NCBI GenBank assembly: GCA_020831635.1
Contig: JAFIGC010000020.1
Span: 1-55,780 of the forward strand
Direction of reading: 5' to 3'
Length of the DNA stretch: 55,780 nucleotides
Origin: Verrucomicrobiota bacterium
Lineage (GTDB): Bacteria; Verrucomicrobiota; Kiritimatiellia; SS1-B-03-39; UBA6053
The notes beneath the pieces were generated by a model. The model was not told where the DNA came from. It worked only from the letters and a program-made list of their open reading frames with translations, and did not search any database. Positions 1-55,780 of the stretch are shown in pieces; within the stretch, counting starts at the first letter, position 1, and every line of letters starts with the position of its first letter. The translations under genes and the position numbers were made by a program.

Positions 1-587
1 GGATGTGCGGGGACCCTATGGAATATCACTGGAATGGCTACGGGGAGGCGTGTGGTGGAAATGCGTTGGCGCGGGAGGGTCTGGAGGCGTTGGTGCGGTT
101 TACGCGGGGTCATCAACCTCGTGGGGCGGACAATGTGCGGAAGCGTCAGTTGAACCGTGAGATGCACTGGACGGGGATTGGGGCGGCGATGGAGAAGGAA
201 CGAAAGCAACGTGCGGCCCCGAAAAACTGGAAAGAAGTGCAGGCGGCCTATCGTTTGTGGGTGGTGGCGAAGGGGATGACGCGCAAGGATGACTCCCGGA
301 CGACGGAAAAGATCCGAAACCGCAAGGGATTTGATCCGGTGGAGGTGATCGCGGAGTATGAACGTCGGGGAGAGGTGCCGATGGCGCAAATGTTGCGGCA
401 ACGTGTTCGGTATTTTACGCGCGGGGTGGCGATTGGGAGTTCGGCGTGGCTGGAAGGGCTGATGTCTGAGTATCGTTCCTGTTTTGGTGAAAAACGGAAG
501 AAGGCGGGGCGTCGGATGCAGGGGGGATGTTGGGGCGGATTAGAGGCATTGCGCCAGTCAGGGCAGAATGATGGGATGACAGAATGA
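1..587 (+). CDS. REP-associated tyrosine transposase (RAYT, Y1_Tnp family), 3' part only
   Basis: The reading frame is open from the window edge, so the 5' end lies outside; about 194 residues are visible. The C-terminal part resembles PVC-type RAYT/IS200-like transposases: a DPMEYHWNGYGEACGGN block near residues 5-20 and a GVAIGS..WLEGL..EYR..FG.KRK..GRRM block near residues 140-172, followed by a WGGL..LR tail. The HUH motif and catalytic tyrosine are not visible and should lie mainly upstream. RAYTs are single-copy transposases that act on short palindromic REP sequences and are thought to spread them. The last codons and the sequence just after the stop consist of a GAATGATGGGATGAC-type repeat that recurs at 4109-4157. 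Family assignment is by remembered sequence style, fairly confident; activity cannot be judged. Confidence 0.75.
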   Translation, partial: MCGDPMEYHWNGYGEACGGNALAREGLEALVRFTRGHQPRGADNVRKRQLNREMHWTGIGAAMEKERKQRAAPKNWKEVQAAYRLWVVAKGMTRKDDSRTTEKIRNRKGFDPVEVIAEYERRGEVPMAQMLRQRVRYFTRGVAIGSSAWLEGLMSEYRSCFGEKRKKAGRRMQGGCWGGLEALRQSGQNDGMTE

Positions 588-598
588 TGAGGTCACGG
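565..598. repeat. GATGAC/AGAATGATG-type dispersed repeat, copy 1
   Basis: This short degenerate repeat is made of AGAATGATG and GGATGAC units and overlaps the end of the RAYT gene. A 24-base stretch here (575-598) matches 4110-4133 at about 21 positions. Such low-complexity units next to a RAYT could be its substrate or a relic of its insertion; that link is inference. Confidence 0.5.
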
Positions 599-602
599 CA
601 CT

Positions 603-621
603 CCGCACTCGTCACTCCGCA
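603..621. repeat. Dispersed CCGCRCTCGTYACTCCGCA motif, copy 1
   Basis: This 19-base sequence recurs, with one to three changes, at 44562-44580 and 46068-46086, and in a more diverged form around 46009-46028. In the 44 and 46 kb copies it forms the left edge of a repeated promoter module; here it stands alone in the gap between the RAYT stump and the glycosyltransferase. Confidence 0.45.
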
Positions 622-689
622 ATCAGGTCAATATAGCAAAGGGTATTATGTAGAGTCATCGCATTCAAAATGCCTGACCTCTGATCTCT

Positions 690-1691
690 TTATGCGCAGA
701 GCCAGTAATCTTGTCCGGGGAGTCGTCCGGTGGCGCGCAGGTGGGATTCGATCTGATCGCGGGCGCCTCGTGCGGCGACGCCGACGAGGATGAGGGCGTT
801 GTGGGGGATTTCCGCCGGGGAAAGGACGGGGGTGCCGTCGATTTTCCGTCCGATTTTCGCTGGGGAGATGTCGACATAGCCGGCGAAGGGGCCACGGGTA
901 TTGCGAAGAGTGTCGAAGCGTCGGCGGGTGACGCGGCCCGCGCCCCAGAGTACGAGGGGTCGGTCGGCGGGTAGGATTCGGGCGAGGTAGTCGCATTTCA
1001 CCTCGTAAAAGGCCTGCACCGTGTAGCGGATGTCGGTGCGGGAAAGGCGGTCGGGGGGATCGTTCCAGGTGAGGAGGGTTTCGGGCAGTTTTCGGAATGC
1101 GACTCCGGCGTGCATCCAGCGCAGCCAAAGTTCGTAGTCCTCTGGAAAAGGGCCGTCCCGGTAGACACCGTAGGTTTGCTGGACTTCCCGACGCCACATG
1201 ACGGAGGGGTGAGCCACGGGTGATTCGACGAAGCGGTTGAGGCGATGGTCTTCCGGGGTGAGGATCCGGTTGACCCAGTCCACGTGTTCGGCGTAGCCCC
1301 GGTTGCGCCTGCGGTCGCCGCCAAAGGCGATTCGGCAGGCCACCACGCCGAGGCCGGGTTCCGAGTGGAGAGCCGCCACTTGACGTTCGAGGCGTTGGGG
1401 GTGGCAAAGGTCATCCGCATCCATGCGGGCGATCAGGGGGGCATTGGCCATTTCGGCGGCGCGATTGAGGGCGGTCACCAATCCCAAGGGGGGCTGATGG
1501 ATGACTTGGATTCGGGGGTCTCCGCTGGCCATAGCGTTCATGCAGGCGTCAGTGTCGTCGGTCGAACCGTCATTGACCATCAGCAATTCCCAATCAGGAA
1601 AGGTCTGGGCACGCAGACTTGCCACTGCGTCGGGAAGGGTATGGACGGCGTTGCGGACGGGGAGTAGAATGCTGACGGTTGGCGAGTTCAT
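690..1691 (-). CDS. Glycosyltransferase family 2 with C-terminal Rossmann-like extension
   Basis: This 333-residue cytosolic protein has a GT-A glycosyltransferase domain in its first 220 or so residues. It starts with VSILLPVRNA, has the nucleotide-binding NDGSTDDT near residue 40 and the metal-binding MDADD near residue 93. An EDYELWLRW stretch typical of the acceptor/base region follows. The last 110 residues form a second module: LWGAGRV..RRR, then GYVDIS..KIGRKIDG.PV and a closing LILVGVAARGAR. This looks like the small Rossmann-like domain seen behind some GT2 enzymes and C-methyltransferases. GT2 enzymes move a sugar from a nucleotide donor to a growing glycan or lipid; donor and acceptor cannot be told. 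It is transcribed alone, convergent with the RAYT gene. No strong ribosome binding site precedes the ATG. Confidence 0.85.
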   Translation of the reverse strand: MNSPTVSILLPVRNAVHTLPDAVASLRAQTFPDWELLMVNDGSTDDTDACMNAMASGDPRIQVIHQPPLGLVTALNRAAEMANAPLIARMDADDLCHPQRLERQVAALHSEPGLGVVACRIAFGGDRRRNRGYAEHVDWVNRILTPEDHRLNRFVESPVAHPSVMWRREVQQTYGVYRDGPFPEDYELWLRWMHAGVAFRKLPETLLTWNDPPDRLSRTDIRYTVQAFYEVKCDYLARILPADRPLVLWGAGRVTRRRFDTLRNTRGPFAGYVDISPAKIGRKIDGTPVLSPAEIPHNALILVGVAARGARDQIESHLRATGRLPGQDYWLCA

Positions 1692-1797
1692 GTTCTCGAA
1701 ATGGCGGGGAACGGAGGGTTTTCTTTTTCATATTTCCTGCTATAAGGACAACATCTTTCTCGTCTAAACTTTTTCTCATGTCCGTATCCTTTCCTCT

Positions 1798-1902
1798 ATG
1801 ACCGCTCCTCTGACCGTATATCTGATTCGCCACGGCGTGACCCCGTGGAACAAAACCGGGCTTTGCATGGGGCAAACGGACATTCCCCCGGATGGAGTCT
1901 GA
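1798..1902 (+). pseudogene. Truncated histidine phosphatase (phosphoglycerate-mutase-like) N-terminus
   Basis: A 34-residue open frame begins MTAPLTVYLIRHG, with the family's RHG phosphate-binding motif, and continues through WN..GLCMGQTDIPP. This is the classic start of CobC/GpmB-type histidine phosphatases, which normally run about 200 residues. It then stops with TGA at 1900-1902, two bases before the next gene's ATG. The rest of the enzyme is nowhere nearby, so a deletion or insertion event most likely cut it off. The stub still looks translatable and could now serve as a leader peptide for the methyltransferase; that role is inference. Confidence 0.65.
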
Positions 1903-1904
1903 AC

Positions 1905-2651
1905 ATGCCAGAACCTGTGATTGTCAATGCCGTGCTCAAGCGCATCAAAGCCCTGCCGGGTTGGCCAAAATTGCGGGTGCTGGATCTGAGTTGCGGGGAC
2001 GGGGAGGTCATCGACGAGCTGTGCCGTGAGGGGTGTCAGGCCGAAGGCACGCATTTTCGGGCCGACGACTACATTTACAATTCCCCCAGCGAGGCCCTGG
2101 ATACCTCTACGATTCATGAGAGGATCGATCTCACCCGTCCATTGCCCTTCGGGGATGGAGAATATGATGTGGTGCTTGCCACGGAAGTGTTGGAGCATCT
2201 GCCGTCCCACATTTTGCTGAGCGCCGAAATCGGGCGCATCCTCAAACCGGGGGGGCACTTTGTTTTTTCCACCCCCAATGTACACCGGCTGCAATCCCGA
2301 CTGCGGTTTTTCCTTTCCGGACAGCATGAATTGCGTGGCGCCCGTCTGGATTGGAGCGTGGGCGCCGACGATCTCTACTCCACCCACTACAATCGCATCT
2401 ATTTTCCGGTGATGCATTCGGTGCTGTATCACAACGGTTTGCGGGTTGAGGCCATGGGATTTACGGAGGCAAAATGGTCGGCGTTTCTGATGGGGCTTTT
2501 TCTGCCGCTGGTGATCCCGGTCACGGCGCTGGAATTGCGCCATGCGCACAAGCGTTCCCCTGAATGCGGGAAGGATTTGCTACGCTGGATGTTGCATCCG
2601 TGCATGCTGTTCAGCGACCAGATGCTGGTGGTCAGTCGAAAGCATCAGTAG
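1905..2651 (+). CDS. Class I SAM-dependent methyltransferase
   Basis: This roughly 248-residue protein has a Methyltransf_11/25-type fold. The SAM-binding glycine loop is VLDLSCGDGEV around residues 25-35, a PLPFGDGEYDVVLATEVLEHL stretch covers motifs III and IV, and LKPGGHFVFSTPN follows as a post-motif strand. The HYNRIYFP region and an aromatic-rich C-terminus suggest a small-molecule or lipid/glycan substrate, which cannot be named. I chose the ATG at 1905 because GGAG sits about 7 bases upstream and because the frame before it overlaps the phosphatase stub. It follows the stub by two bases and may be translationally coupled to it. The gene is convergent with the HtrA-like gene at 2677. 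Confidence 0.85.
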   Translation: MPEPVIVNAVLKRIKALPGWPKLRVLDLSCGDGEVIDELCREGCQAEGTHFRADDYIYNSPSEALDTSTIHERIDLTRPLPFGDGEYDVVLATEVLEHLPSHILLSAEIGRILKPGGHFVFSTPNVHRLQSRLRFFLSGQHELRGARLDWSVGADDLYSTHYNRIYFPVMHSVLYHNGLRVEAMGFTEAKWSAFLMGLFLPLVIPVTALELRHAHKRSPECGKDLLRWMLHPCMLFSDQMLVVSRKHQ

Positions 2652-2676
2652 GGTTGAGTTTGTGGAACTGCAATTG

Positions 2677-3777
2677 TTATCGGAACTGGAGGTCTTCCCG
2701 GGGCATGAGGCTGGTGGTAACGGTGACGCTTCTTTCGCTGTCGCCTCGGAGGATGTTGAGCTTGAGGGTGTCGCCGGGTCGGCTGAGGCGCACAAGGCTG
2801 CTGAGTTCGCTGCCGGAACGTATGGGCTTTTCATTGACCTTGCGGACCAGATCCCCTGATTCAAGGCCCGCGAGGTCGGCGGGGCTTTCGCGCACGATGC
2901 GGGTGAGGCGGACACCTAGGCGGGTGTCTTGCATGACCACCCCAAGCCAACTGAGTTCGGGGTTGTCGGTGCCGGCGACGATGAGTTCGGCGGCCCGCAT
3001 GGCGGTATTGGCGGGCACGGCGAAACCGATGCCGATGTTGCCTTGCGACATGCCCCCGGCGGTGCGGATGAGGGTGTTGAGTCCGATGAGTCGTCCTTCG
3101 ATGTCAATGAGAGGTCCGCCACTGTTGCCGGGGTTGATGGCGGCGCTGGTTTGAATGAAATCCACGATTGGCAATGCGGTTTCCGCGCGACCCTTGTGGC
3201 TGATGACCCCGTGGGTGACGGTGCTGCTGAGGCTGAAGGGGGAGCCGATGGCCATAACCATTTCCCCGACGCGAATGCCGTCGGAGTCGCCGGGTTGAAT
3301 GGCGGTAAATTCGCGGTTATCATCGGTCTGAATTTTGAGCACGGCGATGTCGGTGGGTTCGTTTTTGCCCACGAGGGTGGCGGGATAGGCGGTGCCGTCC
3401 TCCAGAACCACTTCGATGCGCTGTCCGCCATGGAGGACGTGGAAATTGGTGAGCACATAGCCGGAGGGATCGATGATCACCCCGGAGCCCTGGCCCACCG
3501 GACGCTGGGCTTCCCGAAGCAGACGTCCATACCAGTCTACGAAATATTGGGTGGCTTCGGTGCGGATGACCACCACGGAAGGGAGAACTTTTTCCACGGT
3601 GTCGGCCATGGCGGTGTTCAGGGCCCGGGCCACATCAAGGGGCTGGGAATCTTCGAGGTTGATTGCCGGAGGGGGCGGGGGGCGCAGTGCCCGGGGGGGC
3701 GATTCGGCGGGGGAGGTGGGCTCGTTGCCGCATCCGGCCATGAAAATAAGTAGAAAAAGAGCTGGAAACAACTTCAT
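2677..3777 (-). CDS. HtrA/Deg-type serine protease with one PDZ domain, probable lipoprotein
   Basis: This 366-residue periplasmic protease of family S1C (DegP/DegQ/DegS-like) works in envelope protein quality control. The N-terminus has a hydrophobic signal and a possible lipobox ending at Cys16 (MAGC), then a proline-rich linker. The catalytic triad is visible: His113 in TNFHVLHGG, Asp143 in PTDIAVLKI and Ser219 in INPGNSGGPL. A single PDZ domain fills roughly residues 270-366 (WLGVVMQDT...ESPADLAGLESGDLV). One PDZ rather than two fits DegS-like or short Deg proteins. Its ATG overlaps the xseB stop by four bases, so the two are translationally coupled. Lipidation is a prediction only, because Met at -3 is unusual. 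Confidence 0.9.
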   Translation of the reverse strand: MKLFPALFLLIFMAGCGNEPTSPAESPPRALRPPPPPAINLEDSQPLDVARALNTAMADTVEKVLPSVVVIRTEATQYFVDWYGRLLREAQRPVGQGSGVIIDPSGYVLTNFHVLHGGQRIEVVLEDGTAYPATLVGKNEPTDIAVLKIQTDDNREFTAIQPGDSDGIRVGEMVMAIGSPFSLSSTVTHGVISHKGRAETALPIVDFIQTSAAINPGNSGGPLIDIEGRLIGLNTLIRTAGGMSQGNIGIGFAVPANTAMRAAELIVAGTDNPELSWLGVVMQDTRLGVRLTRIVRESPADLAGLESGDLVRKVNEKPIRSGSELSSLVRLSRPGDTLKLNILRGDSERSVTVTTSLMPREDLQFR

Positions 3778-4034
3778 GTGACTTCGGGTTCAAATGGTTC
3801 GGTGGTGATTTTTCCGTCTTTTTTGACGAGTTTTTCGATACGGCGTTCAACTTCGTTGAGGCGTTTTCCGCAGAGGTCGACCAGTCCGGAGCCCTCCTCG
3901 AAATGGGCAATCATTTCATCGAGGCTGAGTTTGCCGGCCTCCATTTCCGCGACCAAGGTTTCGAGGCGCTTGAGGGCGTCCTCGAATGAAGGGGCTGCGG
4001 TGGAGGATTTGGATGTGGGTTTGGTGTCGGGCAT
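3774..4034 (-). CDS. xseB: Exodeoxyribonuclease VII small subunit
   Basis: XseB is the small subunit of exonuclease VII, which degrades single-stranded DNA together with XseA. The protein has the family core FEDALKRLETLVAEME.G.LSLDEMI..FEEG..L and a helical C-terminus with LNEVERRIEKLVKKDG. At 86 residues from the ATG at 4034 it is of usual size; an alternative ATG at 4067 would add 11 residues, and neither has a clear ribosome binding site. No xseA is in the window. Its stop codon overlaps the start of the HtrA-like gene (ATGA). Confidence 0.88.
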   Translation of the reverse strand: MPDTKPTSKSSTAAPSFEDALKRLETLVAEMEAGKLSLDEMIAHFEEGSGLVDLCGKRLNEVERRIEKLVKKDGKITTEPFEPEVT

Positions 4035-4108
4035 GATGGAACTTGGTTTCGTATGAATGCTTATCATGCCACAAATCTGAAATCTTTCAACTCAAAGGAA
4101 CAGCGGAT

Positions 4109-4157
4109 GGGTGACAGAATGATGAGGGGACGGAATGATGGGATGACGGGATGATCT
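4109..4157. repeat. GATGAC/AGAATGATG-type dispersed repeat, copy 2
   Basis: This intergenic stretch between xseB and ruvB consists of degenerate GAATGATGGGATGAC and GACAGAATGATGAGG units. It matches the sequence at the 3' end of the RAYT gene (565-598). Confidence 0.5.
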
Positions 4158-4213
4158 GCAAATCACCGCACAAAATGTTTGCCGGAGCGGAGGGGACATC
4201 GTAGAAACGTTTT

Positions 4214-5230
4214 ATGGATGAATCTCCCCGAAATGATTTTGTGCGTGTCGATCAGGATTTCGAACTGAGCCTGCGCCCCACCCGTTTTGCCGATTACGTG
4301 GGGCAAAACAAGGTGCGGGAGCGTCTTGAGCTTTTCGTGGCCGCGGCCAAGGGCCGGGGGGATGTGCTGGATCACGTGCTGCTGTCGGGTCCGCCCGGGT
4401 TGGGCAAAACCACGTTGGCGCACATTCTCGGGGAACAGATGGAGGTGAATGTGAAAACCACCTCGGGTCCGGCGATTGACAAGGCGGGCGATCTGGCGGG
4501 TCTTCTGACGGGTTTGGAAAAAGGCGACATTCTCTTTATCGATGAAATTCACCGGATTCCGCGCGCGGTGGAGGAGTATCTGTATTCGGCCATGGAAGAT
4601 TTTGTCATCGATATTCTCATCGATCAGGGGCCCAACGCGCGGTCGGTGCGCTTGAATTTGCCGCGGTTTACGCTGGTGGGCGCCACGACGCGCATGGGGT
4701 TGTTGACGGCGCCGTTTCGTTCGCGCTTTGGCATGAGCAATCGCTTGGATTATTATTCCCACGAGGATTTGAAAAAGATCATCACCCGATCCGCGCGCAT
4801 ATTGAATGTGGACGTGGATGAGCCGGGGGCGTTGGAAATCGCGGCCCGCAGTCGCGGCACGCCGCGGATTGCCAACAATCTGTTGCGCTGGGTGCGGGAT
4901 TATGCCCAGGTCAAAGCCGACAATCGAATCAACAAGGACATCGCCGACCGCGCCCTGACCATGTTGGATATTGATCAATTTGGTTTGGATGAGATGGACA
5001 AGCGGTTGTTGGAAACGATTCTCCTGAAGTTTTCGGGCGGTCCGGTGGGGTTGGGGAGTCTCGCGGTGAGTGTCGGCGAGGAAGCGGGCACGATCGAGGA
5101 GGTGTACGAGCCGTATTTGATTCAGGAAGGGTACATGAAGCGCACCCCGCAGGGGCGCGTGGTCACGCCGCTATGTTACGAGCGTTTTGGGTTGAAGCCA
5201 CCTGCAAACGTGCAGCGCGAGTTGCTCTGA
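4214..5230 (+). CDS. ruvB: Holliday junction branch migration helicase RuvB
   Basis: RuvB is the hexameric AAA+ motor that drives branch migration of Holliday junctions with RuvA during recombinational repair. The 338-residue length is normal. The Walker A motif GPPGLGKTT is at residues 59-67 and the Walker B DEIH at 110-113. The family signatures LRP..F.DYVGQ, GATTR.G.L..PFR.RFG and [18 protein letters not shown] are all present, and the C-terminal winged helix ends with the R.V.TP.CYERFGL type sequence. It is monocistronic here, without ruvA or ruvC beside it. A purine-rich GGAGGGG lies about 20 bases upstream, rather far for a Shine-Dalgarno site. Confidence 0.98.
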
Positions 5231-5303
5231 ACGTCAGAGTATGGGCTTATGTATGGCTTGGCTTTTCGTGTGGGAGTCAGATTGTGGTGGGTGAGCTGGA
5301 AGA

Positions 5304-5510
5304 TGGGAAAAAGCCTTCGGGGGAGACCGGACTCTTGATCTCACGCCGCCTTTCGCACTTTCGGGGGGACGTCACCATCAGAAGATGCGTTAGCCCCCGA
5401 AATCGAAAAATCCGACGTAAGCTGAAGAGCCCGGTCTCCCATAACCCTGAAGGATTGAGGAGAAGAATGCCGAAGGCTTTTCCCAGTCACACCCGCGCGC
5501 CCCCGCGCGG
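5304..5510. other. Large self-complementary element, candidate structured RNA or non-mobile MITE
   Basis: Three nested inverted repeats lie in the gap between ruvB and cysK. The outer stem pairs 5304-5320 with 5470-5485 (perfect but for one bulged A). The middle stem pairs 5321-5336 with 5425-5440 (16 positions, one mismatch). The inner stem pairs 5359-5367 with 5394-5402 (perfect). The two outer stems abut on the left side and are separated by 29 unpaired bases on the right. A perfect 7-bp GC hairpin follows at 5493-5510. I see no match to tmRNA, SRP RNA, RNase P or a known riboswitch. The overall size (about 180 nt) and rod shape recall 6S RNA, but this is not shown. An open frame across the region looks like chance. 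Confidence 0.5.
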
Positions 5511-5604
5511 TTTACCCTGTAATGTTAGTGTGGGGGGTATTTTCTTGGCGCAGGGTGACGGGAGAGCCGATCTCCGCATCGGCAGGGGCGTAGGGGGCTT
5601 CGTG

Positions 5605-5641
5605 AAAAAACACGGGATGGCCGTTTGGCCATCCCGTGTTT
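5605..5641 (-). terminator. Rho-independent terminator of cysK
   Basis: A perfect 15-bp hairpin (5608-5622 with 5627-5641, 4-base loop) lies 20 bases beyond the cysK stop. Read on the minus strand it ends in a run of six T residues. Confidence 0.85.
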
Positions 5642-5661
5642 AAATTTCGGATGAAAGGATC

Positions 5662-6594
5662 TCAGCCGATGTACTGTTGGAACAGCCAGGTGGAGAGATA
5701 GCGTTCACCGGTGTCGCAACCGATGGTGACGATTTTCTTGCCGGCGTTTTCGGGGCGTTTGGCGTATTCGACGGCGGCGTGGACATTGCCTCCGGCGGAA
5801 ATGCCGATGAGCACGCCTTCTTCGCGGGCGCAGCGGCGGGCCATTTCGCCGGCTTCCTCTTCGTTGATGTGCAGGACTTCATCCACGACGTCGGGGTAGT
5901 AGTTTTTGGGGATAAACCCGGCACCGATGCCTTGGATTTTGTGGGGACCGGGGTTTCCGCCGCTCAAAACGGGGGAGCCTTTGGGTTCGACGGCCACGGC
6001 CTTGAAGTTGGGGTTCTTTTCCTTGAGGAATTTTCCGGCGCCGCTGATGGTACCGCCCGTGCCCACGCCGGCGATGAGGGCATCGACGTTTCCGTCGGTG
6101 TCTTCCCAGATTTCCGGGCCGGTGGTGGTGTAGTGGATGTTGGGGTTGGCGTCGTTGTTGAATTGTTGGGGCATGAAGGCGCCTTCGGTCTGTTCATGCA
6201 GTTCCGCCGCTTTGGCGATGGCGCCGGGCATGCCTTTTTCCGCCGGGGTGAGTACCAGCTCCGCGCCGAGGATTTTCAAGAGGTGACGCCGTTCCAGACT
6301 CATGCTTTCGGGCATGCAGAGCACGCACCGGTAGCCTTTGGCGGCCGCGACAAAGGCGAGGGCAATGCCGGTGTTTCCGGAAGTGGGTTCGATGATGGTG
6401 CCGCCGGGCTTGAGAAGGCCTTCCTTTTCCGCGGCTTCGATCATGGCTTTGCCAATCCGGTCTTTCACGCTATACAGCGGATTGCGCGATTCGAGCTTGA
6501 TGTACACGTCCGCGACGCATCCTTCGGTGACACGGTTCAATTTGACCAGTGGGGTTTTGCCCACGGTATCCACAATGTTTTCATATACGGGCAT
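5662..6594 (-). CDS. cysK: Cysteine synthase A (O-acetylserine sulfhydrylase)
   Basis: This enzyme makes cysteine from O-acetylserine and sulfide using pyridoxal phosphate. At 310 residues it is typical of CysK. The PLP lysine is Lys44 in the SVKDRIG motif; the substrate-binding TSGNTG loop is near residues 70-75, and the phosphate-binding GTGGT loop near 180. The C-terminal GISAGGN signature and a closing [10 protein letters not shown] complete the match; a four-residue C-terminus ending in Ile is compatible with binding by CysE. An AGGAG ribosome binding site lies about 8 bases before the ATG. The 150-bp upstream gap is AT-rich and contains a weak promoter-like pair. No cysE lies beside it. 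Confidence 0.97.
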
Positions 6595-6744
6595 GATGCT
6601 TCTCCTGAGGTTGTGCGCCTTTCTGCTGTGAAAGGCACGGGTTTCTTTTAATGTCTATCGATTTAATAGGGATTAGAATATCCAATCAATGGGATTGATC
6701 AAGCACGGAATGCAAAAAACAGTGATTTTTCTTTCAGGCCGTCC

Positions 6745-7818
6745 CTACCGGAGAAAGCGGTGAAACGCGGTTTCCAGGGCTTGAATGGACTCAAATCCAT
6801 AGACCTCCCGGAGGGCCAACATCGGATCTTGACCGCGCACGGTAATCATTTGCAGGAAGCGAACGAACTCGCGGTTGTCTTTTTCCAGCATCAAAAAGCC
6901 GACGAGATGGTGGCTGGTGGCGTAGAAGCGGGGAATGTCGGCGGGGTTGGACGGATACCCGCGCAGGGAAAACACCTGTGCCAGTGGCATCGGGTTTCGC
7001 AAGCCGCCCAATTCATTGGCGGGGTTGACCCGTTGTCCATTGAAAGCTTTCCAGCCGGTTTTGCCGTACCATTCCGCGAGGCCTTCGTTCAGCCACAGGG
7101 GCGGGGGGCGGGCAAAGAAACGGTTGAGGACGAGGTGGCTCATTTCATGGGCGAGCACATGGGCGTTTTCGCGGCTGCGACCGGTGTCCTGCAGGTACAT
7201 GACATGGCCGTGGACATAAGCGGCGGACCATTCGGGGGCGACGCCGGAGGCTTCGATGAAGCGCGCCCATTCCCGGGCGTCCCGGAGAACGACGATGCTG
7301 GATTTCACATCGGCCCGGTCTTGAAAACCGGGCAGGTCGGCGGCGATGTATTGATAAAAGAAATCCGCCTGACGGGCGACGGTGCGGGCATAGCCCATTT
7401 GTTGGTAATGAAGAATGAAATACTCGCTTTCGGCATGGCTCCAGTTGCGGCTCAATCCCAAGAGGGCGTCTTTTTCCCTGTCGCTCATGCCGCGGGGCCA
7501 GTGGTTGCCGAGGCGAAGGTTTCTCCAAGTGAGTTCGCGCCGTCCGGTGGGGGCTTCCATTTGGCCGGCGGGCAGGCTGCCGCGGGCGTGATCGCCGGCC
7601 AGACGCGCCACTTCGCGTCTGTCGGCGGGGGTAAGTTGCTCCAGGCGAACTTCGAGGGTATCCCCGTCATGGCGTTGGAGGGTGACGGTGCCGTGTTCAT
7701 AGCTTACGAATCTTGCCCGGACGGTAAAGGAGCCCGGGGCCCGCCAAGTGCGCATGTCCGAAGCCTGCGCGGCGGTTAGGAGGAGGACGGAAAGCAAGAG
7801 CGGGAAGCGGAAATTCAT
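6745..7818 (-). CDS. Secreted gluzincin-like metallopeptidase with N-terminal SHD1-like domain
   Basis: This 357-residue protein begins with a cleavable signal peptide (residues 1-19). A small beta domain at about 23-70 (W...GSFTVRARFV...VTLQRHDGDTLEVRLEQLTPADR) resembles the SHD1 domain common in PVC bacteria. The catalytic part has His224-Glu-Met-Ser-His228 (HExxH) and a downstream Glu245 in LNEGLAEW, the zinc-site layout of MA-clan (gluzincin) peptidases, here closest to DUF1570/peptidase_MA-like families. It therefore probably acts in the periplasm or outside the cell as a zinc protease with unknown target. Its start overlaps the stop of the phosphatase gene by four bases, so the two are co-translated. 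Confidence 0.75.
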   Translation of the reverse strand: MNFRFPLLLSVLLLTAAQASDMRTWRAPGSFTVRARFVSYEHGTVTLQRHDGDTLEVRLEQLTPADRREVARLAGDHARGSLPAGQMEAPTGRRELTWRNLRLGNHWPRGMSDREKDALLGLSRNWSHAESEYFILHYQQMGYARTVARQADFFYQYIAADLPGFQDRADVKSSIVVLRDAREWARFIEASGVAPEWSAAYVHGHVMYLQDTGRSRENAHVLAHEMSHLVLNRFFARPPPLWLNEGLAEWYGKTGWKAFNGQRVNPANELGGLRNPMPLAQVFSLRGYPSNPADIPRFYATSHHLVGFLMLEKDNREFVRFLQMITVRGQDPMLALREVYGFESIQALETAFHRFLR

Positions 7819-8345
7819 GTGCGGATCCTTTGGTAATCCCGCAGATATTTCCCTTTTTCCCGTTTGACGTCAAAGGTCGAACCTTTGGTGGTCAGCCATC
7901 TGCTTTTTTTGCGGGCGGTTTCCGGGTCCATGCCTTGGCATTCGATAAGCCAGAGGGCGCCGTAGAGGACCGCGCGTCCTTCGCCGTGGGTGCAATGTAT
8001 GAGGGCGGGACGGTTTTCCGGATTTTCGATCAGGTCCAAAAATTGATTGCGCAAATCGTCGTCGGGCACCTGGGTGGAGGGCAGGTGAATGTGTCGGCAG
8101 CCGATGGTTTCCAAGGTTGATTTTTCCCCGGCCACGTCGCCCTCGTTGTCGCGGCGCAGGTCAAACACTGCCCGAATGCCGTGGGTGCGCACGGTACGTC
8201 GGAGGGTTCCGGGTTTCATGGCGCCCGCGCGCATGACTTTGGAAGGAGTGAGAACGGTGAATCGGCGTTCCACCAATTGCCACCAAGCCCAAGCGCCGGC
8301 AAACAACAACAGCCCACCGGCCAAAATCGAAAGGAAAATATGCAT
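7815..8345 (-). CDS. Membrane-anchored dual-specificity/tyrosine phosphatase-like protein
   Basis: About 176 residues: an N-terminal transmembrane helix (residues 4-22) followed by a cysteine-phosphatase domain. The CX5R active site is Cys118 to Arg124 (HCTHGEGR), and a preceding VFDLRRDNEGDVAGE segment resembles the general acid region of DSP/PTP-like enzymes, including inositol-phosphate phosphatases. The substrate could be a phosphoprotein or phospho-metabolite. I chose the ATG at 8345 because the 17-residue extension before it is not domain-like; the ribosome binding site is weak. The gene lies 95 bases after the small membrane protein gene and overlaps the peptidase gene (ATGA). Confidence 0.75.
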   Translation of the reverse strand: MHIFLSILAGGLLLFAGAWAWWQLVERRFTVLTPSKVMRAGAMKPGTLRRTVRTHGIRAVFDLRRDNEGDVAGEKSTLETIGCRHIHLPSTQVPDDDLRNQFLDLIENPENRPALIHCTHGEGRAVLYGALWLIECQGMDPETARKKSRWLTTKGSTFDVKREKGKYLRDYQRIRT

Positions 8346-8440
8346 GTGGGTATCATACCCGCATCTCGGGGATTTGACAAGTCCCGCCGTCCGCACCCCG
8401 CGGAGAGGTCCGGGCGCATGCGTTTTTCCCTTTCAAGGTC

Positions 8441-8749
8441 TTAGCTTCGAAAGTCGTTTTTGAGGACAAACACGCGTTTGAAGATTCCGAAGGACACGGT
8501 TTTGCTTCCGTCTTTCATTAGGGAAAGCAAATGATAATCCTTGTATTCGAAGGGATAAACGCCAGCCGCGTCTTGGACGCCATGGAGAAGATTCGCGGCA
8601 TGTAGGAGCGGGTCGTTTTCAGCTTGGGCGGTGACTTTTTGGGCGATGGCGCGTTTGTGTTCCGCCTCTTCGGGTTTGGTCAGGGTAATGCCATACAGCA
8701 CCAAGGCGACAATGCCCAATTTGATGATCGTTTTGAACAAGGCTTTCAT
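8441..8749 (-). CDS. Small single-pass membrane protein of unknown function
   Basis: A 102-residue protein with one N-terminal membrane helix (about residues 7-22, KLGIVALVLYGITLT) and a basic, soluble remainder ending YHLLSLMKDGSKTVSFGIFKRVFV. The start at 8749 is set by a strong GGAGGA site 6 bases upstream. The layout, a short membrane anchor followed by a domain ending in a 'GIF..F' strand, is like DUF4359-type proteins, but I cannot confirm that. It heads a minus-strand run with the phosphatase and peptidase genes. Confidence 0.6.
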   Translation of the reverse strand: MKALFKTIIKLGIVALVLYGITLTKPEEAEHKRAIAQKVTAQAENDPLLHAANLLHGVQDAAGVYPFEYKDYHLLSLMKDGSKTVSFGIFKRVFVLKNDFRS

Positions 8750-8959
8750 TAGGATTCCTCCGGGTTGCACAGGACAAGCGCGTATCATGAACCCATTCGG
8801 CGAATTAGGAAAGAAAAATATTCGGCGACTCCCCGGGGATATGAAATTCCAGAAACGAGGCTTGAAAATTCCTTGCACGTCACGCGCTCCGTGGGTAACA
8901 CCTCAAAAGCCAGTAATCCCTCGCTCCAGACGTTGTCGACCGTAAGGTAGACCGAACCG

Positions 8960-9949
8960 ATGCTTCAGATGAAATGCAAGCGACTTTTCAAATCCCTTCT
9001 CCGCATGTCCCTCATGGCGGCAGGATTGCTGTTTTTGCTTTGGCTGGGTTTGGCCCAACCGTCGTGCCGTCGCAACGAGCTGTCCTCGATAGAGGTGGAA
9101 CCCGATCGTTTGCGGGAGGACGTGGAGATGCTGTCGATGAATTTTTTTCCCCGCGATTGGCGTTCGGAGGAAAACCTGCGCAAAACCGCCGATTTTATCC
9201 TCGAGGCGTTGGAGGCGGCGGGTGCGGAGGTGAAGCTTCAACCTCACATGGTCCGGGGACGGCACTATTGGAATGTCATTGGAAAATTCAACCCGGAGGT
9301 GGAACCGCGCATCGTGGTGGGGGCGCATTATGACGCCGTCGCCAATACGCCCGGAGCGGATGACAATGCCAGCGGGGTGGCGGCTTTGCTGGCGATTGCG
9401 CGTCTGGTCGGAGAGCGCGCCCCGGAAATGCCCTTGGATTTTGTGGCCTACGTTTTGGAAGAACCTCCGTTTTTCGGGACTGCCGACATGGGCAGCGTCA
9501 CCCATGCACGGGCCCTCGCGGAGAGCGGGGTGGAGGTGGAGGGCGTGATTGTGTTGGAAATGGTGGGCTATTTCAGCGATGAGCCCGGATCTCAGAAATT
9601 TCCCTCGCCACTTTTGCGCCTGTTTTATCCGAATCGGGGGAATTTCATCGCCTTGGTGAGCCGTTCCGATCAAGGCGCATGGATTCGCGATGTGAAGGCG
9701 GGCATGAAGGGGGCCACGCCACTGCCCGTATATTCCTTCAGGGCGCCGATCTGGGTGCCGGGCGTGGATTTTTCAGATCATCGCAATTATTGGCCGCACG
9801 GCATCCCCGCCTTGATGGTCACCAACACCGCTTTCTACCGCAACCAGGCCTACCATTTGCCGGAGGACACCGCCGACCGTCTGGATTACACCCGCATGGC
9901 CCAAGTGGTCGTGGCGGTTTTCGAAGGACTCGAATTTTTGCGGCCATGA
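8960..9949 (+). CDS. M28 family zinc aminopeptidase
   Basis: This 329-residue protein has an N-terminal membrane helix or signal anchor (residues 14-32) and a co-catalytic zinc peptidase domain. Zinc ligands and catalytic residues are recognisable: His123 in VVGAHYDAV, Asp134-Asp135 in PGADDNASGV, the Glu pair in YVLEEPP near 168, and a later DFSDHRNYW motif supplying the last His. M28 enzymes remove N-terminal residues from peptides, or act as glutaminyl cyclases. With its anchor it probably works in the periplasm. An internal ATG at 8969 is an alternative start. It is flanked by minus-strand genes and so is monocistronic. Confidence 0.85.
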   Translation: MLQMKCKRLFKSLLRMSLMAAGLLFLLWLGLAQPSCRRNELSSIEVEPDRLREDVEMLSMNFFPRDWRSEENLRKTADFILEALEAAGAEVKLQPHMVRGRHYWNVIGKFNPEVEPRIVVGAHYDAVANTPGADDNASGVAALLAIARLVGERAPEMPLDFVAYVLEEPPFFGTADMGSVTHARALAESGVEVEGVIVLEMVGYFSDEPGSQKFPSPLLRLFYPNRGNFIALVSRSDQGAWIRDVKAGMKGATPLPVYSFRAPIWVPGVDFSDHRNYWPHGIPALMVTNTAFYRNQAYHLPEDTADRLDYTRMAQVVVAVFEGLEFLRP

Positions 9950-9967
9950 AGGGCCCGCGATTCGTCA

Positions 9968-10831
9968 TTATTCCTGATTTTCCCTTGTGCGCCTTTCGAG
10001 AAATTGATTGATGGCCCGGCGCAGAATCCAGGCTTGTTCGGCGGGCGAGGGCTCATCGGCTTGGCGTTTCAAGGCCGCTTTGAAATTTTTTTCATCCTCG
10101 GGATCGGGACCGAGATTGGGGCCGGGCAGGTAGAGGACGCCGAGGATGGCGGTTTCGTAGATGGCTGCGCAGGCTTCCGGGCGGCCGGCGTTGAACAGGG
10201 GTACGCCACGGGTAATCGCGTGTTTCAACAGGGCGGAGGCGGGGTCGTCTACGCCCTCAAAATCCGGAGGTTCCCTTCCCGCCGAGGCCTCAAAAACGAT
10301 GCTTTCGATTTCCAAGTCGAAGGGGCCGTCTTTTTTATCGTAGATCGTGAAGCCGATGGATTGTATCGCATTGGGGTCAAGCGGTGCCACATCGGGGAGA
10401 TCCACGCCAAAGGCGGAGGGACGGAATGCGGAAAGGGGGAGGCTTATCACTTCCCATTCGGTATCCGAGGTGGGTCGGAAGGGGACGCGATAGGAAAAGC
10501 CGCCTTGGCGGGCGGAGGTGCGAAGATCCATGAAGTATCCCCGGTTGGTTCCCCGTATTCGAAGTAGGATCGAGCCGTTTCCAGGCATGCGGTACGAGGG
10601 GCTGTTCGAACGGATGGAAGAAAATCCACCTTGGTTTTCCAAGGAAATTTCCCCTCGAAAGTGCAGACGGCCCTCGGCGGTGATTTGTGGGCTGCCTTTG
10701 GAGCGGCCGCCCATGACGTTGTCATTCACGGCGGTCCACCTCGTGTTATCCATGGGAAACAGTTGGAGGGGATTCGCAGCGAACGTGTAAACTTGCAGCA
10801 TCAGCAGGAGCGGGGCGAGAAGGGATTTCAT
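9968..10831 (-). CDS. Secreted CIA30-domain protein
   Basis: About 287 residues with a signal peptide (residues 1-18). The central 150 residues match the CIA30 family (complex I intermediate-associated protein 30-like, a jelly-roll carbohydrate-binding-like fold): W..VND.VMGGRS near residue 33, then G..HF.GEISLENQGGFSSIR and a late IQSIGFTIYDKKDGPF strand. Bacterial members are exported and their function is unclear. The C-terminal 100 residues are helical with a CAAIYETAILGVL segment, an add-on seen in planctomycete-type proteins. A GTG two codons upstream is an alternative start. It lies convergent with the M28 gene. Confidence 0.75.
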   Translation of the reverse strand: MKSLLAPLLLMLQVYTFAANPLQLFPMDNTRWTAVNDNVMGGRSKGSPQITAEGRLHFRGEISLENQGGFSSIRSNSPSYRMPGNGSILLRIRGTNRGYFMDLRTSARQGGFSYRVPFRPTSDTEWEVISLPLSAFRPSAFGVDLPDVAPLDPNAIQSIGFTIYDKKDGPFDLEIESIVFEASAGREPPDFEGVDDPASALLKHAITRGVPLFNAGRPEACAAIYETAILGVLYLPGPNLGPDPEDEKNFKAALKRQADEPSPAEQAWILRRAINQFLERRTRENQE

Positions 10832-10889
10832 GTACACGAAACGCTTGAACCGCTCCCACCTTACAACGAGCGTTTCGACACCCGGCGAT

Positions 10890-11728
10890 TTATGGGGCGT
10901 TGAGAATCCCGGTGAGGAAGAGGGAACACAGGCCCAGATAAATGGTGACGCCAGTGATGTCCGTGATGGTGGTCAGTACGGGTCCGGTCATCATGGCGGG
11001 GTCTTTGCCCATGCGTTTGATGAGAAAGGGGAGGCACCCTCCGACGAGTCCGGCGACGAGGACGTTTACACCCAGGGCGATTCCGGCAAGGCCGCCAATG
11101 AGGGGATTGCCCTGCAGCAGGGTGGCCACCCCGGCGAAGAGGAGACCCAGGGCCAGGCCGTTGATGAGCCCGATCACCAATTCTTTGCGCACCGCGCGCA
11201 GGGGCGGGGTGAAAAAGGATTCCTCGGAGGTGCCGCCACCCAGACCCGCCAATTTTTCGGCGACATTTTCGGAGAGGATTTTCATGGCTTCGTCAAAGGA
11301 GATGACCCCGAGAATTCGTCCGTTTTTGTCCACGACGGGCAACAACATCAAACGGCGGTTGCGCAGGGCTTTGGCCGCATCGAGGGCGGGGTCATCGCGT
11401 CTTTTTCGGAAAGCCGTTGCAGGATGTCGGCCGCTTGGTGCACGGGCACAAAGGGAAAAAATTTCGCGGCGTTTTCCCCCTCCATGTTTTTGACGATCTC
11501 GGCGGCGTAGTCCGGTTTCATGGCGCCAATCACCTGGCCGGAGCGTTTGGTGGACATTTCCATCAGGCAGGGAAGCACCATTTCCGGAGGAGCTTCCATC
11601 AATAGGCTGGCCACCCGGTGGGGTGAGAGTTCGATGGAGACATGGGCGGCATCCTTGGGTCGGTTTGCTTCCAAGGCCACGCTCATCTGGCGGCGGTAAC
11701 TTTCAAGTTTTTCAGGGACCAGTAACAT
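10890..11728 (-). pseudogene. mgtE: Broken and shrunken MgtE magnesium transporter
   Basis: The first frame (11728-11348) encodes the MgtE N-terminal superhelical domain (SPHRVASLLMEAPPE...MEMSTKRSGQVIGAM..DYAAEIVKNME). The second (11351-10890) encodes a CBS half (MLLPVVDKNGRILGVIS) and the last membrane helices with the TTITDITG motif. A +1 shift near 11400 joins them: the region reads DPALDAAKALRNRR in the second frame. In addition one CBS unit and the first two membrane helices (with the GGNAGTQ motif) are missing, so the joined product would be about 280 rather than 450 residues. MgtE normally takes up Mg2+ under CBS-domain control. The deletions cannot be a sequencing error, so the gene is probably dead; the TGATG overlap of the two frames could still allow both pieces to be made. 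Confidence 0.8.
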
Positions 11729-11842
11729 GGGGTTTTCTTTTCGTATTTCAGTGCGCAAGGGAAGGTTCGAGAATGGGAATTGCTACCCACGCGTGAGGAG
11801 AAGGCAAGAGAATACGGCGATCCCAAAAACAAAGCAGGAGGT

Positions 11843-14800
11843 TCAGGGGATGAGCCGGACGGCGATGAAGTAGGTTCGCATGTCGTAACGCGGGGTTTCC
11901 ATATAGCTGGCGCCGCCGACGAATTCGAGGTTGTTGGCGAATTCCCAGCCCAGTTCGCCGCGCGCGCCCCAGACGAACATCCAATCGTCTCCGGCTTCGC
12001 GTGCGGTGCCGGCTTCGCCGCTGAGGCTGTAGCGAAAGAGGTCGGAGGCGCGCCCGCGAAGATTGAGATAGAGCATGTGTTTCTGGAGTTCCCGCGGGGT
12101 ATAGTAGAGGTCGGAATCTTCTTCGCTGTCGGCAAAGCGGGTGAGGAGGCCGGCACCGAGATAGGGGGCTTCGTTCAGGCGAAAGATGAAGCGGCCTTCC
12201 AGTTGTCCGGTGTGGTTGCCGTCGCTGCGGAAGAGGCCGTCGGCGTTCAGAAAGACATCCCAGAGGTTATGCACGCGGGAGTAGGCGTGGGCGCGGGCAT
12301 GGTCCTGGGTGATGCCTTCTCGGACGGCTTCCACGGTTTCCACGTCGCCGCGGCTCAGGCCCAGATCGAGATGGCCCCGCATGCGTTGAGAGGGAAGGCG
12401 CAGACGGGTGTCCCATCCGACGAAATTTTCCGCGTCGTCCATTTGGGTGTACCTGAGGATGGCGTCGAATTCGGTGAGTTCGTTGACATGGGTTTTTACG
12501 CCGATGCCGGTGCGCCATCCTTCTTCCTCTCCCATGCCGCGGCGGGCATGGCGGAGTTGCTCGACGGCTCCGAAGAGCTGGATGTTGGGGCTAACATAGC
12601 CGGAGGCTTGGAGGCCGCGGCGGGTGAAGTTGCGGTGATCGGAATCCACGCGGCGCAAGTAACGACCCTCCAAGGCGGGGTTGCGTTTTTGGTCGATGCT
12701 GGCGAGGTGTTCCGCTGCGGCGGTATGGTCGGGGCGGAGAAGGGCGGCCTGGTCCAGTTCCACGCGTGCCAAGGCGAAATCTCCCGCCCGCAGGGCGTTC
12801 ATGCCGCGATTGAAGGACACTTCAAAGGGATCGGCGCCCAAGGCGCGGGCTTCAAGAAACCAGTGGTCGGCCCGGGGGGCTTGATTATGCCAGTAGAGGG
12901 TTTTGGCCTTGGTGAGTCGAGCTTGGACCAGTGGATTTTTTTGGGTGAGGTGGCGCAGGAGGTCTTCGGAGGTCCAAGCGGGGGGGACGCGCTTGGCGGA
13001 AAGGGTGTCGGGGGAGGAGCCGGGAAGATGAAAGGCGGGATCGGCTTCGTTCAGGTCTTCGAGGATCTCCCAGCGTTCCGTAACTGGAAAGTGGGAAGGA
13101 AAGCGTGGCGGGCGGTGGAGAAAGGCGCGGGCCTGGTGGGCTTCGAGCCGTTGGGTCAGGTCCGGGAGGACACGATAGGGGACTTGGTCGAAAACGAGGA
13201 GCACCTGTCGGCTTCCCACGGCGGGTGGGGTTTGAAGCGCCTCGGGGTCTAGGAAGGTCCAGCCGGCTTCGCTCAAACGGTCCAACAGCAGGCCGACGCT
13301 TTCCACGGAATGGGTTCCGGGAAGCGGGCAGCGGGATATGTGGGAAAAGAGCAGGACGGGCACGGCGTCGGAGACCGGGCGTGCGGTCAGGGAACCAAGG
13401 TGGCGGAGGGCGGGTTGGAACCTGCGGTCTTCGGCCAGAGAGGCGGCGAGGAGTCGGGTGATTTCGGGATCGTCGGGATGTAGATCGGAGAGGCGTTGTG
13501 CGTGGGCGAGGGCTTTGGCGGTTTCGCCGCGAAGGGCGTGGAGGTCCCGGAGTCGGGTGAGGGCCCGGGCCTCCAAGGAGGGTTCGGAGAGGAGGGATTC
13601 GTAATGTGCGCGGGCTTCCTCGAAGCGTTCTGCCTTCATGAGGGTGCGGCCGAGCAGGAGGCGTAGGGCATTGGAGGCGGGTTGTTCCCGCAGGGCGCGC
13701 CGGGCGAGGTCGACGGCAAGGTCTCCTTCGTCAAGCTGTTCGGCCAGTTCGGCGCGGAACCGGAGAAGGGCGGGGTGTTGGGCGTCCATCGTGAGACCCG
13801 CGTCCGCGTGGTTGGCGGCTTCACGCGTGTCCCCCAGGGCCAGGGACAATTCCGCTGCATAGGCGTAGAGGTTGGGGTCGGGGGTGGCGTCCAGATGGCT
13901 GAGGAGGAGGGCGAGTGCTTCGTAGGTTTTGCAGGCCTCCGCGAGGGATCGGGCGGCGGAAAGGGTGTAGTAGGGGATTTCGGGGGATTGGGCCCGGGCG
14001 AGTTCCCAGTAGAAGTTGGATTCGGCGGGGCGGCCCAATTGATCGAGCATGTGGGCGAGATCGGCGGCCGGGGCGGTGCCGGTATCGACGCGTACCCGCA
14101 GGACTTCCATCCAATGGGTGGCGGCAACATGTTCTCCGAGGCTGAGCAGGAGTTGGAATTGGCGGATGAGCAGATCGAGTTGTTCGGGATTTTGGGCGAG
14201 GCTTTCTTCATAGGCTTTGGCGGCGGCGGCGGGGTCTTCGCCCTCCAGCGCGCGGAGTCCCCGGACGCGGGCGATTTCCCATCCCGGGAGCAGATCGAGG
14301 GGCGCGTCGGACATGAGTTTGGCGGCGGTGTCGGGTTGTTGTGCGCGTTGGGCGGTTTCGATGGCGCGGGACCACAAGGGGCGTTCGGGATCGCGCTCGA
14401 GAATTCGCAGGAGGTGCGGGAGGGCGTCTTCATGCCGATGCCGGGCGAGCAGGAAGAGGGCGTGTTCCCGCATGAGGTCGGTCACCTTGGCGGCGTGAGG
14501 TTGTTTGGGGTCTTGGAGGAGGGGGGCGTCTTGAAGCAGGGCGATGAGTTCGGGGTAGCGTTCGCATTGGTGGAGGATTTCCAGGAGCATGTCGGTTTGG
14601 GTCGGGTCGGTGTCCTCCGCGAGGTCCGCGAGAAAGGGTTGGAGGCGGGGGAGGAGATCTTCGCATTGTCCCGCCAAGGCGAGCGCGTAGCCCAGATACA
14701 GGCCGGTCAGGGGATGGCGGTCGCCTTGATCCCAGGCAAGTTCGAGGATGGCGCGGGAAGCGTTGATGCGGTTTTTGTGGATCAATTCCCGGCCAAATGC

Positions 14801-16210
14801 ACCGAGGTCGGCGTCGTCTTTGTGGGTATTGAACAAGCGTACCGCACGTTCAAGTTCGCCTTCTTCGACGAGGCGGGCGACGGCTTGGAGGAGGGTGGAT
14901 TCGCGGGGTTCCAGTCCATGGCTCAGGGCGGCGTCTAGCACTTCGACGGCTTCAAGGGTTTGGCCCGCGGCCCAAAGACTCCATCCGTAATCCCGCTGGA
15001 AGTCGATGCGCTCGGGTTGCCAGGCGACAGCGCGTTCGAGGACTTGCCAGCGTTGCCCCGGAGGTGTTGCGTCGGCCCACTGGAGGAGCAGTTGTTCGTA
15101 TTCGGTTTTCAAAAAAGCCGGCAACTCTTCGTTCTCGAGCAGGGGTTGGATGTGCGCGGCGGCCTGTTCGTGGTTGCCACGGGCCTTTTCGTGCCTCATG
15201 CGGGCGACGGCGGAGACGGTGCGGCGGAGGGACTCGTCCGGCAGGCGGTTGAAGAAGGCTTCCGCGGTTTCGGGGTCCTCTAGATCCAGGATGACATGTC
15301 CTTTCAGGGACAAAGCTTCGAGATGTTCGGGAAATTCGTTGAGGAAGATGTCGATGGCATCCAAGGCCTCCGCGTTGCGGTCATCGGCGTACTGTGCGCG
15401 GGCAATCCAGAGCCGCCACTCGATGGGTGGCGGGGCATCGGTATCTTCGGGACTCCATGCGGCTTCGGCGTCGCGGAAGCGGCCCAAACGATACAGCGCC
15501 CAGCCGCGTTCTCTGCGGATGGAATGTTGGCCGGCCAGGATTGTTTCCGCCCGATCAAGGTCATCCAAGGCTTGGTTGAGGTGTCCGCGCCGGAGGGCAT
15601 CCATGGCGAGGGCATAAGCGAGGGTCGGATGAAAGGGGTGGGGTTCGTCCCTGGCGAGATGGGCTTCCGCCGGGGCGCGGTCACCTTGGGCGAGGGCGTC
15701 GAGGACTTTGTGAATGTCGGCGATATCGGCAGTGTCGGATGCGAGTTCCAATAGCAGGCGGGCATCTACGGCGCGGTCGCTTTCCCAGAGGCGGAGGGTG
15801 TGGGAGGCGAGAGGTTCACGACCGAGGTTTTCCCAGGTTTTGGGCGGAAGGGAGGCGAGTTTTTCGCGAAGGTCCGCGCCCCGTAGCGTTTCGATCCAAA
15901 GTTCCACCCGCCATCGGTCGATGTCGGGGTCTTCGGGGCGGAGCGCCAGGGCGGTGCGATAGGCCTCGAGGGCTTCATTGCCTTTGTAGGACAACTGTAG
16001 GGCGCGTCCGTATTGCTTCCAAGCGTCGAAGGAGCCTGGGTCGGCTTTGACGGCCTCGGCGGCGGTGGTGGTGGCGGCGGCGGGATCGCCATCGGCGAGG
16101 GCGGCACGGGAGGCTTGGAGGGCTTCGCGCAAGGGGTTTGCGGACTCCTGCGCAAAGATACAGGGGGCGGCGGCCAAGAAGCCGGCGAGGATGCAGGGGA
16201 GCCATTTCAT
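11843..16210 (-). CDS. TPR/beta-barrel outer-membrane exopolysaccharide exporter (PgaA-like) with an embedded deacetylase-like domain
   Basis: This 1455-residue protein starts with a signal peptide (1-20, ending CIFAQ). Residues 25-940 are a long chain of tetratricopeptide repeats. About 1185-1455 alternate aromatic and polar residues and end in YFIAVRLIP, as expected for a 16-strand outer-membrane barrel of the PgaA/BcsC/PelB type. Between them, around 945-1040, lies VPVLLFSHIS...SVGLLLDRLSEAGWTFL...VLLVFDQVPY. This is the NodB deacetylase pattern with FDQV in place of the metal-binding FDDG. PgaA guides and exports poly-N-acetylglucosamine across the outer membrane; this protein probably does the same for this locus's polymer. 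It is nearly twice PgaA's length. Its start overlaps the upstream gene (ATGA). Confidence 0.8.
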   Translation of the reverse strand: MKWLPCILAGFLAAAPCIFAQESANPLREALQASRAALADGDPAAATTTAAEAVKADPGSFDAWKQYGRALQLSYKGNEALEAYRTALALRPEDPDIDRWRVELWIETLRGADLREKLASLPPKTWENLGREPLASHTLRLWESDRAVDARLLLELASDTADIADIHKVLDALAQGDRAPAEAHLARDEPHPFHPTLAYALAMDALRRGHLNQALDDLDRAETILAGQHSIRRERGWALYRLGRFRDAEAAWSPEDTDAPPPIEWRLWIARAQYADDRNAEALDAIDIFLNEFPEHLEALSLKGHVILDLEDPETAEAFFNRLPDESLRRTVSAVARMRHEKARGNHEQAAAHIQPLLENEELPAFLKTEYEQLLLQWADATPPGQRWQVLERAVAWQPERIDFQRDYGWSLWAAGQTLEAVEVLDAALSHGLEPRESTLLQAVARLVEEGELERAVRLFNTHKDDADLGAFGRELIHKNRINASRAILELAWDQGDRHPLTGLYLGYALALAGQCEDLLPRLQPFLADLAEDTDPTQTDMLLEILHQCERYPELIALLQDAPLLQDPKQPHAAKVTDLMREHALFLLARHRHEDALPHLLRILERDPERPLWSRAIETAQRAQQPDTAAKLMSDAPLDLLPGWEIARVRGLRALEGEDPAAAAKAYEESLAQNPEQLDLLIRQFQLLLSLGEHVAATHWMEVLRVRVDTGTAPAADLAHMLDQLGRPAESNFYWELARAQSPEIPYYTLSAARSLAEACKTYEALALLLSHLDATPDPNLYAYAAELSLALGDTREAANHADAGLTMDAQHPALLRFRAELAEQLDEGDLAVDLARRALREQPASNALRLLLGRTLMKAERFEEARAHYESLLSEPSLEARALTRLRDLHALRGETAKALAHAQRLSDLHPDDPEITRLLAASLAEDRRFQPALRHLGSLTARPVSDAVPVLLFSHISRCPLPGTHSVESVGLLLDRLSEAGWTFLDPEALQTPPAVGSRQVLLVFDQVPYRVLPDLTQRLEAHQARAFLHRPPRFPSHFPVTERWEILEDLNEADPAFHLPGSSPDTLSAKRVPPAWTSEDLLRHLTQKNPLVQARLTKAKTLYWHNQAPRADHWFLEARALGADPFEVSFNRGMNALRAGDFALARVELDQAALLRPDHTAAAEHLASIDQKRNPALEGRYLRRVDSDHRNFTRRGLQASGYVSPNIQLFGAVEQLRHARRGMGEEEGWRTGIGVKTHVNELTEFDAILRYTQMDDAENFVGWDTRLRLPSQRMRGHLDLGLSRGDVETVEAVREGITQDHARAHAYSRVHNLWDVFLNADGLFRSDGNHTGQLEGRFIFRLNEAPYLGAGLLTRFADSEEDSDLYYTPRELQKHMLYLNLRGRASDLFRYSLSGEAGTAREAGDDWMFVWGARGELGWEFANNLEFVGGASYMETPRYDMRTYFIAVRLIP

Positions 16211-18087
16211 GGTTGAATCTCCGTGGCGCGTTGAAGGCGTTTGAGTTCGGGTGGCCAGTCTTGGCCGCGTTGGTTGGCTTCGACCATGCGTTGCCAGGGA
16301 GGTCCCTGGAGGGCGGCGGGGGGGAAGGCATCGGTTTCCGACGGTCGGAAGACGAGGTGGTCATTGCTTCCGAGCGTCGGAAGTGTGTCGTCGGGGTCGG
16401 CAAGCATGTAGAGTTTCAGACCGGCGTCGCGCGCGGTTTGGTGGAGGGGTTGGGCGTTGGCGGGCAGGGCGACGCGGGTGATGAGGGTTTCGAGGGCGGG
16501 GTGCTCTCTGCGGGCTTGGATGAGGCGGTCCAGGTCGGCGGAAGCGGATTCGGCTTCGAGGACGGGGATGGTGTGCAGGCCTTTGGCGGTGAGTTTTACC
16601 CAGTCGGTGAGGGCGGCGGACAGGGAGTCGGGGGGCAGTGGGAAGAAGACGCCCACGACGTGGTCGAGTTCGCGTTGGGTGAGGGCCGAGAGATTTTCGC
16701 CGCTGAGGTAGAGGGGTTCGAGGGGCGAGAATTTCCAGTTGGAGACCTCACAGGGTTCCTCGAGGGATGTGAGGAACAGTTGGCCGGAGGAGAGGACTTG
16801 TACGGGGGTGGGGGATAGGAGGGGCGCGCCGTCGGCATCAATGCGAAGACGGTTGTTTTTGAGGAGGATTTGGTGGTGGGGGGAGGGGTTGGGTAGGGGG
16901 ATGTCGGCGAGTCGGATCATGGGGCCGCGGTTTTTTTCGTGGACTTGAATCCGATGGGTTTCGAGGGTGATGCGGATATGGGCGGGGGGACTGTGGTAGC
17001 GTAGGTGAAGTTCCAGTTTCCCACCCCGGGGGACATGGGGGGTGAAGTCCCAGCGGAAATCCGGCCAGGGTTTGGCACCGTTGAGGGAGAGGGTGGCTTC
17101 GGGGGGGAGGATGAGTCGTCGGGTTTCGGGGTGGGTGATGCCCTGGCCGCGCCAATGGAGGGGGTGGGGGGCGTCCGGTCCTTTGGGCAAAAAGGTGGAA
17201 AAGGCTTCCATGTGATTGAGGAGGTCGTGTCCGGACCAGTCGCCGCGCACACGGAGGCGGGAAAGGCGTAGGGGGTTGGCGGAATGATGGTTGAAGGAGT
17301 CGCCTTCGTCGGTGAAGGCGAGCGTGTGCCAGCGGGTGAGTTCGGTGTGGAGCAGGGAAGCGGCGAGGACGTCGGCGCCGGCGGAGCCGCCGGTATCGGT
17401 GTAGGGAAAGAGATAGGCGAGGGGAATCCCGCCCGTCCAGTATTGCAGGTCCAAGGCGGCGCGGGAAAAATCCTTGTGGAGGCGTTGGCGATAGGCCTCA
17501 TCGGATTCGGGGGCGCCGTTGATCCAGGCGCGGTGACTGAGGAAGTTGCGCCGCGTGCCTTCGGAATCGACGGGAACCTGTTGGATGGCGTCGTGTCCCA
17601 TGGAAATCAGGTGCCAGAAGGGATCTTTGGATAGACTTCGGACTTCGTTGGATTTGAGGAAATGGTTGCCCCAGGTTTTGGTAACGGAAGTGGGGAGGGC
17701 CAGGTGGGCGATCAAGCCGGTTTCCCGGAGCAGGGGGGTGGCTCGGATGACGTTGTCCTTGCGTCCGCCCTCAAAGATCAGCAGGAGGGCTTTTTCGGGG
17801 AGGGGGTGTTTGTGGCGCAGGAATTGGAGGGCGTCCTGATCGGTCATGGTTTCCCACCCGGCGTCTTGGAGGGCATGGAGTTGCTCGGCCAGTCGTTCCC
17901 GGGAGACGTAACGGGGGTCGCCGGAGTCGTTGATGCCCTCGTAGGAGAGAACGTGGAAACCCTGCCAGTGTTGCCAGATTTCGGGTTCATGGCGGGGTTT
18001 GGGGGTGGGGCGAAAGAGGAGCCAGCCCAGTCCGGCGGCGGCGGCGAGAAGAACGAGCCATTGGAACGCGATGAAAAGTTTTTTCAT
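16207..18087 (-). CDS. PgaB-like polysaccharide deacetylase homologue with altered catalytic motif
   Basis: This 626-residue protein has an N-terminal membrane anchor (residues 5-22). Residues 40-330 follow the NodB/PgaB layout: GFHVLSYEGI, RERLAEQLHALQDAGWETM, then LLLIFEGGRKDN, then MGHDAI and LFPYTDTGG. In active enzymes the FEGG position is FDDG; here the catalytic acid is Glu and the metal-ligand Asp is Gly, so classical zinc deacetylation is doubtful. A beta-rich middle (about 340-445) and an alpha/beta C-terminus (445-600) follow, in the place of PgaB's glycosidase domain but not clearly related to it. It overlaps both neighbours by four bases, so it is co-translated with the synthase and exporter. 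The start at 18087 is supported by AAGGACGG upstream. Function: polymer modification or periplasmic handling, inferred from context. Confidence 0.7.
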   Translation of the reverse strand: MKKLFIAFQWLVLLAAAAGLGWLLFRPTPKPRHEPEIWQHWQGFHVLSYEGINDSGDPRYVSRERLAEQLHALQDAGWETMTDQDALQFLRHKHPLPEKALLLIFEGGRKDNVIRATPLLRETGLIAHLALPTSVTKTWGNHFLKSNEVRSLSKDPFWHLISMGHDAIQQVPVDSEGTRRNFLSHRAWINGAPESDEAYRQRLHKDFSRAALDLQYWTGGIPLAYLFPYTDTGGSAGADVLAASLLHTELTRWHTLAFTDEGDSFNHHSANPLRLSRLRVRGDWSGHDLLNHMEAFSTFLPKGPDAPHPLHWRGQGITHPETRRLILPPEATLSLNGAKPWPDFRWDFTPHVPRGGKLELHLRYHSPPAHIRITLETHRIQVHEKNRGPMIRLADIPLPNPSPHHQILLKNNRLRIDADGAPLLSPTPVQVLSSGQLFLTSLEEPCEVSNWKFSPLEPLYLSGENLSALTQRELDHVVGVFFPLPPDSLSAALTDWVKLTAKGLHTIPVLEAESASADLDRLIQARREHPALETLITRVALPANAQPLHQTARDAGLKLYMLADPDDTLPTLGSNDHLVFRPSETDAFPPAALQGPPWQRMVEANQRGQDWPPELKRLQRATEIQP

Positions 18088-19718
18088 ATCCGTCCTTTCC
18101 GGGTGCCCCAATCCGGTTTCCAGAAGGTGAGCACCGCGATGGGTAATTGCCAAATGAGGATGAGCAGATAGAAGAAGCAGAAATGGACGCCGTAGATCCA
18201 CAGGCGGGATTTGCGGGCGAAGAGATAGGTGGAACTCATGAGCATGCTCATGAGCAGGATGCCCAGCAGATAGACGAAGGGGGTGCCGAGTCTGAAGAGG
18301 GGTACGAAAATCATGGCACGGAACACCACGGCCGGGCCGAGAAGGGGCAGGAGGAAGCCAGTGTAAAAGGAGAGGGCCATGAAGGGCTGACGCCGCCACA
18401 TGAAGCCGCAGGCCCGAAGGGATTCGCGGAACCAAGAGCGTTTCCAGCGCAGTTGCTGGCGAAGGAATTGCCGGGTACTTTCCGGAACGATGGTGGTGCA
18501 GCGCGCGCGGCTGTCGTAGAGGACCCGATGGCCGTCCCGCAGCAGGGCGTTGGTGAGGGATCGGTCATCGCCAAAGGTGGCGGGGATGCCGAGGAACTTC
18601 TGATCGAGCCATTCGTCCAATCGCTCCTCCACCAAGCTGCGGCGATAGGCGGCGAAGGGGCCGGAAAGGCAGGTGACGCTGTCGAAAATGCTTTCCGCGG
18701 CTTTCATCACCCGGAAGCCGATGTAATATCGGACGGCCTGCATTTTGGTGATGAGGTTGACGTGGGAGTTTTCCACGTCGCAGTGGCCGGTTACCGCGGC
18801 GACGGTTGGGTCCGCAAAGGCCCGCACGATATGGGTCAGGGCGTCTCGCTCCAGAAAGCTGTCGGAGTCGATGAACACCAGCAAATCGGCCTTGGAGATG
18901 CGGACGCCGGCGGCGAGGGCCTGCCGTTTGCCTTGAGCGGTCTCGAAACGGATGGAGACCAATTCGGGATAGTCGGCTCTGGCGGCTTCGATGCGCTCCG
19001 GGGTCCGGTCGGTACTGCCGTCGTCGACAACCACCACTTGGAGCTTATCGGCGGGATAGCGGGTCTCCATGATCTCACGGATGGTGCGCTCGATGTTGGT
19101 TTCTTCGTTGTGAGCGGGAATGACCACGGTCATTGTGGGGGTGGCTTCGTTGGGTTTGGGGGCGCGGTAAAATCCGGCAAAGATGAATCGGCTGAGGAGG
19201 TAGGCGCCGACGCAAATGCTGTAAAGGAAGATGGGGACATCAAACCAGAAGTCGTAGAGGTTGTCGTACTTGCTGAGGAGGATGAGGCTGAACGCCACAA
19301 AAGCCAACAAAACGGCGGTGATTCGAAGTACGGCCCAGGTGCCGCGGGCGAGCCGTCGGCCCAGGGGTTCATCGAAAGCCACGCCCAATTCGCCGTGGGG
19401 ATCATCCCGATTTTGCACCGTGCCTTTGAGATGATAGGTGTGGTTGTCATAGCCCTCCGGCAGTACGTTTTCGGGCACGTGGAATTTCAGTCGGATGTTG
19501 TCCGTGCCATCCGGGAGGTGGATATGGGCCAAGTGGATGCCGCCTTCGGAGAGGTCGGAAGCCTTGCACAAGATTTCCTGCCGTTGTATTCCACGGCCCA
19601 CGATGAGCTTGACGGGGAAATCCACGGCATAGCGGAAGTGGGTTCTCCGATCGGGGGTGCCCGGTCGGGAGAGGGCTCGTTTTCTCCGGTCCGGGACCAT
19701 TTGATGCGATTTATGCAT
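18084..19718 (-). CDS. PilZ domain-glycosyltransferase family 2 fusion (exopolysaccharide synthase, PgaC/BcsA-like)
   Basis: This 544-residue inner-membrane synthase carries an N-terminal c-di-GMP receptor. The PilZ domain (about 20-125) has both binding motifs, RxxxR at residues 25-29 (RTHFR) and DxSxxG at 55-60 (DLSEGG). Two membrane helices follow, then a processive GT2 domain: VVVVDDGSTD, FIDSDSFL, GDDRSL and the polymer-binding QQLRW. The C-terminus has several more helices. The closest types are PgaC, NodC and hyaluronan synthases, which polymerise N-acetylglucosamine or related sugars while extruding the chain. Placing PilZ at the N-terminus differs from BcsA, where it is C-terminal. 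It heads the three-gene operon. The ATG at 19718 has an AGG 8 bases upstream; other in-frame starts exist at 19754 and 19700. Confidence 0.88.
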   Translation of the reverse strand: MHKSHQMVPDRRKRALSRPGTPDRRTHFRYAVDFPVKLIVGRGIQRQEILCKASDLSEGGIHLAHIHLPDGTDNIRLKFHVPENVLPEGYDNHTYHLKGTVQNRDDPHGELGVAFDEPLGRRLARGTWAVLRITAVLLAFVAFSLILLSKYDNLYDFWFDVPIFLYSICVGAYLLSRFIFAGFYRAPKPNEATPTMTVVIPAHNEETNIERTIREIMETRYPADKLQVVVVDDGSTDRTPERIEAARADYPELVSIRFETAQGKRQALAAGVRISKADLLVFIDSDSFLERDALTHIVRAFADPTVAAVTGHCDVENSHVNLITKMQAVRYYIGFRVMKAAESIFDSVTCLSGPFAAYRRSLVEERLDEWLDQKFLGIPATFGDDRSLTNALLRDGHRVLYDSRARCTTIVPESTRQFLRQQLRWKRSWFRESLRACGFMWRRQPFMALSFYTGFLLPLLGPAVVFRAMIFVPLFRLGTPFVYLLGILLMSMLMSSTYLFARKSRLWIYGVHFCFFYLLILIWQLPIAVLTFWKPDWGTRKGRI

Positions 19719-19841
19719 GGAAAACCTCGTGGTGGGAGAACCTGTCGGGAGCAACTGGGCCGATCAGGAATACCAAGAATGGAAACACCTGTTGATGAAA
19801 CGACCGTATGGAGGATAAACGTGACATTGAAATGCTCCATC

Positions 19842-19920
19842 TATAATTATCATACTTTATGTAAATACAGTCAAAATATTAATATTTGTAAAAATAATGA
19901 AAAACATAGCTTGTGTGAAT
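19842..19920. promoter_or_regulatory. AT-rich divergent control region of the exopolysaccharide operon and regulator 1
   Basis: This stretch between the synthase gene (minus) and regulator 1 (plus) is strikingly AT-rich compared with its surroundings, with short A/T tracts such as CAAAATATTAATATTTG. The gap 19719-20016 holds no gene. A similar AT-rich block precedes regulator 2 at 26480-26560, suggesting a conserved control region; what binds there is unknown. Confidence 0.4.
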
Positions 19921-19940
19921 GGCAATCGGGGTAGTATAAT
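19911..19940 (+). promoter_or_regulatory. Candidate sigma-70 promoter of regulator 1
   Basis: TTGTGT (19911-19916) and TATAAT (19935-19940) are separated by 18 bases and lie 77 bases before the regulator's ATG. The -10 box is perfect, the -35 box matches at four of six positions. Confidence 0.5.
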
Positions 19941-20016
19941 GGAGGTGCAAGGAGGCGCGGGTCTGCGTTTGAATTGCGATTGAGTCATTACGGGCATTGC
20001 AATGGAGCAATGTGCT

Positions 20017-22680
20017 ATGAAAGAAAAAAACACTGCAACAGACCAAATGAAAGTGCCATTGAGGATTCTGATTCTTGATGATGAGAAAGATTTACGTCGG
20101 CTGATGCGGATTTGCTTGCAGAAGAGCGGGTGCGAGGTGGATACGGTTGCCAATGGGCGGGAGGGGTTGCAACGTTTGTTCAGCGTGCATTATGATGTGG
20201 TGGTCACTGACTATCGGATGGCGGAGATGGATGGATTGACGTTCATTCAGGAGGCCTTGATTCTTTGGCCTTGGTTGGGGGTGGTTCTGATCAGTTGTTT
20301 TTTGGGAGATGCCGAGTTGGAGCGGGCTGAACAACTGGGGGTGAAGCGAATTCTTGAAAAGCCGGTATCGAATCAGGCGCTTGTCAGGAATGTGCTGGAG
20401 GAAGGCGCGGCCAGTCGGGGACGAAACTCGGCCATGGGATCGGAGATGCCTCATTTGATCCATCACCAGGTGAATCTTCTCCGCCAGATGACGGAATCGG
20501 CATTACAGGGACAAAGTTTGCAGCATGGGATGGAGCAACTGGCAATCGGGCTCCAAGGGATGATTCATTGTGATCTTGTGGGGGTGTTGGGGATTGAGGA
20601 CCGGGGCGGGTCTTTATTGGTTCAAGCGGAGGGTGTGCAGCGGGAAGCGTCGGTCAAGTTGCTCCAGCGGGAAATGATCAATCGCTATCAGACCTTGTCA
20701 GGACGCTCCTTGTCGCATGGACAACTTGATATTCAAGTCAAAGGGGCGCTGAGTTCCGAAGCGGCCGCCTCCGATATTCAGCACGTTACCTCGGTGCCGG
20801 TGATCGGGAATGATCGGGTGTTGGGGATGCTCACCCTGGCGTTCACCCGCAGTATGGCGATTTCCCCGGAGGACAGACATTTCTTGTATCATGCGGCCAA
20901 TCACTTCTCCACGGTGTTGCAGGCGGTGGGCGAAATTCGAAAATTGGCGATTTATGATCCCTTGACGGGCGCCCACAATCGCCAGTTTCTGAACTCGGAA
21001 CTGGAACGGCTCTGGCTGCAGGCTTTGCGGTATGAACATGACATTGCGGTTATGGTGTTGGATGTGGATCACTTCAAGTCGATCAATGACAAACAAGGAC
21101 ATTTTGTTGGAGATGGAATTCTGGCGGAGTTCGCACGGGAACTCAGGGCTTTGATTCGCGCTTCGGATTTGTTGGTGCGCATGGGCGGGGATGAATTCGT
21201 CTTGATTTTGTTTCAAGCCCAAGCCGGGGAGGCGCAGGACCTCGCGCATCGCATTCTGTTGCATATGCGACACCACGCCTTCTGCCAGGGCTGCGAGAAA
21301 ACATACATTACGACCACGATCGGAATCGCGCTCAGTCGGCCCGGCGACAAAATTTTCACGCACACGCAATTGCTGGAAAACGCGGACCAAGCGTTGTACT
21401 GGGCCAAGCGGCGTGGTCGGGATCAGGTTGCGGTTTGGTCGCCTGCGGGGGAATTTGCCGATGCGGGGGATGGCAAGGAAGATTCCAAGGGGACGGTTTC
21501 AAGGGGGACTCAGCCCGCAAAGTCCTCCACGCGAGTGCTGTTGCTGCTTCAACAATCCCGGATTCGATCCATGGTACAGTCGACCTTGGAGCGTCAAGGC
21601 TATGAAGCGGAGGTAATTGAGACGGCGGGGGAGGCGCGGAAACTTTTGCAGACTCGTCCGGGGGCCTACGATTTGCTTTTCACGGAATTTTTCAGTGAAG
21701 GCGAGGGAGGCATCAACTGGTTGAAGGAGGCGGGACGTTTGGATCCATGCTTGGTCAAGATGGTCGTCAGCGAGGCCGTGACCGTGGAAAAGGCGATTGC
21801 CGCGTTTCGGGGAGGGGCCTATGATATTCTGAAATGGCCTTGTGAGGCGTCCCAGTGGGGGGCGCAACTGGCGCGGGCCATGGAACACCGTCGTTTGCTG
21901 AAAGAAAATCGTGGGTATCAGCAATATTTGGAGGCGATGTTGCGACAGAAAAGCAAAGAAGTGATCGAAAGCCTGGAGGAGGTGAAAGCTTCATATGAGT
22001 TTGCATTGGAAGCCATGGTGGGCATGCTGGATGCCCGGGAATACGAAACCAGTTTGCACAGTCAACGGGTGACGGCGTTGACAAAAATTCTGGCCGAGCA
22101 CATGGGGATCCCCGAACCGGAGATCTCTGAAATCGCCCGGGGGGCGCTGTTGCATGACATAGGAAAAATCGGCATTCCCGACAGTATATTGCTGAAGCCC
22201 GCTCCTCTTACGGACGCGGAATGGGAGGTGATGCGCACCCATCCGGAGGTGGGATATAAATTGTTGAAGGCAAATCCCTATTTAAAGACGGCGGCGGAGA
22301 TCGCGTACTGCCATCACGAAAATTTTGACGGAAAAGGATATCCCCGCGGGCTCAAGGGTGAGCAAATTCCGTTGGGTGCGAGAATCTTCAACTTGATCGA
22401 CAGCTACGACGCGATGCGTTCGCCTCGCATTTACAAACCCTCTGTCTCCAGGGAAAAGGCCTTGGGGGAAATTCGCAAGCAATCCGGGCGACAATTTGAC
22501 CCCGGAATTGCGTCCGCTTTTTTTCAGGTGGTGGATCGGCTTGAGAGAGAAGGACAATGGCCCAATCAGGAAAGCCGTTCTTTGTCGTGCAAGAAGCGTC
22601 CATGGCCGCCATTGCGTTCAGAAGAAAATCATCCGGGGATTCACCCGAGCTCCGGAAATGCCAATGGAGGGGGGAAATGA
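20017..22680 (+). CDS. c-di-GMP regulator 1: REC-(GAF)-GGDEF-degenerate REC-HD-GYP
   Basis: This cytosolic protein of 887 residues could both make and break c-di-GMP. An N-terminal receiver has its phospho-acceptor Asp65 in VVVTDYRM and a DD pair at the start. A GAF-like region follows (about 155-320). The GGDEF cyclase domain has an intact GGDEF near residue 390 and the inhibitory RxxD site (RASD) five residues before it. A second receiver (about 500-620) has Glu where Asp is expected (LLFTEFF), so it is probably not phosphorylated. The HD-GYP phosphodiesterase has LLHDIGK near 711 and HHENFDGKGYP near 770. GGDEF with EAL is common; GGDEF with HD-GYP is rare. The ATG at 20017 has GGAG 10 bases upstream. 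The stop overlaps the kinase gene (ATGA). Confidence 0.9.
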   Translation: MKEKNTATDQMKVPLRILILDDEKDLRRLMRICLQKSGCEVDTVANGREGLQRLFSVHYDVVVTDYRMAEMDGLTFIQEALILWPWLGVVLISCFLGDAELERAEQLGVKRILEKPVSNQALVRNVLEEGAASRGRNSAMGSEMPHLIHHQVNLLRQMTESALQGQSLQHGMEQLAIGLQGMIHCDLVGVLGIEDRGGSLLVQAEGVQREASVKLLQREMINRYQTLSGRSLSHGQLDIQVKGALSSEAAASDIQHVTSVPVIGNDRVLGMLTLAFTRSMAISPEDRHFLYHAANHFSTVLQAVGEIRKLAIYDPLTGAHNRQFLNSELERLWLQALRYEHDIAVMVLDVDHFKSINDKQGHFVGDGILAEFARELRALIRASDLLVRMGGDEFVLILFQAQAGEAQDLAHRILLHMRHHAFCQGCEKTYITTTIGIALSRPGDKIFTHTQLLENADQALYWAKRRGRDQVAVWSPAGEFADAGDGKEDSKGTVSRGTQPAKSSTRVLLLLQQSRIRSMVQSTLERQGYEAEVIETAGEARKLLQTRPGAYDLLFTEFFSEGEGGINWLKEAGRLDPCLVKMVVSEAVTVEKAIAAFRGGAYDILKWPCEASQWGAQLARAMEHRRLLKENRGYQQYLEAMLRQKSKEVIESLEEVKASYEFALEAMVGMLDAREYETSLHSQRVTALTKILAEHMGIPEPEISEIARGALLHDIGKIGIPDSILLKPAPLTDAEWEVMRTHPEVGYKLLKANPYLKTAAEIAYCHHENFDGKGYPRGLKGEQIPLGARIFNLIDSYDAMRSPRIYKPSVSREKALGEIRKQSGRQFDPGIASAFFQVVDRLEREGQWPNQESRSLSCKKRPWPPLRSEENHPGIHPSSGNANGGGK

Positions 22681-24272
22681 ACCCTATCGAGATCCGCGCT
22701 TTGAGTCGGAAACAGAAACGCATGAGCGAGGTATTACGAATCCAACAAGAGCGTTTCGAGCAATTGTCCGAGTTGAATCGCACTTATGTTTGGGAAGTGG
22801 ACGGGGAAGGGCGGTATACGTATGTGAGCAACACGGTGGAAGCGGTTTTGGGGTATCGGCCGCCCGATCTTGTGGGGAAATTTTTCTACGATTTTCATCC
22901 GCCGGATTTGCGGGAGGACTTGAAGGCCAAAGCCTTGGACCTGTTTGTGCGACAGGCGTGCTTCAGAGGTTTCGAAAATCCGGTGGTGGCCAAAAACGGC
23001 CAAATTTTATGGTTTTCCACCAATGGGCTGCCGATTGTGAATGACGAGGGGAAGTGCATGGCCTACCGGGGAATGGACATCGACATTACGGAGAAGCGGA
23101 ATATCGAGCGGGAATTGATCCTGGCCCAAAAAAATGCAGAGGCCGCTCACTATGCCAAGGCTTGCTTTCTGGCGAACATGGGGCATGAAATCTTAACGCC
23201 CTTGACCACGCTGCTTGGATTTTTGGCCCTGCTCAAGAACACCGAACTCACCGAGGAACAGGCATCATACGCCGAAACGGCAATGGATGGCGCGGACACA
23301 TTGCGTATTTTGCTCGAAGATCTTTTGGATTTTGCGAAAATCGAAGCACACAAGTTGGAGTTGGATTGCTTGGATTTCGATTTGCACGACTTGTTGGAAA
23401 GTTCTTCGGGACAATTGGCGCATTTTGCTTTGGAAAAGGGACTGGAACTGATTTACGAAGTGGATCCCGGCCTGCCGTCCCGTTTGCGCGGCGATCCCTT
23501 TCGCCTTGGACAAATCATCAGGAACCTCGTGACCAATGCCATCCAATACACGGAAGAAGGGGAAGTGATCGTGAAGTGCAAGGTGGTGGAGGAAACGGAA
23601 ACGGAAGTGACTTTGCGTTTTGATGTGGAGGATACCGGGATGGGGATACCCGGGGAGCAACTTCCGCATTTGTTTGACAAGTTCAGCCATTTGGAAAATC
23701 AAACCACAGGGTCGCAGGGGGGCGCGGGGTTGGGGCTCGCCCTATGCAAGCATCTTACCACCCTGATGAATGGGCGGATGGGGGTGGAAAGCGAACCGGG
23801 CACCGGCTCATTGTTCTGGTTCACCGTCCGTTTGACCAAGCAGGCAAAAATCACCCGCTCAAATCCAATCATTCCCGCGAACCTTCGAAACACCCGGGTG
23901 TTGGTGGTGGATGACAACCCGTCGCTATGCGAATTGCTGGTCAATCGTCTTTCTTCTTGGGGGATGCGCGCCACAAGCGCGAATGAATCCTCCACGGCCC
24001 TGCAACAGTTGGAGCAGGCGCTTGAAAACAAAGACCCCTTCGCCTTGACGCTGATTGATTTGGAAATGCCCGCGATGGGTGGACAGGCTTTGGGGCAAAG
24101 TATCCGCGCCGACAATCGCTTCGACGGGATGAGCCTTCTGTTGCTGGTTCCGTTGGGGACAAGACGCTTGCTCAGCGGACAACTGGATCGTCATTTTACC
24201 GGACACATCTTCAAGCCAATTCGAAATTCCGAACTCCTCACCCTCGTATCCAAAGCTCTCCCAACGCTATGA
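22677..24272 (+). CDS. PAS-histidine kinase with C-terminal receiver (hybrid sensor kinase)
   Basis: A soluble 531-residue kinase that probably feeds the receivers of the neighbouring c-di-GMP regulator. A PAS domain occupies roughly residues 25-150 ([16 protein letters not shown]...[10 protein letters not shown]). The HisKA helix contains His170 in [11 protein letters not shown]; the usual Ser and Arg beside the His are Gly and Leu. The ATPase domain has N box [11 protein letters not shown]1 DTGMGI and G2 GGAGLGLAL. The receiver at the end has Asp461 in [11 protein letters not shown]. No membrane helix is seen, so the signal is likely cytosolic. It starts at 22677, with GGAGGGGGG directly upstream and an ATGA overlap with the regulator; it overlaps the next gene the same way. 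The second copy of the cassette lacks this gene. Confidence 0.9.
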
Positions 24273-25861
24273 AATCCAACGATCCCCCATCCTCACGTCC
24301 AAGAAATCCGCTCATTCCCGCCGGGATGCGTCCCATACCTTGCTCCATGTTGTCAGAGTTTGAATTGGAGGAAATTGATCATGCGGAGCTTTGGTCCAAC
24401 GCCCGCTAGAAGGCGGTGGAAATCCTCGAGAACCGGTTCCCGCTTTCCGCCCGTTTTTACAAAGTGAGCGTTCAGGAGTTGGTCTGTATACCCTCACCGG
24501 TCATACGCCTCAAAAACATTCGGCCTCCCCGGGAAATGCTGGAGGCCTTGATCCGGTTTCAGGAGGAGGACGGACAGGTGCCCGATCTGGTGGAAATCGG
24601 TGAGGATGTCACCGGGCCAACGGATAAATCGGGAAGGCCAATGCTGGTTCGATTGGCCAAGAGGAGCCAGAGCGGGATGGATCAGGAGGCCGCGCTGATC
24701 ATTGCCGTGAGCAGCTATGTGCATCATTCCGGTGACGTTCAGTTTCTTTCCAAAAACATTCACGGCAATAAGGTGGCCAAACACCTCTATGATGCCATGG
24801 AATATCTTTGGCAGTCCCGTTTTTCCGAATCCAAGGGATTGCTACTGTCGGTGAAGGGCGAGGAAGCTGCGGAGGTGGTTGCGGGTATTGTTGAGCACGC
24901 ATGGGTGCTTTGCGCGATCGATGAGATGTTGGGCCTGCCGGGAATTTCCGGACTTGCGCAAAAAACATGGCGTTTGCGGCAACGTGGGCTTGCCGCCAAC
25001 ATCCACAATTTGCTTTGGAATGAAGTGCAAGGAAAATACCTGCCCGTTCCAACGGGGGATGAAACCAGGGAAGATGCTGAATTCGATCCCCGGGGCGCCG
25101 CCCTTGCCATCCGTGCGGGGTTGCTGAATTCGGACGAGAGCGGCAGGTCCCTTAGAGCCACTCAGATTCTTCTGGAGGAGCAGGGTCCCCGGGCGGGATG
25201 GGCGGCCTTGGCCGCGGCCATATATGAGAAAGCGGGATATCAGGTTCAAGCGATGGAGATGCTTCGTGGTTTGGCGGAGTGTCTGAGAGATGGTGACCTT
25301 GGGGGCGGGGAATCCTGCGAAAGCGCATGTTCACTTTTTTCATCTTCGGAACATCTCATCGCCGCCTATTTCCTAGAGGCGATGAAGAATCTGCACCCGA
25401 TGGTGCAGCATGCGCCTCCCCCGCAGCGAGAAGAGACCTCGCCGATGCTCTCGTTTGGGTATCCATCCATGAGAAAGTTCAGTTTCAGGAAAATTGAGTA
25501 TGAGGAGAAACGAGAAAACAAGCGCGCTCCGATTGAACTTCCCGTTGATATTCTGGTGAAAGGCCTGCGGCATCGCCAAAAGGCGACCGGGGTGATTCGA
25601 CACCCATCCACCTATGGGTTGGGGTTGATCACCACCGAGGCGATTGCCGAGGGCGCCACGCTGGAAATGACCGCGCATTGCGAGTTGCTGGGAAGTAAAA
25701 AGCCTTGCCGCCTGCGTGGTCGCGTATCCTGGACCCGATCAAAAGTGGGGACTCGACTGTATCAAAGCGGCGTGGAACTGGATGCGCGGAGCAAAGACCT
25801 GAAAAAATGGAAATCCTTTGTGTTGAAACATCTGCGCATGCAGGATGCCCTTCAAAGGTGA
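24269..25861 (+). CDS. PilZ protein with helical (six-hairpin-glycosidase-like) domain, copy 1, interrupted by an in-frame amber codon
   Basis: The frame begins with an ATG that overlaps the kinase stop (ATGA) and runs to 25861. Codon 47 (24407-24409) is TAG, after which the same frame continues without a shift. The intact paralogue at 29278 has serine there. The part after the stop (about 483 codons) could restart at GTG 24416, but no ribosome binding site is well placed. The N-terminal 330 residues are helical, with GQVPDL, a D-rich AALIIAVSSYVHHSGD and GWAALAAAIYEKAGY, resembling (alpha/alpha)6 glycosidases. A PilZ domain fills the last 115 residues, with RENKR (RxxxR) and HPSTYG where DxSxxG is expected. 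Likely a c-di-GMP effector acting on carbohydrate; whether it is still made is uncertain. Confidence 0.65.
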
Positions 25862-26262
25862 AAATCGCCGGAGGATTCCGGCTGATAGGTCAGGGCTTCA
25901 ATTCGAATTTTCCGAAATCCGTCGGGGACCCGCCACTCCAGTTCCTCCCCGGCTTTATAGCCCAACATGGCGGTGCCAATGGGGGAGAGGACGGACATTT
26001 TTCCTTGGGAAATATCCGCGTCGCCTGGAAAGACCAGGGTGATTTCCATTTCCGTGTCATCTTCCAAATCCCGGTATCGCACCCGCGAGTTCATGGTCAC
26101 GACTTCGGCTGGAATTTTTTCCGGGGGCAAGACCATGGCGCGCTGGAGTTCGTCCTCCAGGGCGCGGACTTTTTTTCGCTCCGCGGGGTCCATGTCGTCG
26201 AGAAAATCCTGCAACCGTTGCAGGTCGAAAGCGCTGATGTAAATTTTACGTTTGTTTGTCAT
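25852..26262 (-). CDS. rnk: Rnk-like regulator of nucleoside diphosphate kinase (GreA/GreB C-terminal family)
   Basis: A 136-residue protein made of a short N-terminal helical arm and a GreA/GreB-type C-terminal domain. The segments IYISAFDLQRLQDFLD, VVTMNSRVRYRDLEDDTEMEITLVFPGDAD and ISVLSPIGTAMLGYKAGEELEW-like strands fit Rnk, which binds RNA polymerase near the secondary channel and affects nucleotide-triphosphate balance. The start at 26262 has a consensus AAGGAG 7 bases upstream. It lies between the two c-di-GMP cassettes on the opposite strand, and its 3' end overlaps the PilZ gene by 10 bases tail to tail. Earlier in-frame starts add residues that do not fit the family. Confidence 0.88.
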   Translation of the reverse strand: MTNKRKIYISAFDLQRLQDFLDDMDPAERKKVRALEDELQRAMVLPPEKIPAEVVTMNSRVRYRDLEDDTEMEITLVFPGDADISQGKMSVLSPIGTAMLGYKAGEELEWRVPDGFRKIRIEALTYQPESSGDFHL

Positions 26263-26339
26263 GAGTGATCTCCTTTTGGCAAAAGGCATACCTTGCCACA
26301 TTCCAGGCGGAAGGCAAGACCTCATTGCGCAAGGTCATC

Positions 26340-26395
26340 TCAAGTTCAAAGATCGGGGCATGAATCTGACGGCGATGAAGTTTTTTCGCGGTGTT
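26340..26395 (-). pseudogene. Possible remnant of a second PgaA-like barrel gene (C-terminal strand)
   Basis: On the minus strand a short frame reads RKNFIAVRFMP, close to the last strand RTYFIAVRLIP of the large exporter ending at 11843. At DNA level 24 of 29 bases agree, including a 14-base identical block ACTTCATCGCCGTC. Upstream the frame is broken by a stop. It lies divergent to regulator 2, as the exopolysaccharide operon is to regulator 1. The remainder of the gap 26263-26480 shows no clear gene. Confidence 0.35.
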
Positions 26396-26479
26396 CATTT
26401 GCGTGTGCCAGAGGGTGTTCCTTCATTCGGTGAGCGTGTCGTCATGGGGGACCATGCCGAATCCCGTACGCCACACCCA

Positions 26480-26560
26480 TTTTATATGTTAATATGATCT
26501 AAATCTATATTTTGAAAATAATATAATTTAAGTAATAAATATATTACATTCTAATCTTGC
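26480..26560. promoter_or_regulatory. AT-rich block upstream of regulator 2
   Basis: About 80 bases almost free of G and C, in a genome that is otherwise GC-rich. It corresponds in position to the AT-rich block before regulator 1. A TATAAT follows at 26584-26589, 65 bases before the regulator's ATG, but no well-spaced -35 box is seen. Confidence 0.4.
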
Positions 26561-26653
26561 GTAAGAATGCTTTGATGTTAATGTATAATCGTGCGTGTAT
26601 GCTTGGCCTCTTTTTGGGTGTGTGAGCGTGGATGTAAACTGGAAAACCAAAAT

Positions 26654-29281
26654 ATGAATAAAACGAATTTCGAAATAGACCGAATAGATGAGCCATTGAG
26701 AGTTTTGATTCTTGATGACGAGGAGAATTTGCGCCGTTTGATGCGGATTTGTTTGCAGAAAAGCGGGTGTGAGGTGGATGCGGTGGTCAATGGGCGGGAA
26801 GGATTGCAGCGTTTGTTGCGCCAGCATTACGATGTGGTGGTGACGGATTATCGGATGGCTGAAATGGATGGGCTGACGTTTATTCAGGAGGCGTTAATCC
26901 TCTGGCCCTGGCTGGGGGTGGTGCTGATCAGTTGTTTTTTGGGGGAGAAAGAATTGGGTCGGGCGAAAGAATTGGGGGTGAGTCGAATCCTTGAGAAGCC
27001 GGTTTCGAACGAGGGTTTCGTACGAAACGTGCTGGAGGAGGGGGCGAGTAGCCGCAGGCGCAACGCCGACAATCGTTCCCAGACCCCCCAGTTGATCCAT
27101 CATCAGGTGAATATTCTCCGTCAGATTGCCGAATCGGCGTTGAAGGGGCGGAGTTTGCAACATGCCATGGAGCAATTGGCGATCGGGCTGCAGGGGATGG
27201 TTCATTGCGATCTTGTCGGGGTGTTGGGCTTGGAAGACAATGGAGGGTATTTGTTGGTGCAGGCGGAGGCGCCCCAGCGGCAGAATTCGGTGGCCCAGGT
27301 TCAGCACGAAATGGTGACACGCTACCAGGCCTTGACGGGTCGCCCCCTTTCACGGGAGCAACTCCAGACCCAAGTGAAGGGTGAGGTGACCTCCAACGAG
27401 GACATCTCTGAAATTCAACACATCACTTCGGTGCCGGTGATTGCGAATGATCGGGTGTTGGGGATGCTCACCCTCGCGTTCACCCATGCGGCGAAGGTTT
27501 CCGCGGTGGACACGCATTTTTTGTATCATGCCGCCAATCACTTTTCCACCGTGCTTCAAGCCGTGGGGGAAATTCGGAAATTGGCGATTCATGACCCGCT
27601 GACCGGTGCCTACAATCGGAGATATTTGGACGCGGAATTGGAACGGATTTGGCTGTTGGCCAGTCGGTATGAGCATATCGTTGCGGCGATCATCCTGGAT
27701 GTGGATGATTTCAAGTCCATCAATGACACGCACGGGCATTTGGCGGGGGACGGGATCCTCACGGAATTCGCCGGTGAGCTGCGCGCGATGACGCGGGCCT
27801 CGGATTTGCTGGTGCGATTGGGGGGGGATGAATTCGTGTTGATTCTTCCCCAAACCCAAGCGCATGAGCCGGAGGAACTCGCCCAGCGAATTCTCTCGCA
27901 TGTGCGCGAACATGTATTTTGCCAAGACAGTCAAAAAATTCAGATCACGACGACCATCGGGATCGCGTTGAGCCGCCCCGGCGGCAAAATATTCTCCCAC
28001 AAGGAGTTGTTGGACAATGCGGATCAGGCGCTATACTGGGCCAAACGGCGTGGGCGGAATCAGATTGCGTTGTGGTCGCCCGAGGGGGAATTCGCCGGCG
28101 CGTGGGGTGGAAAAGGAGGCGGCGAAGCGTTGACATCCGAGCGGTCCGAAGGTGCGTCGAGGCGGAAGCGGGTGTTGCTGTTAAATGAACAGCCTTGGAT
28201 CCGGTCGAATTTATTGCCCATTCTGGACGGGGAAGGATATCTGACCGAGGTGGCCGGGAGTGTCGGGGAGGCCCGGGAACTCTTGCGGGGCGGGCAGGGG
28301 ATGTTTCATCTGTTGTTGACGGAATTTTCTTTGAATGGGAAAGGAGGCGAGAATTTTCTGAAAGAGGCGAAGGAACTCGACCCCAGCTTGGTCCGGATGG
28401 TTGTCGGCGAACCCGTGACCGTGGAAAAGGCGGTGGCCTCGTTGCGGGAGGGTGCGTATGATATTGTGAGTTTGCCTTGTGAACCGTCCCAAGTGACCGC
28501 GCAATTGACGCGGGCAATGGAATACTGGCACCTGCTCAATGAGAATCGTGAGCATCAGTTGTATTTGGAGGCGATGGTCCGTGAAAAAAGCATGGAATTG
28601 ACCTTGAGCTTGGAAGAGGTCAAGGCTTCATATGAATTTGCCCTGGAAGCCATGGTGGGGATGCTGGATGCCCGGGAATACGAAACCTGTCGGCACAGTC
28701 AGCGGGTGATGGCCTTGACCAAAATATTGGCGGCGGAGATGGGGATTTCCGAGCCGGATTTATCGGAGATCGCCCGGGGGGCGCTTTTGCATGACATTGG
28801 AAAAATTGCCATTCCCGACAGCATTCTCTTGAAGCCGGGACCCCTTAGGGAAGACGAGTGGGAGGTCATGCGCACCCATCCGGAAGTGGGTTATAATTTA
28901 TTGAAATCGAACATGTATTTGAAGACGGCGGCGGAGATGGTGTATTGCCATCACGAATCCTACAATGGAAAAGGATATCCTCGCGGGCTGAAAGCGGAAC
29001 AAATTCCCTTGAGTGCCCGGATTTTCAGCGTGATTGACAGTTACGACGCGATGCGCTCGCCCCGCGTGTACAAAGCCTCCATTTCCAAGGAGGCGGCTTT
29101 GCGGGAAATCCTTGCCCAGTCCGGGCTACAGTTTGACCCCGTGGTGACGGAAGCATTTTTACAGGTCGTGGATCGGCTTGAGGTGGAGGGGCAATGGCCC
29201 GGAGAGGAATCCCGTATCTTCGCACCCGAAGAACTCCTCGTTCTTCCCATGTCACAGATCCGGAATCCTTTGGCCATATGA
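26654..29281 (+). CDS. c-di-GMP regulator 2: REC-(GAF)-GGDEF-degenerate REC-HD-GYP
   Basis: An 875-residue paralogue of the protein at 20017, alignable over its whole length and highly similar in most domains. The first receiver keeps VVVTDYRM with its Asp. The cyclase domain keeps GGDEF near residue 390 and RASD five residues before it. The second receiver again has Glu in place of the phospho-Asp (LLLTEFS). The HD-GYP domain keeps LLHDIGK near 711 and HHESYNGKGYP near 770. The proteins diverge only in the N-terminal tail, the linker after GGDEF and the last 25 residues. A predicted dual cyclase/phosphodiesterase, probably arisen by tandem duplication. The ATG at 26654 has only a weak GGAAAA site. 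Its stop overlaps the PilZ gene (ATGA), with no kinase in between. Confidence 0.9.
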   Translation: MNKTNFEIDRIDEPLRVLILDDEENLRRLMRICLQKSGCEVDAVVNGREGLQRLLRQHYDVVVTDYRMAEMDGLTFIQEALILWPWLGVVLISCFLGEKELGRAKELGVSRILEKPVSNEGFVRNVLEEGASSRRRNADNRSQTPQLIHHQVNILRQIAESALKGRSLQHAMEQLAIGLQGMVHCDLVGVLGLEDNGGYLLVQAEAPQRQNSVAQVQHEMVTRYQALTGRPLSREQLQTQVKGEVTSNEDISEIQHITSVPVIANDRVLGMLTLAFTHAAKVSAVDTHFLYHAANHFSTVLQAVGEIRKLAIHDPLTGAYNRRYLDAELERIWLLASRYEHIVAAIILDVDDFKSINDTHGHLAGDGILTEFAGELRAMTRASDLLVRLGGDEFVLILPQTQAHEPEELAQRILSHVREHVFCQDSQKIQITTTIGIALSRPGGKIFSHKELLDNADQALYWAKRRGRNQIALWSPEGEFAGAWGGKGGGEALTSERSEGASRRKRVLLLNEQPWIRSNLLPILDGEGYLTEVAGSVGEARELLRGGQGMFHLLLTEFSLNGKGGENFLKEAKELDPSLVRMVVGEPVTVEKAVASLREGAYDIVSLPCEPSQVTAQLTRAMEYWHLLNENREHQLYLEAMVREKSMELTLSLEEVKASYEFALEAMVGMLDAREYETCRHSQRVMALTKILAAEMGISEPDLSEIARGALLHDIGKIAIPDSILLKPGPLREDEWEVMRTHPEVGYNLLKSNMYLKTAAEMVYCHHESYNGKGYPRGLKAEQIPLSARIFSVIDSYDAMRSPRVYKASISKEAALREILAQSGLQFDPVVTEAFLQVVDRLEVEGQWPGEESRIFAPEELLVLPMSQIRNPLAI

Positions 29282-30933
29282 GTGCATATCCGACAAGTCC
29301 CCCGATCTCCGCCGGGATGCGCTCCGTGCGGCCCACGACGCTGACCAAGCTTGAATTGGATGAACTCCATCGTTCGGAACCTTGGGCCGCCGCCAGTTCA
29401 AAGGCCGAAAAAATCCTGGAAAATCGTTTCTCGCTGTACACCCGTTGCCACAAGGTCACCATACAGGAACTGAGCCTCATTCCATCTTCGGTCATCCGCT
29501 TGAGAAAAACCCTTTCCCTGCGGGGGTTGTTGGAGGATTTTATCAGGTTTCAAGAAGAGGAGGGCCAGGTGCCCGATGTGGTTGAAAAAGGAATGGATTC
29601 GAACGGGCCGCGGGATATAACCGGGAGTCCAACCATGATTCGGTCGGCCCGCAGGATACGGGGCGGGGTGGATCAGGAGGCTTCCTTGGTCATTGCCGTT
29701 TCCAATTACGTGCATCATTCCGGGGATCTTCGGTTTCTTTCCGAAAGCATTCACGGGAAAAATGTGTCCAAACATCTTTCCGACGCCATGGAGTATGTAT
29801 GGACGACCCACCAATCGGGAGCCAAAGGGCTCAAAGGACTTCTCCTGCCCGGGAGGGGTGGGGCGGAAGCCGGGGGCATTGCGGGGATTCGGGAAACCGC
29901 ATGGTTTTTATGTGCGATCCATGAAATGTTGGGCCTCCCCGTGGAACCCGGATTCCCGCAAGGGATTTGGCGCCAGCGGCAGGCTGAACTTGCCGCCATC
30001 CTCCACAAATCGCTTTTGGGTGAAGTGAAAGGGAATCCCCTTTCCCAAACGGTGGGGGCGGGGTGTTTGGAAACGAATGGCGGGATGGCGTTTGATCCGC
30101 TGGGGACGGCACTTGCCATCCGGGCGGGGGTACTGAACCCTGAAGAGACCGAACGGTCGCTTCGCGCAACCCTGGCTTTGTTGGAGGGGAATGGCGGGTC
30201 GGTCGGATGGAGCGCCCAGGTCGCCGCCATTTATGCAAAAGCGGGTTATCAGGTTCACGCCATGGAAATGCTTCGTACACTTGCGGCGTGCCCGTGGGAT
30301 GGTGAAGGGGGAGAGAATGCGCCCCTTGACGGCCCCTACTCCCCATATGCGCCCCCGCTCCATGTGATCGCCGCATGTTTTTTGCAGGGGATGAAAAATT
30401 TGCACCCGATGGTGATGGTTCGGCACGCGACGCCTCCCCCCCGGGAGGTTCCCCCGCCACTGCCATTGTCCCCGAAACCGTCACCTGTCCAGTCCCCGGG
30501 CCCGACTTCCGCCCCGGCACCGCCCGCGGCCACATTTGGCCATCCCAACCCCAGGAAATTCAGCTTCAAGAAAATTGAATTCCAAGAAAAGCGTGAAAAC
30601 AAGCGCGCGCCGATTCAACTTCCCGTTGATGTGGAAGTGAAGGGTTTTCGGCAACGTCTAAAGGCTTCCGGGTCGATTTGGCATCCGTCCAGTTGTGGGC
30701 TGAGGTTGATTCTGACCGAGTCGATTTCAGAGGGTGCCACGCTGGAAATGATCGCGCATTCCGAGGCGCTTGGGGATCCGAAACCTTGCCGATTGCGGGG
30801 ACGGGTCGCGTGGTCCCGGTCAAAAGTGGGGACCCGTCTTTATCATTGCGGGGTGGAATTGGATGCGAGAAGCAAGGATTTGAAAAAGTGGAATACCTTT
30901 GTTACAAATCACCTGCTGATGCAGGAAAAGTAG
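29278..30933 (+). CDS. PilZ protein with helical (six-hairpin-glycosidase-like) domain, copy 2
   Basis: Intact 551-residue paralogue of the amber-interrupted gene at 24269. Residues 40-350 contain repeated helix pairs and motifs that recall (alpha/alpha)6-barrel glycosidases: GQVPDVV, DQEASLVIAVSNYVHHSGDLRFL, DPLGTALAIRAGVL and SAQVAAIYAKAGY. No catalytic acid pair could be assigned. A proline-rich linker (about 385-425) leads to a PilZ domain (435-551) with RENKR near 438 and HPSSCG in place of DxSxxG. No signal peptide or membrane helix is seen, so it should be cytosolic. The start is the ATG that overlaps the regulator stop. I infer a c-di-GMP-responsive carbohydrate-binding or -processing protein tied to the exopolysaccharide locus; the missing Asp makes c-di-GMP binding uncertain. 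Confidence 0.7.
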   Translation: MSAYPTSPPISAGMRSVRPTTLTKLELDELHRSEPWAAASSKAEKILENRFSLYTRCHKVTIQELSLIPSSVIRLRKTLSLRGLLEDFIRFQEEEGQVPDVVEKGMDSNGPRDITGSPTMIRSARRIRGGVDQEASLVIAVSNYVHHSGDLRFLSESIHGKNVSKHLSDAMEYVWTTHQSGAKGLKGLLLPGRGGAEAGGIAGIRETAWFLCAIHEMLGLPVEPGFPQGIWRQRQAELAAILHKSLLGEVKGNPLSQTVGAGCLETNGGMAFDPLGTALAIRAGVLNPEETERSLRATLALLEGNGGSVGWSAQVAAIYAKAGYQVHAMEMLRTLAACPWDGEGGENAPLDGPYSPYAPPLHVIAACFLQGMKNLHPMVMVRHATPPPREVPPPLPLSPKPSPVQSPGPTSAPAPPAATFGHPNPRKFSFKKIEFQEKRENKRAPIQLPVDVEVKGFRQRLKASGSIWHPSSCGLRLILTESISEGATLEMIAHSEALGDPKPCRLRGRVAWSRSKVGTRLYHCGVELDARSKDLKKWNTFVTNHLLMQEK

Positions 30934-30940
30934 TGAGGGG

Positions 30941-31654
30941 CTATTGCCCGGAAACCGTCCGAAGAATGAGGGTGACGGCGGTTTGCCAGACGGTGAGGTA
31001 AGCGGCGGCGAGGTTTTGGGCGGTGAGGCGGAGCCAGGTTTCGAGGGAGATGGGGGCGAGCCAGGCGATGGCGGGCAAAAGGATGAGCAGATTTCCTGTG
31101 AAAATCACCGGGTAGGCGCAGAGGGGGCCGAAGGGTTGGATGTCGGATTGGCCCAGGGCGAGGGAGAGGATGGTGAAGCTGAGGTGGAAAGCCCAGGTCA
31201 TGCCCAGCAGAAAGGGCATCCACGGCATCCAGGGGGCGAGGTCCATCCAGAGTCCGGCGATGGCGGTGCCGAGAAGCAGGAGGAGGCTGTAGAAGGGGAG
31301 CATGTAGGGTGCGAGGGCGATGAAAAGGGTGGGGTTGGAGACGACCACGGACCCGCCGTGTTTGCCCACGCGCATGTTGGAAACCTTCTCGCCGGAAATC
31401 CAGGCGGCGAGGGCATGGCTGAATTCGTGGGCAAGCACGTAGCTCCGCACCGGGCGCGGCAGGACGAAAAACAGGACCAGCCACACCGCGACTCCGATCA
31501 AAAAGCGGGTGAGGGTGGCGCCGGCGGCTGGATCGGTCTGGGCTTCGACCAAGAGGTGGTAAAAGGTTTGCCCCAAACCCATGGCGGCGGGCAGAAGAAA
31601 CAGCCCCAAGAGACCGTACAAAAAATGACGGATGAACATGGGGGTTCCGGTCAT
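30941..31654 (-). CDS. Membrane metalloprotease-like protein with HEFSH motif (M50-like)
   Basis: This 237-residue integral membrane protein has about six hydrophobic segments. The second or third ends in YVLAHEFSHALAAW, giving a zinc-binding HExxH at residues 76-80 inside or next to a helix, as in site-2 (M50) proteases. A later APYMLPFYSLL or similar polar position in the membrane may supply the third ligand, but no NPDG motif is visible. The ATG at 31654 overlaps the stop of the kinase-like gene by four bases, so it belongs to that operon; an open frame further upstream is out-of-frame shadow of that gene. It is convergent with the PilZ gene, seven bases apart. Substrate unknown. Confidence 0.65.
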   Translation of the reverse strand: MTGTPMFIRHFLYGLLGLFLLPAAMGLGQTFYHLLVEAQTDPAAGATLTRFLIGVAVWLVLFFVLPRPVRSYVLAHEFSHALAAWISGEKVSNMRVGKHGGSVVVSNPTLFIALAPYMLPFYSLLLLLGTAIAGLWMDLAPWMPWMPFLLGMTWAFHLSFTILSLALGQSDIQPFGPLCAYPVIFTGNLLILLPAIAWLAPISLETWLRLTAQNLAAAYLTVWQTAVTLILRTVSGQ

Positions 31655-32886
31655 GGTTTTTGGGGCGCAAAGGGGCTCGTGACGCGATCGAGGCGCACCC
31701 GCGTTTTGTGTTCGATGTGCCGCAGTATCCAGGGATGGGTGGCGAGGGGATGGCGGCAACGGTATCCGGCCGCGAAGGCCAGGCGCTCTTCCCGGGTGAT
31801 GCGCTTGGGGATGGAGCTGTTGAGTTGGTAAAAATTGCGGATGACTTCGCGAAAGGGCGGGTGCGGGGAGGCGCGGATGTCCTCCAAGTCGATCCACCAC
31901 CAGCGATAACCGTTCCGCGACTCGCGGATCATGAGGTTCAGGGCTTTGATGTCTTTGTGGTACAGGCCATGGCGGTGGAGATCGAGGTGGATTTCGCGGA
32001 GTTCGTGGCGAAGGTTGACGCGTTCCGTTTTCGGCATGGCGGGCAGGCGATGTACGAGGTGGCGTTGCAGGGAGCGGGCGTCCGGGATCATGCGCATGAT
32101 CATCAGGCTTTCCCGGGGGCGGCCGCGGACCAGGCGCTCGGCGAAACCCAGGGGTTCGGGGCCGGGGAGTCCGGCTTCGTGGAGGATCATGCCGCCCGCC
32201 CATCCGCGCCGGGCCCGGCTGAACCCCAGCCATTGCCGCCAGGCCCGCGGGTTGGCTGGAAAATATTTGATGACCACGTCTTCGCCCATCAAGGTGTCGC
32301 GCCAGACTTCGGCGCGGGGGCTGAGGTTCAGGATCTGTGTGCGATTTTGGCGAAGGGTTTCGACGATGCGCAGCAAGGCTTCAGGCTCCATGGGGCTGTC
32401 CCCCCGCCAGGCGCCCGTGGCCGTTTGTCCATTGGTTTTGCCTTCCCGCAGCAATTCATGATAGCGGGCCTGATGGAAATGGGCCAACTCGGTCTCCGCC
32501 TGCCGGATCCAGGTGCGGGCGATGGGTTTGCGGATTTGGGCCCTGGGGTGGAGTTCGCGCAAGAAACGTAGGAAGAAGCGGAGGCGATGTTGGGGCTGCG
32601 GGGCGATGAAGGTCCATTCTTTCGCGAGAAACTGCAGGGAAAGGGCCACGGTTTTGCGGTCAGGCAATGAGGATTTTCCCGGGGCGGGCAGGGGCATGAG
32701 CACCAGATGTCCGCCCTGAATCAGGCTGCGGTCTTCGTTGATTTGGCTGAACCGGCCACCGGCCAGCAGGTAGCGCGCGCAGGCCCGCGCCGCCTCCCGG
32801 AGAAAGGTGGCGCGGAGGCTGGCGGGGAACGCGCCCACGCGCAAGGCGCTCAGGGGACATTCAGGAAGTGGAGGAAAACCTGTCAT
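31651..32886 (-). CDS. Kdo/WaaP-type lipopolysaccharide kinase-like protein
   Basis: A 411-residue protein with a protein-kinase-like fold in its C-terminal half. The catalytic loop reads LYHKDIKALNLMI (HxD...N as in eukaryote-like kinases) and the metal-binding motif WWWIDLEDI follows 20 residues later. A VVIKYFPANPRAWRQW stretch supplies the ATP-anchoring lysine. This matches the Kdo/WaaP/InaA group, which phosphorylates lipid A-core sugars. The N-terminal 150 residues are basic and unassigned. I used the ATG at 32886; an upstream 46-residue extension looks non-coding. It precedes the M50-like gene with an ATGA overlap. Assignment to LPS core is by family, the substrate is not shown. Confidence 0.7.
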   Translation of the reverse strand: MTGFPPLPECPLSALRVGAFPASLRATFLREAARACARYLLAGGRFSQINEDRSLIQGGHLVLMPLPAPGKSSLPDRKTVALSLQFLAKEWTFIAPQPQHRLRFFLRFLRELHPRAQIRKPIARTWIRQAETELAHFHQARYHELLREGKTNGQTATGAWRGDSPMEPEALLRIVETLRQNRTQILNLSPRAEVWRDTLMGEDVVIKYFPANPRAWRQWLGFSRARRGWAGGMILHEAGLPGPEPLGFAERLVRGRPRESLMIMRMIPDARSLQRHLVHRLPAMPKTERVNLRHELREIHLDLHRHGLYHKDIKALNLMIRESRNGYRWWWIDLEDIRASPHPPFREVIRNFYQLNSSIPKRITREERLAFAAGYRCRHPLATHPWILRHIEHKTRVRLDRVTSPFAPQKP

Positions 32887-32986
32887 GGTGCCCCTACAGC
32901 ATGTTTCCGCGCTTCTGACAAGACCCGTGTCATGTCCCGAAAGTCGCGGAAAAGCTTTTTCGATGATATTTCCCTGTCGGATTGCA

Positions 32987-33014
32987 TTGACAGATGGGAT
33001 TTTTTTTGTATTAC
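32987..33014 (+). promoter_or_regulatory. Promoter of rpsT
   Basis: TTGACA (32987-32992) and TATTAC (33009-33014) with a 16-base, T-rich spacer, 63 bases before the rpsT start. The consensus -35 fits a strongly expressed ribosomal protein gene. Confidence 0.6.
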
Positions 33015-33077
33015 CCTCCTGCATTCATGAATTTATGAATACGTAAATTTGTCTACAACCTCAACCTGGATTTTCAA

Positions 33078-33347
33078 ATGCCCAATATCAAAAGCGCGAA
33101 AAAGCGTTTGGTTCAAAACGAACGCTCCCGCAAAGTCAACTCCACCTACAAAACCCGCGTCCGCAGCACCCGCCGCAAGTTCCTGCTTGCCGTCGAGGAA
33201 AAAAACGTGGACCTGATGAAAAGCACGTATGCGGATTTCTGTTCCGCCTTGGATAAAGCCGCCAAGAAAAACGTGATCAAAAAGAACACCGCCATTCGCA
33301 GCAAGCACCGCGGCGCCGAAAAAATCCGCGCCGCGACGGAAAGTTAA
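33078..33347 (+). CDS. rpsT: 30S ribosomal protein S20
   Basis: S20 is a small basic protein that binds 16S rRNA early in 30S subunit assembly. The 89-residue length, the start MPNIKSAKKRLVQNERSR and the closing HR.AEKIRA are typical, and the composition is rich in Lys and Arg. It is monocistronic, behind a good promoter. Its TAA stop shares the four bases TTAA with the stop of the convergent LptF/G-type gene, so the two genes end head-on with no terminator between them. Confidence 0.97.
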   Translation: MPNIKSAKKRLVQNERSRKVNSTYKTRVRSTRRKFLLAVEEKNVDLMKSTYADFCSALDKAAKKNVIKKNTAIRSKHRGAEKIRAATES

Positions 33348-34459
33348 GGAATCCTTCGGATGAGGATAATCCCGCCGATCTGGGAGAGGATGACGGGTAT
33401 CCAGATGATGAAGTCCGGATAGAGCCATGGACGGGCGGTGAGGCTGTCGGCGGTGACGATGAAGGCATAGAACACCACCACCATGCTGAGCCCGATCGGA
33501 ATGCCGATGTTGGACTCCCTGCGGTGTGATTTCATGCCAAGGGGAATGCCGAGAATGGTGAAGCTCAAGCAGGCCATGCTCAGTCCGATGCGTTTGTGGG
33601 CTTCAATGATGGCCCGCATCCGCTGGGCTTCGCGCCTGCGCGGATCGAGGTTGGGGAAATAGGTGTCCACGTCACGAATGGCGGACATCAATTCCCTGGC
33701 CCGCATATCCTTCAGGTTGCGTCGGATTTCCTGATCGTCCTGCCCGTAATCGAGCACAAATTCGTATTCCTCCATGTCGATCACCCTGGCCAGGGTGAGG
33801 TCGGTGGGGTTGTCGGGGTCGGGGTATTGCACCTGCATGTTGTGCAAAATCACGTCCATGAGCTTCAGGTCGGTGTCGGTGTTGATTTCCCCGCTTTCGG
33901 CCCGAATGGTGCGGATGATTTCCCGGTGCTGGTTGAGTTCGGCGATTTCCACGTCGTAGATGCGGTTGCCCACTTTTCGGGTGACGTAGATTTCCATGCC
34001 GGGAAAGCGCACGAAACGTCCTTCGTCGAGCAGGTCCAGCGGATCCAATTCCCCGATGTCCCGCAGGGCGTTTTGGCGGGCGAAGCGGCTTTCGGGGGCG
34101 ATTTCGTAGTGGATGACCAGGCAGATCAGGGACAGGCCCAGGCAGGCGAAGACCACCGGGGAGATGATTTGCCAGGTGCCGAGTCCGCCGGAACGCATGG
34201 CCGTGAATTCCCCGTCCATGGAAATGCGCCCGAAAAGCAACAGGGTGGCGACCAGCGCACTGACGGGAATGCTCCAGGTGAGAATGTAGGGGATGTTGAG
34301 GGTGAAAATGCGCAAAAGGACCATGCCGGGGACCCCGCGGGCAATGAAATCCAGCCCCCGCATGATGGCGCCGAGATAGAGCATGAGCGTGGACACGGCC
34401 AGGGCCATGCCGAAGCTCATGAGAAAGTCTACGAGGACAAAACGGTGCAGGGTGCGCAT
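33344..34459 (-). CDS. LptF/LptG family permease (YjgP/YjgQ)
   Basis: A 371-residue inner-membrane subunit of the LptBFG ABC exporter, which extracts lipopolysaccharide for transport to the outer membrane. Three or so helices lie at each end (residues 10-130 and 285-370), with a periplasmic beta-jellyroll-like domain between (about 140-270), as in LptF/LptG. The start M.TLHRFVLVDFL and RISMDGEFTAMRSGGLG match the conserved coupling region. Which of the two paralogues it is cannot be decided, and no partner or LptB is nearby. It is the last gene of the run olsB-like, plsC-like, folD, and starts four bases after folD. Confidence 0.88.
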   Translation of the reverse strand: MRTLHRFVLVDFLMSFGMALAVSTLMLYLGAIMRGLDFIARGVPGMVLLRIFTLNIPYILTWSIPVSALVATLLLFGRISMDGEFTAMRSGGLGTWQIISPVVFACLGLSLICLVIHYEIAPESRFARQNALRDIGELDPLDLLDEGRFVRFPGMEIYVTRKVGNRIYDVEIAELNQHREIIRTIRAESGEINTDTDLKLMDVILHNMQVQYPDPDNPTDLTLARVIDMEEYEFVLDYGQDDQEIRRNLKDMRARELMSAIRDVDTYFPNLDPRRREAQRMRAIIEAHKRIGLSMACLSFTILGIPLGMKSHRRESNIGIPIGLSMVVVFYAFIVTADSLTARPWLYPDFIIWIPVILSQIGGIILIRRIP

Positions 34460-34463
34460 GGGT

Positions 34464-35351
34464 TCAGTTGTTCAGGCGCCGACGACGGGCGCATTCCACG
34501 GTGTTGTACAAGAGCATGGTGATGGTCATGGGCCCCACGCCGCCGGGGACGGGGGTGATGGCGGAGGCTTTTTCGAGCATGGCGTCGTAGTCGCAATCGC
34601 CCACGAGACGGTAACCGGATTTCCGGCTGGCGTCTTCCACGCGGTTGACGCCGACATCCACCACCACCGCGCCTTCGCGGATCATGTCGGCGGTGATGAC
34701 GTGGGGGCGTCCCACGGCCGCGATCACCACATCGGCCTGCCGGGTAAAGGCGGCGATGTCTGGGGTGCCGGTGTGGCAGACGGTGACGGTGGCGTTGCCC
34801 AATTCGCTTTTTTGGCTGAGGAGATTGGCCAGGGGACGGCCAACGATGTTGCTGCGGCCCACCACGACCACGTGTTTGCCGCGCAGTTCGATGCCGGAAC
34901 GTTTGAGAATATGGAGAATGCCGTGGGGGGTACAGGGCAGGTAGGCGGGTAGACCGAGCATCATGCGGCCCACGTTCACGGGATGAAAGCCGTCCACGTC
35001 TTTTTCGGGGAGGATGGTGTTGAGGACTTCTTCCTCGATGTCGCCGTCGGGGAGGGGCAGTTGCACGAGGATGCCGTCGATTTCATCGGCGGCGTTGAAG
35101 GCGGCGACGGCGGCGAGGATTTCCGCTTTGCCGGCGGTGGCGGGCAGTTTGACTTCCCGGCTGAGAATCCCCGCATCTTCGCAGGCTTTTTCCTTGGCGG
35201 TCACGTAACTGCGGCTGGCGGGGTCTTCTCCCACCAGCAGGACCCCCAAACCGGGGCGGACGCCCTGTTGCGTGAGGGTGGCGACGTCGTTTTTGATTTC
35301 CGCGCGCATTTCGGCGGCGATTTGTTTTCCGTCCAGTCGTTTTGCTGTCAT
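34464..35351 (-). CDS. folD: Bifunctional methylenetetrahydrofolate dehydrogenase/cyclohydrolase
   Basis: FolD interconverts 5,10-methylene-, methenyl- and 10-formyl-tetrahydrofolate with NADP. The 295-residue length is normal. The catalytic lysine sits in SYVTAKEKACEDAGI, the family motif DGILVQLPLP follows, then KDVDGFHPVNVG, PCTPHGI and the NADP-binding VVVGRSNIVGRP. The closing TPVPGGVGPMTI is diagnostic. The ATG at 35351 has AGGAAG 7 bases upstream. It lies between the plsC-like gene (34-base gap) and the LptF/G gene. Confidence 0.97.
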   Translation of the reverse strand: MTAKRLDGKQIAAEMRAEIKNDVATLTQQGVRPGLGVLLVGEDPASRSYVTAKEKACEDAGILSREVKLPATAGKAEILAAVAAFNAADEIDGILVQLPLPDGDIEEEVLNTILPEKDVDGFHPVNVGRMMLGLPAYLPCTPHGILHILKRSGIELRGKHVVVVGRSNIVGRPLANLLSQKSELGNATVTVCHTGTPDIAAFTRQADVVIAAVGRPHVITADMIREGAVVVDVGVNRVEDASRKSGYRLVGDCDYDAMLEKASAITPVPGGVGPMTITMLLYNTVECARRRRLNN

Positions 35352-35385
35352 GATGCTTCCTAAAGTAACGTGTGAGGGGGAGGGG

Positions 35386-36171
35386 TCAAGTTTTCGCGTT
35401 TGCGATCTCCTGTAAAAGTTCGTCGTACAGTTGGGAGACTGCGGAATGGGCGCGTTTGGCCAACTCCTTGCGGTCATCCGCCCGCACGGTCTGTTCGCCG
35501 AAACTCACGTGGGCGGTGAAGCCGGGGGCGGACAAGAGGCGTTTGGCGTGGGGGCTGAATTCATCGTCTCCGATCCAGGCGACCCACTTGGAAGGCGGGG
35601 GCGTTCCGGGCGGGGTTTCGTAGGCGATGGCCCCGACGTTCACGGGAATGCCCAGTTCGATGGCCGGTTGGAGCAGGCTGGGTTTGAAGGGCAAGATGGT
35701 GGTGCCGTCCGTGGTGGTGCCTTCGGGGTAAAAGCCCACCCCGCCCCCTTCGCGCACCAGGTCGGCGATGATCTTGTTCATGCGATGGACGTCCCGGCGG
35801 GTTTCACGGTCGAGAAAGAGGGTGTTGCCACTTCGGGTCAGGGCCCCTATGCCCGGCCATTTGGCCACTTCCGCCTTGCTGATGAACCAAGCCGGACAGG
35901 TGGCGCACAGGAGGAGGATGTCGGTGTAGCTGATGTGGTTGGTGACGAGGAAAAACGGGGCCTCGGGCGGCGTGCCGTGGACGCGAATGCTCATGCCGAA
36001 AATGCGGGCCGTCACATGTCCCCAGAAGCTCATGCCGCGGCAGGTCAAGCGGTAGCGTCGGCGCATGTCGTTGCGGGTGATGAATTTTACCCACAGGGCA
36101 TAGAGCCACATCACCAGGCAAAAGAGCACGCTGGCGATGACTCTGAGAACCAAGCGAATACGCCCCATCAT
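35386..36171 (-). CDS. 1-acyl-glycerol-3-phosphate acyltransferase family (PlsC/OlsA-like)
   Basis: A 261-residue membrane-associated acyltransferase. An N-terminal helix spans about residues 8-30. The catalytic HX4D motif is NHISYTD (His79, Asp84) and the glycerol-phosphate-binding FYPEGTT motif is near 148-154. PlsC makes phosphatidic acid; in ornithine-lipid pathways the related OlsA adds the second acyl chain to lyso-ornithine lipid. The gene immediately upstream encodes an OlsB-like GNAT acyltransferase with only two bases between them, which favours an OlsA role, but a PlsC role is equally possible from sequence alone. Confidence 0.88.
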   Translation of the reverse strand: MMGRIRLVLRVIASVLFCLVMWLYALWVKFITRNDMRRRYRLTCRGMSFWGHVTARIFGMSIRVHGTPPEAPFFLVTNHISYTDILLLCATCPAWFISKAEVAKWPGIGALTRSGNTLFLDRETRRDVHRMNKIIADLVREGGGVGFYPEGTTTDGTTILPFKPSLLQPAIELGIPVNVGAIAYETPPGTPPPSKWVAWIGDDEFSPHAKRLLSAPGFTAHVSFGEQTVRADDRKELAKRAHSAVSQLYDELLQEIANAKT

Positions 36172-36173
36172 GC

Positions 36174-36965
36174 TCAGCTCACATCCTGATGAAAGACTTT
36201 CATGAGTTTGGGGGGAATGACCTTGAGGTCAAAGAGCGCCAGATAATCGATGGTTTTGAAGTCGCGGTCGATGGCCGGATGGCTGCAAATGCAAGCACCG
36301 TAGTCCAAGTAGAGGCTCATCAGGCGGGGAAGTTCGGTTTCGGCGATATGTTCCTCGTTCACATCCACGTCCGGGCAGACATAGGCTTCCCGGGCTTGAA
36401 TCGTGAATTCGGGGCTTAAATTGCCGGCGCGGCGCAATCGGGTGTACAGCGCCCAACCGTGGGCCGGATTCTGGCTGTTGAGAGAGCAACAGCCGAACAT
36501 ATAGCGCATTTGGTTGTAGCGCAGATAGACAAACAGACCCCGCCAGAGCAGAAACAACACCCGCCCGTTGCGATGGGCGTTGGCAATGCAGGCCCGCCCC
36601 AGTTCCAGGGAAACCTCCAACATTTCTTCGGGAAAGCCGCTCAGATCGTATTCATCGTCTGAATAAAAGCCGTGACCCGACCGGGCCATGTTGCGGGTCT
36701 GCATGCGATAGGTGCCCACCAATTCGCCGGTGCGTTCGTCCCGCACAATCAGGTGGTGACACTGGTCGTCGTATTTGTCGCGGTCCATGCGGCTTTCGAA
36801 ACTGCTGTCCAGACCTTCGCCCAGTTCGATGTTGAACACCTCGAAGCGCAGGCGGAGCACTTGGTCGAGTTCTTCCCGGGTGCGGGCGAAATCAGCGATG
36901 TAGTGACCGGATTTCAAGCCCATTTCGGGAATTTGTTGGGGGAAAATTGGGTAGGCGTGTTGCAT
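36174..36965 (-). CDS. GNAT acyltransferase, OlsB-like (ornithine-acyl-ACP N-acyltransferase family)
   Basis: About 263 residues with the hemolysin/OlsB-type acyl-ACP-dependent GNAT layout: YIADFARTREELDQVLRLRFEVF near residue 20, DD.CHHLIVRD, ELVGTYRMQ and a later SLELGRACI..AHRNG segment that marks the cofactor cleft. OlsB attaches a 3-hydroxy fatty acid to ornithine, giving lyso-ornithine lipid. Being followed two bases later by a PlsC/OlsA-type gene supports an ornithine- or other aminolipid pathway. The ATG at 36965 is chosen because residues before it are not family-like. Substrate amino acid is inferred, not shown. Confidence 0.65.
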   Translation of the reverse strand: MQHAYPIFPQQIPEMGLKSGHYIADFARTREELDQVLRLRFEVFNIELGEGLDSSFESRMDRDKYDDQCHHLIVRDERTGELVGTYRMQTRNMARSGHGFYSDDEYDLSGFPEEMLEVSLELGRACIANAHRNGRVLFLLWRGLFVYLRYNQMRYMFGCCSLNSQNPAHGWALYTRLRRAGNLSPEFTIQAREAYVCPDVDVNEEHIAETELPRLMSLYLDYGACICSHPAIDRDFKTIDYLALFDLKVIPPKLMKVFHQDVS

Positions 36966-37192
36966 GCGTTCGCTTCTACCCGGTTGAAGCCGGGGAATCA
37001 AGTCAACTTCTCGGCCATAAAAATCCCCCTGGTCTCGTGTCCCGGAGAAATGATCCTCTCATGGATGCTTGGGGGACCCTCTTGTATGGAAACAGATATT
37101 TTGCCCATGTCATCCCCGGCTTGTCCGCACCCATCGGGGTCGTTTGACGATAGCTCGACATTGGCTGGAATTTTACGTATGGTTTTGATCAT

Positions 37193-37738
37193 ATGAAAGC
37201 TATTTCCTCATATTCCGACGCGCTGGTGTTTGCCATGGAGGCGCATCGCGGTCAATTTCGCAAAGGCGATCCGCGGGAGGCGTTTTTGTCTCATCCCATT
37301 CGGGTGGCCCATGCGCTGGTGCGGCAGGGGCTCTGCGATGCAGTGCTTTTGCAGGCGGCTTTGTTGCACGATGTGCTGGAGGACACCGCGATCCCGGCGG
37401 ATCGGATCCGAGCGCAGTTTGGCGAAGAGGTGTTGGGCCTGGTTTGGGAGTTGACCGACGACAAGAATCTTTTGAAGTCGGTCCGCAAACAGATGCAGGT
37501 GGAGCGGGCACCGGGCTTGAGTTTGATGGCCCGGTTGATTCGCATTGCCGACAAAACCGACAATCTGGCTTCGCTGGAACATGCGCCGCCCTCGGGTTGG
37601 TCGCTGACCCGGCAACGCGAATATCTTGCCTGGTCCCGCCGGGTGGTGGGACGAATCCGCGGGACGCACGCCGGCTTGGAGGCGGAATTCGATGCTTTCG
37701 CGGAAGAAATTGATCGAAAACTCCATTCCAAAGTGTGA
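37193..37738 (+). CDS. HD-domain hydrolase related to SpoT/MESH1 (p)ppGpp hydrolases
   Basis: A compact 181-residue protein containing only the HD hydrolase domain of the RelA/SpoT family. Manganese ligands are recognisable: His34 in SHPIRVA, His59-Asp60 in AALLHDVLEDT, and a late Asp in IRIADKTDN. An early FRKGDP stretch also fits. Such stand-alone small hydrolases break down (p)ppGpp or related nucleotides. Lacking synthetase, TGS and ACT domains, it cannot be a full SpoT. It is monocistronic and starts at an ATG without a strong ribosome binding site. Confidence 0.8.
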   Translation: MKAISSYSDALVFAMEAHRGQFRKGDPREAFLSHPIRVAHALVRQGLCDAVLLQAALLHDVLEDTAIPADRIRAQFGEEVLGLVWELTDDKNLLKSVRKQMQVERAPGLSLMARLIRIADKTDNLASLEHAPPSGWSLTRQREYLAWSRRVVGRIRGTHAGLEAEFDAFAEEIDRKLHSKV

Positions 37739-37838
37739 AATGCGGGATTTCAGGTGTTTCTCGCTTGAACATTTGCAAATCTTCCCACATGTTAGAGTTG
37801 TTTTTACATTTCACCTCAATCAACCTCGAAGGAGTTTC

Positions 37839-38849
37839 ATGAATATTCGTAATTTTAAAACCTTGCTTGCCGCCGGGTGTCTGTTGTCCGCTCAAATGCT
37901 TTTCGCGCAAACCGCCATGCACGCGGGCGTCGTGGATGGTGCCGATCTGTTGATCGCCGGGCGCGTTTCCAATTTTAATCAATCCGCCTTTGCCAAGGCC
38001 ATGAAGGCCCAGCAGCCTGATGATATGAAGGCGCTCACCCAAGAAAAACAAGCCAAATTCACCGCCGCCACCGGGCTGGAAGAAGAGGATTTGGAAACCA
38101 TGATCGCTTCGGTGAAGATTTCCGATTTGGATCTCGAGAACATGGGGCCTGAACAAGCCGACAAAGTGCAGGCCGTTTTGGCCCTGCAACTGAAAAAGGC
38201 CATTACGTTGGACCAATTGGAAGCGGGCATGAAAATCATGCAGGAAGATGCGCCCGGCGCGTCCACCCTCTCACGTTCCACCCTTGGCGGAACGGAAGTC
38301 GTGGAAATCAAACCCACGAACGACATGGGCACGGGTTCGTTTTATGCCGGGTTGTCGCCCGATGGGAAAACCGTGATTGTGACCTTGAACGAAGGTTCCA
38401 TGACTTCGGCGCTGGAGCGTGTGACCGCAGGTCGCGGTGGCGCCCCCAATCCGGCCATGGGACCTGCCATGCAAGCCTTGGCCAACCAACAATTGCAATT
38501 GGCCTTGGTGTTCCCTGAAAATGTCAAGCAGGGCATGCGTGCCGCCATGCAGGGTGGCGGGAACATGGGGCCCATGGGCGCATTCATGAATACCCAAAGC
38601 CTGTTGGTCGGCGCAAGTGCCGATGAAAAATTGGACCTGAAAGTCATGCTGGACGTGGGCGATGCCGAAGCCGCGCAAATGCTCGGCCAAAGCGCGCCCA
38701 TGATGATGATGATGGTTCCCGGCGCCGCGCAGATGGGCGAGAAACTGAAATTCGGCGCCGAAGGCAATGTGTTTCAGTTGAACGTCAGTCTGAGCCCGGA
38801 AGACATGCAGCCGAATTTCAATGGCATGGATGGCATGCAGGGATTCTGA
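37839..38849 (+). CDS. Secreted methionine-rich protein of unknown function
   Basis: A 336-residue protein with a clear signal peptide (residues 1-23, ending LFAQT). It has no recognised domain. The C-terminal third is rich in Met, Gly and Gln, with MMMMM near residue 290 and repeated NMGPMG-like stretches. Helical segments and a G.L.PDGKTVIVTL strand in the middle suggest a periplasmic solute-interacting or structural role, but nothing specific. The start at 37839 is fixed by a strong AAGGAG site. It ends 24 bases before a good terminator. Similar proteins occur, to my recollection, in PVC genomes. Confidence 0.75.
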   Translation: MNIRNFKTLLAAGCLLSAQMLFAQTAMHAGVVDGADLLIAGRVSNFNQSAFAKAMKAQQPDDMKALTQEKQAKFTAATGLEEEDLETMIASVKISDLDLENMGPEQADKVQAVLALQLKKAITLDQLEAGMKIMQEDAPGASTLSRSTLGGTEVVEIKPTNDMGTGSFYAGLSPDGKTVIVTLNEGSMTSALERVTAGRGGAPNPAMGPAMQALANQQLQLALVFPENVKQGMRAAMQGGGNMGPMGAFMNTQSLLVGASADEKLDLKVMLDVGDAEAAQMLGQSAPMMMMMVPGAAQMGEKLKFGAEGNVFQLNVSLSPEDMQPNFNGMDGMQGF

Positions 38850-38872
38850 TCCCACGGGTCTTGAATCGATAC

Positions 38873-38905
38873 AAAACGCGCGGAGTTTCCCCGCGCGTTT
38901 TTTTG
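38873..38905 (+). terminator. Rho-independent terminator after the Met-rich protein gene
   Basis: An 11-bp GC-rich stem (AAAACGCGCGG with CCGCGCGTTTT) and a short loop are followed by a T run ending near 38904. Confidence 0.88.
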
Positions 38906-38958
38906 TGCCGGAATTCAGATGAGATTAAGAGAACCACTGATGGACACGGATTTGTCAT

Positions 38959-39107
38959 AGTCCCGACTTTAGTCGGATAGTCTACGAGCGCCCTTTAGGG
39001 TGCGATACGCGTCGGTAGAGGTCGAAACGACTCAAAAAGAAAAGACCTCGGGCTCTGGAATCCCGGACCGTAAACGATCCTCTGGACTTCCGACTAAAGT
39101 CGGGACT
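38959..39107. repeat. REP-like inverted repeat pair
   Basis: Two perfect 19-base inverted copies of AGTCCCGACTTTAGTCGGA bound this element (38959-38977 and 39089-39107). Each arm also contains the palindrome CGACTTTAGTCG. The 110 bases between hold no convincing gene. The pattern looks like a bacterial interspersed mosaic element of the kind spread by RAYT transposases. Confidence 0.65.
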
Positions 39108-39126
39108 TCGACCACACGTTTTCCCT

Positions 39127-42100
39127 TCATTTCGCCTCCCACCGTTCGAGAATGTGCAGCAGTTCCGCGAGACGATCCGGGGCGGTTTTTTGGTAGAGCC
39201 TGGGGAATTTGGCGCCGCGCATGAGGTAGTTGCCGTTGCGGTAGAGCATGATTTTTTGTTCGCGGACATCCACCTCGCGGATGTCGAGTCGGTTGGCGGC
39301 GATGCGGATGTGGGCGAGGGCGAGGAGATTGGCGACGGGGGTGGGCATGCGGCCGAAGCGGTCTTTGAGTTCTTCTTCGAGCGCCTGAACGTCTTCGGAA
39401 CTGCCGAGTCCGGCGATGCGTCGGTAAATCTCCACCCGCAGGGATTCGTCTTCGATGTAGCCGATGGGCAGGGAACAGGCGGACTCGGGGTCGCGGGCAT
39501 CGGGTTTCATGTCGAGAAAATCGACCCGCACTCTGACATCGACGATCTTTTTGGGCGGCAGTTTTTTGAGGCTGCGGATGCTTTGTTCGAGCAATTGACA
39601 ATAGAGATCAAAGCCGATGTCGGCGATGTGTCCGCTTTGTTCGCTGCCGAGGAGGTTGCCGGCGCCGCGAATTTCGAGGTCGCGCATGGCGATTTTGAAG
39701 CCGGAGCCGAGGGCGGAATATTTGCGGATGACGCGAAGGCGTTCGCGGGCGACGGCTTTGATGCTGCCGTCCCCGGGGAGGAGCAGGTAGCAGTGGGCCT
39801 GGTGCTTGTAGCGTCCGACCCGTCCGCGCAACTGATAGAGTTCGGCGAGGCCGAAGCGGTCGGCGCGGTCGATGATCATGGTGTTGACGTTGGGCATGTC
39901 GACGCCGCTTTCGATGATGGTGGTGCAGAGGAGCACGTCGGCCTCTCCCTCGGCGAATTTGCGCATGATTTCTTCGAGGCGGCGTTCGGGCATCTGGCCG
40001 TGGGCGGTGAGGATGCGGGCCTCGGGGATGCGGGCTTCAAGTTTTTGGGCGAGTTGGTGGATGGTCTGCACGCGGTTGTGCAGGAAAAAGACTTGGCCTT
40101 CCCGGTTGAGTTCGCGGAGAATGGCGGGGCGGATGATGTCGAAATCGAAGGGGTGGACTTCGGTGTGGACGGGCAGGCGTTCGCGGGGGGCGGTCTGGAT
40201 GCTGCTGACGTCGCGGGCGCCGGTGAGGCTGAGATAGAGGGTGCGGGGAATGGGGGTGGCGCTAAGGGTGAGCACATCGACGAGGCGGCGCATTTCCTTG
40301 AGGGTTTCCTTGTGGCGCACGCCGAATCGCTGTTCTTCGTCGATGACCACGAGTCCAAGATCCTTGAAGCGCACGTCTTTGGAGGTGACGCGGTGGGTGC
40401 CGATGACAATGTCGATCTCGCCGCGCCGGAGGCGGGCCACGATTTCGCGTTGTTCCATGGGGGTGCGGAAGCGACTAAGCATTTCCACGCGCACGGGAAA
40501 GGAGGCCATGCGCTCGGCAAAACTCTGGTAGTGCTGGAGGGCGAGGATGGTAGTGGGGACGAGCACGGCCACCTGTTTGCCGTCCATCACGGCTTTGAAC
40601 GCAGCCCTCATGGCCACTTCGGTTTTGCCGTAGCCGACGTCGCCGCAGATGAGGCGGTCCATGGGTTTGGTGCTTTCCATGTCGGCCTTGACGGCGGCGA
40701 TGGCGTTTTCCTGGTCGAGGGTTTCGGTGAACGGGAAGGTGGCCTCGAATTCGGCCTGCCAAGGGGTGTCTGCCGGAAACGCGTGGCCGGGGAGAGTTTC
40801 GCGGATGGCCTGGGTTTCGAGCATTTGCGCGGCGAGATCGCGGACGGCGCGTTCGGCCACCACCTTTTGCCGCATCCAGCGCTCGCCCCCGAGTTTGTGG
40901 GGTTCGGGGGTGATCCCGCTGCCGAGTCCGGCATAGCGGCTGAGCAAGTGGGCCTGTCCGACGGGCAGGTGGAGTTTGGCGCCTTCGGCGTATTCGATGG
41001 AAAGGACTTCCTGTTTTTGTCCGGCAAAGTCGATTTCGTACAGGCCCAGGTATTTGCCGATGCCGTGATCGATGTGCACGACCCAGTCGCCGGGTTGGAT
41101 GTCGCTAAGTTCGGTGACCCGGGCGCCCGCCGCCTGCGCCCCTTTGCGGGTGGGGGAATGGGCGTCGTATTTGTTGCGGAGGTGTTTGCGGATGCCGTAG
41201 ACGTCGCTTTCGGCCACGACGCTGAGGCGAAGGGCGGGAAAGCGGAATCCCTCGGCGATCATGCCGTGCACGAGATGGATGCGTTCGCGGGGATGGAGAT
41301 TTTGACCGTAGGCTTCTTCGAAGCGGGCCCGGGAACCTTCGGTGTTGAAGGCAAAAACAATCGTCCATCCGTCGGCGGCGCGTTCACATTCGGCTGCAAT
41401 CAACCCCAGACGGGCGCGTTCGAGCTGGTCGGATTCGGGACCGGACGATAGAGGGGCGCTGAGCCCGACGCAGGGTGGCAGGTCGATCTCCATGCGGGGA
41501 CCGGAAAGCGCGTCCCCGCTGCGAATGATCCCGCCGCGGGCGCGGCTTTCGATCAGGGCGTAAAACTCGTCCGGTTCGAGGCTTTGTTCCATGTCGCCGG
41601 ATGCGGCCTTGAGATCCGCGAACAGTTCGGCGTGTTGGTGAATGGCATCGGACTCGAAGAGAATCCAGCGGGTGTCGTCGGGTAGATAATTGGCGAGGGT
41701 GGCGGTGGCGGGATGGGTCTCGTTTCCTTCGCGCGCGGGAAGTATATCCACTGAATCGAGGCGGTCGAGCGAACGTTGACGGGCGGGGTCGAAGGAGCGG
41801 AGTGAATCCACTTCGTCCCCGAAAAAGTCGATGCGGAGGGGGTAGGGAAGGTTGGGCGGCCACAGATCGATGACACCGCCGCGTTTGGCAGCCTCGCCCT
41901 TGTCCATGACCTCGGGCTCAAAGCGGTAACCGGCTTCCAGCAGTTGTTCACAGAGCGGCTCCATGGGGAGAGTGGCTCCGGTTTGGATGTGGAGGATTTC
42001 TTTTCGGAGTTCGGCGGGCGCGGGAATGCGCTGCATGAGCGCCTGCACGTTGGTCAGAATTTGAAGGGGTCTGTCCCCGTGTTTTTCGCCGGAATTGAGG

Positions 42101-42459
42101 AGGGTTTGCAGGCGGTCGCCCAGCAAATCCGGGGCGCCGCCGCGGACATCGGCGTTGGCGGGACCTTCCCAGGCGGGAAAAAAATCGATGTCGGCGGCCT
42201 GTCCGCCCCCGAGGGTGTGGAGATCCTGATAGAGGGCATCCAGGGTGCGGGGGCCGTCGGTGACGATCACGGTGGGGCGCGGATCCACGGCCAGCCAATG
42301 GCGGATGAGCGCGGCCATGGCGGTGGTGGACAGGGAGGGCAGAATCACATCCTCCCCCGCAGGCGGACAGGTCACCGCGCGGGGCTTCCCGGCAGCGAAC
42401 AAAGGGGAAAAAGGATGGAAGTCTGAATCGGGCACGAATGGGTGGGGTTCCAACTGCAT
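39127..42459 (-). CDS. mfd: Transcription-repair coupling factor
   Basis: Mfd removes RNA polymerase stalled at DNA damage and recruits UvrA. The protein is about 1110 residues, as expected. Domains in order: UvrB-homology module (to about residue 350), RNA-polymerase-interacting CarD-like domain (GDWVVHIDHGIGKYLGL near 470), the RecG-like helicase with Walker A GDVGYGKTEVA and DEEQRFGV box, the second helicase lobe with TTIIESGVDMPN and QLRGRVGR, and the C-terminal TRCF domain (SEQSGHI..IGFDLYCQLLE). I chose the ATG at 42459, before MQLEPHPF; residues upstream look spurious. It is monocistronic. Confidence 0.98.
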   Translation of the reverse strand: MQLEPHPFVPDSDFHPFSPLFAAGKPRAVTCPPAGEDVILPSLSTTAMAALIRHWLAVDPRPTVIVTDGPRTLDALYQDLHTLGGGQAADIDFFPAWEGPANADVRGGAPDLLGDRLQTLLNSGEKHGDRPLQILTNVQALMQRIPAPAELRKEILHIQTGATLPMEPLCEQLLEAGYRFEPEVMDKGEAAKRGGVIDLWPPNLPYPLRIDFFGDEVDSLRSFDPARQRSLDRLDSVDILPAREGNETHPATATLANYLPDDTRWILFESDAIHQHAELFADLKAASGDMEQSLEPDEFYALIESRARGGIIRSGDALSGPRMEIDLPPCVGLSAPLSSGPESDQLERARLGLIAAECERAADGWTIVFAFNTEGSRARFEEAYGQNLHPRERIHLVHGMIAEGFRFPALRLSVVAESDVYGIRKHLRNKYDAHSPTRKGAQAAGARVTELSDIQPGDWVVHIDHGIGKYLGLYEIDFAGQKQEVLSIEYAEGAKLHLPVGQAHLLSRYAGLGSGITPEPHKLGGERWMRQKVVAERAVRDLAAQMLETQAIRETLPGHAFPADTPWQAEFEATFPFTETLDQENAIAAVKADMESTKPMDRLICGDVGYGKTEVAMRAAFKAVMDGKQVAVLVPTTILALQHYQSFAERMASFPVRVEMLSRFRTPMEQREIVARLRRGEIDIVIGTHRVTSKDVRFKDLGLVVIDEEQRFGVRHKETLKEMRRLVDVLTLSATPIPRTLYLSLTGARDVSSIQTAPRERLPVHTEVHPFDFDIIRPAILRELNREGQVFFLHNRVQTIHQLAQKLEARIPEARILTAHGQMPERRLEEIMRKFAEGEADVLLCTTIIESGVDMPNVNTMIIDRADRFGLAELYQLRGRVGRYKHQAHCYLLLPGDGSIKAVARERLRVIRKYSALGSGFKIAMRDLEIRGAGNLLGSEQSGHIADIGFDLYCQLLEQSIRSLKKLPPKKIVDVRVRVDFLDMKPDARDPESACSLPIGYIEDESLRVEIYRRIAGLGSSEDVQALEEELKDRFGRMPTPVANLLALAHIRIAANRLDIREVDVREQKIMLYRNGNYLMRGAKFPRLYQKTAPDRLAELLHILERWEAK

Positions 42460-42644
42460 GTACACGACTTTCGGAAAAAGGAAAGCAAGACACGCTTTGT
42501 TGCTGGTTGCTGGTTGTTGGGTGGAGGATGTCGTTGACATTTCTTTTACAATTCAGGTGTTGTGTTCATCCTTGGCAAAACTTAGCATGGCCGTGTTGTG
42601 CGGAAATGACCTTTGCCTTGAACGTTTGGAATAAGGAATGAATT

Positions 42645-44378
42645 ATGAAAAAGATACTGAAGATATCCCTGATGATTTCGCTGACGGCACTGCCGCGTTT
42701 GTTTGCCGAAGAACCCGGGACGTTGCCGCGAATTACTTCCAGGCCGGTGCGCTTGGCGTTGTTCAAGAACGGTCTTGGATTTGTGGAACGGGAGGGCGAG
42801 ATCCCGGCGGGCGTTGAGCGGGGAGAGTTTGGCGTGCTGCCCGTTCCGGTGCACGGGACCTTTTGGGTGGATACACTTACGGATGGGGTGGATCTGTTGG
42901 GTCTTGTGGCGGGTTCGGACCAGTTGGCGGGGGAAGCGGTTGAGCGGGATGTCACCAGTTTGACCGAGTTGCTGGAGGCGAATGAGGGTCGCGAATTGGA
43001 ACTGGTGATGATGGGTCCCGACGGAAAGCCCGAGACCCTGACCGCCACGGTGAAGATCCTTCGCCGCGGTGTGAGCGAAACGGCGGTGGGCTTTGAGGCC
43101 GAGAGTGGCTTTGTAGATCCGCTTGAAGTCGCACACCCTGCGATGCATCATTCGCGACAACACAACATCCATCATCTTGGGATCCCGCAGCGTCACCCGC
43201 CTTCCACGGCGGCATTGTTGCTCCTTGAAACGGAAACGGGACAATTGGTCATCGACAGTTCTACCGTGAGACAGGTCCGGGGACGAGACTTGCAATTCCG
43301 CATGCAAGACAAAGCGGTGGAACAGACCCGCGCGAGCCTGAAGTTGAATGTTTCCGGGAATGACGATGGCGCGAAACTGAACATCTCCTATCTAGCCAAA
43401 GGCATTACCTGGGCGCCCAGCTATCGGCTGGACCTGCTCGACGACAAAACCGTGCGGATTCACGCCAAGGCTCAGATCGTCAACGATCTTGAAGATTTCG
43501 AAAACGTGGAAGTGAGTGCGATCGCGGGATTCCCCAACCTGGGTTTTGCCAATGTGGTGGATCCCATGGCTTTTCAGGGAAGCTTGGCCGCTTGGATGCA
43601 ACATCTCACCTCGCCTGAACCGGGGCGGATGATGCGTCGTGAGGCTGTGACGAGGCAGCAGATGGTGACGATGAACGTGCAGCAGGCCGGAGGCGGAGGA
43701 GCTGCCCTCGCGGATTTCGATCCGGATTCTTTTGCGGAACGGGGCGATGCGGATCTGTTCTTTTATTCGTTGAAAAATGTGAACTTGAAACGGGGTGAAC
43801 GCGGATATTACCCCCTGTTTACAACTGAGGTTCCCTATGATAGCATATATGACTGCCACATCGGCGATGCGCAACAGAATGAGAGAAACAGGGGAGAGAC
43901 CTTGGCGGAGGATGTTTGGCACGCCCTCCGGCTGAGCAACACCTCCAAAACCCCTTGGACCACCGCGCCGGCACTGGTCACGCGGGACGGAATGATTATG
44001 GGGCAGGATACGTTGTATTACACTTCGCTGGGCACTCAATCCCTCTTGCGCTTCTCAAAAGCCCTTGATGTGCGCGTATCCAGCGTGGAGAGAGAAACCG
44101 AACGCGAGCGCAACGTGCGGTATCGGAACTCTACCTGGAATCTGGTCACCGTCGAGGGGGCAATCAACCTGGTGAACCTGAAACCCGTGGAAGTGACCGT
44201 GATTGTCCGACGCACGGTGGAAGGGGAGATCACCGCGAATCCGCTCGATGCGACACTCACCTTGCCCCGGGCGGGCATTACCTCCGTGAATCCGACCTCC
44301 GACCTGACTTGGGAAGTCAAAATCCAGCCCCGTGAAACCGCGGAACTGAACTATACTTTCCAAAGATATGTTCGGTGA
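42645..44378 (+). CDS. Secreted DUF4139-domain protein
   Basis: A 577-residue exported protein (signal peptide, residues 1-21). Its second half matches the DUF4139 family often called mucoidy inhibitor A-like: LNISYLAKGITWAPSYRLDLLD near residue 255, an NDLEDFENVEVS stretch and a closing AELNYTF strand. DUF4139 proteins are beta-rich, exported and of unknown biochemical function. The N-terminal half (LALFKNGLGFVEREGEIPAG) has the DUF4140-like first strand. An AAGGA site lies 9 bases before the ATG. Confidence 0.75.
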   Translation: MKKILKISLMISLTALPRLFAEEPGTLPRITSRPVRLALFKNGLGFVEREGEIPAGVERGEFGVLPVPVHGTFWVDTLTDGVDLLGLVAGSDQLAGEAVERDVTSLTELLEANEGRELELVMMGPDGKPETLTATVKILRRGVSETAVGFEAESGFVDPLEVAHPAMHHSRQHNIHHLGIPQRHPPSTAALLLLETETGQLVIDSSTVRQVRGRDLQFRMQDKAVEQTRASLKLNVSGNDDGAKLNISYLAKGITWAPSYRLDLLDDKTVRIHAKAQIVNDLEDFENVEVSAIAGFPNLGFANVVDPMAFQGSLAAWMQHLTSPEPGRMMRREAVTRQQMVTMNVQQAGGGGAALADFDPDSFAERGDADLFFYSLKNVNLKRGERGYYPLFTTEVPYDSIYDCHIGDAQQNERNRGETLAEDVWHALRLSNTSKTPWTTAPALVTRDGMIMGQDTLYYTSLGTQSLLRFSKALDVRVSSVERETERERNVRYRNSTWNLVTVEGAINLVNLKPVEVTVIVRRTVEGEITANPLDATLTLPRAGITSVNPTSDLTWEVKIQPRETAELNYTFQRYVR

Positions 44379-44387
44379 AAAACGGAA

Positions 44388-44566
44388 AAGCGGCTTCGCC
44401 GCGTTTTCCGACGCGAAGCGTCTTTGGAGTGCGTGTAGCGAGCACCGCGAAGCTACCGCTTTCCCCTTTGCCCAACGAAAAGAAAAGGCCCGGTATTCGG
44501 CTATGGCTCTGCAAAGCGGTAGCTTCGTTGCACTCGCTACGCGCACGCCAAAGCGGCTTCGCCGCG
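44388..44566. repeat. MITE-like inverted repeat with flanking direct repeats
   Basis: Two 41-base arms, 44422-44462 and 44513-44553, are inverted repeats with about 35 matching positions, including a perfect inner block GAAGCTACCGCTTT. They are flanked by 16-base direct repeats AAGCGGCTTCGCCGCG at 44388-44403 and 44551-44566. No gene lies inside. The structure fits a non-autonomous mobile element. Confidence 0.6.
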
Positions 44567-44643
44567 CTCGTTACTCCGTATTGTATATTGACCCCTCCCG
44601 CTCAGTTCTCTAATATTTGGCCATGAATCCGCGGAACCTATTG
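44561..44643 (+). promoter_or_regulatory. Repeated promoter-start module, copy 1
   Basis: About 80 bases here match 46067-46149 at roughly 90%. The module holds TTGACC (44588-44593), a 17-base spacer and TAATAT (44611-44616). The ATG of the next gene is 7 bases after the -10 box, so the transcript should begin at or next to the start codon, with no Shine-Dalgarno site. Confidence 0.6.
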
Positions 44644-45135
44644 AAAAAACGTTTTATACTCTTGGCAGCCACCCTGACGATAACGGCTGTGTTTTTTGTT
44701 GTTAAAATTCAATCCTCTCATTTTAGAGTGCAGTCAATGTCGATGTCCCCGACATTTCAGCCCAATGACCTTTTGCGGTTTGATAAAGTGCCTGTTGATC
44801 AGATCAACAGATTTGAAGTGATTCTTTTTGATCCGGGTTATTCGGATCTGGTTGAAGGAGACGAAAACATTTTTGCTTTTCGAATCATTGGCCTGCCAAC
44901 AGAAGTGATTTCGATCATTGACAACAACATACATGTGAATGGCGAAAGAATCGATGCCAACTCTGCGGTTTCCGATATTGAATATTTGCCAAGTAGAGAT
45001 GGCGTTTCCGAATGGACTGTGCCTGAGAATCATTTTTTTGTGTTGGGAGATAATCCCTCGGTAGCTTATGACAGCCGATACATAGGTCCGGTTCCATTTG
45101 ATCGCGTGCAAGGAATGGTTGTTGGGGTGAAGTAG
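44623..45135 (+). CDS. Signal peptidase I-like protein lacking the usual catalytic lysine
   Basis: A 170-residue single-span membrane protein of the S26 signal peptidase family. A helix lies at residues 11-27. The serine motif is SMSPT with Ser40, and the later boxes are recognisable: RIIGLPTE, VNGE and a closing DSRYIGPVPFDRVQG. In active enzymes the RIIGLP block is preceded by the catalytic Lys; here that position is Phe86. The protein may therefore be inactive or use another residue. The base composition is visibly richer in A and T than its neighbours, suggesting transfer. The start MNPRN and everything upstream belong to the repeated promoter module. The start would be leaderless. Confidence 0.75.
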   Translation: MNPRNLLKKRFILLAATLTITAVFFVVKIQSSHFRVQSMSMSPTFQPNDLLRFDKVPVDQINRFEVILFDPGYSDLVEGDENIFAFRIIGLPTEVISIIDNNIHVNGERIDANSAVSDIEYLPSRDGVSEWTVPENHFFVLGDNPSVAYDSRYIGPVPFDRVQGMVVGVK

Positions 45136-45244
45136 GAATTATTTTTAACCGCTTAAGGACGCTAAAAGAACGCTTAAACCAACGATTGCATCCGGTGCTT
45201 TCTTTAGACTTGACAGCCCTTTCTGACTTGGCTATTTTAGACAC

Positions 45245-45529
45245 ATGAAAACGTCCAGTGTGTCTTCTCTGAAAAACCATCTCTCCGCCCGCTTAAAGCA
45301 GGTTGTGGCGGGCGAGTCTTTTTTGATTACGGATCGAAATCGGGCGGTGGCCGTGTTGTCGCCGTTGGTGGATGGGAACTTGGACGCGCGTTTGGAAGGC
45401 CTCACGGCCGAGGGGTTGGTGCGTCCCGGGTCGAGAAAGCTGGATCTTCAAGCGTTTTTGTCCTTGTCGAAGGGGCGTTGTGAAGCCCCCTTGTCCGGTG
45501 CGATCCAGGAAGATCGGGAGGGGCGGTGA
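45245..45529 (+). CDS. Phd/YefM-type antitoxin
   Basis: A 94-residue protein starting MKTSSVSSLKNHLSARLKQ, the DNA-binding part of type II antitoxins that repress their own operon and neutralise the toxin. The pattern VxxLKxxLSxxLxxVxxGE..LITDR is characteristic of the Phd/YefM group. The C-terminal part is the toxin-binding tail. Its stop overlaps the toxin start (GTGA). Confidence 0.85.
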   Translation: MKTSSVSSLKNHLSARLKQVVAGESFLITDRNRAVAVLSPLVDGNLDARLEGLTAEGLVRPGSRKLDLQAFLSLSKGRCEAPLSGAIQEDREGR

Positions 45530-45954
45530 GGTTTTGGGATAGTTCGGCCCTGGTGGCGCTTTTGGTGGAGGAGGAGGCGTCCATGCATATGGAATCGTTG
45601 CTTGCCGAAGACATGTCGGTGCTGGTCTGGTACGGAACCCCGGCGGAAATCGAGTCGGCCCTGATGCGTCGCTCGCGGGAGGGCAACTTGTCGGAAGCGG
45701 ATGAACGATTGGCCCGAAGGAAACTTCAATTGTTGGAGGACGCTTGGAACGAGGTGCAAGCGACCGACCAAGTTCGCAATCGGGCATTGCGATTACTGAG
45801 GGTGCATCCGCTTCGGGCGGCGGATGCCTTCCAACTGGCCGCCGCGTTGGTGACATGTGGGGAAAACACGCGTGGGTTCGGGTTTCTTACCGGGGATCTG
45901 CGCCTGCGCGAAGCTGCGAGGAAAGAGGGGTTTGAAGTTTTTGAAGCGGGATGA
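45526..45954 (+). CDS. PIN-domain toxin (VapC family)
   Basis: A 142-residue PIN ribonuclease, the toxin of the pair. Metal-binding acids are visible: Asp5 in FWDSSAL, Glu41/Glu43 in TPAEIESAL, Asp100 in RAADAFQLAAA and Asp124 in FLTGDLRL. VapC enzymes cut RNA, often tRNA or rRNA, when freed from antitoxin. It starts with GTG and overlaps the antitoxin stop by four bases, so the two are translated as a unit. Confidence 0.9.
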   Translation: MRFWDSSALVALLVEEEASMHMESLLAEDMSVLVWYGTPAEIESALMRRSREGNLSEADERLARRKLQLLEDAWNEVQATDQVRNRALRLLRVHPLRAADAFQLAAALVTCGENTRGFGFLTGDLRLREAARKEGFEVFEAG

Positions 45955-46066
45955 CATGCTACCCCAGGCATGAGAACACATTCAACGAAGTTATGTCAGG
46001 TGAAAATGCCGCACTCATTACTCAGGAGCGTGCCCTTGGATAGGGCCAGTCGCGAGTAGTGGCTAC

Positions 46067-46149
46067 GCCGCGCTCGTTACTCCGCATTGTATATTGACCC
46101 CTTCCGCTCATTTCTCTAATGCATGGCCATGAACCCGCGGAATCCTTCC
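46067..46149 (+). promoter_or_regulatory. Repeated promoter-start module, copy 2
   Basis: Near-copy of 44561-44643. TTGACC lies at 46094-46099 and the -10-like TAATGC at 46117-46122 after 17 bases; the aligned ATG is again 7 bases downstream (46129). A weaker copy of its left edge lies at 46009-46028. Confidence 0.55.
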
Positions 46150-47463
46150 AACAAACGGCTTTGGTGCTTTGTCATCGGCTTTCTGCTGTTGGTGATTCTG
46201 CTTCCCGTGATTCTGGCCATGCTGCCGGTTTGGGATGGCCCTCCCGTGGATGATTCGGACATGCAATTCGTCCACAGGGAAATTCCCGATGAGCAAAACG
46301 CTTTCGAATTATTCCGTAAAGCCGAGGCGGCCATGGCGCCTCGGCCCGATTTAAAGGTCTGGAACCAATGGAACGATGATCCGCAGGCCCATGCGGATGA
46401 AATCCGGGCATGGGTGGACTCCAACCATGAGGCGCTCCGTCTGCTCGCCGAAGGTGTTGCCCTTGGTGATTATCAGACGCCGGAACGTAAACATTACACG
46501 GATGGTTTTACTTGGTTAAATCCGAGTCTCGAAATGGTTCGTTTGTTGGGGTTGGCTTCCCGCATAAAGCTGGATCCCGTGGAACGAATGGATCTGAACC
46601 TGCTTCAACTCCGTTTGGCCGAACGAAATTTTCGTGCAGGTTCGAGTTTTATTGAGGCGATGGGGGGAATCGCGGCCTATTCCTCTGCATTTGGTGCTCT
46701 TTTCGACACGTTGCAGTATGCTGAAATGGATATGGCCAATCTGCGCAGATTTCACGAAGCGCTCGGGGATCTTCAGATGGACAAGGAACGCATGGTGAGG
46801 GTTTTCCAAACGGAATATCACTTTTTCGTGCTTTACATGCAGGAGGTGCGCCTGGGGACGAGTTGGCATGACATGCTGCTGGACTATGATTTCTTGGATG
46901 CGCCCTATATGCGTCCGTTTACACGTCCCGGCACTTGGGGGTATCAAGAGGAAAACACCAAGCGGCTTTATTTGGAATACTACCGCCAACCCATCGCGTA
47001 TCTACGTGGAGAGATACCGTATGACCGCTTGGAGGCGTCTTTTTCGGAGATTGACAAATTGATCGACCGGTCCACTCCCATTTATCGAAAAACCCACAAT
47101 ATGGCAGGAAAACTTTTGGTGGCCGCGCAATGGCGCCCGGAGCCCCTTGTCAGCAAATACAAAGAGAACCGCGCGGATCTGCACGCGTTGCAACTGATGA
47201 CAGCGTTGCATGTATTTCACCGTGAAAACGGCAATCTGCCGGACACCTTGGACGCCCTGGTTCCCGACTATCTCGCCGAAGTGCCCGCCGATCCTTTTGA
47301 CGGTCAGCCGTTTCGCTATCTTCCCGCCGAAGCGCGGATATATTCCATCGGGAAAAACCGCGAGGACAACGGCGGGTCAATCCGTGCCCGTGCCTACAAC
47401 CGAAATGCCACCAGCCGCAATGAAAGCCCAGACCGGGTTTACGGCGTGTTGGAAGGGATTTGA
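46129..47463 (+). CDS. Membrane-anchored protein with pseudopilin-like C-terminal tail
   Basis: A 444-residue protein with an N-terminal membrane helix (residues 12-32) and an alpha-helical middle of unknown fold. The last 80 residues (LHALQLMTALHVFHRENGNLPDTLDALVPDYL...DPFDGQPFRYL...IYSIGKN) resemble the C-terminal part of GspG-type pseudopilins, a tail found on many otherwise unrelated planctomycete and lentisphaeral proteins. Function unknown. The first residues MNPRNPSNKR repeat those of the signal-peptidase-like protein. An ATG two codons earlier (46123) is possible but the aligned copy starts here. Confidence 0.7.
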   Translation: MNPRNPSNKRLWCFVIGFLLLVILLPVILAMLPVWDGPPVDDSDMQFVHREIPDEQNAFELFRKAEAAMAPRPDLKVWNQWNDDPQAHADEIRAWVDSNHEALRLLAEGVALGDYQTPERKHYTDGFTWLNPSLEMVRLLGLASRIKLDPVERMDLNLLQLRLAERNFRAGSSFIEAMGGIAAYSSAFGALFDTLQYAEMDMANLRRFHEALGDLQMDKERMVRVFQTEYHFFVLYMQEVRLGTSWHDMLLDYDFLDAPYMRPFTRPGTWGYQEENTKRLYLEYYRQPIAYLRGEIPYDRLEASFSEIDKLIDRSTPIYRKTHNMAGKLLVAAQWRPEPLVSKYKENRADLHALQLMTALHVFHRENGNLPDTLDALVPDYLAEVPADPFDGQPFRYLPAEARIYSIGKNREDNGGSIRARAYNRNATSRNESPDRVYGVLEGI

Positions 47464-47502
47464 TTTTCAATCCGTCCGGGTGTAGGATTTGATTTCATCG
47501 CC

Positions 47503-47673
47503 ATGATTGCTTTTCGAAATTTCTTTCGCCCCAAACCGCCGGTTCGCATTCGCTTGCCCCAACCTTCCGTTTTCGTTCTGATTCGCGGGGCGGAGGAGGA
47601 ACGCATTGATGCGCAGTTCGACGAATCCGGTCAGAAAATGCTGAAGCTGATCGTCTACACTAAAACGCGGTAA
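47503..47673 (+). CDS. Small basic hypothetical protein
   Basis: A 56-residue frame starting MIAFRNFFRPKPPVRIRLPQ and ending LKLIVYTKTR. It opens 39 bases after the preceding gene and has no recognised domain. The codon composition is like its neighbours; a real small gene is plausible but not certain. Confidence 0.4.
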   Translation: MIAFRNFFRPKPPVRIRLPQPSVFVLIRGAEEERIDAQFDESGQKMLKLIVYTKTR

Positions 47674-47735
47674 GCTATTTCCTGAAACCGTGAGATTTTT
47701 GCTGTGAATCCGCACAATCTCATGGACTGCAAGGA

Positions 47736-47787
47736 ATTGTCGGGAACACTCGACAGACCGCAAGGGTATGCCTCGATTCCCGACAAT
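47736..47787. repeat. Short inverted repeat
   Basis: ATTGTCGGGAA (47736-47746) is repeated in inverse orientation at 47777-47787, with 30 bases between. It lies in the gap before the convergent GHL10 gene; it could be an imperfect bidirectional terminator stem, though no T run follows. Confidence 0.4.
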
Positions 47788-47829
47788 CCCTTTCGCGCCA
47801 TGATCTTGCACGCCTTCTTTGCAAATATC

Positions 47830-50157
47830 TCACGGATTCAGGTATTTGGAAAAGACGCCGGCTCTGAGGAAGGGAAAGAGGCGCTCGGGCTGGGAGGTGT
47901 CGAGGCGGTAGAGGATCACGCCTTTGCCGCCGCGGCTTTGGCTGATGGCGATTTGTTGGAGAACTTGTCCGGGATCCAATTCGGAATTGGTGGAAATGAC
48001 GCCGATGCCGGGGACGAGGCGTTCGGCGACGCCGGGCTGGGCGCGCTGGCGGTCGAGCCATCCGGCGAATTGGTAGGGGTTGTCGGTGTAGTTCATGGGC
48101 ATGAGGAGATCAACCCACCCGTTGCGGGCCCAGACGGGCCAGTCTTGTCCCTGGGAGGCGGCTGAATCGGGCCAGGCTCCCCAAACGGCGGCGCTGAGGG
48201 TGACGCGGGGGAATTCGGCTTTGACGGCGCGGTGAATGCGGGCCATGGCGTTGTGGAGCTGTTGTTGGCGGAATTTCTCGAATTGGGGGGCGAGGGGTCC
48301 GAGCACTTCGGCGGGCCAGTTGGGAAGGCGGCGCCCGTGTTCGGCTTCAAAGGCGCGGCGCGCGGCGGGTCCGTAATCGGCGTCGCGTCCGGGATAGCGC
48401 ATGTAATCGAGGTGAATGCCGTCCACGGGGGCGAGGCGGAGGATTTCGAGCAGGGTGTCGATTTCGAATTGCACGTTGTCGGGGTGGGAGGGAGAGAGCC
48501 AGTGCAGGTCATTTCCTCTTTGATCCTGCATGAGGCGTCCTTCTTGCTTCATGCGCGCGAGAAAGGCGGGGTCGGGTTGTTTGAGTTGCCAACAGATTTT
48601 CCAGACATGGGCTTCGAGGCCGTGCTTGCGGGCGGCGGCGGTGAATTGCTGGAGTTGGTCGCCGTGTTGTGCGAGGGTGCGGGAACCGGGAAGGAGGCGT
48701 GAGGCATAGTGGGCCCGTCCGGCGCTGGAGAGATTGGGGAATACGGCGGTAAACCCGGCGGCTTTGAGGATGCGGCAGGTTTCGTCCCAACCGCCGGCGT
48801 GAAATCCGGTGCCTTGCTGGTCCCAAATGCCGACCATGGGGGTGTTCCAAGCGGGATGTTGGGCGGCCTGCGCGCGTTGCATGAGGTTGTTCATGCGGCG
48901 CAAATTTCGAAGGGCTTCGGCGTAGTTGCCGCGCTGCCGGGCTTCGAGGGCACGGCTCCTCAGGGCGCCGGCTTGTTTTCGCATGTGCTCGGCGGGGGTG
49001 GAGGCGTTGGCGGGCGATTCCGGGCGGGGAAGCACCGTGGCGTGGTAGTCGACGGAGGGGAGGAGACTGCCGGGACTCCATGAGGAAATGAGGGCGAGGA
49101 GGGTGTCCTGTTTGCCGGTCAAATCCCCGGAACGCCAACTGCTGACAAACCAAGCGCCGTTCGGGTGGAGGAGGGCGGCGGGAATGCGGGAGGTTTCGCC
49201 GCGGGCGGTTTCCCAGACGGAGAGCACCCGCGCGCCCTGTCGGGGATGGGCCCGCAGAAAGGACCAGGCGTGTTGAAAGACCCGGGAGGGGTAGGATGAG
49301 TCCGTGAAACTCATGCGGTCGTACATGCCCACGGTTTGGGAACTGACGAGTTCGCCGAGGGTCACGCCCAGGAGTTCCGCAAGGGCGGAGCTGTCGCTCT
49401 CGAAGACGATGAGTTTGGTGCCTCCCCGTATGCGGTTGCGGAGGATTTCGACATCGCCGGCGGTGAGATTGCGGGCGTAGGGGAGGATGATGATTTTGGC
49501 GGGGGGCAGTTTGGAGAGTTCGTTGGCCGGGGTAATGCCGTGGGGCAGGCCGATGCCTTCGAGGATGCGCTGCATGTGCCAGAGGGTGACGCGGGAGAGG
49601 TAGCGTTCGTCGCCGGTTTTGGCGCGGGATTCCCCGCTGATGATTTGGATGTCGGCGGTGAACGCTTCCAGGGAGAGGGGAATGACGGTGGCGCTGGCGG
49701 CATTGCGGGGCCAAAATGAAAAGCGGATGGCTTCGATTTGATTCCACCCGGCGGGGCGGCCTTCGGTCTCGAATTTATCGCGGGGGAGCAGGATGTGGTG
49801 ATTGCCCTGGTGGTTCAGGGTGTACCCGGCGCTGTACCAGCCGTTTCCGGATTTGAAGTGGATTTTGCCTTCGAGAATGTGTTCGGGTCTTTCGACGTGG
49901 GCCGTGAACCGAAAGCCGGTGGCCCGGCTCAAGTCCCAGCGTCCCGGTCGTTCGAGGATCAGTCTTCGGTTTTCCGCCGGGAAGGCCAGGTCGAACACGA
50001 TGCCGATGGACTGGTTTTTCGGGCGGAGGTGCTGCTCGGTTTGCAACCAATGGTTCGCCGAGTCTTGGACGGACAGCAGGGTTTGAAATTGAGCGGATCG
50101 AAGGGGGACGAGGGCGGAGGCCAGACAAAAGAGGAAAAAAACGACGCGGAATTTCAT
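47830..50157 (-). CDS. GHL10-type glycoside hydrolase-like protein
   Basis: A 775-residue secreted protein (signal peptide 1-22). An N-terminal beta-rich domain (about 25-170) and a glutamine-amidotransferase-like middle precede a TIM-barrel domain of the GHL10/DUF187 family at about 455-775. Signature segments include HAWVKI-like HVWKICWQ, VDGIHLDYMRYPGRD near 582 and DLLMPMNYTDN. GHL proteins are predicted glycosidases, some acting on bacterial exopolysaccharide or cell-wall glycans. Its start overlaps the MBL gene by four bases. Substrate unknown; a link to the exopolysaccharide locus is only speculation. Confidence 0.8.
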   Translation of the reverse strand: MKFRVVFFLFCLASALVPLRSAQFQTLLSVQDSANHWLQTEQHLRPKNQSIGIVFDLAFPAENRRLILERPGRWDLSRATGFRFTAHVERPEHILEGKIHFKSGNGWYSAGYTLNHQGNHHILLPRDKFETEGRPAGWNQIEAIRFSFWPRNAASATVIPLSLEAFTADIQIISGESRAKTGDERYLSRVTLWHMQRILEGIGLPHGITPANELSKLPPAKIIILPYARNLTAGDVEILRNRIRGGTKLIVFESDSSALAELLGVTLGELVSSQTVGMYDRMSFTDSSYPSRVFQHAWSFLRAHPRQGARVLSVWETARGETSRIPAALLHPNGAWFVSSWRSGDLTGKQDTLLALISSWSPGSLLPSVDYHATVLPRPESPANASTPAEHMRKQAGALRSRALEARQRGNYAEALRNLRRMNNLMQRAQAAQHPAWNTPMVGIWDQQGTGFHAGGWDETCRILKAAGFTAVFPNLSSAGRAHYASRLLPGSRTLAQHGDQLQQFTAAARKHGLEAHVWKICWQLKQPDPAFLARMKQEGRLMQDQRGNDLHWLSPSHPDNVQFEIDTLLEILRLAPVDGIHLDYMRYPGRDADYGPAARRAFEAEHGRRLPNWPAEVLGPLAPQFEKFRQQQLHNAMARIHRAVKAEFPRVTLSAAVWGAWPDSAASQGQDWPVWARNGWVDLLMPMNYTDNPYQFAGWLDRQRAQPGVAERLVPGIGVISTNSELDPGQVLQQIAISQSRGGKGVILYRLDTSQPERLFPFLRAGVFSKYLNP

Positions 50158-50795
50158 CCGTTCAGGGCTTCCCGCAAGTAGGGGTTGTCACGCAGCTCGT
50201 CTTCGATGCGGGTGGCGGGGCCATGTCCGGGCACGACCACGGTTTCGGGGGGCAGTTTGGCGAGGCGGCGGAGGGAGGCGTACAGGGTGGCGGTGTCGCC
50301 GCCGGGAAGGTCGGTGCGGCCCATGCTGCCTTTGAACAGCACGTCGCCACCGATGAGCAGGTGCTCTTCGGGAAAATAAAACCCGACGCTGCCGGGGGAA
50401 TGTCCGGGGAGGTGCAGGGTTTCGAAAGTGAAATCTCCGATGGAAAACGTGCCGTCCTCGGTCCATGCGGGGGTGATTTCGGGGACGGTTTCGGGATCGG
50501 GTTGGGTGTACCAGGGCGGGTTTTGGTTGCGGGTGGTAAAGGCCCAGGCCAAATCATCGGGGTGCATGAAGCAGGGGGCGGGACGGGCGGCATGCATTTC
50601 GCCCAGGGCGCATACATGGTCGTAGTGGCCGTGGGTGAGGGGATAGCCTGCGATTTGCAGTTCGTGGCGATCGATTTCGCTGAGCAGATGTTTGGCGTCC
50701 GCGCCCGGATCGATGACCAGGGCTTGGTGGTTGTCGGCTTGCAGGATGACGCAATTCGTTTGAATCATGCCGGTGGGAATAACGTGTATTTTCAT
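50154..50795 (-). CDS. MBL-fold metal-dependent hydrolase (glyoxalase II-like)
   Basis: A 213-residue metallo-beta-lactamase-fold protein. The metal motif THGHYDHV holds His55, His57, Asp59 and His60; a later FCFLPGHSPGS-like HLPGHSPGSVGFY and a closing GHGPATRIEDE provide the remaining ligands. Short proteins of this type resemble YcbL/hydroxyacylglutathione hydrolases, which split thioesters. It is followed by the GHL10 gene with an ATGA overlap. Confidence 0.88.
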   Translation of the reverse strand: MKIHVIPTGMIQTNCVILQADNHQALVIDPGADAKHLLSEIDRHELQIAGYPLTHGHYDHVCALGEMHAARPAPCFMHPDDLAWAFTTRNQNPPWYTQPDPETVPEITPAWTEDGTFSIGDFTFETLHLPGHSPGSVGFYFPEEHLLIGGDVLFKGSMGRTDLPGGDTATLYASLRRLAKLPPETVVVPGHGPATRIEDELRDNPYLREALNG

Positions 50796-50799
50796 AGAA

Positions 50800-50988
50800 T
50801 CAGGTATTGTCTTCGTCTGGCTTGGGCTTGGGTTTCATCTGTTTGTGCAGGATCTCTTCTTCGGTGGTTTTGTGGGCATCGCCTTTGTGGCCATGGTCTT
50901 CTTTGCCGCCGAAAATTTGCATCATGGCGACGACAAAGAGACCGATGATGATCAGTCCAATGAATACGAGGGGTACGAATGCGGCCAT
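50800..50988 (-). CDS. Small membrane protein with charged tail
   Basis: A 62-residue protein: one membrane helix (residues 4-24) followed by a His-, Lys- and Asp/Glu-rich tail (GKEDHGHKGDAH...KPKPKPDED). No family recognised. It starts 18 bases after the ferredoxin gene and ends 4 bases before the MBL gene, probably one transcript. Confidence 0.6.
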   Translation of the reverse strand: MAAFVPLVFIGLIIIGLFVVAMMQIFGGKEDHGHKGDAHKTTEEEILHKQMKPKPKPDEDNT

Positions 50989-51006
50989 GGGGATACTCCT
51001 TGAGGG

Positions 51007-51198
51007 TTACTCTTCGATGATGATGGCTTCGAATTGACAGAGATCGGCGGTTTTTCGGGCTTCCGCCTCCATGCCATCGGGTACGGTTTCATGCACGGGC
51101 ACGGCAATCCAATCGGAGCCGAGTTCAAACAAAGCGGGACAGGCCTGGGTGCAATCTTCGCATCCGGTACATAGATCGGGGTCTACTTTGACTTTCAT
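51007..51198 (-). CDS. 4Fe-4S ferredoxin
   Basis: A 63-residue monocluster ferredoxin. Cys10, Cys13 and Cys16 (CTGCEDC) plus Cys54 (DLCQFEAI) should hold the cluster; Cys20 is the extra one typical of Thermotoga-type proteins. The usual C-terminal CP is CQ. It is an electron carrier; no partner enzyme is nearby. Confidence 0.9.
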   Translation of the reverse strand: MKVKVDPDLCTGCEDCTQACPALFELGSDWIAVPVHETVPDGMEAEARKTADLCQFEAIIIEE

Positions 51199-51254
51199 AG
51201 GTAAATTCTACGATGTCCGGGGGCAATTGGCAATGATGGATTGCAGGGAATGGG

Positions 51255-52028
51255 TTAAAGAATCTGCGCGGACTTCGCCCAGGCGTAGTGTTTGTTGTTC
51301 AATTCTTCTCTGGATTTCATCGGGTAAAACCGAACCGTTTGGGAGTCCCCCACGTAAACGCCGCTATCAATGAGGCCGTAATTGAAGGTTTGCAGGCGGG
51401 ATCGTCCGATGACTTTGGTGTATTTGCCGGTGGCTTTGTCCAGACTTTGGAAACAGCTTTTGACGTGAGAGGGGGATGCCAAATAATGACCGCCATAGTA
51501 GCCGCTTTCGCTCCACTGGTCCAAATCCACCACGCGTTTGTGGACAAATGCGATTTTGGGCAGGTGGATTTTCACGGTGGGATTGGTCATGTGTTGGCAA
51601 AAGGCCACCGGATTCAGGTTGCTCACCACGAGGGGGCGCACGGGGCAAAGTTCTTGGTAGAGGAATTTATTTTCATCGGCCGGGAATTCGGGGGCATCGG
51701 AGGGCTCCAAACACAAGCTGCGTCCATCGTGGGTGACCAGATACAGGGAACCAAGGTTGGCGAGGGGTGTTTCCTCCAAGCTGCGGTAAATGCTGAGGTA
51801 AAGCGAATGTTTGATGCGTCCCTCGGGCAATTTGCCCAGCTCCGTTGTCAGATAGTCGGGGTCGATAAAATGAGAGGTGTCCCCGGTGATTTCGATGAAG
51901 GTGAGGGGTTCGGAGGAACCGCGTTTGGTGCCGGTGGCCATGTAGATGGCGAACGCCTGGGGATTGAGATGGGAGGCGATGAGCGACTCTGTGGGGAACA
52001 GGGTCAGATATAGATGAACGTTTTGCAT
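51255..52028 (-). CDS. Conserved-looking hypothetical protein
   Basis: A 257-residue soluble protein without signal or membrane helix, not recognised. It is rich in aromatic residues and contains two similar stretches: SHLNPQAFAIYMATG near residue 19 and SNLNPVAFCQHMTNP near 136. The shared pattern S.LNP.AF...M suggests two related halves and an internal duplication. Base composition is like its neighbours. It is the first gene upstream of the ferredoxin on the same strand. Confidence 0.6.
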   Translation of the reverse strand: MQNVHLYLTLFPTESLIASHLNPQAFAIYMATGTKRGSSEPLTFIEITGDTSHFIDPDYLTTELGKLPEGRIKHSLYLSIYRSLEETPLANLGSLYLVTHDGRSLCLEPSDAPEFPADENKFLYQELCPVRPLVVSNLNPVAFCQHMTNPTVKIHLPKIAFVHKRVVDLDQWSESGYYGGHYLASPSHVKSCFQSLDKATGKYTKVIGRSRLQTFNYGLIDSGVYVGDSQTVRFYPMKSREELNNKHYAWAKSAQIL

Positions 52029-52075
52029 GGTGTGAAAAGTCTACCGGGATTGGGGGCGGGTGTCAAAACAGATTT

Positions 52076-52876
52076 TCACATGGGTTGCTTCATACCCAGA
52101 CGGGTGATGCCGAAATCGTAGCGCAAGGGGTCCTCGGGACAGATGCGGGCATAGGCGGCGGTGATGCGTCGGGCGGCTTCACCATCGGGGCTTTTGCGTC
52201 GGGTGAGGCCCAAACGGCGGGAGATGCGGAACATGTGGGTGTCCAGGGGAACCCAGAGGCGGGCCGGAGCCAGAGTGTCGGCCCAAAGTCCGGGATCGAT
52301 TTCATCTTTGCGGGTCATCCAGCGCAGCCACATGGCCAGTCGTTTGCAGGCCCCGGGGCCGGCGGGATTGGGGAAGAGGTGGTCGGGGTCTTCGGGGGCG
52401 CAGGCGAGGAGGTCGGTGCGGATGCCGTCGAGGGCGGCGCGGTATCCATGGGGGTGTGCGGCCAGTCGGGCGGGGAGATCTTGTGAACTAGTGAGTTCGC
52501 GCCAGCCCGCGAGCATGCCCAACACGTGCTCGCCCCGGGTCCAGCGATGCACAAAACCGGAGAGCGCCTTGCGCATTTCCCGGTCCGAAGCCTGACGGAG
52601 AAAGGCGGCGGGCTGATGTTCCCAGCGGCGGGAAAGATCGTCGAGGGAATTGAGAATGGACGCCACGCGCCCGTAAGCAAGCGCGGCGGCGATCCAGGCG
52701 GCCACCTCGCGGTCGGCGGGATCGGGATATTGCCAAACGTAACTCACGGGATCCCCGGCGCGATAGCGGGCGTGGTTGTAGGCGTGATACAAGGCTTCCA
52801 AGGCCTCTTTCCGGGCCGGACCGTGGAGGCGGCTCAAATCTCGCACCGGATCTTCAATCGCTTGTTGTTTGGGCAT
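52076..52876 (-). CDS. TIGR02757 family protein (DUF2400)
   Basis: A 266-residue all-helical soluble protein of the TIGR02757/DUF2400 family, conserved in several phyla but with no established function. Family features: DPVSYVWQYPDPADREVAAWIAAALAYGRV near residue 45, a FPNPAGPGACKRLAMWLRWMTRKDEIDPG stretch and PLDTHMFRI near the end. I used the ATG at 52876. It ends 48 bases before the hypothetical gene and is divergent from the alpha-galactosidase-like gene. Confidence 0.85.
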   Translation of the reverse strand: MPKQQAIEDPVRDLSRLHGPARKEALEALYHAYNHARYRAGDPVSYVWQYPDPADREVAAWIAAALAYGRVASILNSLDDLSRRWEHQPAAFLRQASDREMRKALSGFVHRWTRGEHVLGMLAGWRELTSSQDLPARLAAHPHGYRAALDGIRTDLLACAPEDPDHLFPNPAGPGACKRLAMWLRWMTRKDEIDPGLWADTLAPARLWVPLDTHMFRISRRLGLTRRKSPDGEAARRITAAYARICPEDPLRYDFGITRLGMKQPM

Positions 52877-52956
52877 GGCGCACCATACGGAAACGAGGTA
52901 TCGGTTCAAGCGTGCATTTGCTTGATTCGGGGTTCCCTTGGGATAGGAGGGTAGGC

Positions 52957-54558
52957 ATGAATCCCTCTACCGGCATCGAGAAAGATCCTTCGCCCGCATC
53001 TCAGTCCAACGCATCCCCGGAAGTCAGCCAAAGCTGGAAAATTGTCGGAATGCATTTCCGATTGACCCAGCTTGTATTCGAAGATGGCACCGACACCGTC
53101 AATGAACTGGTTCACGAACGGGAATGGTTGTTGCATCCCCGGGAAACGCCTTGTTTGCACGGCAACCTGTTTTGCCTGGAAAATCTCTCGGAAGGCGGGG
53201 GGAGTTGGTTTGTGCAGCCCGCACCCTTGCCAGGGGCGCGACCAGGCGAGACCCCCTACGATTTTAGGATCTCGCTGAAAGAAAATCACGCCATGGTAGA
53301 GGTCACGCAAACACCGGGCGGGCATTCTTGGGAGCGTTTGGATTGGACGGGGGGCGATTTGGAGTGGACTCGAATCCTTCACGAGTGGCAACAAGGATTT
53401 CGTCCCGAAGCCGCCGTCCACCAAATTCCGGCCTTTTTGAGCAATACCTGGGGGGACCGTTCCCGGGATGGGCGCATGCGGGAAGACTTCATATTGACGG
53501 AAATCGAAGCCGCCGCCGAAGTCGGGGTGGACATTGTCCAGTTGGATGACGGCTGGCAACGCGGCATCACTTCGAACTCCGTTCACGCCGACCAGGGCGG
53601 GGTTTGGGAAGGTTTTTGGAACCAGAACCCGAAATTTTGGACCCCGCATCCCGAACGCTTTCCCCGTGGCTTGGAACCACTGGTGGAGGCGGCCCGAGCC
53701 CATGGCGTGAGGCTGGGCCTGTGGTTTGCCCCGGATTCTTGGAACGACTTTGTGCACTGGGAACGGGACGCCGCATGTGTGATCGATCTTCATCGCAGAC
53801 ATGGCATTTGTGCGTTCAAACTGGACGGGATCAAGGCCCACAGTGAGACCGCGCTCAAAAATCTGCGGGGTTTTGTGGCGCGGGTTTTGCATGAAAGCGG
53901 CGGAGAGGTTGTCTTCGATCTCGACATCACCGCCGAAACACGTCCCGGTTATTTCGGCATGATGAATTGCGGTCCGCTGTTTGTGGAAAACCGTTATACG
54001 GATTGGCATGTCTATTGGCCGCACCACACCCTGAGAACGCTTTGGAAACTCTCCAGATGGATCGATCCGCGCCGGTTGCGGATGGAATTTTTAAACCCCG
54101 AGCGAAATACCGGCCTCTATGGAGACGACCCGCTTGCGCCCGCGAAGTACAGACTTGATACGCTGTTCGCGAGCGTGATGTTCGCCAATCCATTGGGCTG
54201 GTTTGAGGTCAGCGGGCTTTCCAAAACCGCGCGCCGGGACCTTGGGGCAATCACCCGCGTCTGGAACGCGCATCGGGAGGCCCTGTTTGCGGGGGCAATC
54301 ATTCCGATTGGATCCTGTCCGACCGGGTACAATTTCAGTGGTTTTCTCAGCGTTCCCCGCGATGTGAAGGCCCCGGTTTACGTGGTGCTGTTTCGCGGGG
54401 ACACCCGGGAAGGCGAATTTTCAATCGAGTTGCCGGATGAAGTTGCCATGAACGGGAAACTAAAGATTTTGCATGGGGATGGGCATGCACAAATCTCTGG
54501 CAAACAACTCAAAGGTGAAATCGCGAGTCCCTTGGGCTTTGTCTTTGCGAGCAGTTAG
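52957..54558 (+). CDS. Alpha-galactosidase-like glycoside hydrolase (GH36-type)
   Basis: A 533-residue soluble enzyme with a TIM-barrel domain in the centre. It shows the GH27/GH36 pattern: NTWGDRS..GRM.EDFIL.EIEAAAEVGVDIVQLDDGWQRG near residue 170-200, GLWFAPDSWN, and FKLDGIK near 290, whose Asp is the likely nucleophile. The acid/base Asp should lie in DLDITAETR some 35 residues on. The C-terminus is beta-rich. GH36 enzymes hydrolyse alpha-galactosides or related sugars. No signal peptide, so cytosolic. The start at 52957 has AGGAGG 6 bases upstream. It is monocistronic. Confidence 0.8.
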   Translation: MNPSTGIEKDPSPASQSNASPEVSQSWKIVGMHFRLTQLVFEDGTDTVNELVHEREWLLHPRETPCLHGNLFCLENLSEGGGSWFVQPAPLPGARPGETPYDFRISLKENHAMVEVTQTPGGHSWERLDWTGGDLEWTRILHEWQQGFRPEAAVHQIPAFLSNTWGDRSRDGRMREDFILTEIEAAAEVGVDIVQLDDGWQRGITSNSVHADQGGVWEGFWNQNPKFWTPHPERFPRGLEPLVEAARAHGVRLGLWFAPDSWNDFVHWERDAACVIDLHRRHGICAFKLDGIKAHSETALKNLRGFVARVLHESGGEVVFDLDITAETRPGYFGMMNCGPLFVENRYTDWHVYWPHHTLRTLWKLSRWIDPRRLRMEFLNPERNTGLYGDDPLAPAKYRLDTLFASVMFANPLGWFEVSGLSKTARRDLGAITRVWNAHREALFAGAIIPIGSCPTGYNFSGFLSVPRDVKAPVYVVLFRGDTREGEFSIELPDEVAMNGKLKILHGDGHAQISGKQLKGEIASPLGFVFASS

Positions 54559-54595
54559 GCTGAGTACGAGAGGTCTGTTTGTGAGATAAGGATGA

Positions 54596-55244
54596 TCAAG
54601 AGCCAGCGTCCAATACCTTGGCCTCAAAAGCCTTTTTCTTTTCCTCCAACACCTCCAAAGAAAGTTCGGAAAGTGAATCCACGCTGGATTCTTCCAATCC
54701 AAGGATCGCTTGGCAGTTAAGAATGGCGCCGATCAGGCTACCCTTGTACAAACCTTCCCGCAGGCCTTCCAGTCGGCCTTCCAGTCGGCCTTCCAGTCGG
54801 CCTTCTTGAATATATTGTTCAGCAAGTGTCATGATATTATCCTTTAACGTAGAATCTTCAACATCCAGAATATGCGCTTCAATTTGCGCCTTGTCAAGAT
54901 CATCCATGGCGTGAAAAAAGTACTCGTAACAAACTCGAATTAAGGATTCATCGTGGGTGTGTCGCATGACATTGATCAGAAGGTGTGCTTTGATGCTCAA
55001 AGAGACAGTGCAGAAAAGCCGTGTCTTGCTCCAAGGGCACTGAGAAAAGCAAATCCGCAGCCTTTCCTTTCAGATGTTCATCCAAAAAATTGGAAGGCTG
55101 CAATGCCAAATCCTCCCATTGGATCCGCTCGCTCAATACGCGTGGCAGACACCCTTGGAAAAAGGAGGCCGCCAATGGAGGCTTCCCAAAGGTCCACCGG
55201 AAAAATTTGTCGTGGGGATTGCTCAAGTGTTCGGGTTCGCTCAT
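54596..55244 (-). pseudogene. Broken Rpn-family (PD-(D/E)XK) recombination-promoting nuclease gene
   Basis: Two overlapping frames carry its pieces. 55244-54948 has the start NPHDKFFRWTFGKPPLAASFFQ and FEHQSTPSDQ; 55000-54596 has the C-terminus with QEGRLEGRLEGRLEG. Intact Rpn/YhgA-like proteins are about 300 residues; here the middle of roughly 100 residues and the frame continuity are lost. Rpn proteins are mobile-element-like nucleases. Confidence 0.75.
54763..54805. repeat. 12-base tandem repeat (GGCCTTCCAGTC)
   Basis: Three full copies and a partial fourth encode the repeated GRLE units of the Rpn-like C-terminus. Not a CRISPR: no spacers. Confidence 0.8.
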
Positions 55245-55282
55245 GAAGTTCCGAATACAAAAGTATCGTTGTATTGCAAGGT

Positions 55283-55747
55283 TTAGGTGATGCTTTTGAT
55301 CGCTTCCAAAACTTTGGCGGGATGTGTTTCGGCGTTGGCGACTTTTTTCCAGTGCTTCACCACTTTGCCATCGGGGCCGATCAGTACGGTGGAGCGTATG
55401 GTGCCCACGGAGATTTTCCCATACATGTTTTTCTCGCCCCAGGCACCGTATGCGGTCATGACGGCTTTGTCCGCGTCACACAGCAGGGTGAAGGGGAGTC
55501 CGAATTTTTCGATAAAGGCTTGATGATCGCCGGCGGGATCGGGGCTGATGCCGAGGATCACGGCGTTTTGACTGTCAAAATCCGCCTGCAAATCCCGGAA
55601 TCCGCAGGCTTCCTTGGTGCAACCGGGGGTGTCGTCTTTGGGGTAAAAATACACGACCACGGCCTTGCCGCGATAATCGGACAGCTTGTGGTCGCCGCCG
55701 TGGGGGGGGGGGGGGGGGGTATCGGGGGGGTGGGTTGGGTACTGCAT
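55283..55747 (-). CDS. bcp: Peroxiredoxin, BCP/PrxQ type; N-terminus corrupted by a G run
   Basis: A thiol peroxidase that reduces hydrogen peroxide and organic peroxides using thioredoxin. The active site is DDTPGCTKEACGFRD with peroxidatic Cys43 and resolving Cys48, the 5-residue spacing of the BCP group. The rest is normal, with VVVYFYPKDDT and GKISVGTIRSTVLIGPDGKV. The first 20 residues are abnormal: an 18-base G run (read as poly-Pro on the minus strand) replaces the usual VGD.APDF...G start. No ribosome binding site is seen. Sequence error near the window's end is likely. Confidence 0.9.
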   Translation of the reverse strand: MQYPTHPPDTPPPPPHGGDHKLSDYRGKAVVVYFYPKDDTPGCTKEACGFRDLQADFDSQNAVILGISPDPAGDHQAFIEKFGLPFTLLCDADKAVMTAYGAWGEKNMYGKISVGTIRSTVLIGPDGKVVKHWKKVANAETHPAKVLEAIKSIT

Positions 55748-55780
55748 AGAAAAAATATGTTAGTACGGGAATTTTTTTTT

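Follow-up and report, generated by a model that had tools for sequence, protein, structure and literature searches.

The locus and its fold

The window, a stretch of 55,780 nucleotides from contig JAFIGC010000020.1 of a Verrucomicrobiota bacterium, holds a strongly folded sequence in the gap between two convergent genes. Going by their translations, we take the gene at 4214–5230 (plus strand) to be ruvB and the one at 5662–6594 (minus strand) to be a cysteine-synthase-like gene, called cysK here. A mechanical inverted-repeat search returned the nested stems as two pairs of arms. The outer one, 5306–5320 with 5470–5484 (15 nt, 93% complementary), provides the left and right arms of stem P1; the other, 5321–5367 with 5394–5440 (47 nt, 77% complementary), provides the two arms of the inner stems, which contain conserved internal mismatches. 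The apical hairpin occupies 5374–5390, and a one-sided internal loop at 5441–5469 is variable in its letters (27% diversity among ten copies of the same genome) and nearly constant in length. A GC hairpin can be read from the sequence 3′ of the nested stems (5493–5510, arms 5493–5499 and 5504–5510); several different stems are found there among copies, each perfectly paired. The long imperfect hairpin and the GC hairpin together make up the core element, 5301–5518 (covariance-model match 5301–5520), of which 20 complete copies were aligned.

Over 5290–5500, the minimum free energy of the plus strand as RNA is −93.9 kcal/mol (z −5.7) and that of the minus strand −106.3 kcal/mol (z −7.6), with 0/200 dinucleotide shuffles as good in either case; the plus strand folded as single-stranded DNA gives z −5.0. 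The fold of 5306–5510 is far better than shuffles on both strands, and the structure is real. The nested stems of 16, 16 and 9 bp and the GC hairpin described by a previous sequence-only reading are thus present, though their lengths differ slightly from those given. The extent assigned to them, 5304–5510, does contain the fold, with the second and third stems within 5321–5367/5394–5440, but related sequence runs on at both sides. A weakly conserved flank (5255–5300) accompanies the core in genus g1, and a REP-like hairpin repeat of 51 bp, separate from the core (5547–5597), lies at a near-constant spacing to it in many copies of the window's own genome.

A plus-strand ORF (5173–5643) runs across the window copy and minus-strand ORFs recur, but a protein-coding reading was rejected because the translated frames of other copies contain stops. 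Across the window nothing reached the Rfam gathering score, and the element itself had no hit at E ≤ 5, so a known RNA family was rejected. The 6S-like RNA suggested by the sequence-only reading is not supported: size and a long imperfect stem are shared with 6S RNA, but there is no Rfam match, and the element is multicopy and mobile. Between the convergent genes there is also a perfect 15-bp inverted repeat (5608–5641), with a diverged version at the same place in the congener G002; it is probably the shared terminator of the two genes.

Copies, homologues and insertion

BLAST with 5280–5540 as query found 29 matches in the window's own genome (G000; 6.0 Mb, 308 contigs), 10 of them complete (L001–L010). 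Many of the others end at contig ends, as expected of a palindrome that breaks assembly, and some are truncated within contigs, on either side. Many contigs of this genome end inside the palindrome (L011, L013, L017, L019–L023, L027); the copy number is consequently underestimated, and genes beside copies may be split. Among 39 genomes searched by BLAST, three were positive: the own genome, G002 (21 matches) and G001 (1 match). A single-copy RNA gene is ruled out by the multiple copies in G000 and G002. G003, of the same genus as the window genome, had no match by BLAST or by covariance-model search.

The covariance-model check reached further. A model built from 16 copies (R1) found three divergent full-length homologues, missed by BLAST, in G009, which belongs to another genus of the family, and a second model (R2) added one divergent full-length homologue in G005. 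In the R2 search 5/39 genomes match, all of one family, with G009 and G005 representing one other genus; the per-genome counts of 26, 2, 24, 4 and 1 take in partial copies as well as palindromes matched again on the reverse strand. A phylum-wide search with R1 and stricter filters was positive in 1/387 genomes and missed the G005 copy that R2 later found. A pattern scan of named genomes returned 10 stretches in three MAGs, T3Sed10_216 and T3Sed10_339R1 (“PVC group bacterium”) and M50B83 (“Kiritimatiellae bacterium”). Phage and plasmid collections contained no match to the element, nor did viral contigs (one pattern), and a phage or plasmid source was dropped on these grounds. A weak model match in L086 proved to be a GC-rich REP-like hairpin and not a copy.

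In G002, ruvB and cysK are likewise adjacent and convergent, and the core element is absent from the gap: from the ruvB stop to the shared terminator-like hairpin there are 66 bp, against 376 bp in the window. Since the gap is syntenic and element-free in a congener, the element was inserted in the window genome. Upstream of a gene that we presume to be gatC, G000 and G002 both have copies, and their opposite orientation suggests separate insertion events. A copy adjacent to a presumed obgE was found only in G009. All 10 other searched genomes match the query for that locus, and the contigs matching its obgE part are not among the element-bearing ones; the synteny comparison gave no clean empty gap, the second gene being located elsewhere.

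No protein recurs beside copies, except frames reading through the element and the gatC-region pair. Of the 16 copies with a called left neighbour, 11 follow the 3′ end of a gene on the element's plus strand, and 10 of 18 face the 3′ end of the gene on the other side; this is only a mild trend towards gene ends, with genes called by a custom codon score. As in small mobile repeats, there are dispersed copies without a protein gene, and an orthologous site is filled in one genome and empty in another (ruvB–cysK, window versus G002); the copy number that varies among relatives and the absence of a recurring neighbour gene add further support. The many copies, the truncated copies and the empty orthologous site point to a new family of small mobile elements rather than a stand-alone regulatory RNA gene, and support the palindromic mobile element that the sequence-only reading had listed among its options.

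Maintenance of the fold and strand asymmetry

The pairing was followed across copies in several alignments. In a MAFFT alignment of 16 copies made from sequence only and not fitted to structure (A1), 98.2% of cells pair and 8 pairs are changed on both sides; compensatory cells number 31 against 11.1 in shuffles, and 0/500 shuffles reach 31. With the three G009 copies added, 28/68 pairs are changed on both sides (104 compensatory cells against 23.2 in shuffles). For all 20 complete copies, G005 included, the figure is 42/68 with pairing kept, and there are 131 compensatory cells against 26.2 (0/500 shuffles); sliding the partner by 1–3 columns leaves 6–10 pairs. The alignments A3 and A5 were fitted to structure, so that the pair counts 28/68 and 42/68 lean towards it; such fitting inflates the counts, though the slid controls and the unfitted alignment suggest a smaller effect than the excess seen. 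The RNAalifold structures come from the data that were also tested, and copies inherit changes from one another, so that compensatory cells are not independent events. The pairing of the large hairpin and of the GC hairpin is kept by compensatory changes across the lineages found.

Diversity among the ten G000 copies is unevenly spread. The stem arms differ by 1.6% and 2.4% and the outer right arm by 0%, while the apical part reaches 4%, the GC hairpin 15%, the linker 21% and the internal loop 27%; the internal mismatches G-G (37/138) and T-C (39/136) are kept in 19/19 copies. A recently copied inert repeat would diverge evenly, which is not the case with arms near 2% and a loop at 27%. Together with the compensatory changes, this indicates that the fold is maintained and not the sequence. 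The sequence-only reading had named two refuting outcomes, many near-identical copies in the genome, or no transcription and no covariation: the element is a repeat, which speaks against a single RNA gene, yet it covaries, as a maintained fold should.

In 20/20 copies the minus strand gives the more stable fold, by a mean of 18.6 kcal/mol, and many A-C mismatches of the plus strand become G-U pairs on it (106 cells, minus-strand consensus). A column test favours this strand by 19 to 3 on minus-strand pairs (sign p 0.0009) and by 20 to 5 on the union (p 0.004); it is not significant on plus-strand pairs (10 versus 5, p 0.30) or shared pairs (9 versus 3, p 0.15). The preference for the minus strand is also found, by a mean of 8.5 kcal/mol (sd 5.2), in composition-matched shuffles. 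We take this only as a hint that the minus strand is the folding strand, and such a preference would fit RNA and also a single-strand DNA substrate. Inferring the strand from folding asymmetry of this kind is the subject of PMC1892782.

Proposed mobilization and its alternatives

With moderate confidence, we read the window copy as one of a set of dispersed, non-autonomous palindromic mobile elements of about 220–250 bp, moved in trans, most plausibly by an enzyme acting on a folded single strand. Y1/HUH single-strand transposases handle IS200/IS605 ends and REP hairpins in such a manner, and the mechanism that we propose is modelled on them. An enzyme encoded elsewhere, putatively of Y1 type, would recognize the folded strand by its long hairpin with fixed mismatches and by the GC hairpin at one end, would make its cuts close to the outer stem's base and past the GC hairpin, and would place the element back into intergenic DNA, leaving no regular target duplication. 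Where transcribed, the hairpin would form a very stable part of the neighbouring gene's RNA.

Some observations sit uneasily with this proposal. No transposase is linked to the element: Y1 genes are widespread in the family, both where the element is present and where it is absent, and no copy lies at the 23 Y1 or reverse-transcriptase loci scanned (12 of 21 own-genome Y1 matches, 8 Y1 loci of relatives and 3 reverse-transcriptase loci). Neither excision nor fresh insertion was seen, and the hairpin is about six times the length of a REP. At one copy (L010) a 21-bp direct repeat stands 55 nt ahead of the core match and 177 nt past it, which counts against the proposal because the Y1 mechanism does not predict it; it is the only case in 17 copies and encloses neighbours of the copy as well. 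In the other 16 of 17, the longest shared flanking words are 7–10, as in mismatched pairs, and the G009 copies have sharp ends at the hairpins with no evident duplication. An autonomous parent with the same ends was not seen in the loci examined, in an assembly that breaks at copies. A reverse-transcriptase partner was rejected: RVT_1 occurs in 6/11 genomes, is absent from the element-bearing G009 and is present in the element-free G004 and G007. Retrotransposition-type 5′ truncation is ruled out by copies truncated on both sides.

It is possible, but unlikely, that the element works as RNA, with minus-strand structured transcripts or mRNA 3′-end hairpins selected for RNA function and mobility secondary. 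The strong covariation over 20 copies, the strand asymmetry with its G-U cells and the positions at gene 3′ ends would agree with this, and in other bacteria RNA read from repeats of this sort is described as acting on mRNA (PMC2229807). However, composition-matched shuffles share the strand preference, the column test fails on plus-strand and shared pairs, the element is absent from the congener G003 and many copies are decayed. No promoter-like site was found in 5200–5700 either; the novel regulatory RNA once suggested for this gap has the strong covariation in its favour. Distinctly less probable is a classical MITE with GTTCGAAAAGCCTTTT as terminal repeats, mobilized by a cut-and-paste (DDE) transposase. 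This inverted motif does bracket some g1 copies (L007, L029, L030, L032), but among 16 complete g1 copies it is found on the left in 6 and on the right in 9 (one doubtful); its distance varies, it has up to 4 mismatches, and the counts come without a chance control. Moreover, it is absent at the window copy, the ends of the G009 copies do not show it, and it is present without the core; target duplication does not exceed the control except in L010. The outer stem lies near the element ends, and the TTCGAA motif is inconsistent.

We give very little credence to covariation as a by-product of replication, in which template switching between arms restores the match with no selection on the fold. 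Plus-strand pairing is nearly all Watson–Crick (7 G-U and 28 unpaired of 1218 cells), and PMC7202029 and PMC3820800 describe template switching at imperfect inverted repeats. Nevertheless, arm correction should erase mismatches, while G-G and T-C are kept in 19/19 copies, and correction alone does not predict arms at 1.6–2.4% beside a loop at 27%.

Other repeats occur around the copies. The REP-like repeat of 5547–5597 is abundant in G002, scarce in G003 and G001, and also found without the core; at L090 (18–209 and 988–1092, contig C51) a Y1 (RAYT-like) gene has inverted pairs of it to either side, probably a REP/RAYT system. A second Y1 gene (L086, 1–1000) is surrounded by a different repeated GC-rich hairpin, so the own genome seems to hold several REP families. 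Short intergenic repeats with a REP-like hairpin and no core (L068, L072, L066) open with a motif containing TTCGAA, which in L072 closes the repeat too; they may be a further miniature element. In the flanks of L007, L008, L016 and L026, a repeat containing ATCAGTGTAATCAGTGGTTGAATTTC recurs near TTCGAA motifs.

Among described elements, the closest kinds are YPAL/RU-2, ERIC and REPINs (PMC2229807, PMC3116915, PMC8266576). YPAL/RU-2, the Yersinia palindromic element of about 168 bp, is similarly non-autonomous, intergenic and not A+T-rich, with internal inverted repeats, a long stem-loop and known empty and filled sites (PMC2229807); it differs in host phylum and sequence and has target duplications of 3–26 bp, against one of 17 copies here, where there is also a second GC hairpin and a fold conserved across genera. 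ERIC/RU-1 (127 bp, enterobacteria) is likewise an imperfect palindrome dispersed between genes, forms a stable long stem-loop and lacks an identified transposase (PMC2229807); it differs by its TA-ended terminal repeats and its target duplication, neither of which is seen here. REPINs and REP/RAYT systems share the single-strand hairpin, many copies, Y1 genes, stem mismatches and compensatory changes (PMC3116915, PMC8266576); compensatory changes are described as common in REPINs (PMC3116915), and stem mismatches are read by single-strand transposases in REP and IS608 hairpins (PMC8266576). Unlike REP units of 20–40 nt, the core has about 220 nt and no recognized GTAG/GGAG tag, and no copy stands beside the 20 Y1 loci scanned; the neighbouring repeat at 5547–5597 fits REP better than the core does. 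Failing the REP definition and lacking the usual target duplication, the element is a variant of that kind and belongs to no named family.

Within the mobile-element reading, we hold it doubtful, though worth stating, that the element spreads by way of a strand-specific folded molecule of about 220 nt, either RNA or a single DNA strand, whose hairpin with its fixed mismatches and variable one-sided loop would be bound by a trans-acting enzyme. If true, this folded transposition substrate would far exceed REP or IS200/IS605 ends in size and elaboration. Small bacterial mobile repeats are usually alike owing to recent spread. Here 42/68 pairs have been rewritten and two genera nonetheless share the fold, so that the shape seems to be required by the mobilizing machinery or by the cell. 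In our search of an open-access literature collection, no such repeats were described for Kiritimatiell-named bacteria. The element offers a concrete and testable substrate with which to look for its enzyme, in a bacterial class that has been little studied.

Follow-up and report, generated by a model that had tools for sequence, protein, structure and literature searches.

Known PilZ effectors include fusions of the domain to synthases, pumps and regulators. In Streptomyces, the active GH13 enzyme GlgX binds c-di-GMP and is not known to have a PilZ domain. Control by c-di-GMP through direct binding has been described for this glycogen-debranching enzyme (PMC9530166). BcsE is a cytosolic c-di-GMP-binding accessory protein of cellulose secretion that stands beside a PilZ-bearing synthase (PMC7439463, PMC8461298).

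In a window of 55,780 nucleotides (the whole stretch of Verrucomicrobiota DNA that was analysed), we find two copies of a gene that fuses a PilZ domain to a domain which, judging by homology, descends from (alpha/alpha)6 glycosidases. No published description of such a combination of a pseudo-glycosidase with PilZ was found in the open-licence literature, in keeping with the first-pass annotation of this DNA, which did not recognise it. Like GlgX (PMC9530166), the fusion would be a glycosidase-type protein tied to c-di-GMP, a tie that we propose here; it differs from GlgX in having an apparently dead enzyme part and an attached PilZ domain. The resemblance to BcsE is one of way of working only and claims no domain in common.

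Two fusion genes and the descent of their N-domain

Copy 2 (29278-30933, forward strand) is an open ATG frame of 551 aa, in which the glycosidase-derived N-domain (29410-30408, residues 45-377) is connected by a linker (30409-30564, residues 378-429) to the PilZ domain (30586-30870; Pfam PF07238), all on the forward strand. Copy 1 (24269-25861, forward strand; PilZ domain at 25505-25783) is 57% identical to copy 2 over 506 residues; its first 46 codons are followed by an in-frame TAG (24407-24409), beyond which the frame is intact and a GTG comes a few codons on; the product therefore probably starts at GTG 24416 and comprises 481 aa. The TAG may be a real nonsense codon, reflect a late start or be an assembly error. 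Against a curated Pfam cut-off of 22.5 bits, the PilZ domain in copy 1, read from 24416 to 25861, scores 24.0 bits (E 4.9e-5), and that of copy 2 (residues 437-530) scores 20.2 bits (E 7.7e-4) in a whole-protein search, just below the cut-off, and 24.0 bits in the genome scan, above it. The profile search thus bears out the PilZ domain that had been read from the letters of copy 2, at the edge of the threshold. The cytosolic location proposed at the same time also fits, as no transmembrane stretch was found (Kyte-Doolittle means over 19 residues peak at 1.22) and inspection by eye showed no sign of a signal peptide. The proline-rich linker that had been described is present in copy 2 (at about residues 385-415) and absent from copy 1; because the linker is much shorter both in copy 1 and in a relative at another locus, L053, the proline-rich stretch does not belong to the conserved architecture.

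The origin of the N-domain can be traced through unfused proteins of the same genome and genus. A tblastn search with copy 2 detected a 473-aa protein (C126), to which it aligns at 32% identity across 274 residues (E 1.6e-20), and another unfused match on C94 (E 2.1e-8). Profile-profile comparison (hhalign) aligned the window-type N-domains with the unfused proteins at E 2e-33 over 331 columns, and even the four divergent N-domains found in a genome of another genus (G004) matched the unfused set at E 4e-25. Two unfused proteins exceed the Pfam cut-off of MGH1-like_GH (PF22422; 39.1 and 40.8 bits) and two that of the GH94 catalytic domain (PF17167; 27.9 and 29.3 bits), the cut-off being 27 bits for each model; remote matches to GH94 and GH100 proteins of solved structure point the same way. 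Among the latter, the GH100 alkaline/neutral invertase of Anabaena (PDB 5goo) aligns with the C-terminal part of the unfused relatives, including NGGxW and the Glu of FPEYYD; this match is remote (E about 1e-3), and the motifs concerned are missing from the window copies. The fusion proteins themselves stay below the cut-offs of both Pfam glycosidase models (the best, copy 1 against MGH1-like, reaches 14.7 bits against 27), and no fusion matched an NCBIfam model except for a weak TIGR02266 match in one G004 copy. Because the N-domain is homologous to unfused proteins that pass the glycosidase cut-offs, we place its descent, on sequence grounds, among the (alpha/alpha)6 glycosidases. The first-pass annotation had called it a glycosidase-like helical domain, which this homology upholds; neither a match of the N-terminal fold to a non-carbohydrate family nor a want of profile support for PilZ came to light.

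Structure prediction and fold search, which the first-pass annotation had recommended, bear on this point neither way. Two AlphaFold2 predictions, made from three sequences only, returned mean pLDDT values of 37.6 and 43.2, and Foldseek with the second of these low-confidence models gave nothing significant (best E 0.35). That the domain is merely glycosidase-like and adopts some other helical fold, for instance an epimerase- or cyclase-type toroid, might draw on this lack of confidence and on a non-significant match of the model to a sugar 2-epimerase. We consider it highly improbable, since it would have to account for homology to proteins above the cut-offs of two glycosidase families, and since the two best non-significant Foldseek matches and several more are toroid glycosidases (GH125-type and GH48 included), which is no more than suggestive.

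Loss of active-site motifs in a domain under purifying selection

In 8/8 unfused relatives, six of them aligned and two read from other families, four motifs are preserved: WIRD (with its RD), TIDW (D-W; TADW in one of the two), NGGDW and FxEW. In remote alignments the Asp of TIDW falls on the Asp of ADWND in chitobiose phosphorylase, and the Glu of FxEW on the Glu of FPEYYD in the Anabaena invertase; we take these to be the catalytic acid and base, respectively, so that the TIDW Asp and the FxEW Glu would correspond to them. In the two window copies and the L053 relative, WIRD is replaced by TIQE, SVQE or DIHE and the TIDW, NGGDW and FxEW segments are deleted, whereas a DQE segment and a GTALAIRAG segment are kept. 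The window fusions thus share their ancestry with the MGH1-like and GH94 families and differ from them in lacking the catalytic acid, the base and the substrate loops. The four G004 fusions retain the motif segments in length with most of them substituted, so that most motifs are lost in every fusion; one of these four, L021, still has Asp and Glu at both catalytic positions and may represent an earlier stage of decay. Two of the divergent G004 genes, L018 and L021, lie side by side (locus L064, 8441-11703, reverse strand).

Judging from these substitutions and deletions, the N-domain is almost certainly a degenerate, non-catalytic glycosidase, a state on which the first-pass annotation, right as to descent, had been silent. 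A still active glycosidase or phosphorylase that c-di-GMP turns on or off via PilZ, along the lines of the c-di-GMP-controlled glycogen-debranching enzyme (PMC9530166), could appeal to the clear descent from intact enzymes, to the DQE and GTALAIRAG segments kept in the window copies and to the occupied D and E positions of L021. In the window copies, however, RD is replaced and the segments with the catalytic acid, the FxEW base and the NGGDW loop are deleted; this makes an active enzyme very unlikely, and we rejected that reading on account of the deleted catalytic segments.

The degenerate domain has nonetheless been preserved. In the N-domain dN is 0.31-0.37 against a dS of 1.1-1.35, about 0.3 of dS, and in the PilZ domain dN is 0.15-0.23, about 0.1-0.3 of dS; both ratios are rough, as dS is near saturation. 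The pseudo-glycosidase domain is under purifying selection. These values also bear on whether the fusion genes are decaying leftovers with no present function, as the in-frame TAG of copy 1 and the lost active-site motifs might suggest. Seven copies with long open frames, the intact 481-aa frame that follows the TAG and the low dN relative to dS all argue against such decay, and a pseudogene reading, rejected on dN/dS and copy number, is left with hardly any probability.

The PilZ motif and the signalling neighbourhood

As in canonical PilZ domains (PF07238), the fusions combine a profile match with an RxxxR motif and SxxG, and the low-confidence prediction shows a beta pattern followed by a C-terminal helix. 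RxxxR reads RENKR in both window copies (30592-30606 in copy 2, residues 439-443), and an alignment of 15 PilZ domains shows no variation at its arginines or at Ser and Gly of the second motif. The fusions differ from the canonical family in the second motif, (D/N)xSxxG, where the window copies and the L053 relative read HPSxxG (HPSSCG at 30682-30699 in copy 2, residues 469-474), with Ser and Gly kept and the Asp/Asn position occupied by His, and the G004 fusions read FPSxxG. Six PilZ proteins that stand alone share the xPSxxG pattern, as K/Q-P-S-x-x-G; five belong to the same family, the sixth to a different family of the class. A protein from a third family has DVSxxG and the PilZ-bearing synthase of the window has DLSxxG. 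Because stand-alone relatives have xPSxxG too, the pattern is an inherited trait of a PilZ subfamily, not fresh decay at the fusion, and loss of the motif caused by the fusion was rejected as an explanation. The HPS..G reading in both copies that the first-pass annotation had reported is therefore accurate and the motif change real; the possibly altered ligand use that it had derived from this does not follow, since an inherited motif is by itself no sign of changed ligand use at the fusion.

The motif may nonetheless matter for what the fusions do. PilZ-like proteins with incomplete motifs are known, and one of them, XCC6012, shows no reliable c-di-GMP binding (PMC3131395). By analogy, and with the Asp of DxSxxG changed to H (window) or F (G004) in 7/7 fusions, it is possible, and a tentative reading that we take seriously, that the PilZ domain no longer binds c-di-GMP and serves for protein interaction only, the fusion bridging two proteins as a structural adaptor that itself receives no second-messenger input. 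Against this stand the invariant RxxxR and the invariant Ser and Gly of the second motif, and the coupling of both window copies to genes of c-di-GMP or kinase modules.

This coupling is visible in the gene order. Directly upstream of copy 2 lies a gene for a REC-GAF-GGDEF-REC-HD-GYP protein (26591-29281, forward strand) with GGDEF and HD/GYP motifs present, whose stop codon overlaps the ATG of copy 2 as ATGA (29278-29281). The ATG of copy 1 overlaps, likewise as ATGA, the stop of a gene for a PAS-HisKA-HATPase-REC hybrid histidine kinase (22557-24272, forward strand), whose start is uncertain, its ORF overlapping the gene before it; that gene, at the head of the copy 1 operon, encodes a second REC-GAF-GGDEF-REC-HD-GYP protein (20002-22680, forward strand). 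By its coordinates, the L053 fusion gene also has an ATGA overlap with a kinase gene. Such overlaps suggest translational coupling of the fusions to the upstream genes. Within 20002-30933 the REC-GAF-GGDEF-REC-HD-GYP gene and the fusion gene are each present twice and the kinase gene once, and the doubled GGDEF/HD-GYP and fusion units look like a tandem duplication. Between the two units lies an Rnk/GreA-like gene on the reverse strand (25852-26325).

On the other strand, divergently oriented, the fusions adjoin an operon that would make a PNAG-type exopolysaccharide. Its synthase gene (18084-19754, reverse strand) encodes a NodC/PgaC-like PilZ-GT2 polysaccharide synthase whose N-terminal PilZ has canonical RTHFR and DLSEGG motifs and which we regard as a candidate partner of the fusions; it matches PgaC (2.8e-42) and NodC (7.5e-58), in both cases below the NCBIfam cut-offs. 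A PgaB-like protein (16207-18435, reverse strand; NCBIfam PgaB E 1e-14, below the cut-off) and a TPR-rich 1455-aa protein (11843-16210, reverse strand), assigned as PgaA-like by its position and TPR layout only, complete the set. By eye, the PgaB-like protein reads FEGG at the segment where we assume active deacetylases to read FDDG, which makes its deacetylase activity doubtful. According to a review, none of the proteins encoded by the classical pgaABCD operon is known to have a motif for c-di-GMP binding (PMC8461298). Relatives of the PilZ-GT2 protein over its full length, at 53-57% identity, are present in four or more further families of the class; other PgaC-like proteins in this bacterial family align only from about residue 132 onwards, without the PilZ part. 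An in-frame TGA that had been counted in many PilZ-GT2 homologues was dropped as a candidate feature: six were checked, and only one alignment contained a stop, at its C-terminal end.

Distribution and proposed role

Seven fusions were found in three genomes of one family, two in the window, one in the same genus (G002, on contig PXAS01000209.1) and four in the other genus (G004), and searches of 346 genomes from the class and 388 from the phylum yielded no others. A single-sequence scan of GTDB contigs gave no match, and an alignment-based scan gave one locus, L053. The N-domain tree places all fusions on one side of a branch with support of 78/85, favouring one origin, and the PilZ tree leaves open whether the fusion arose once or several times; we infer that the fusion is a lineage-restricted invention, probably with one origin. 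The T3Sed10 label of the same-genus relative points to soda-lake sediment (PMC6146748, PMC13274419). Downstream of the L053 fusion gene (about 4844-5000) lies a short tandem repeat that translates as repeated MRFCNWDSCSYGY.

We hold with about even confidence that the fusions act in the cytosol as non-catalytic effectors within a local module of c-di-GMP signalling. Their origin would lie in one family, where a stand-alone PilZ domain became joined to an intracellular (alpha/alpha)6 glycosidase of the MGH1/GH94/GH100-like type; catalytic acid, base and substrate loops would then have disappeared from the enzyme part, with selection maintaining its scaffold. The coupled GGDEF/HD-GYP protein or kinase module would set the local c-di-GMP signal, to which the fusion PilZ, with RxxxR intact, would probably still respond, perhaps weakly, and the state of the PilZ domain would alter carbohydrate or partner-protein binding by the dead glycosidase domain. 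The likely output in this genome would be the neighbouring PNAG-type exopolysaccharide synthase. A more specific version, in which the dead domain senses sugar or nascent polysaccharide and, with a c-di-GMP-binding PilZ, both signals gate exopolysaccharide synthesis, strikes us as rather unlikely.

Weighing against an effector role are the replaced Asp of DxSxxG, through which c-di-GMP binding could be weakened or abolished, and structure predictions that fall short of useful confidence. The proposed exopolysaccharide link has its own difficulty in G004, where a PgaC-like synthase was not found despite four fusions and c-di-GMP genes are not evident beside the fusion genes, so that the link is not general. 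No close PgaC-like match was found in G002 either, a genome with one fusion and only about 88% complete; the target of the fusions may therefore differ between genera.

One bacterial family contains intact enzymes alongside fusions in partial and in full decay, which makes the route of decay traceable. If the effector role is true, PilZ with a dead glycosidase would be a new type of output of c-di-GMP signalling, and the fusion would show clearly how an enzyme can be co-opted as a scaffold for signalling.
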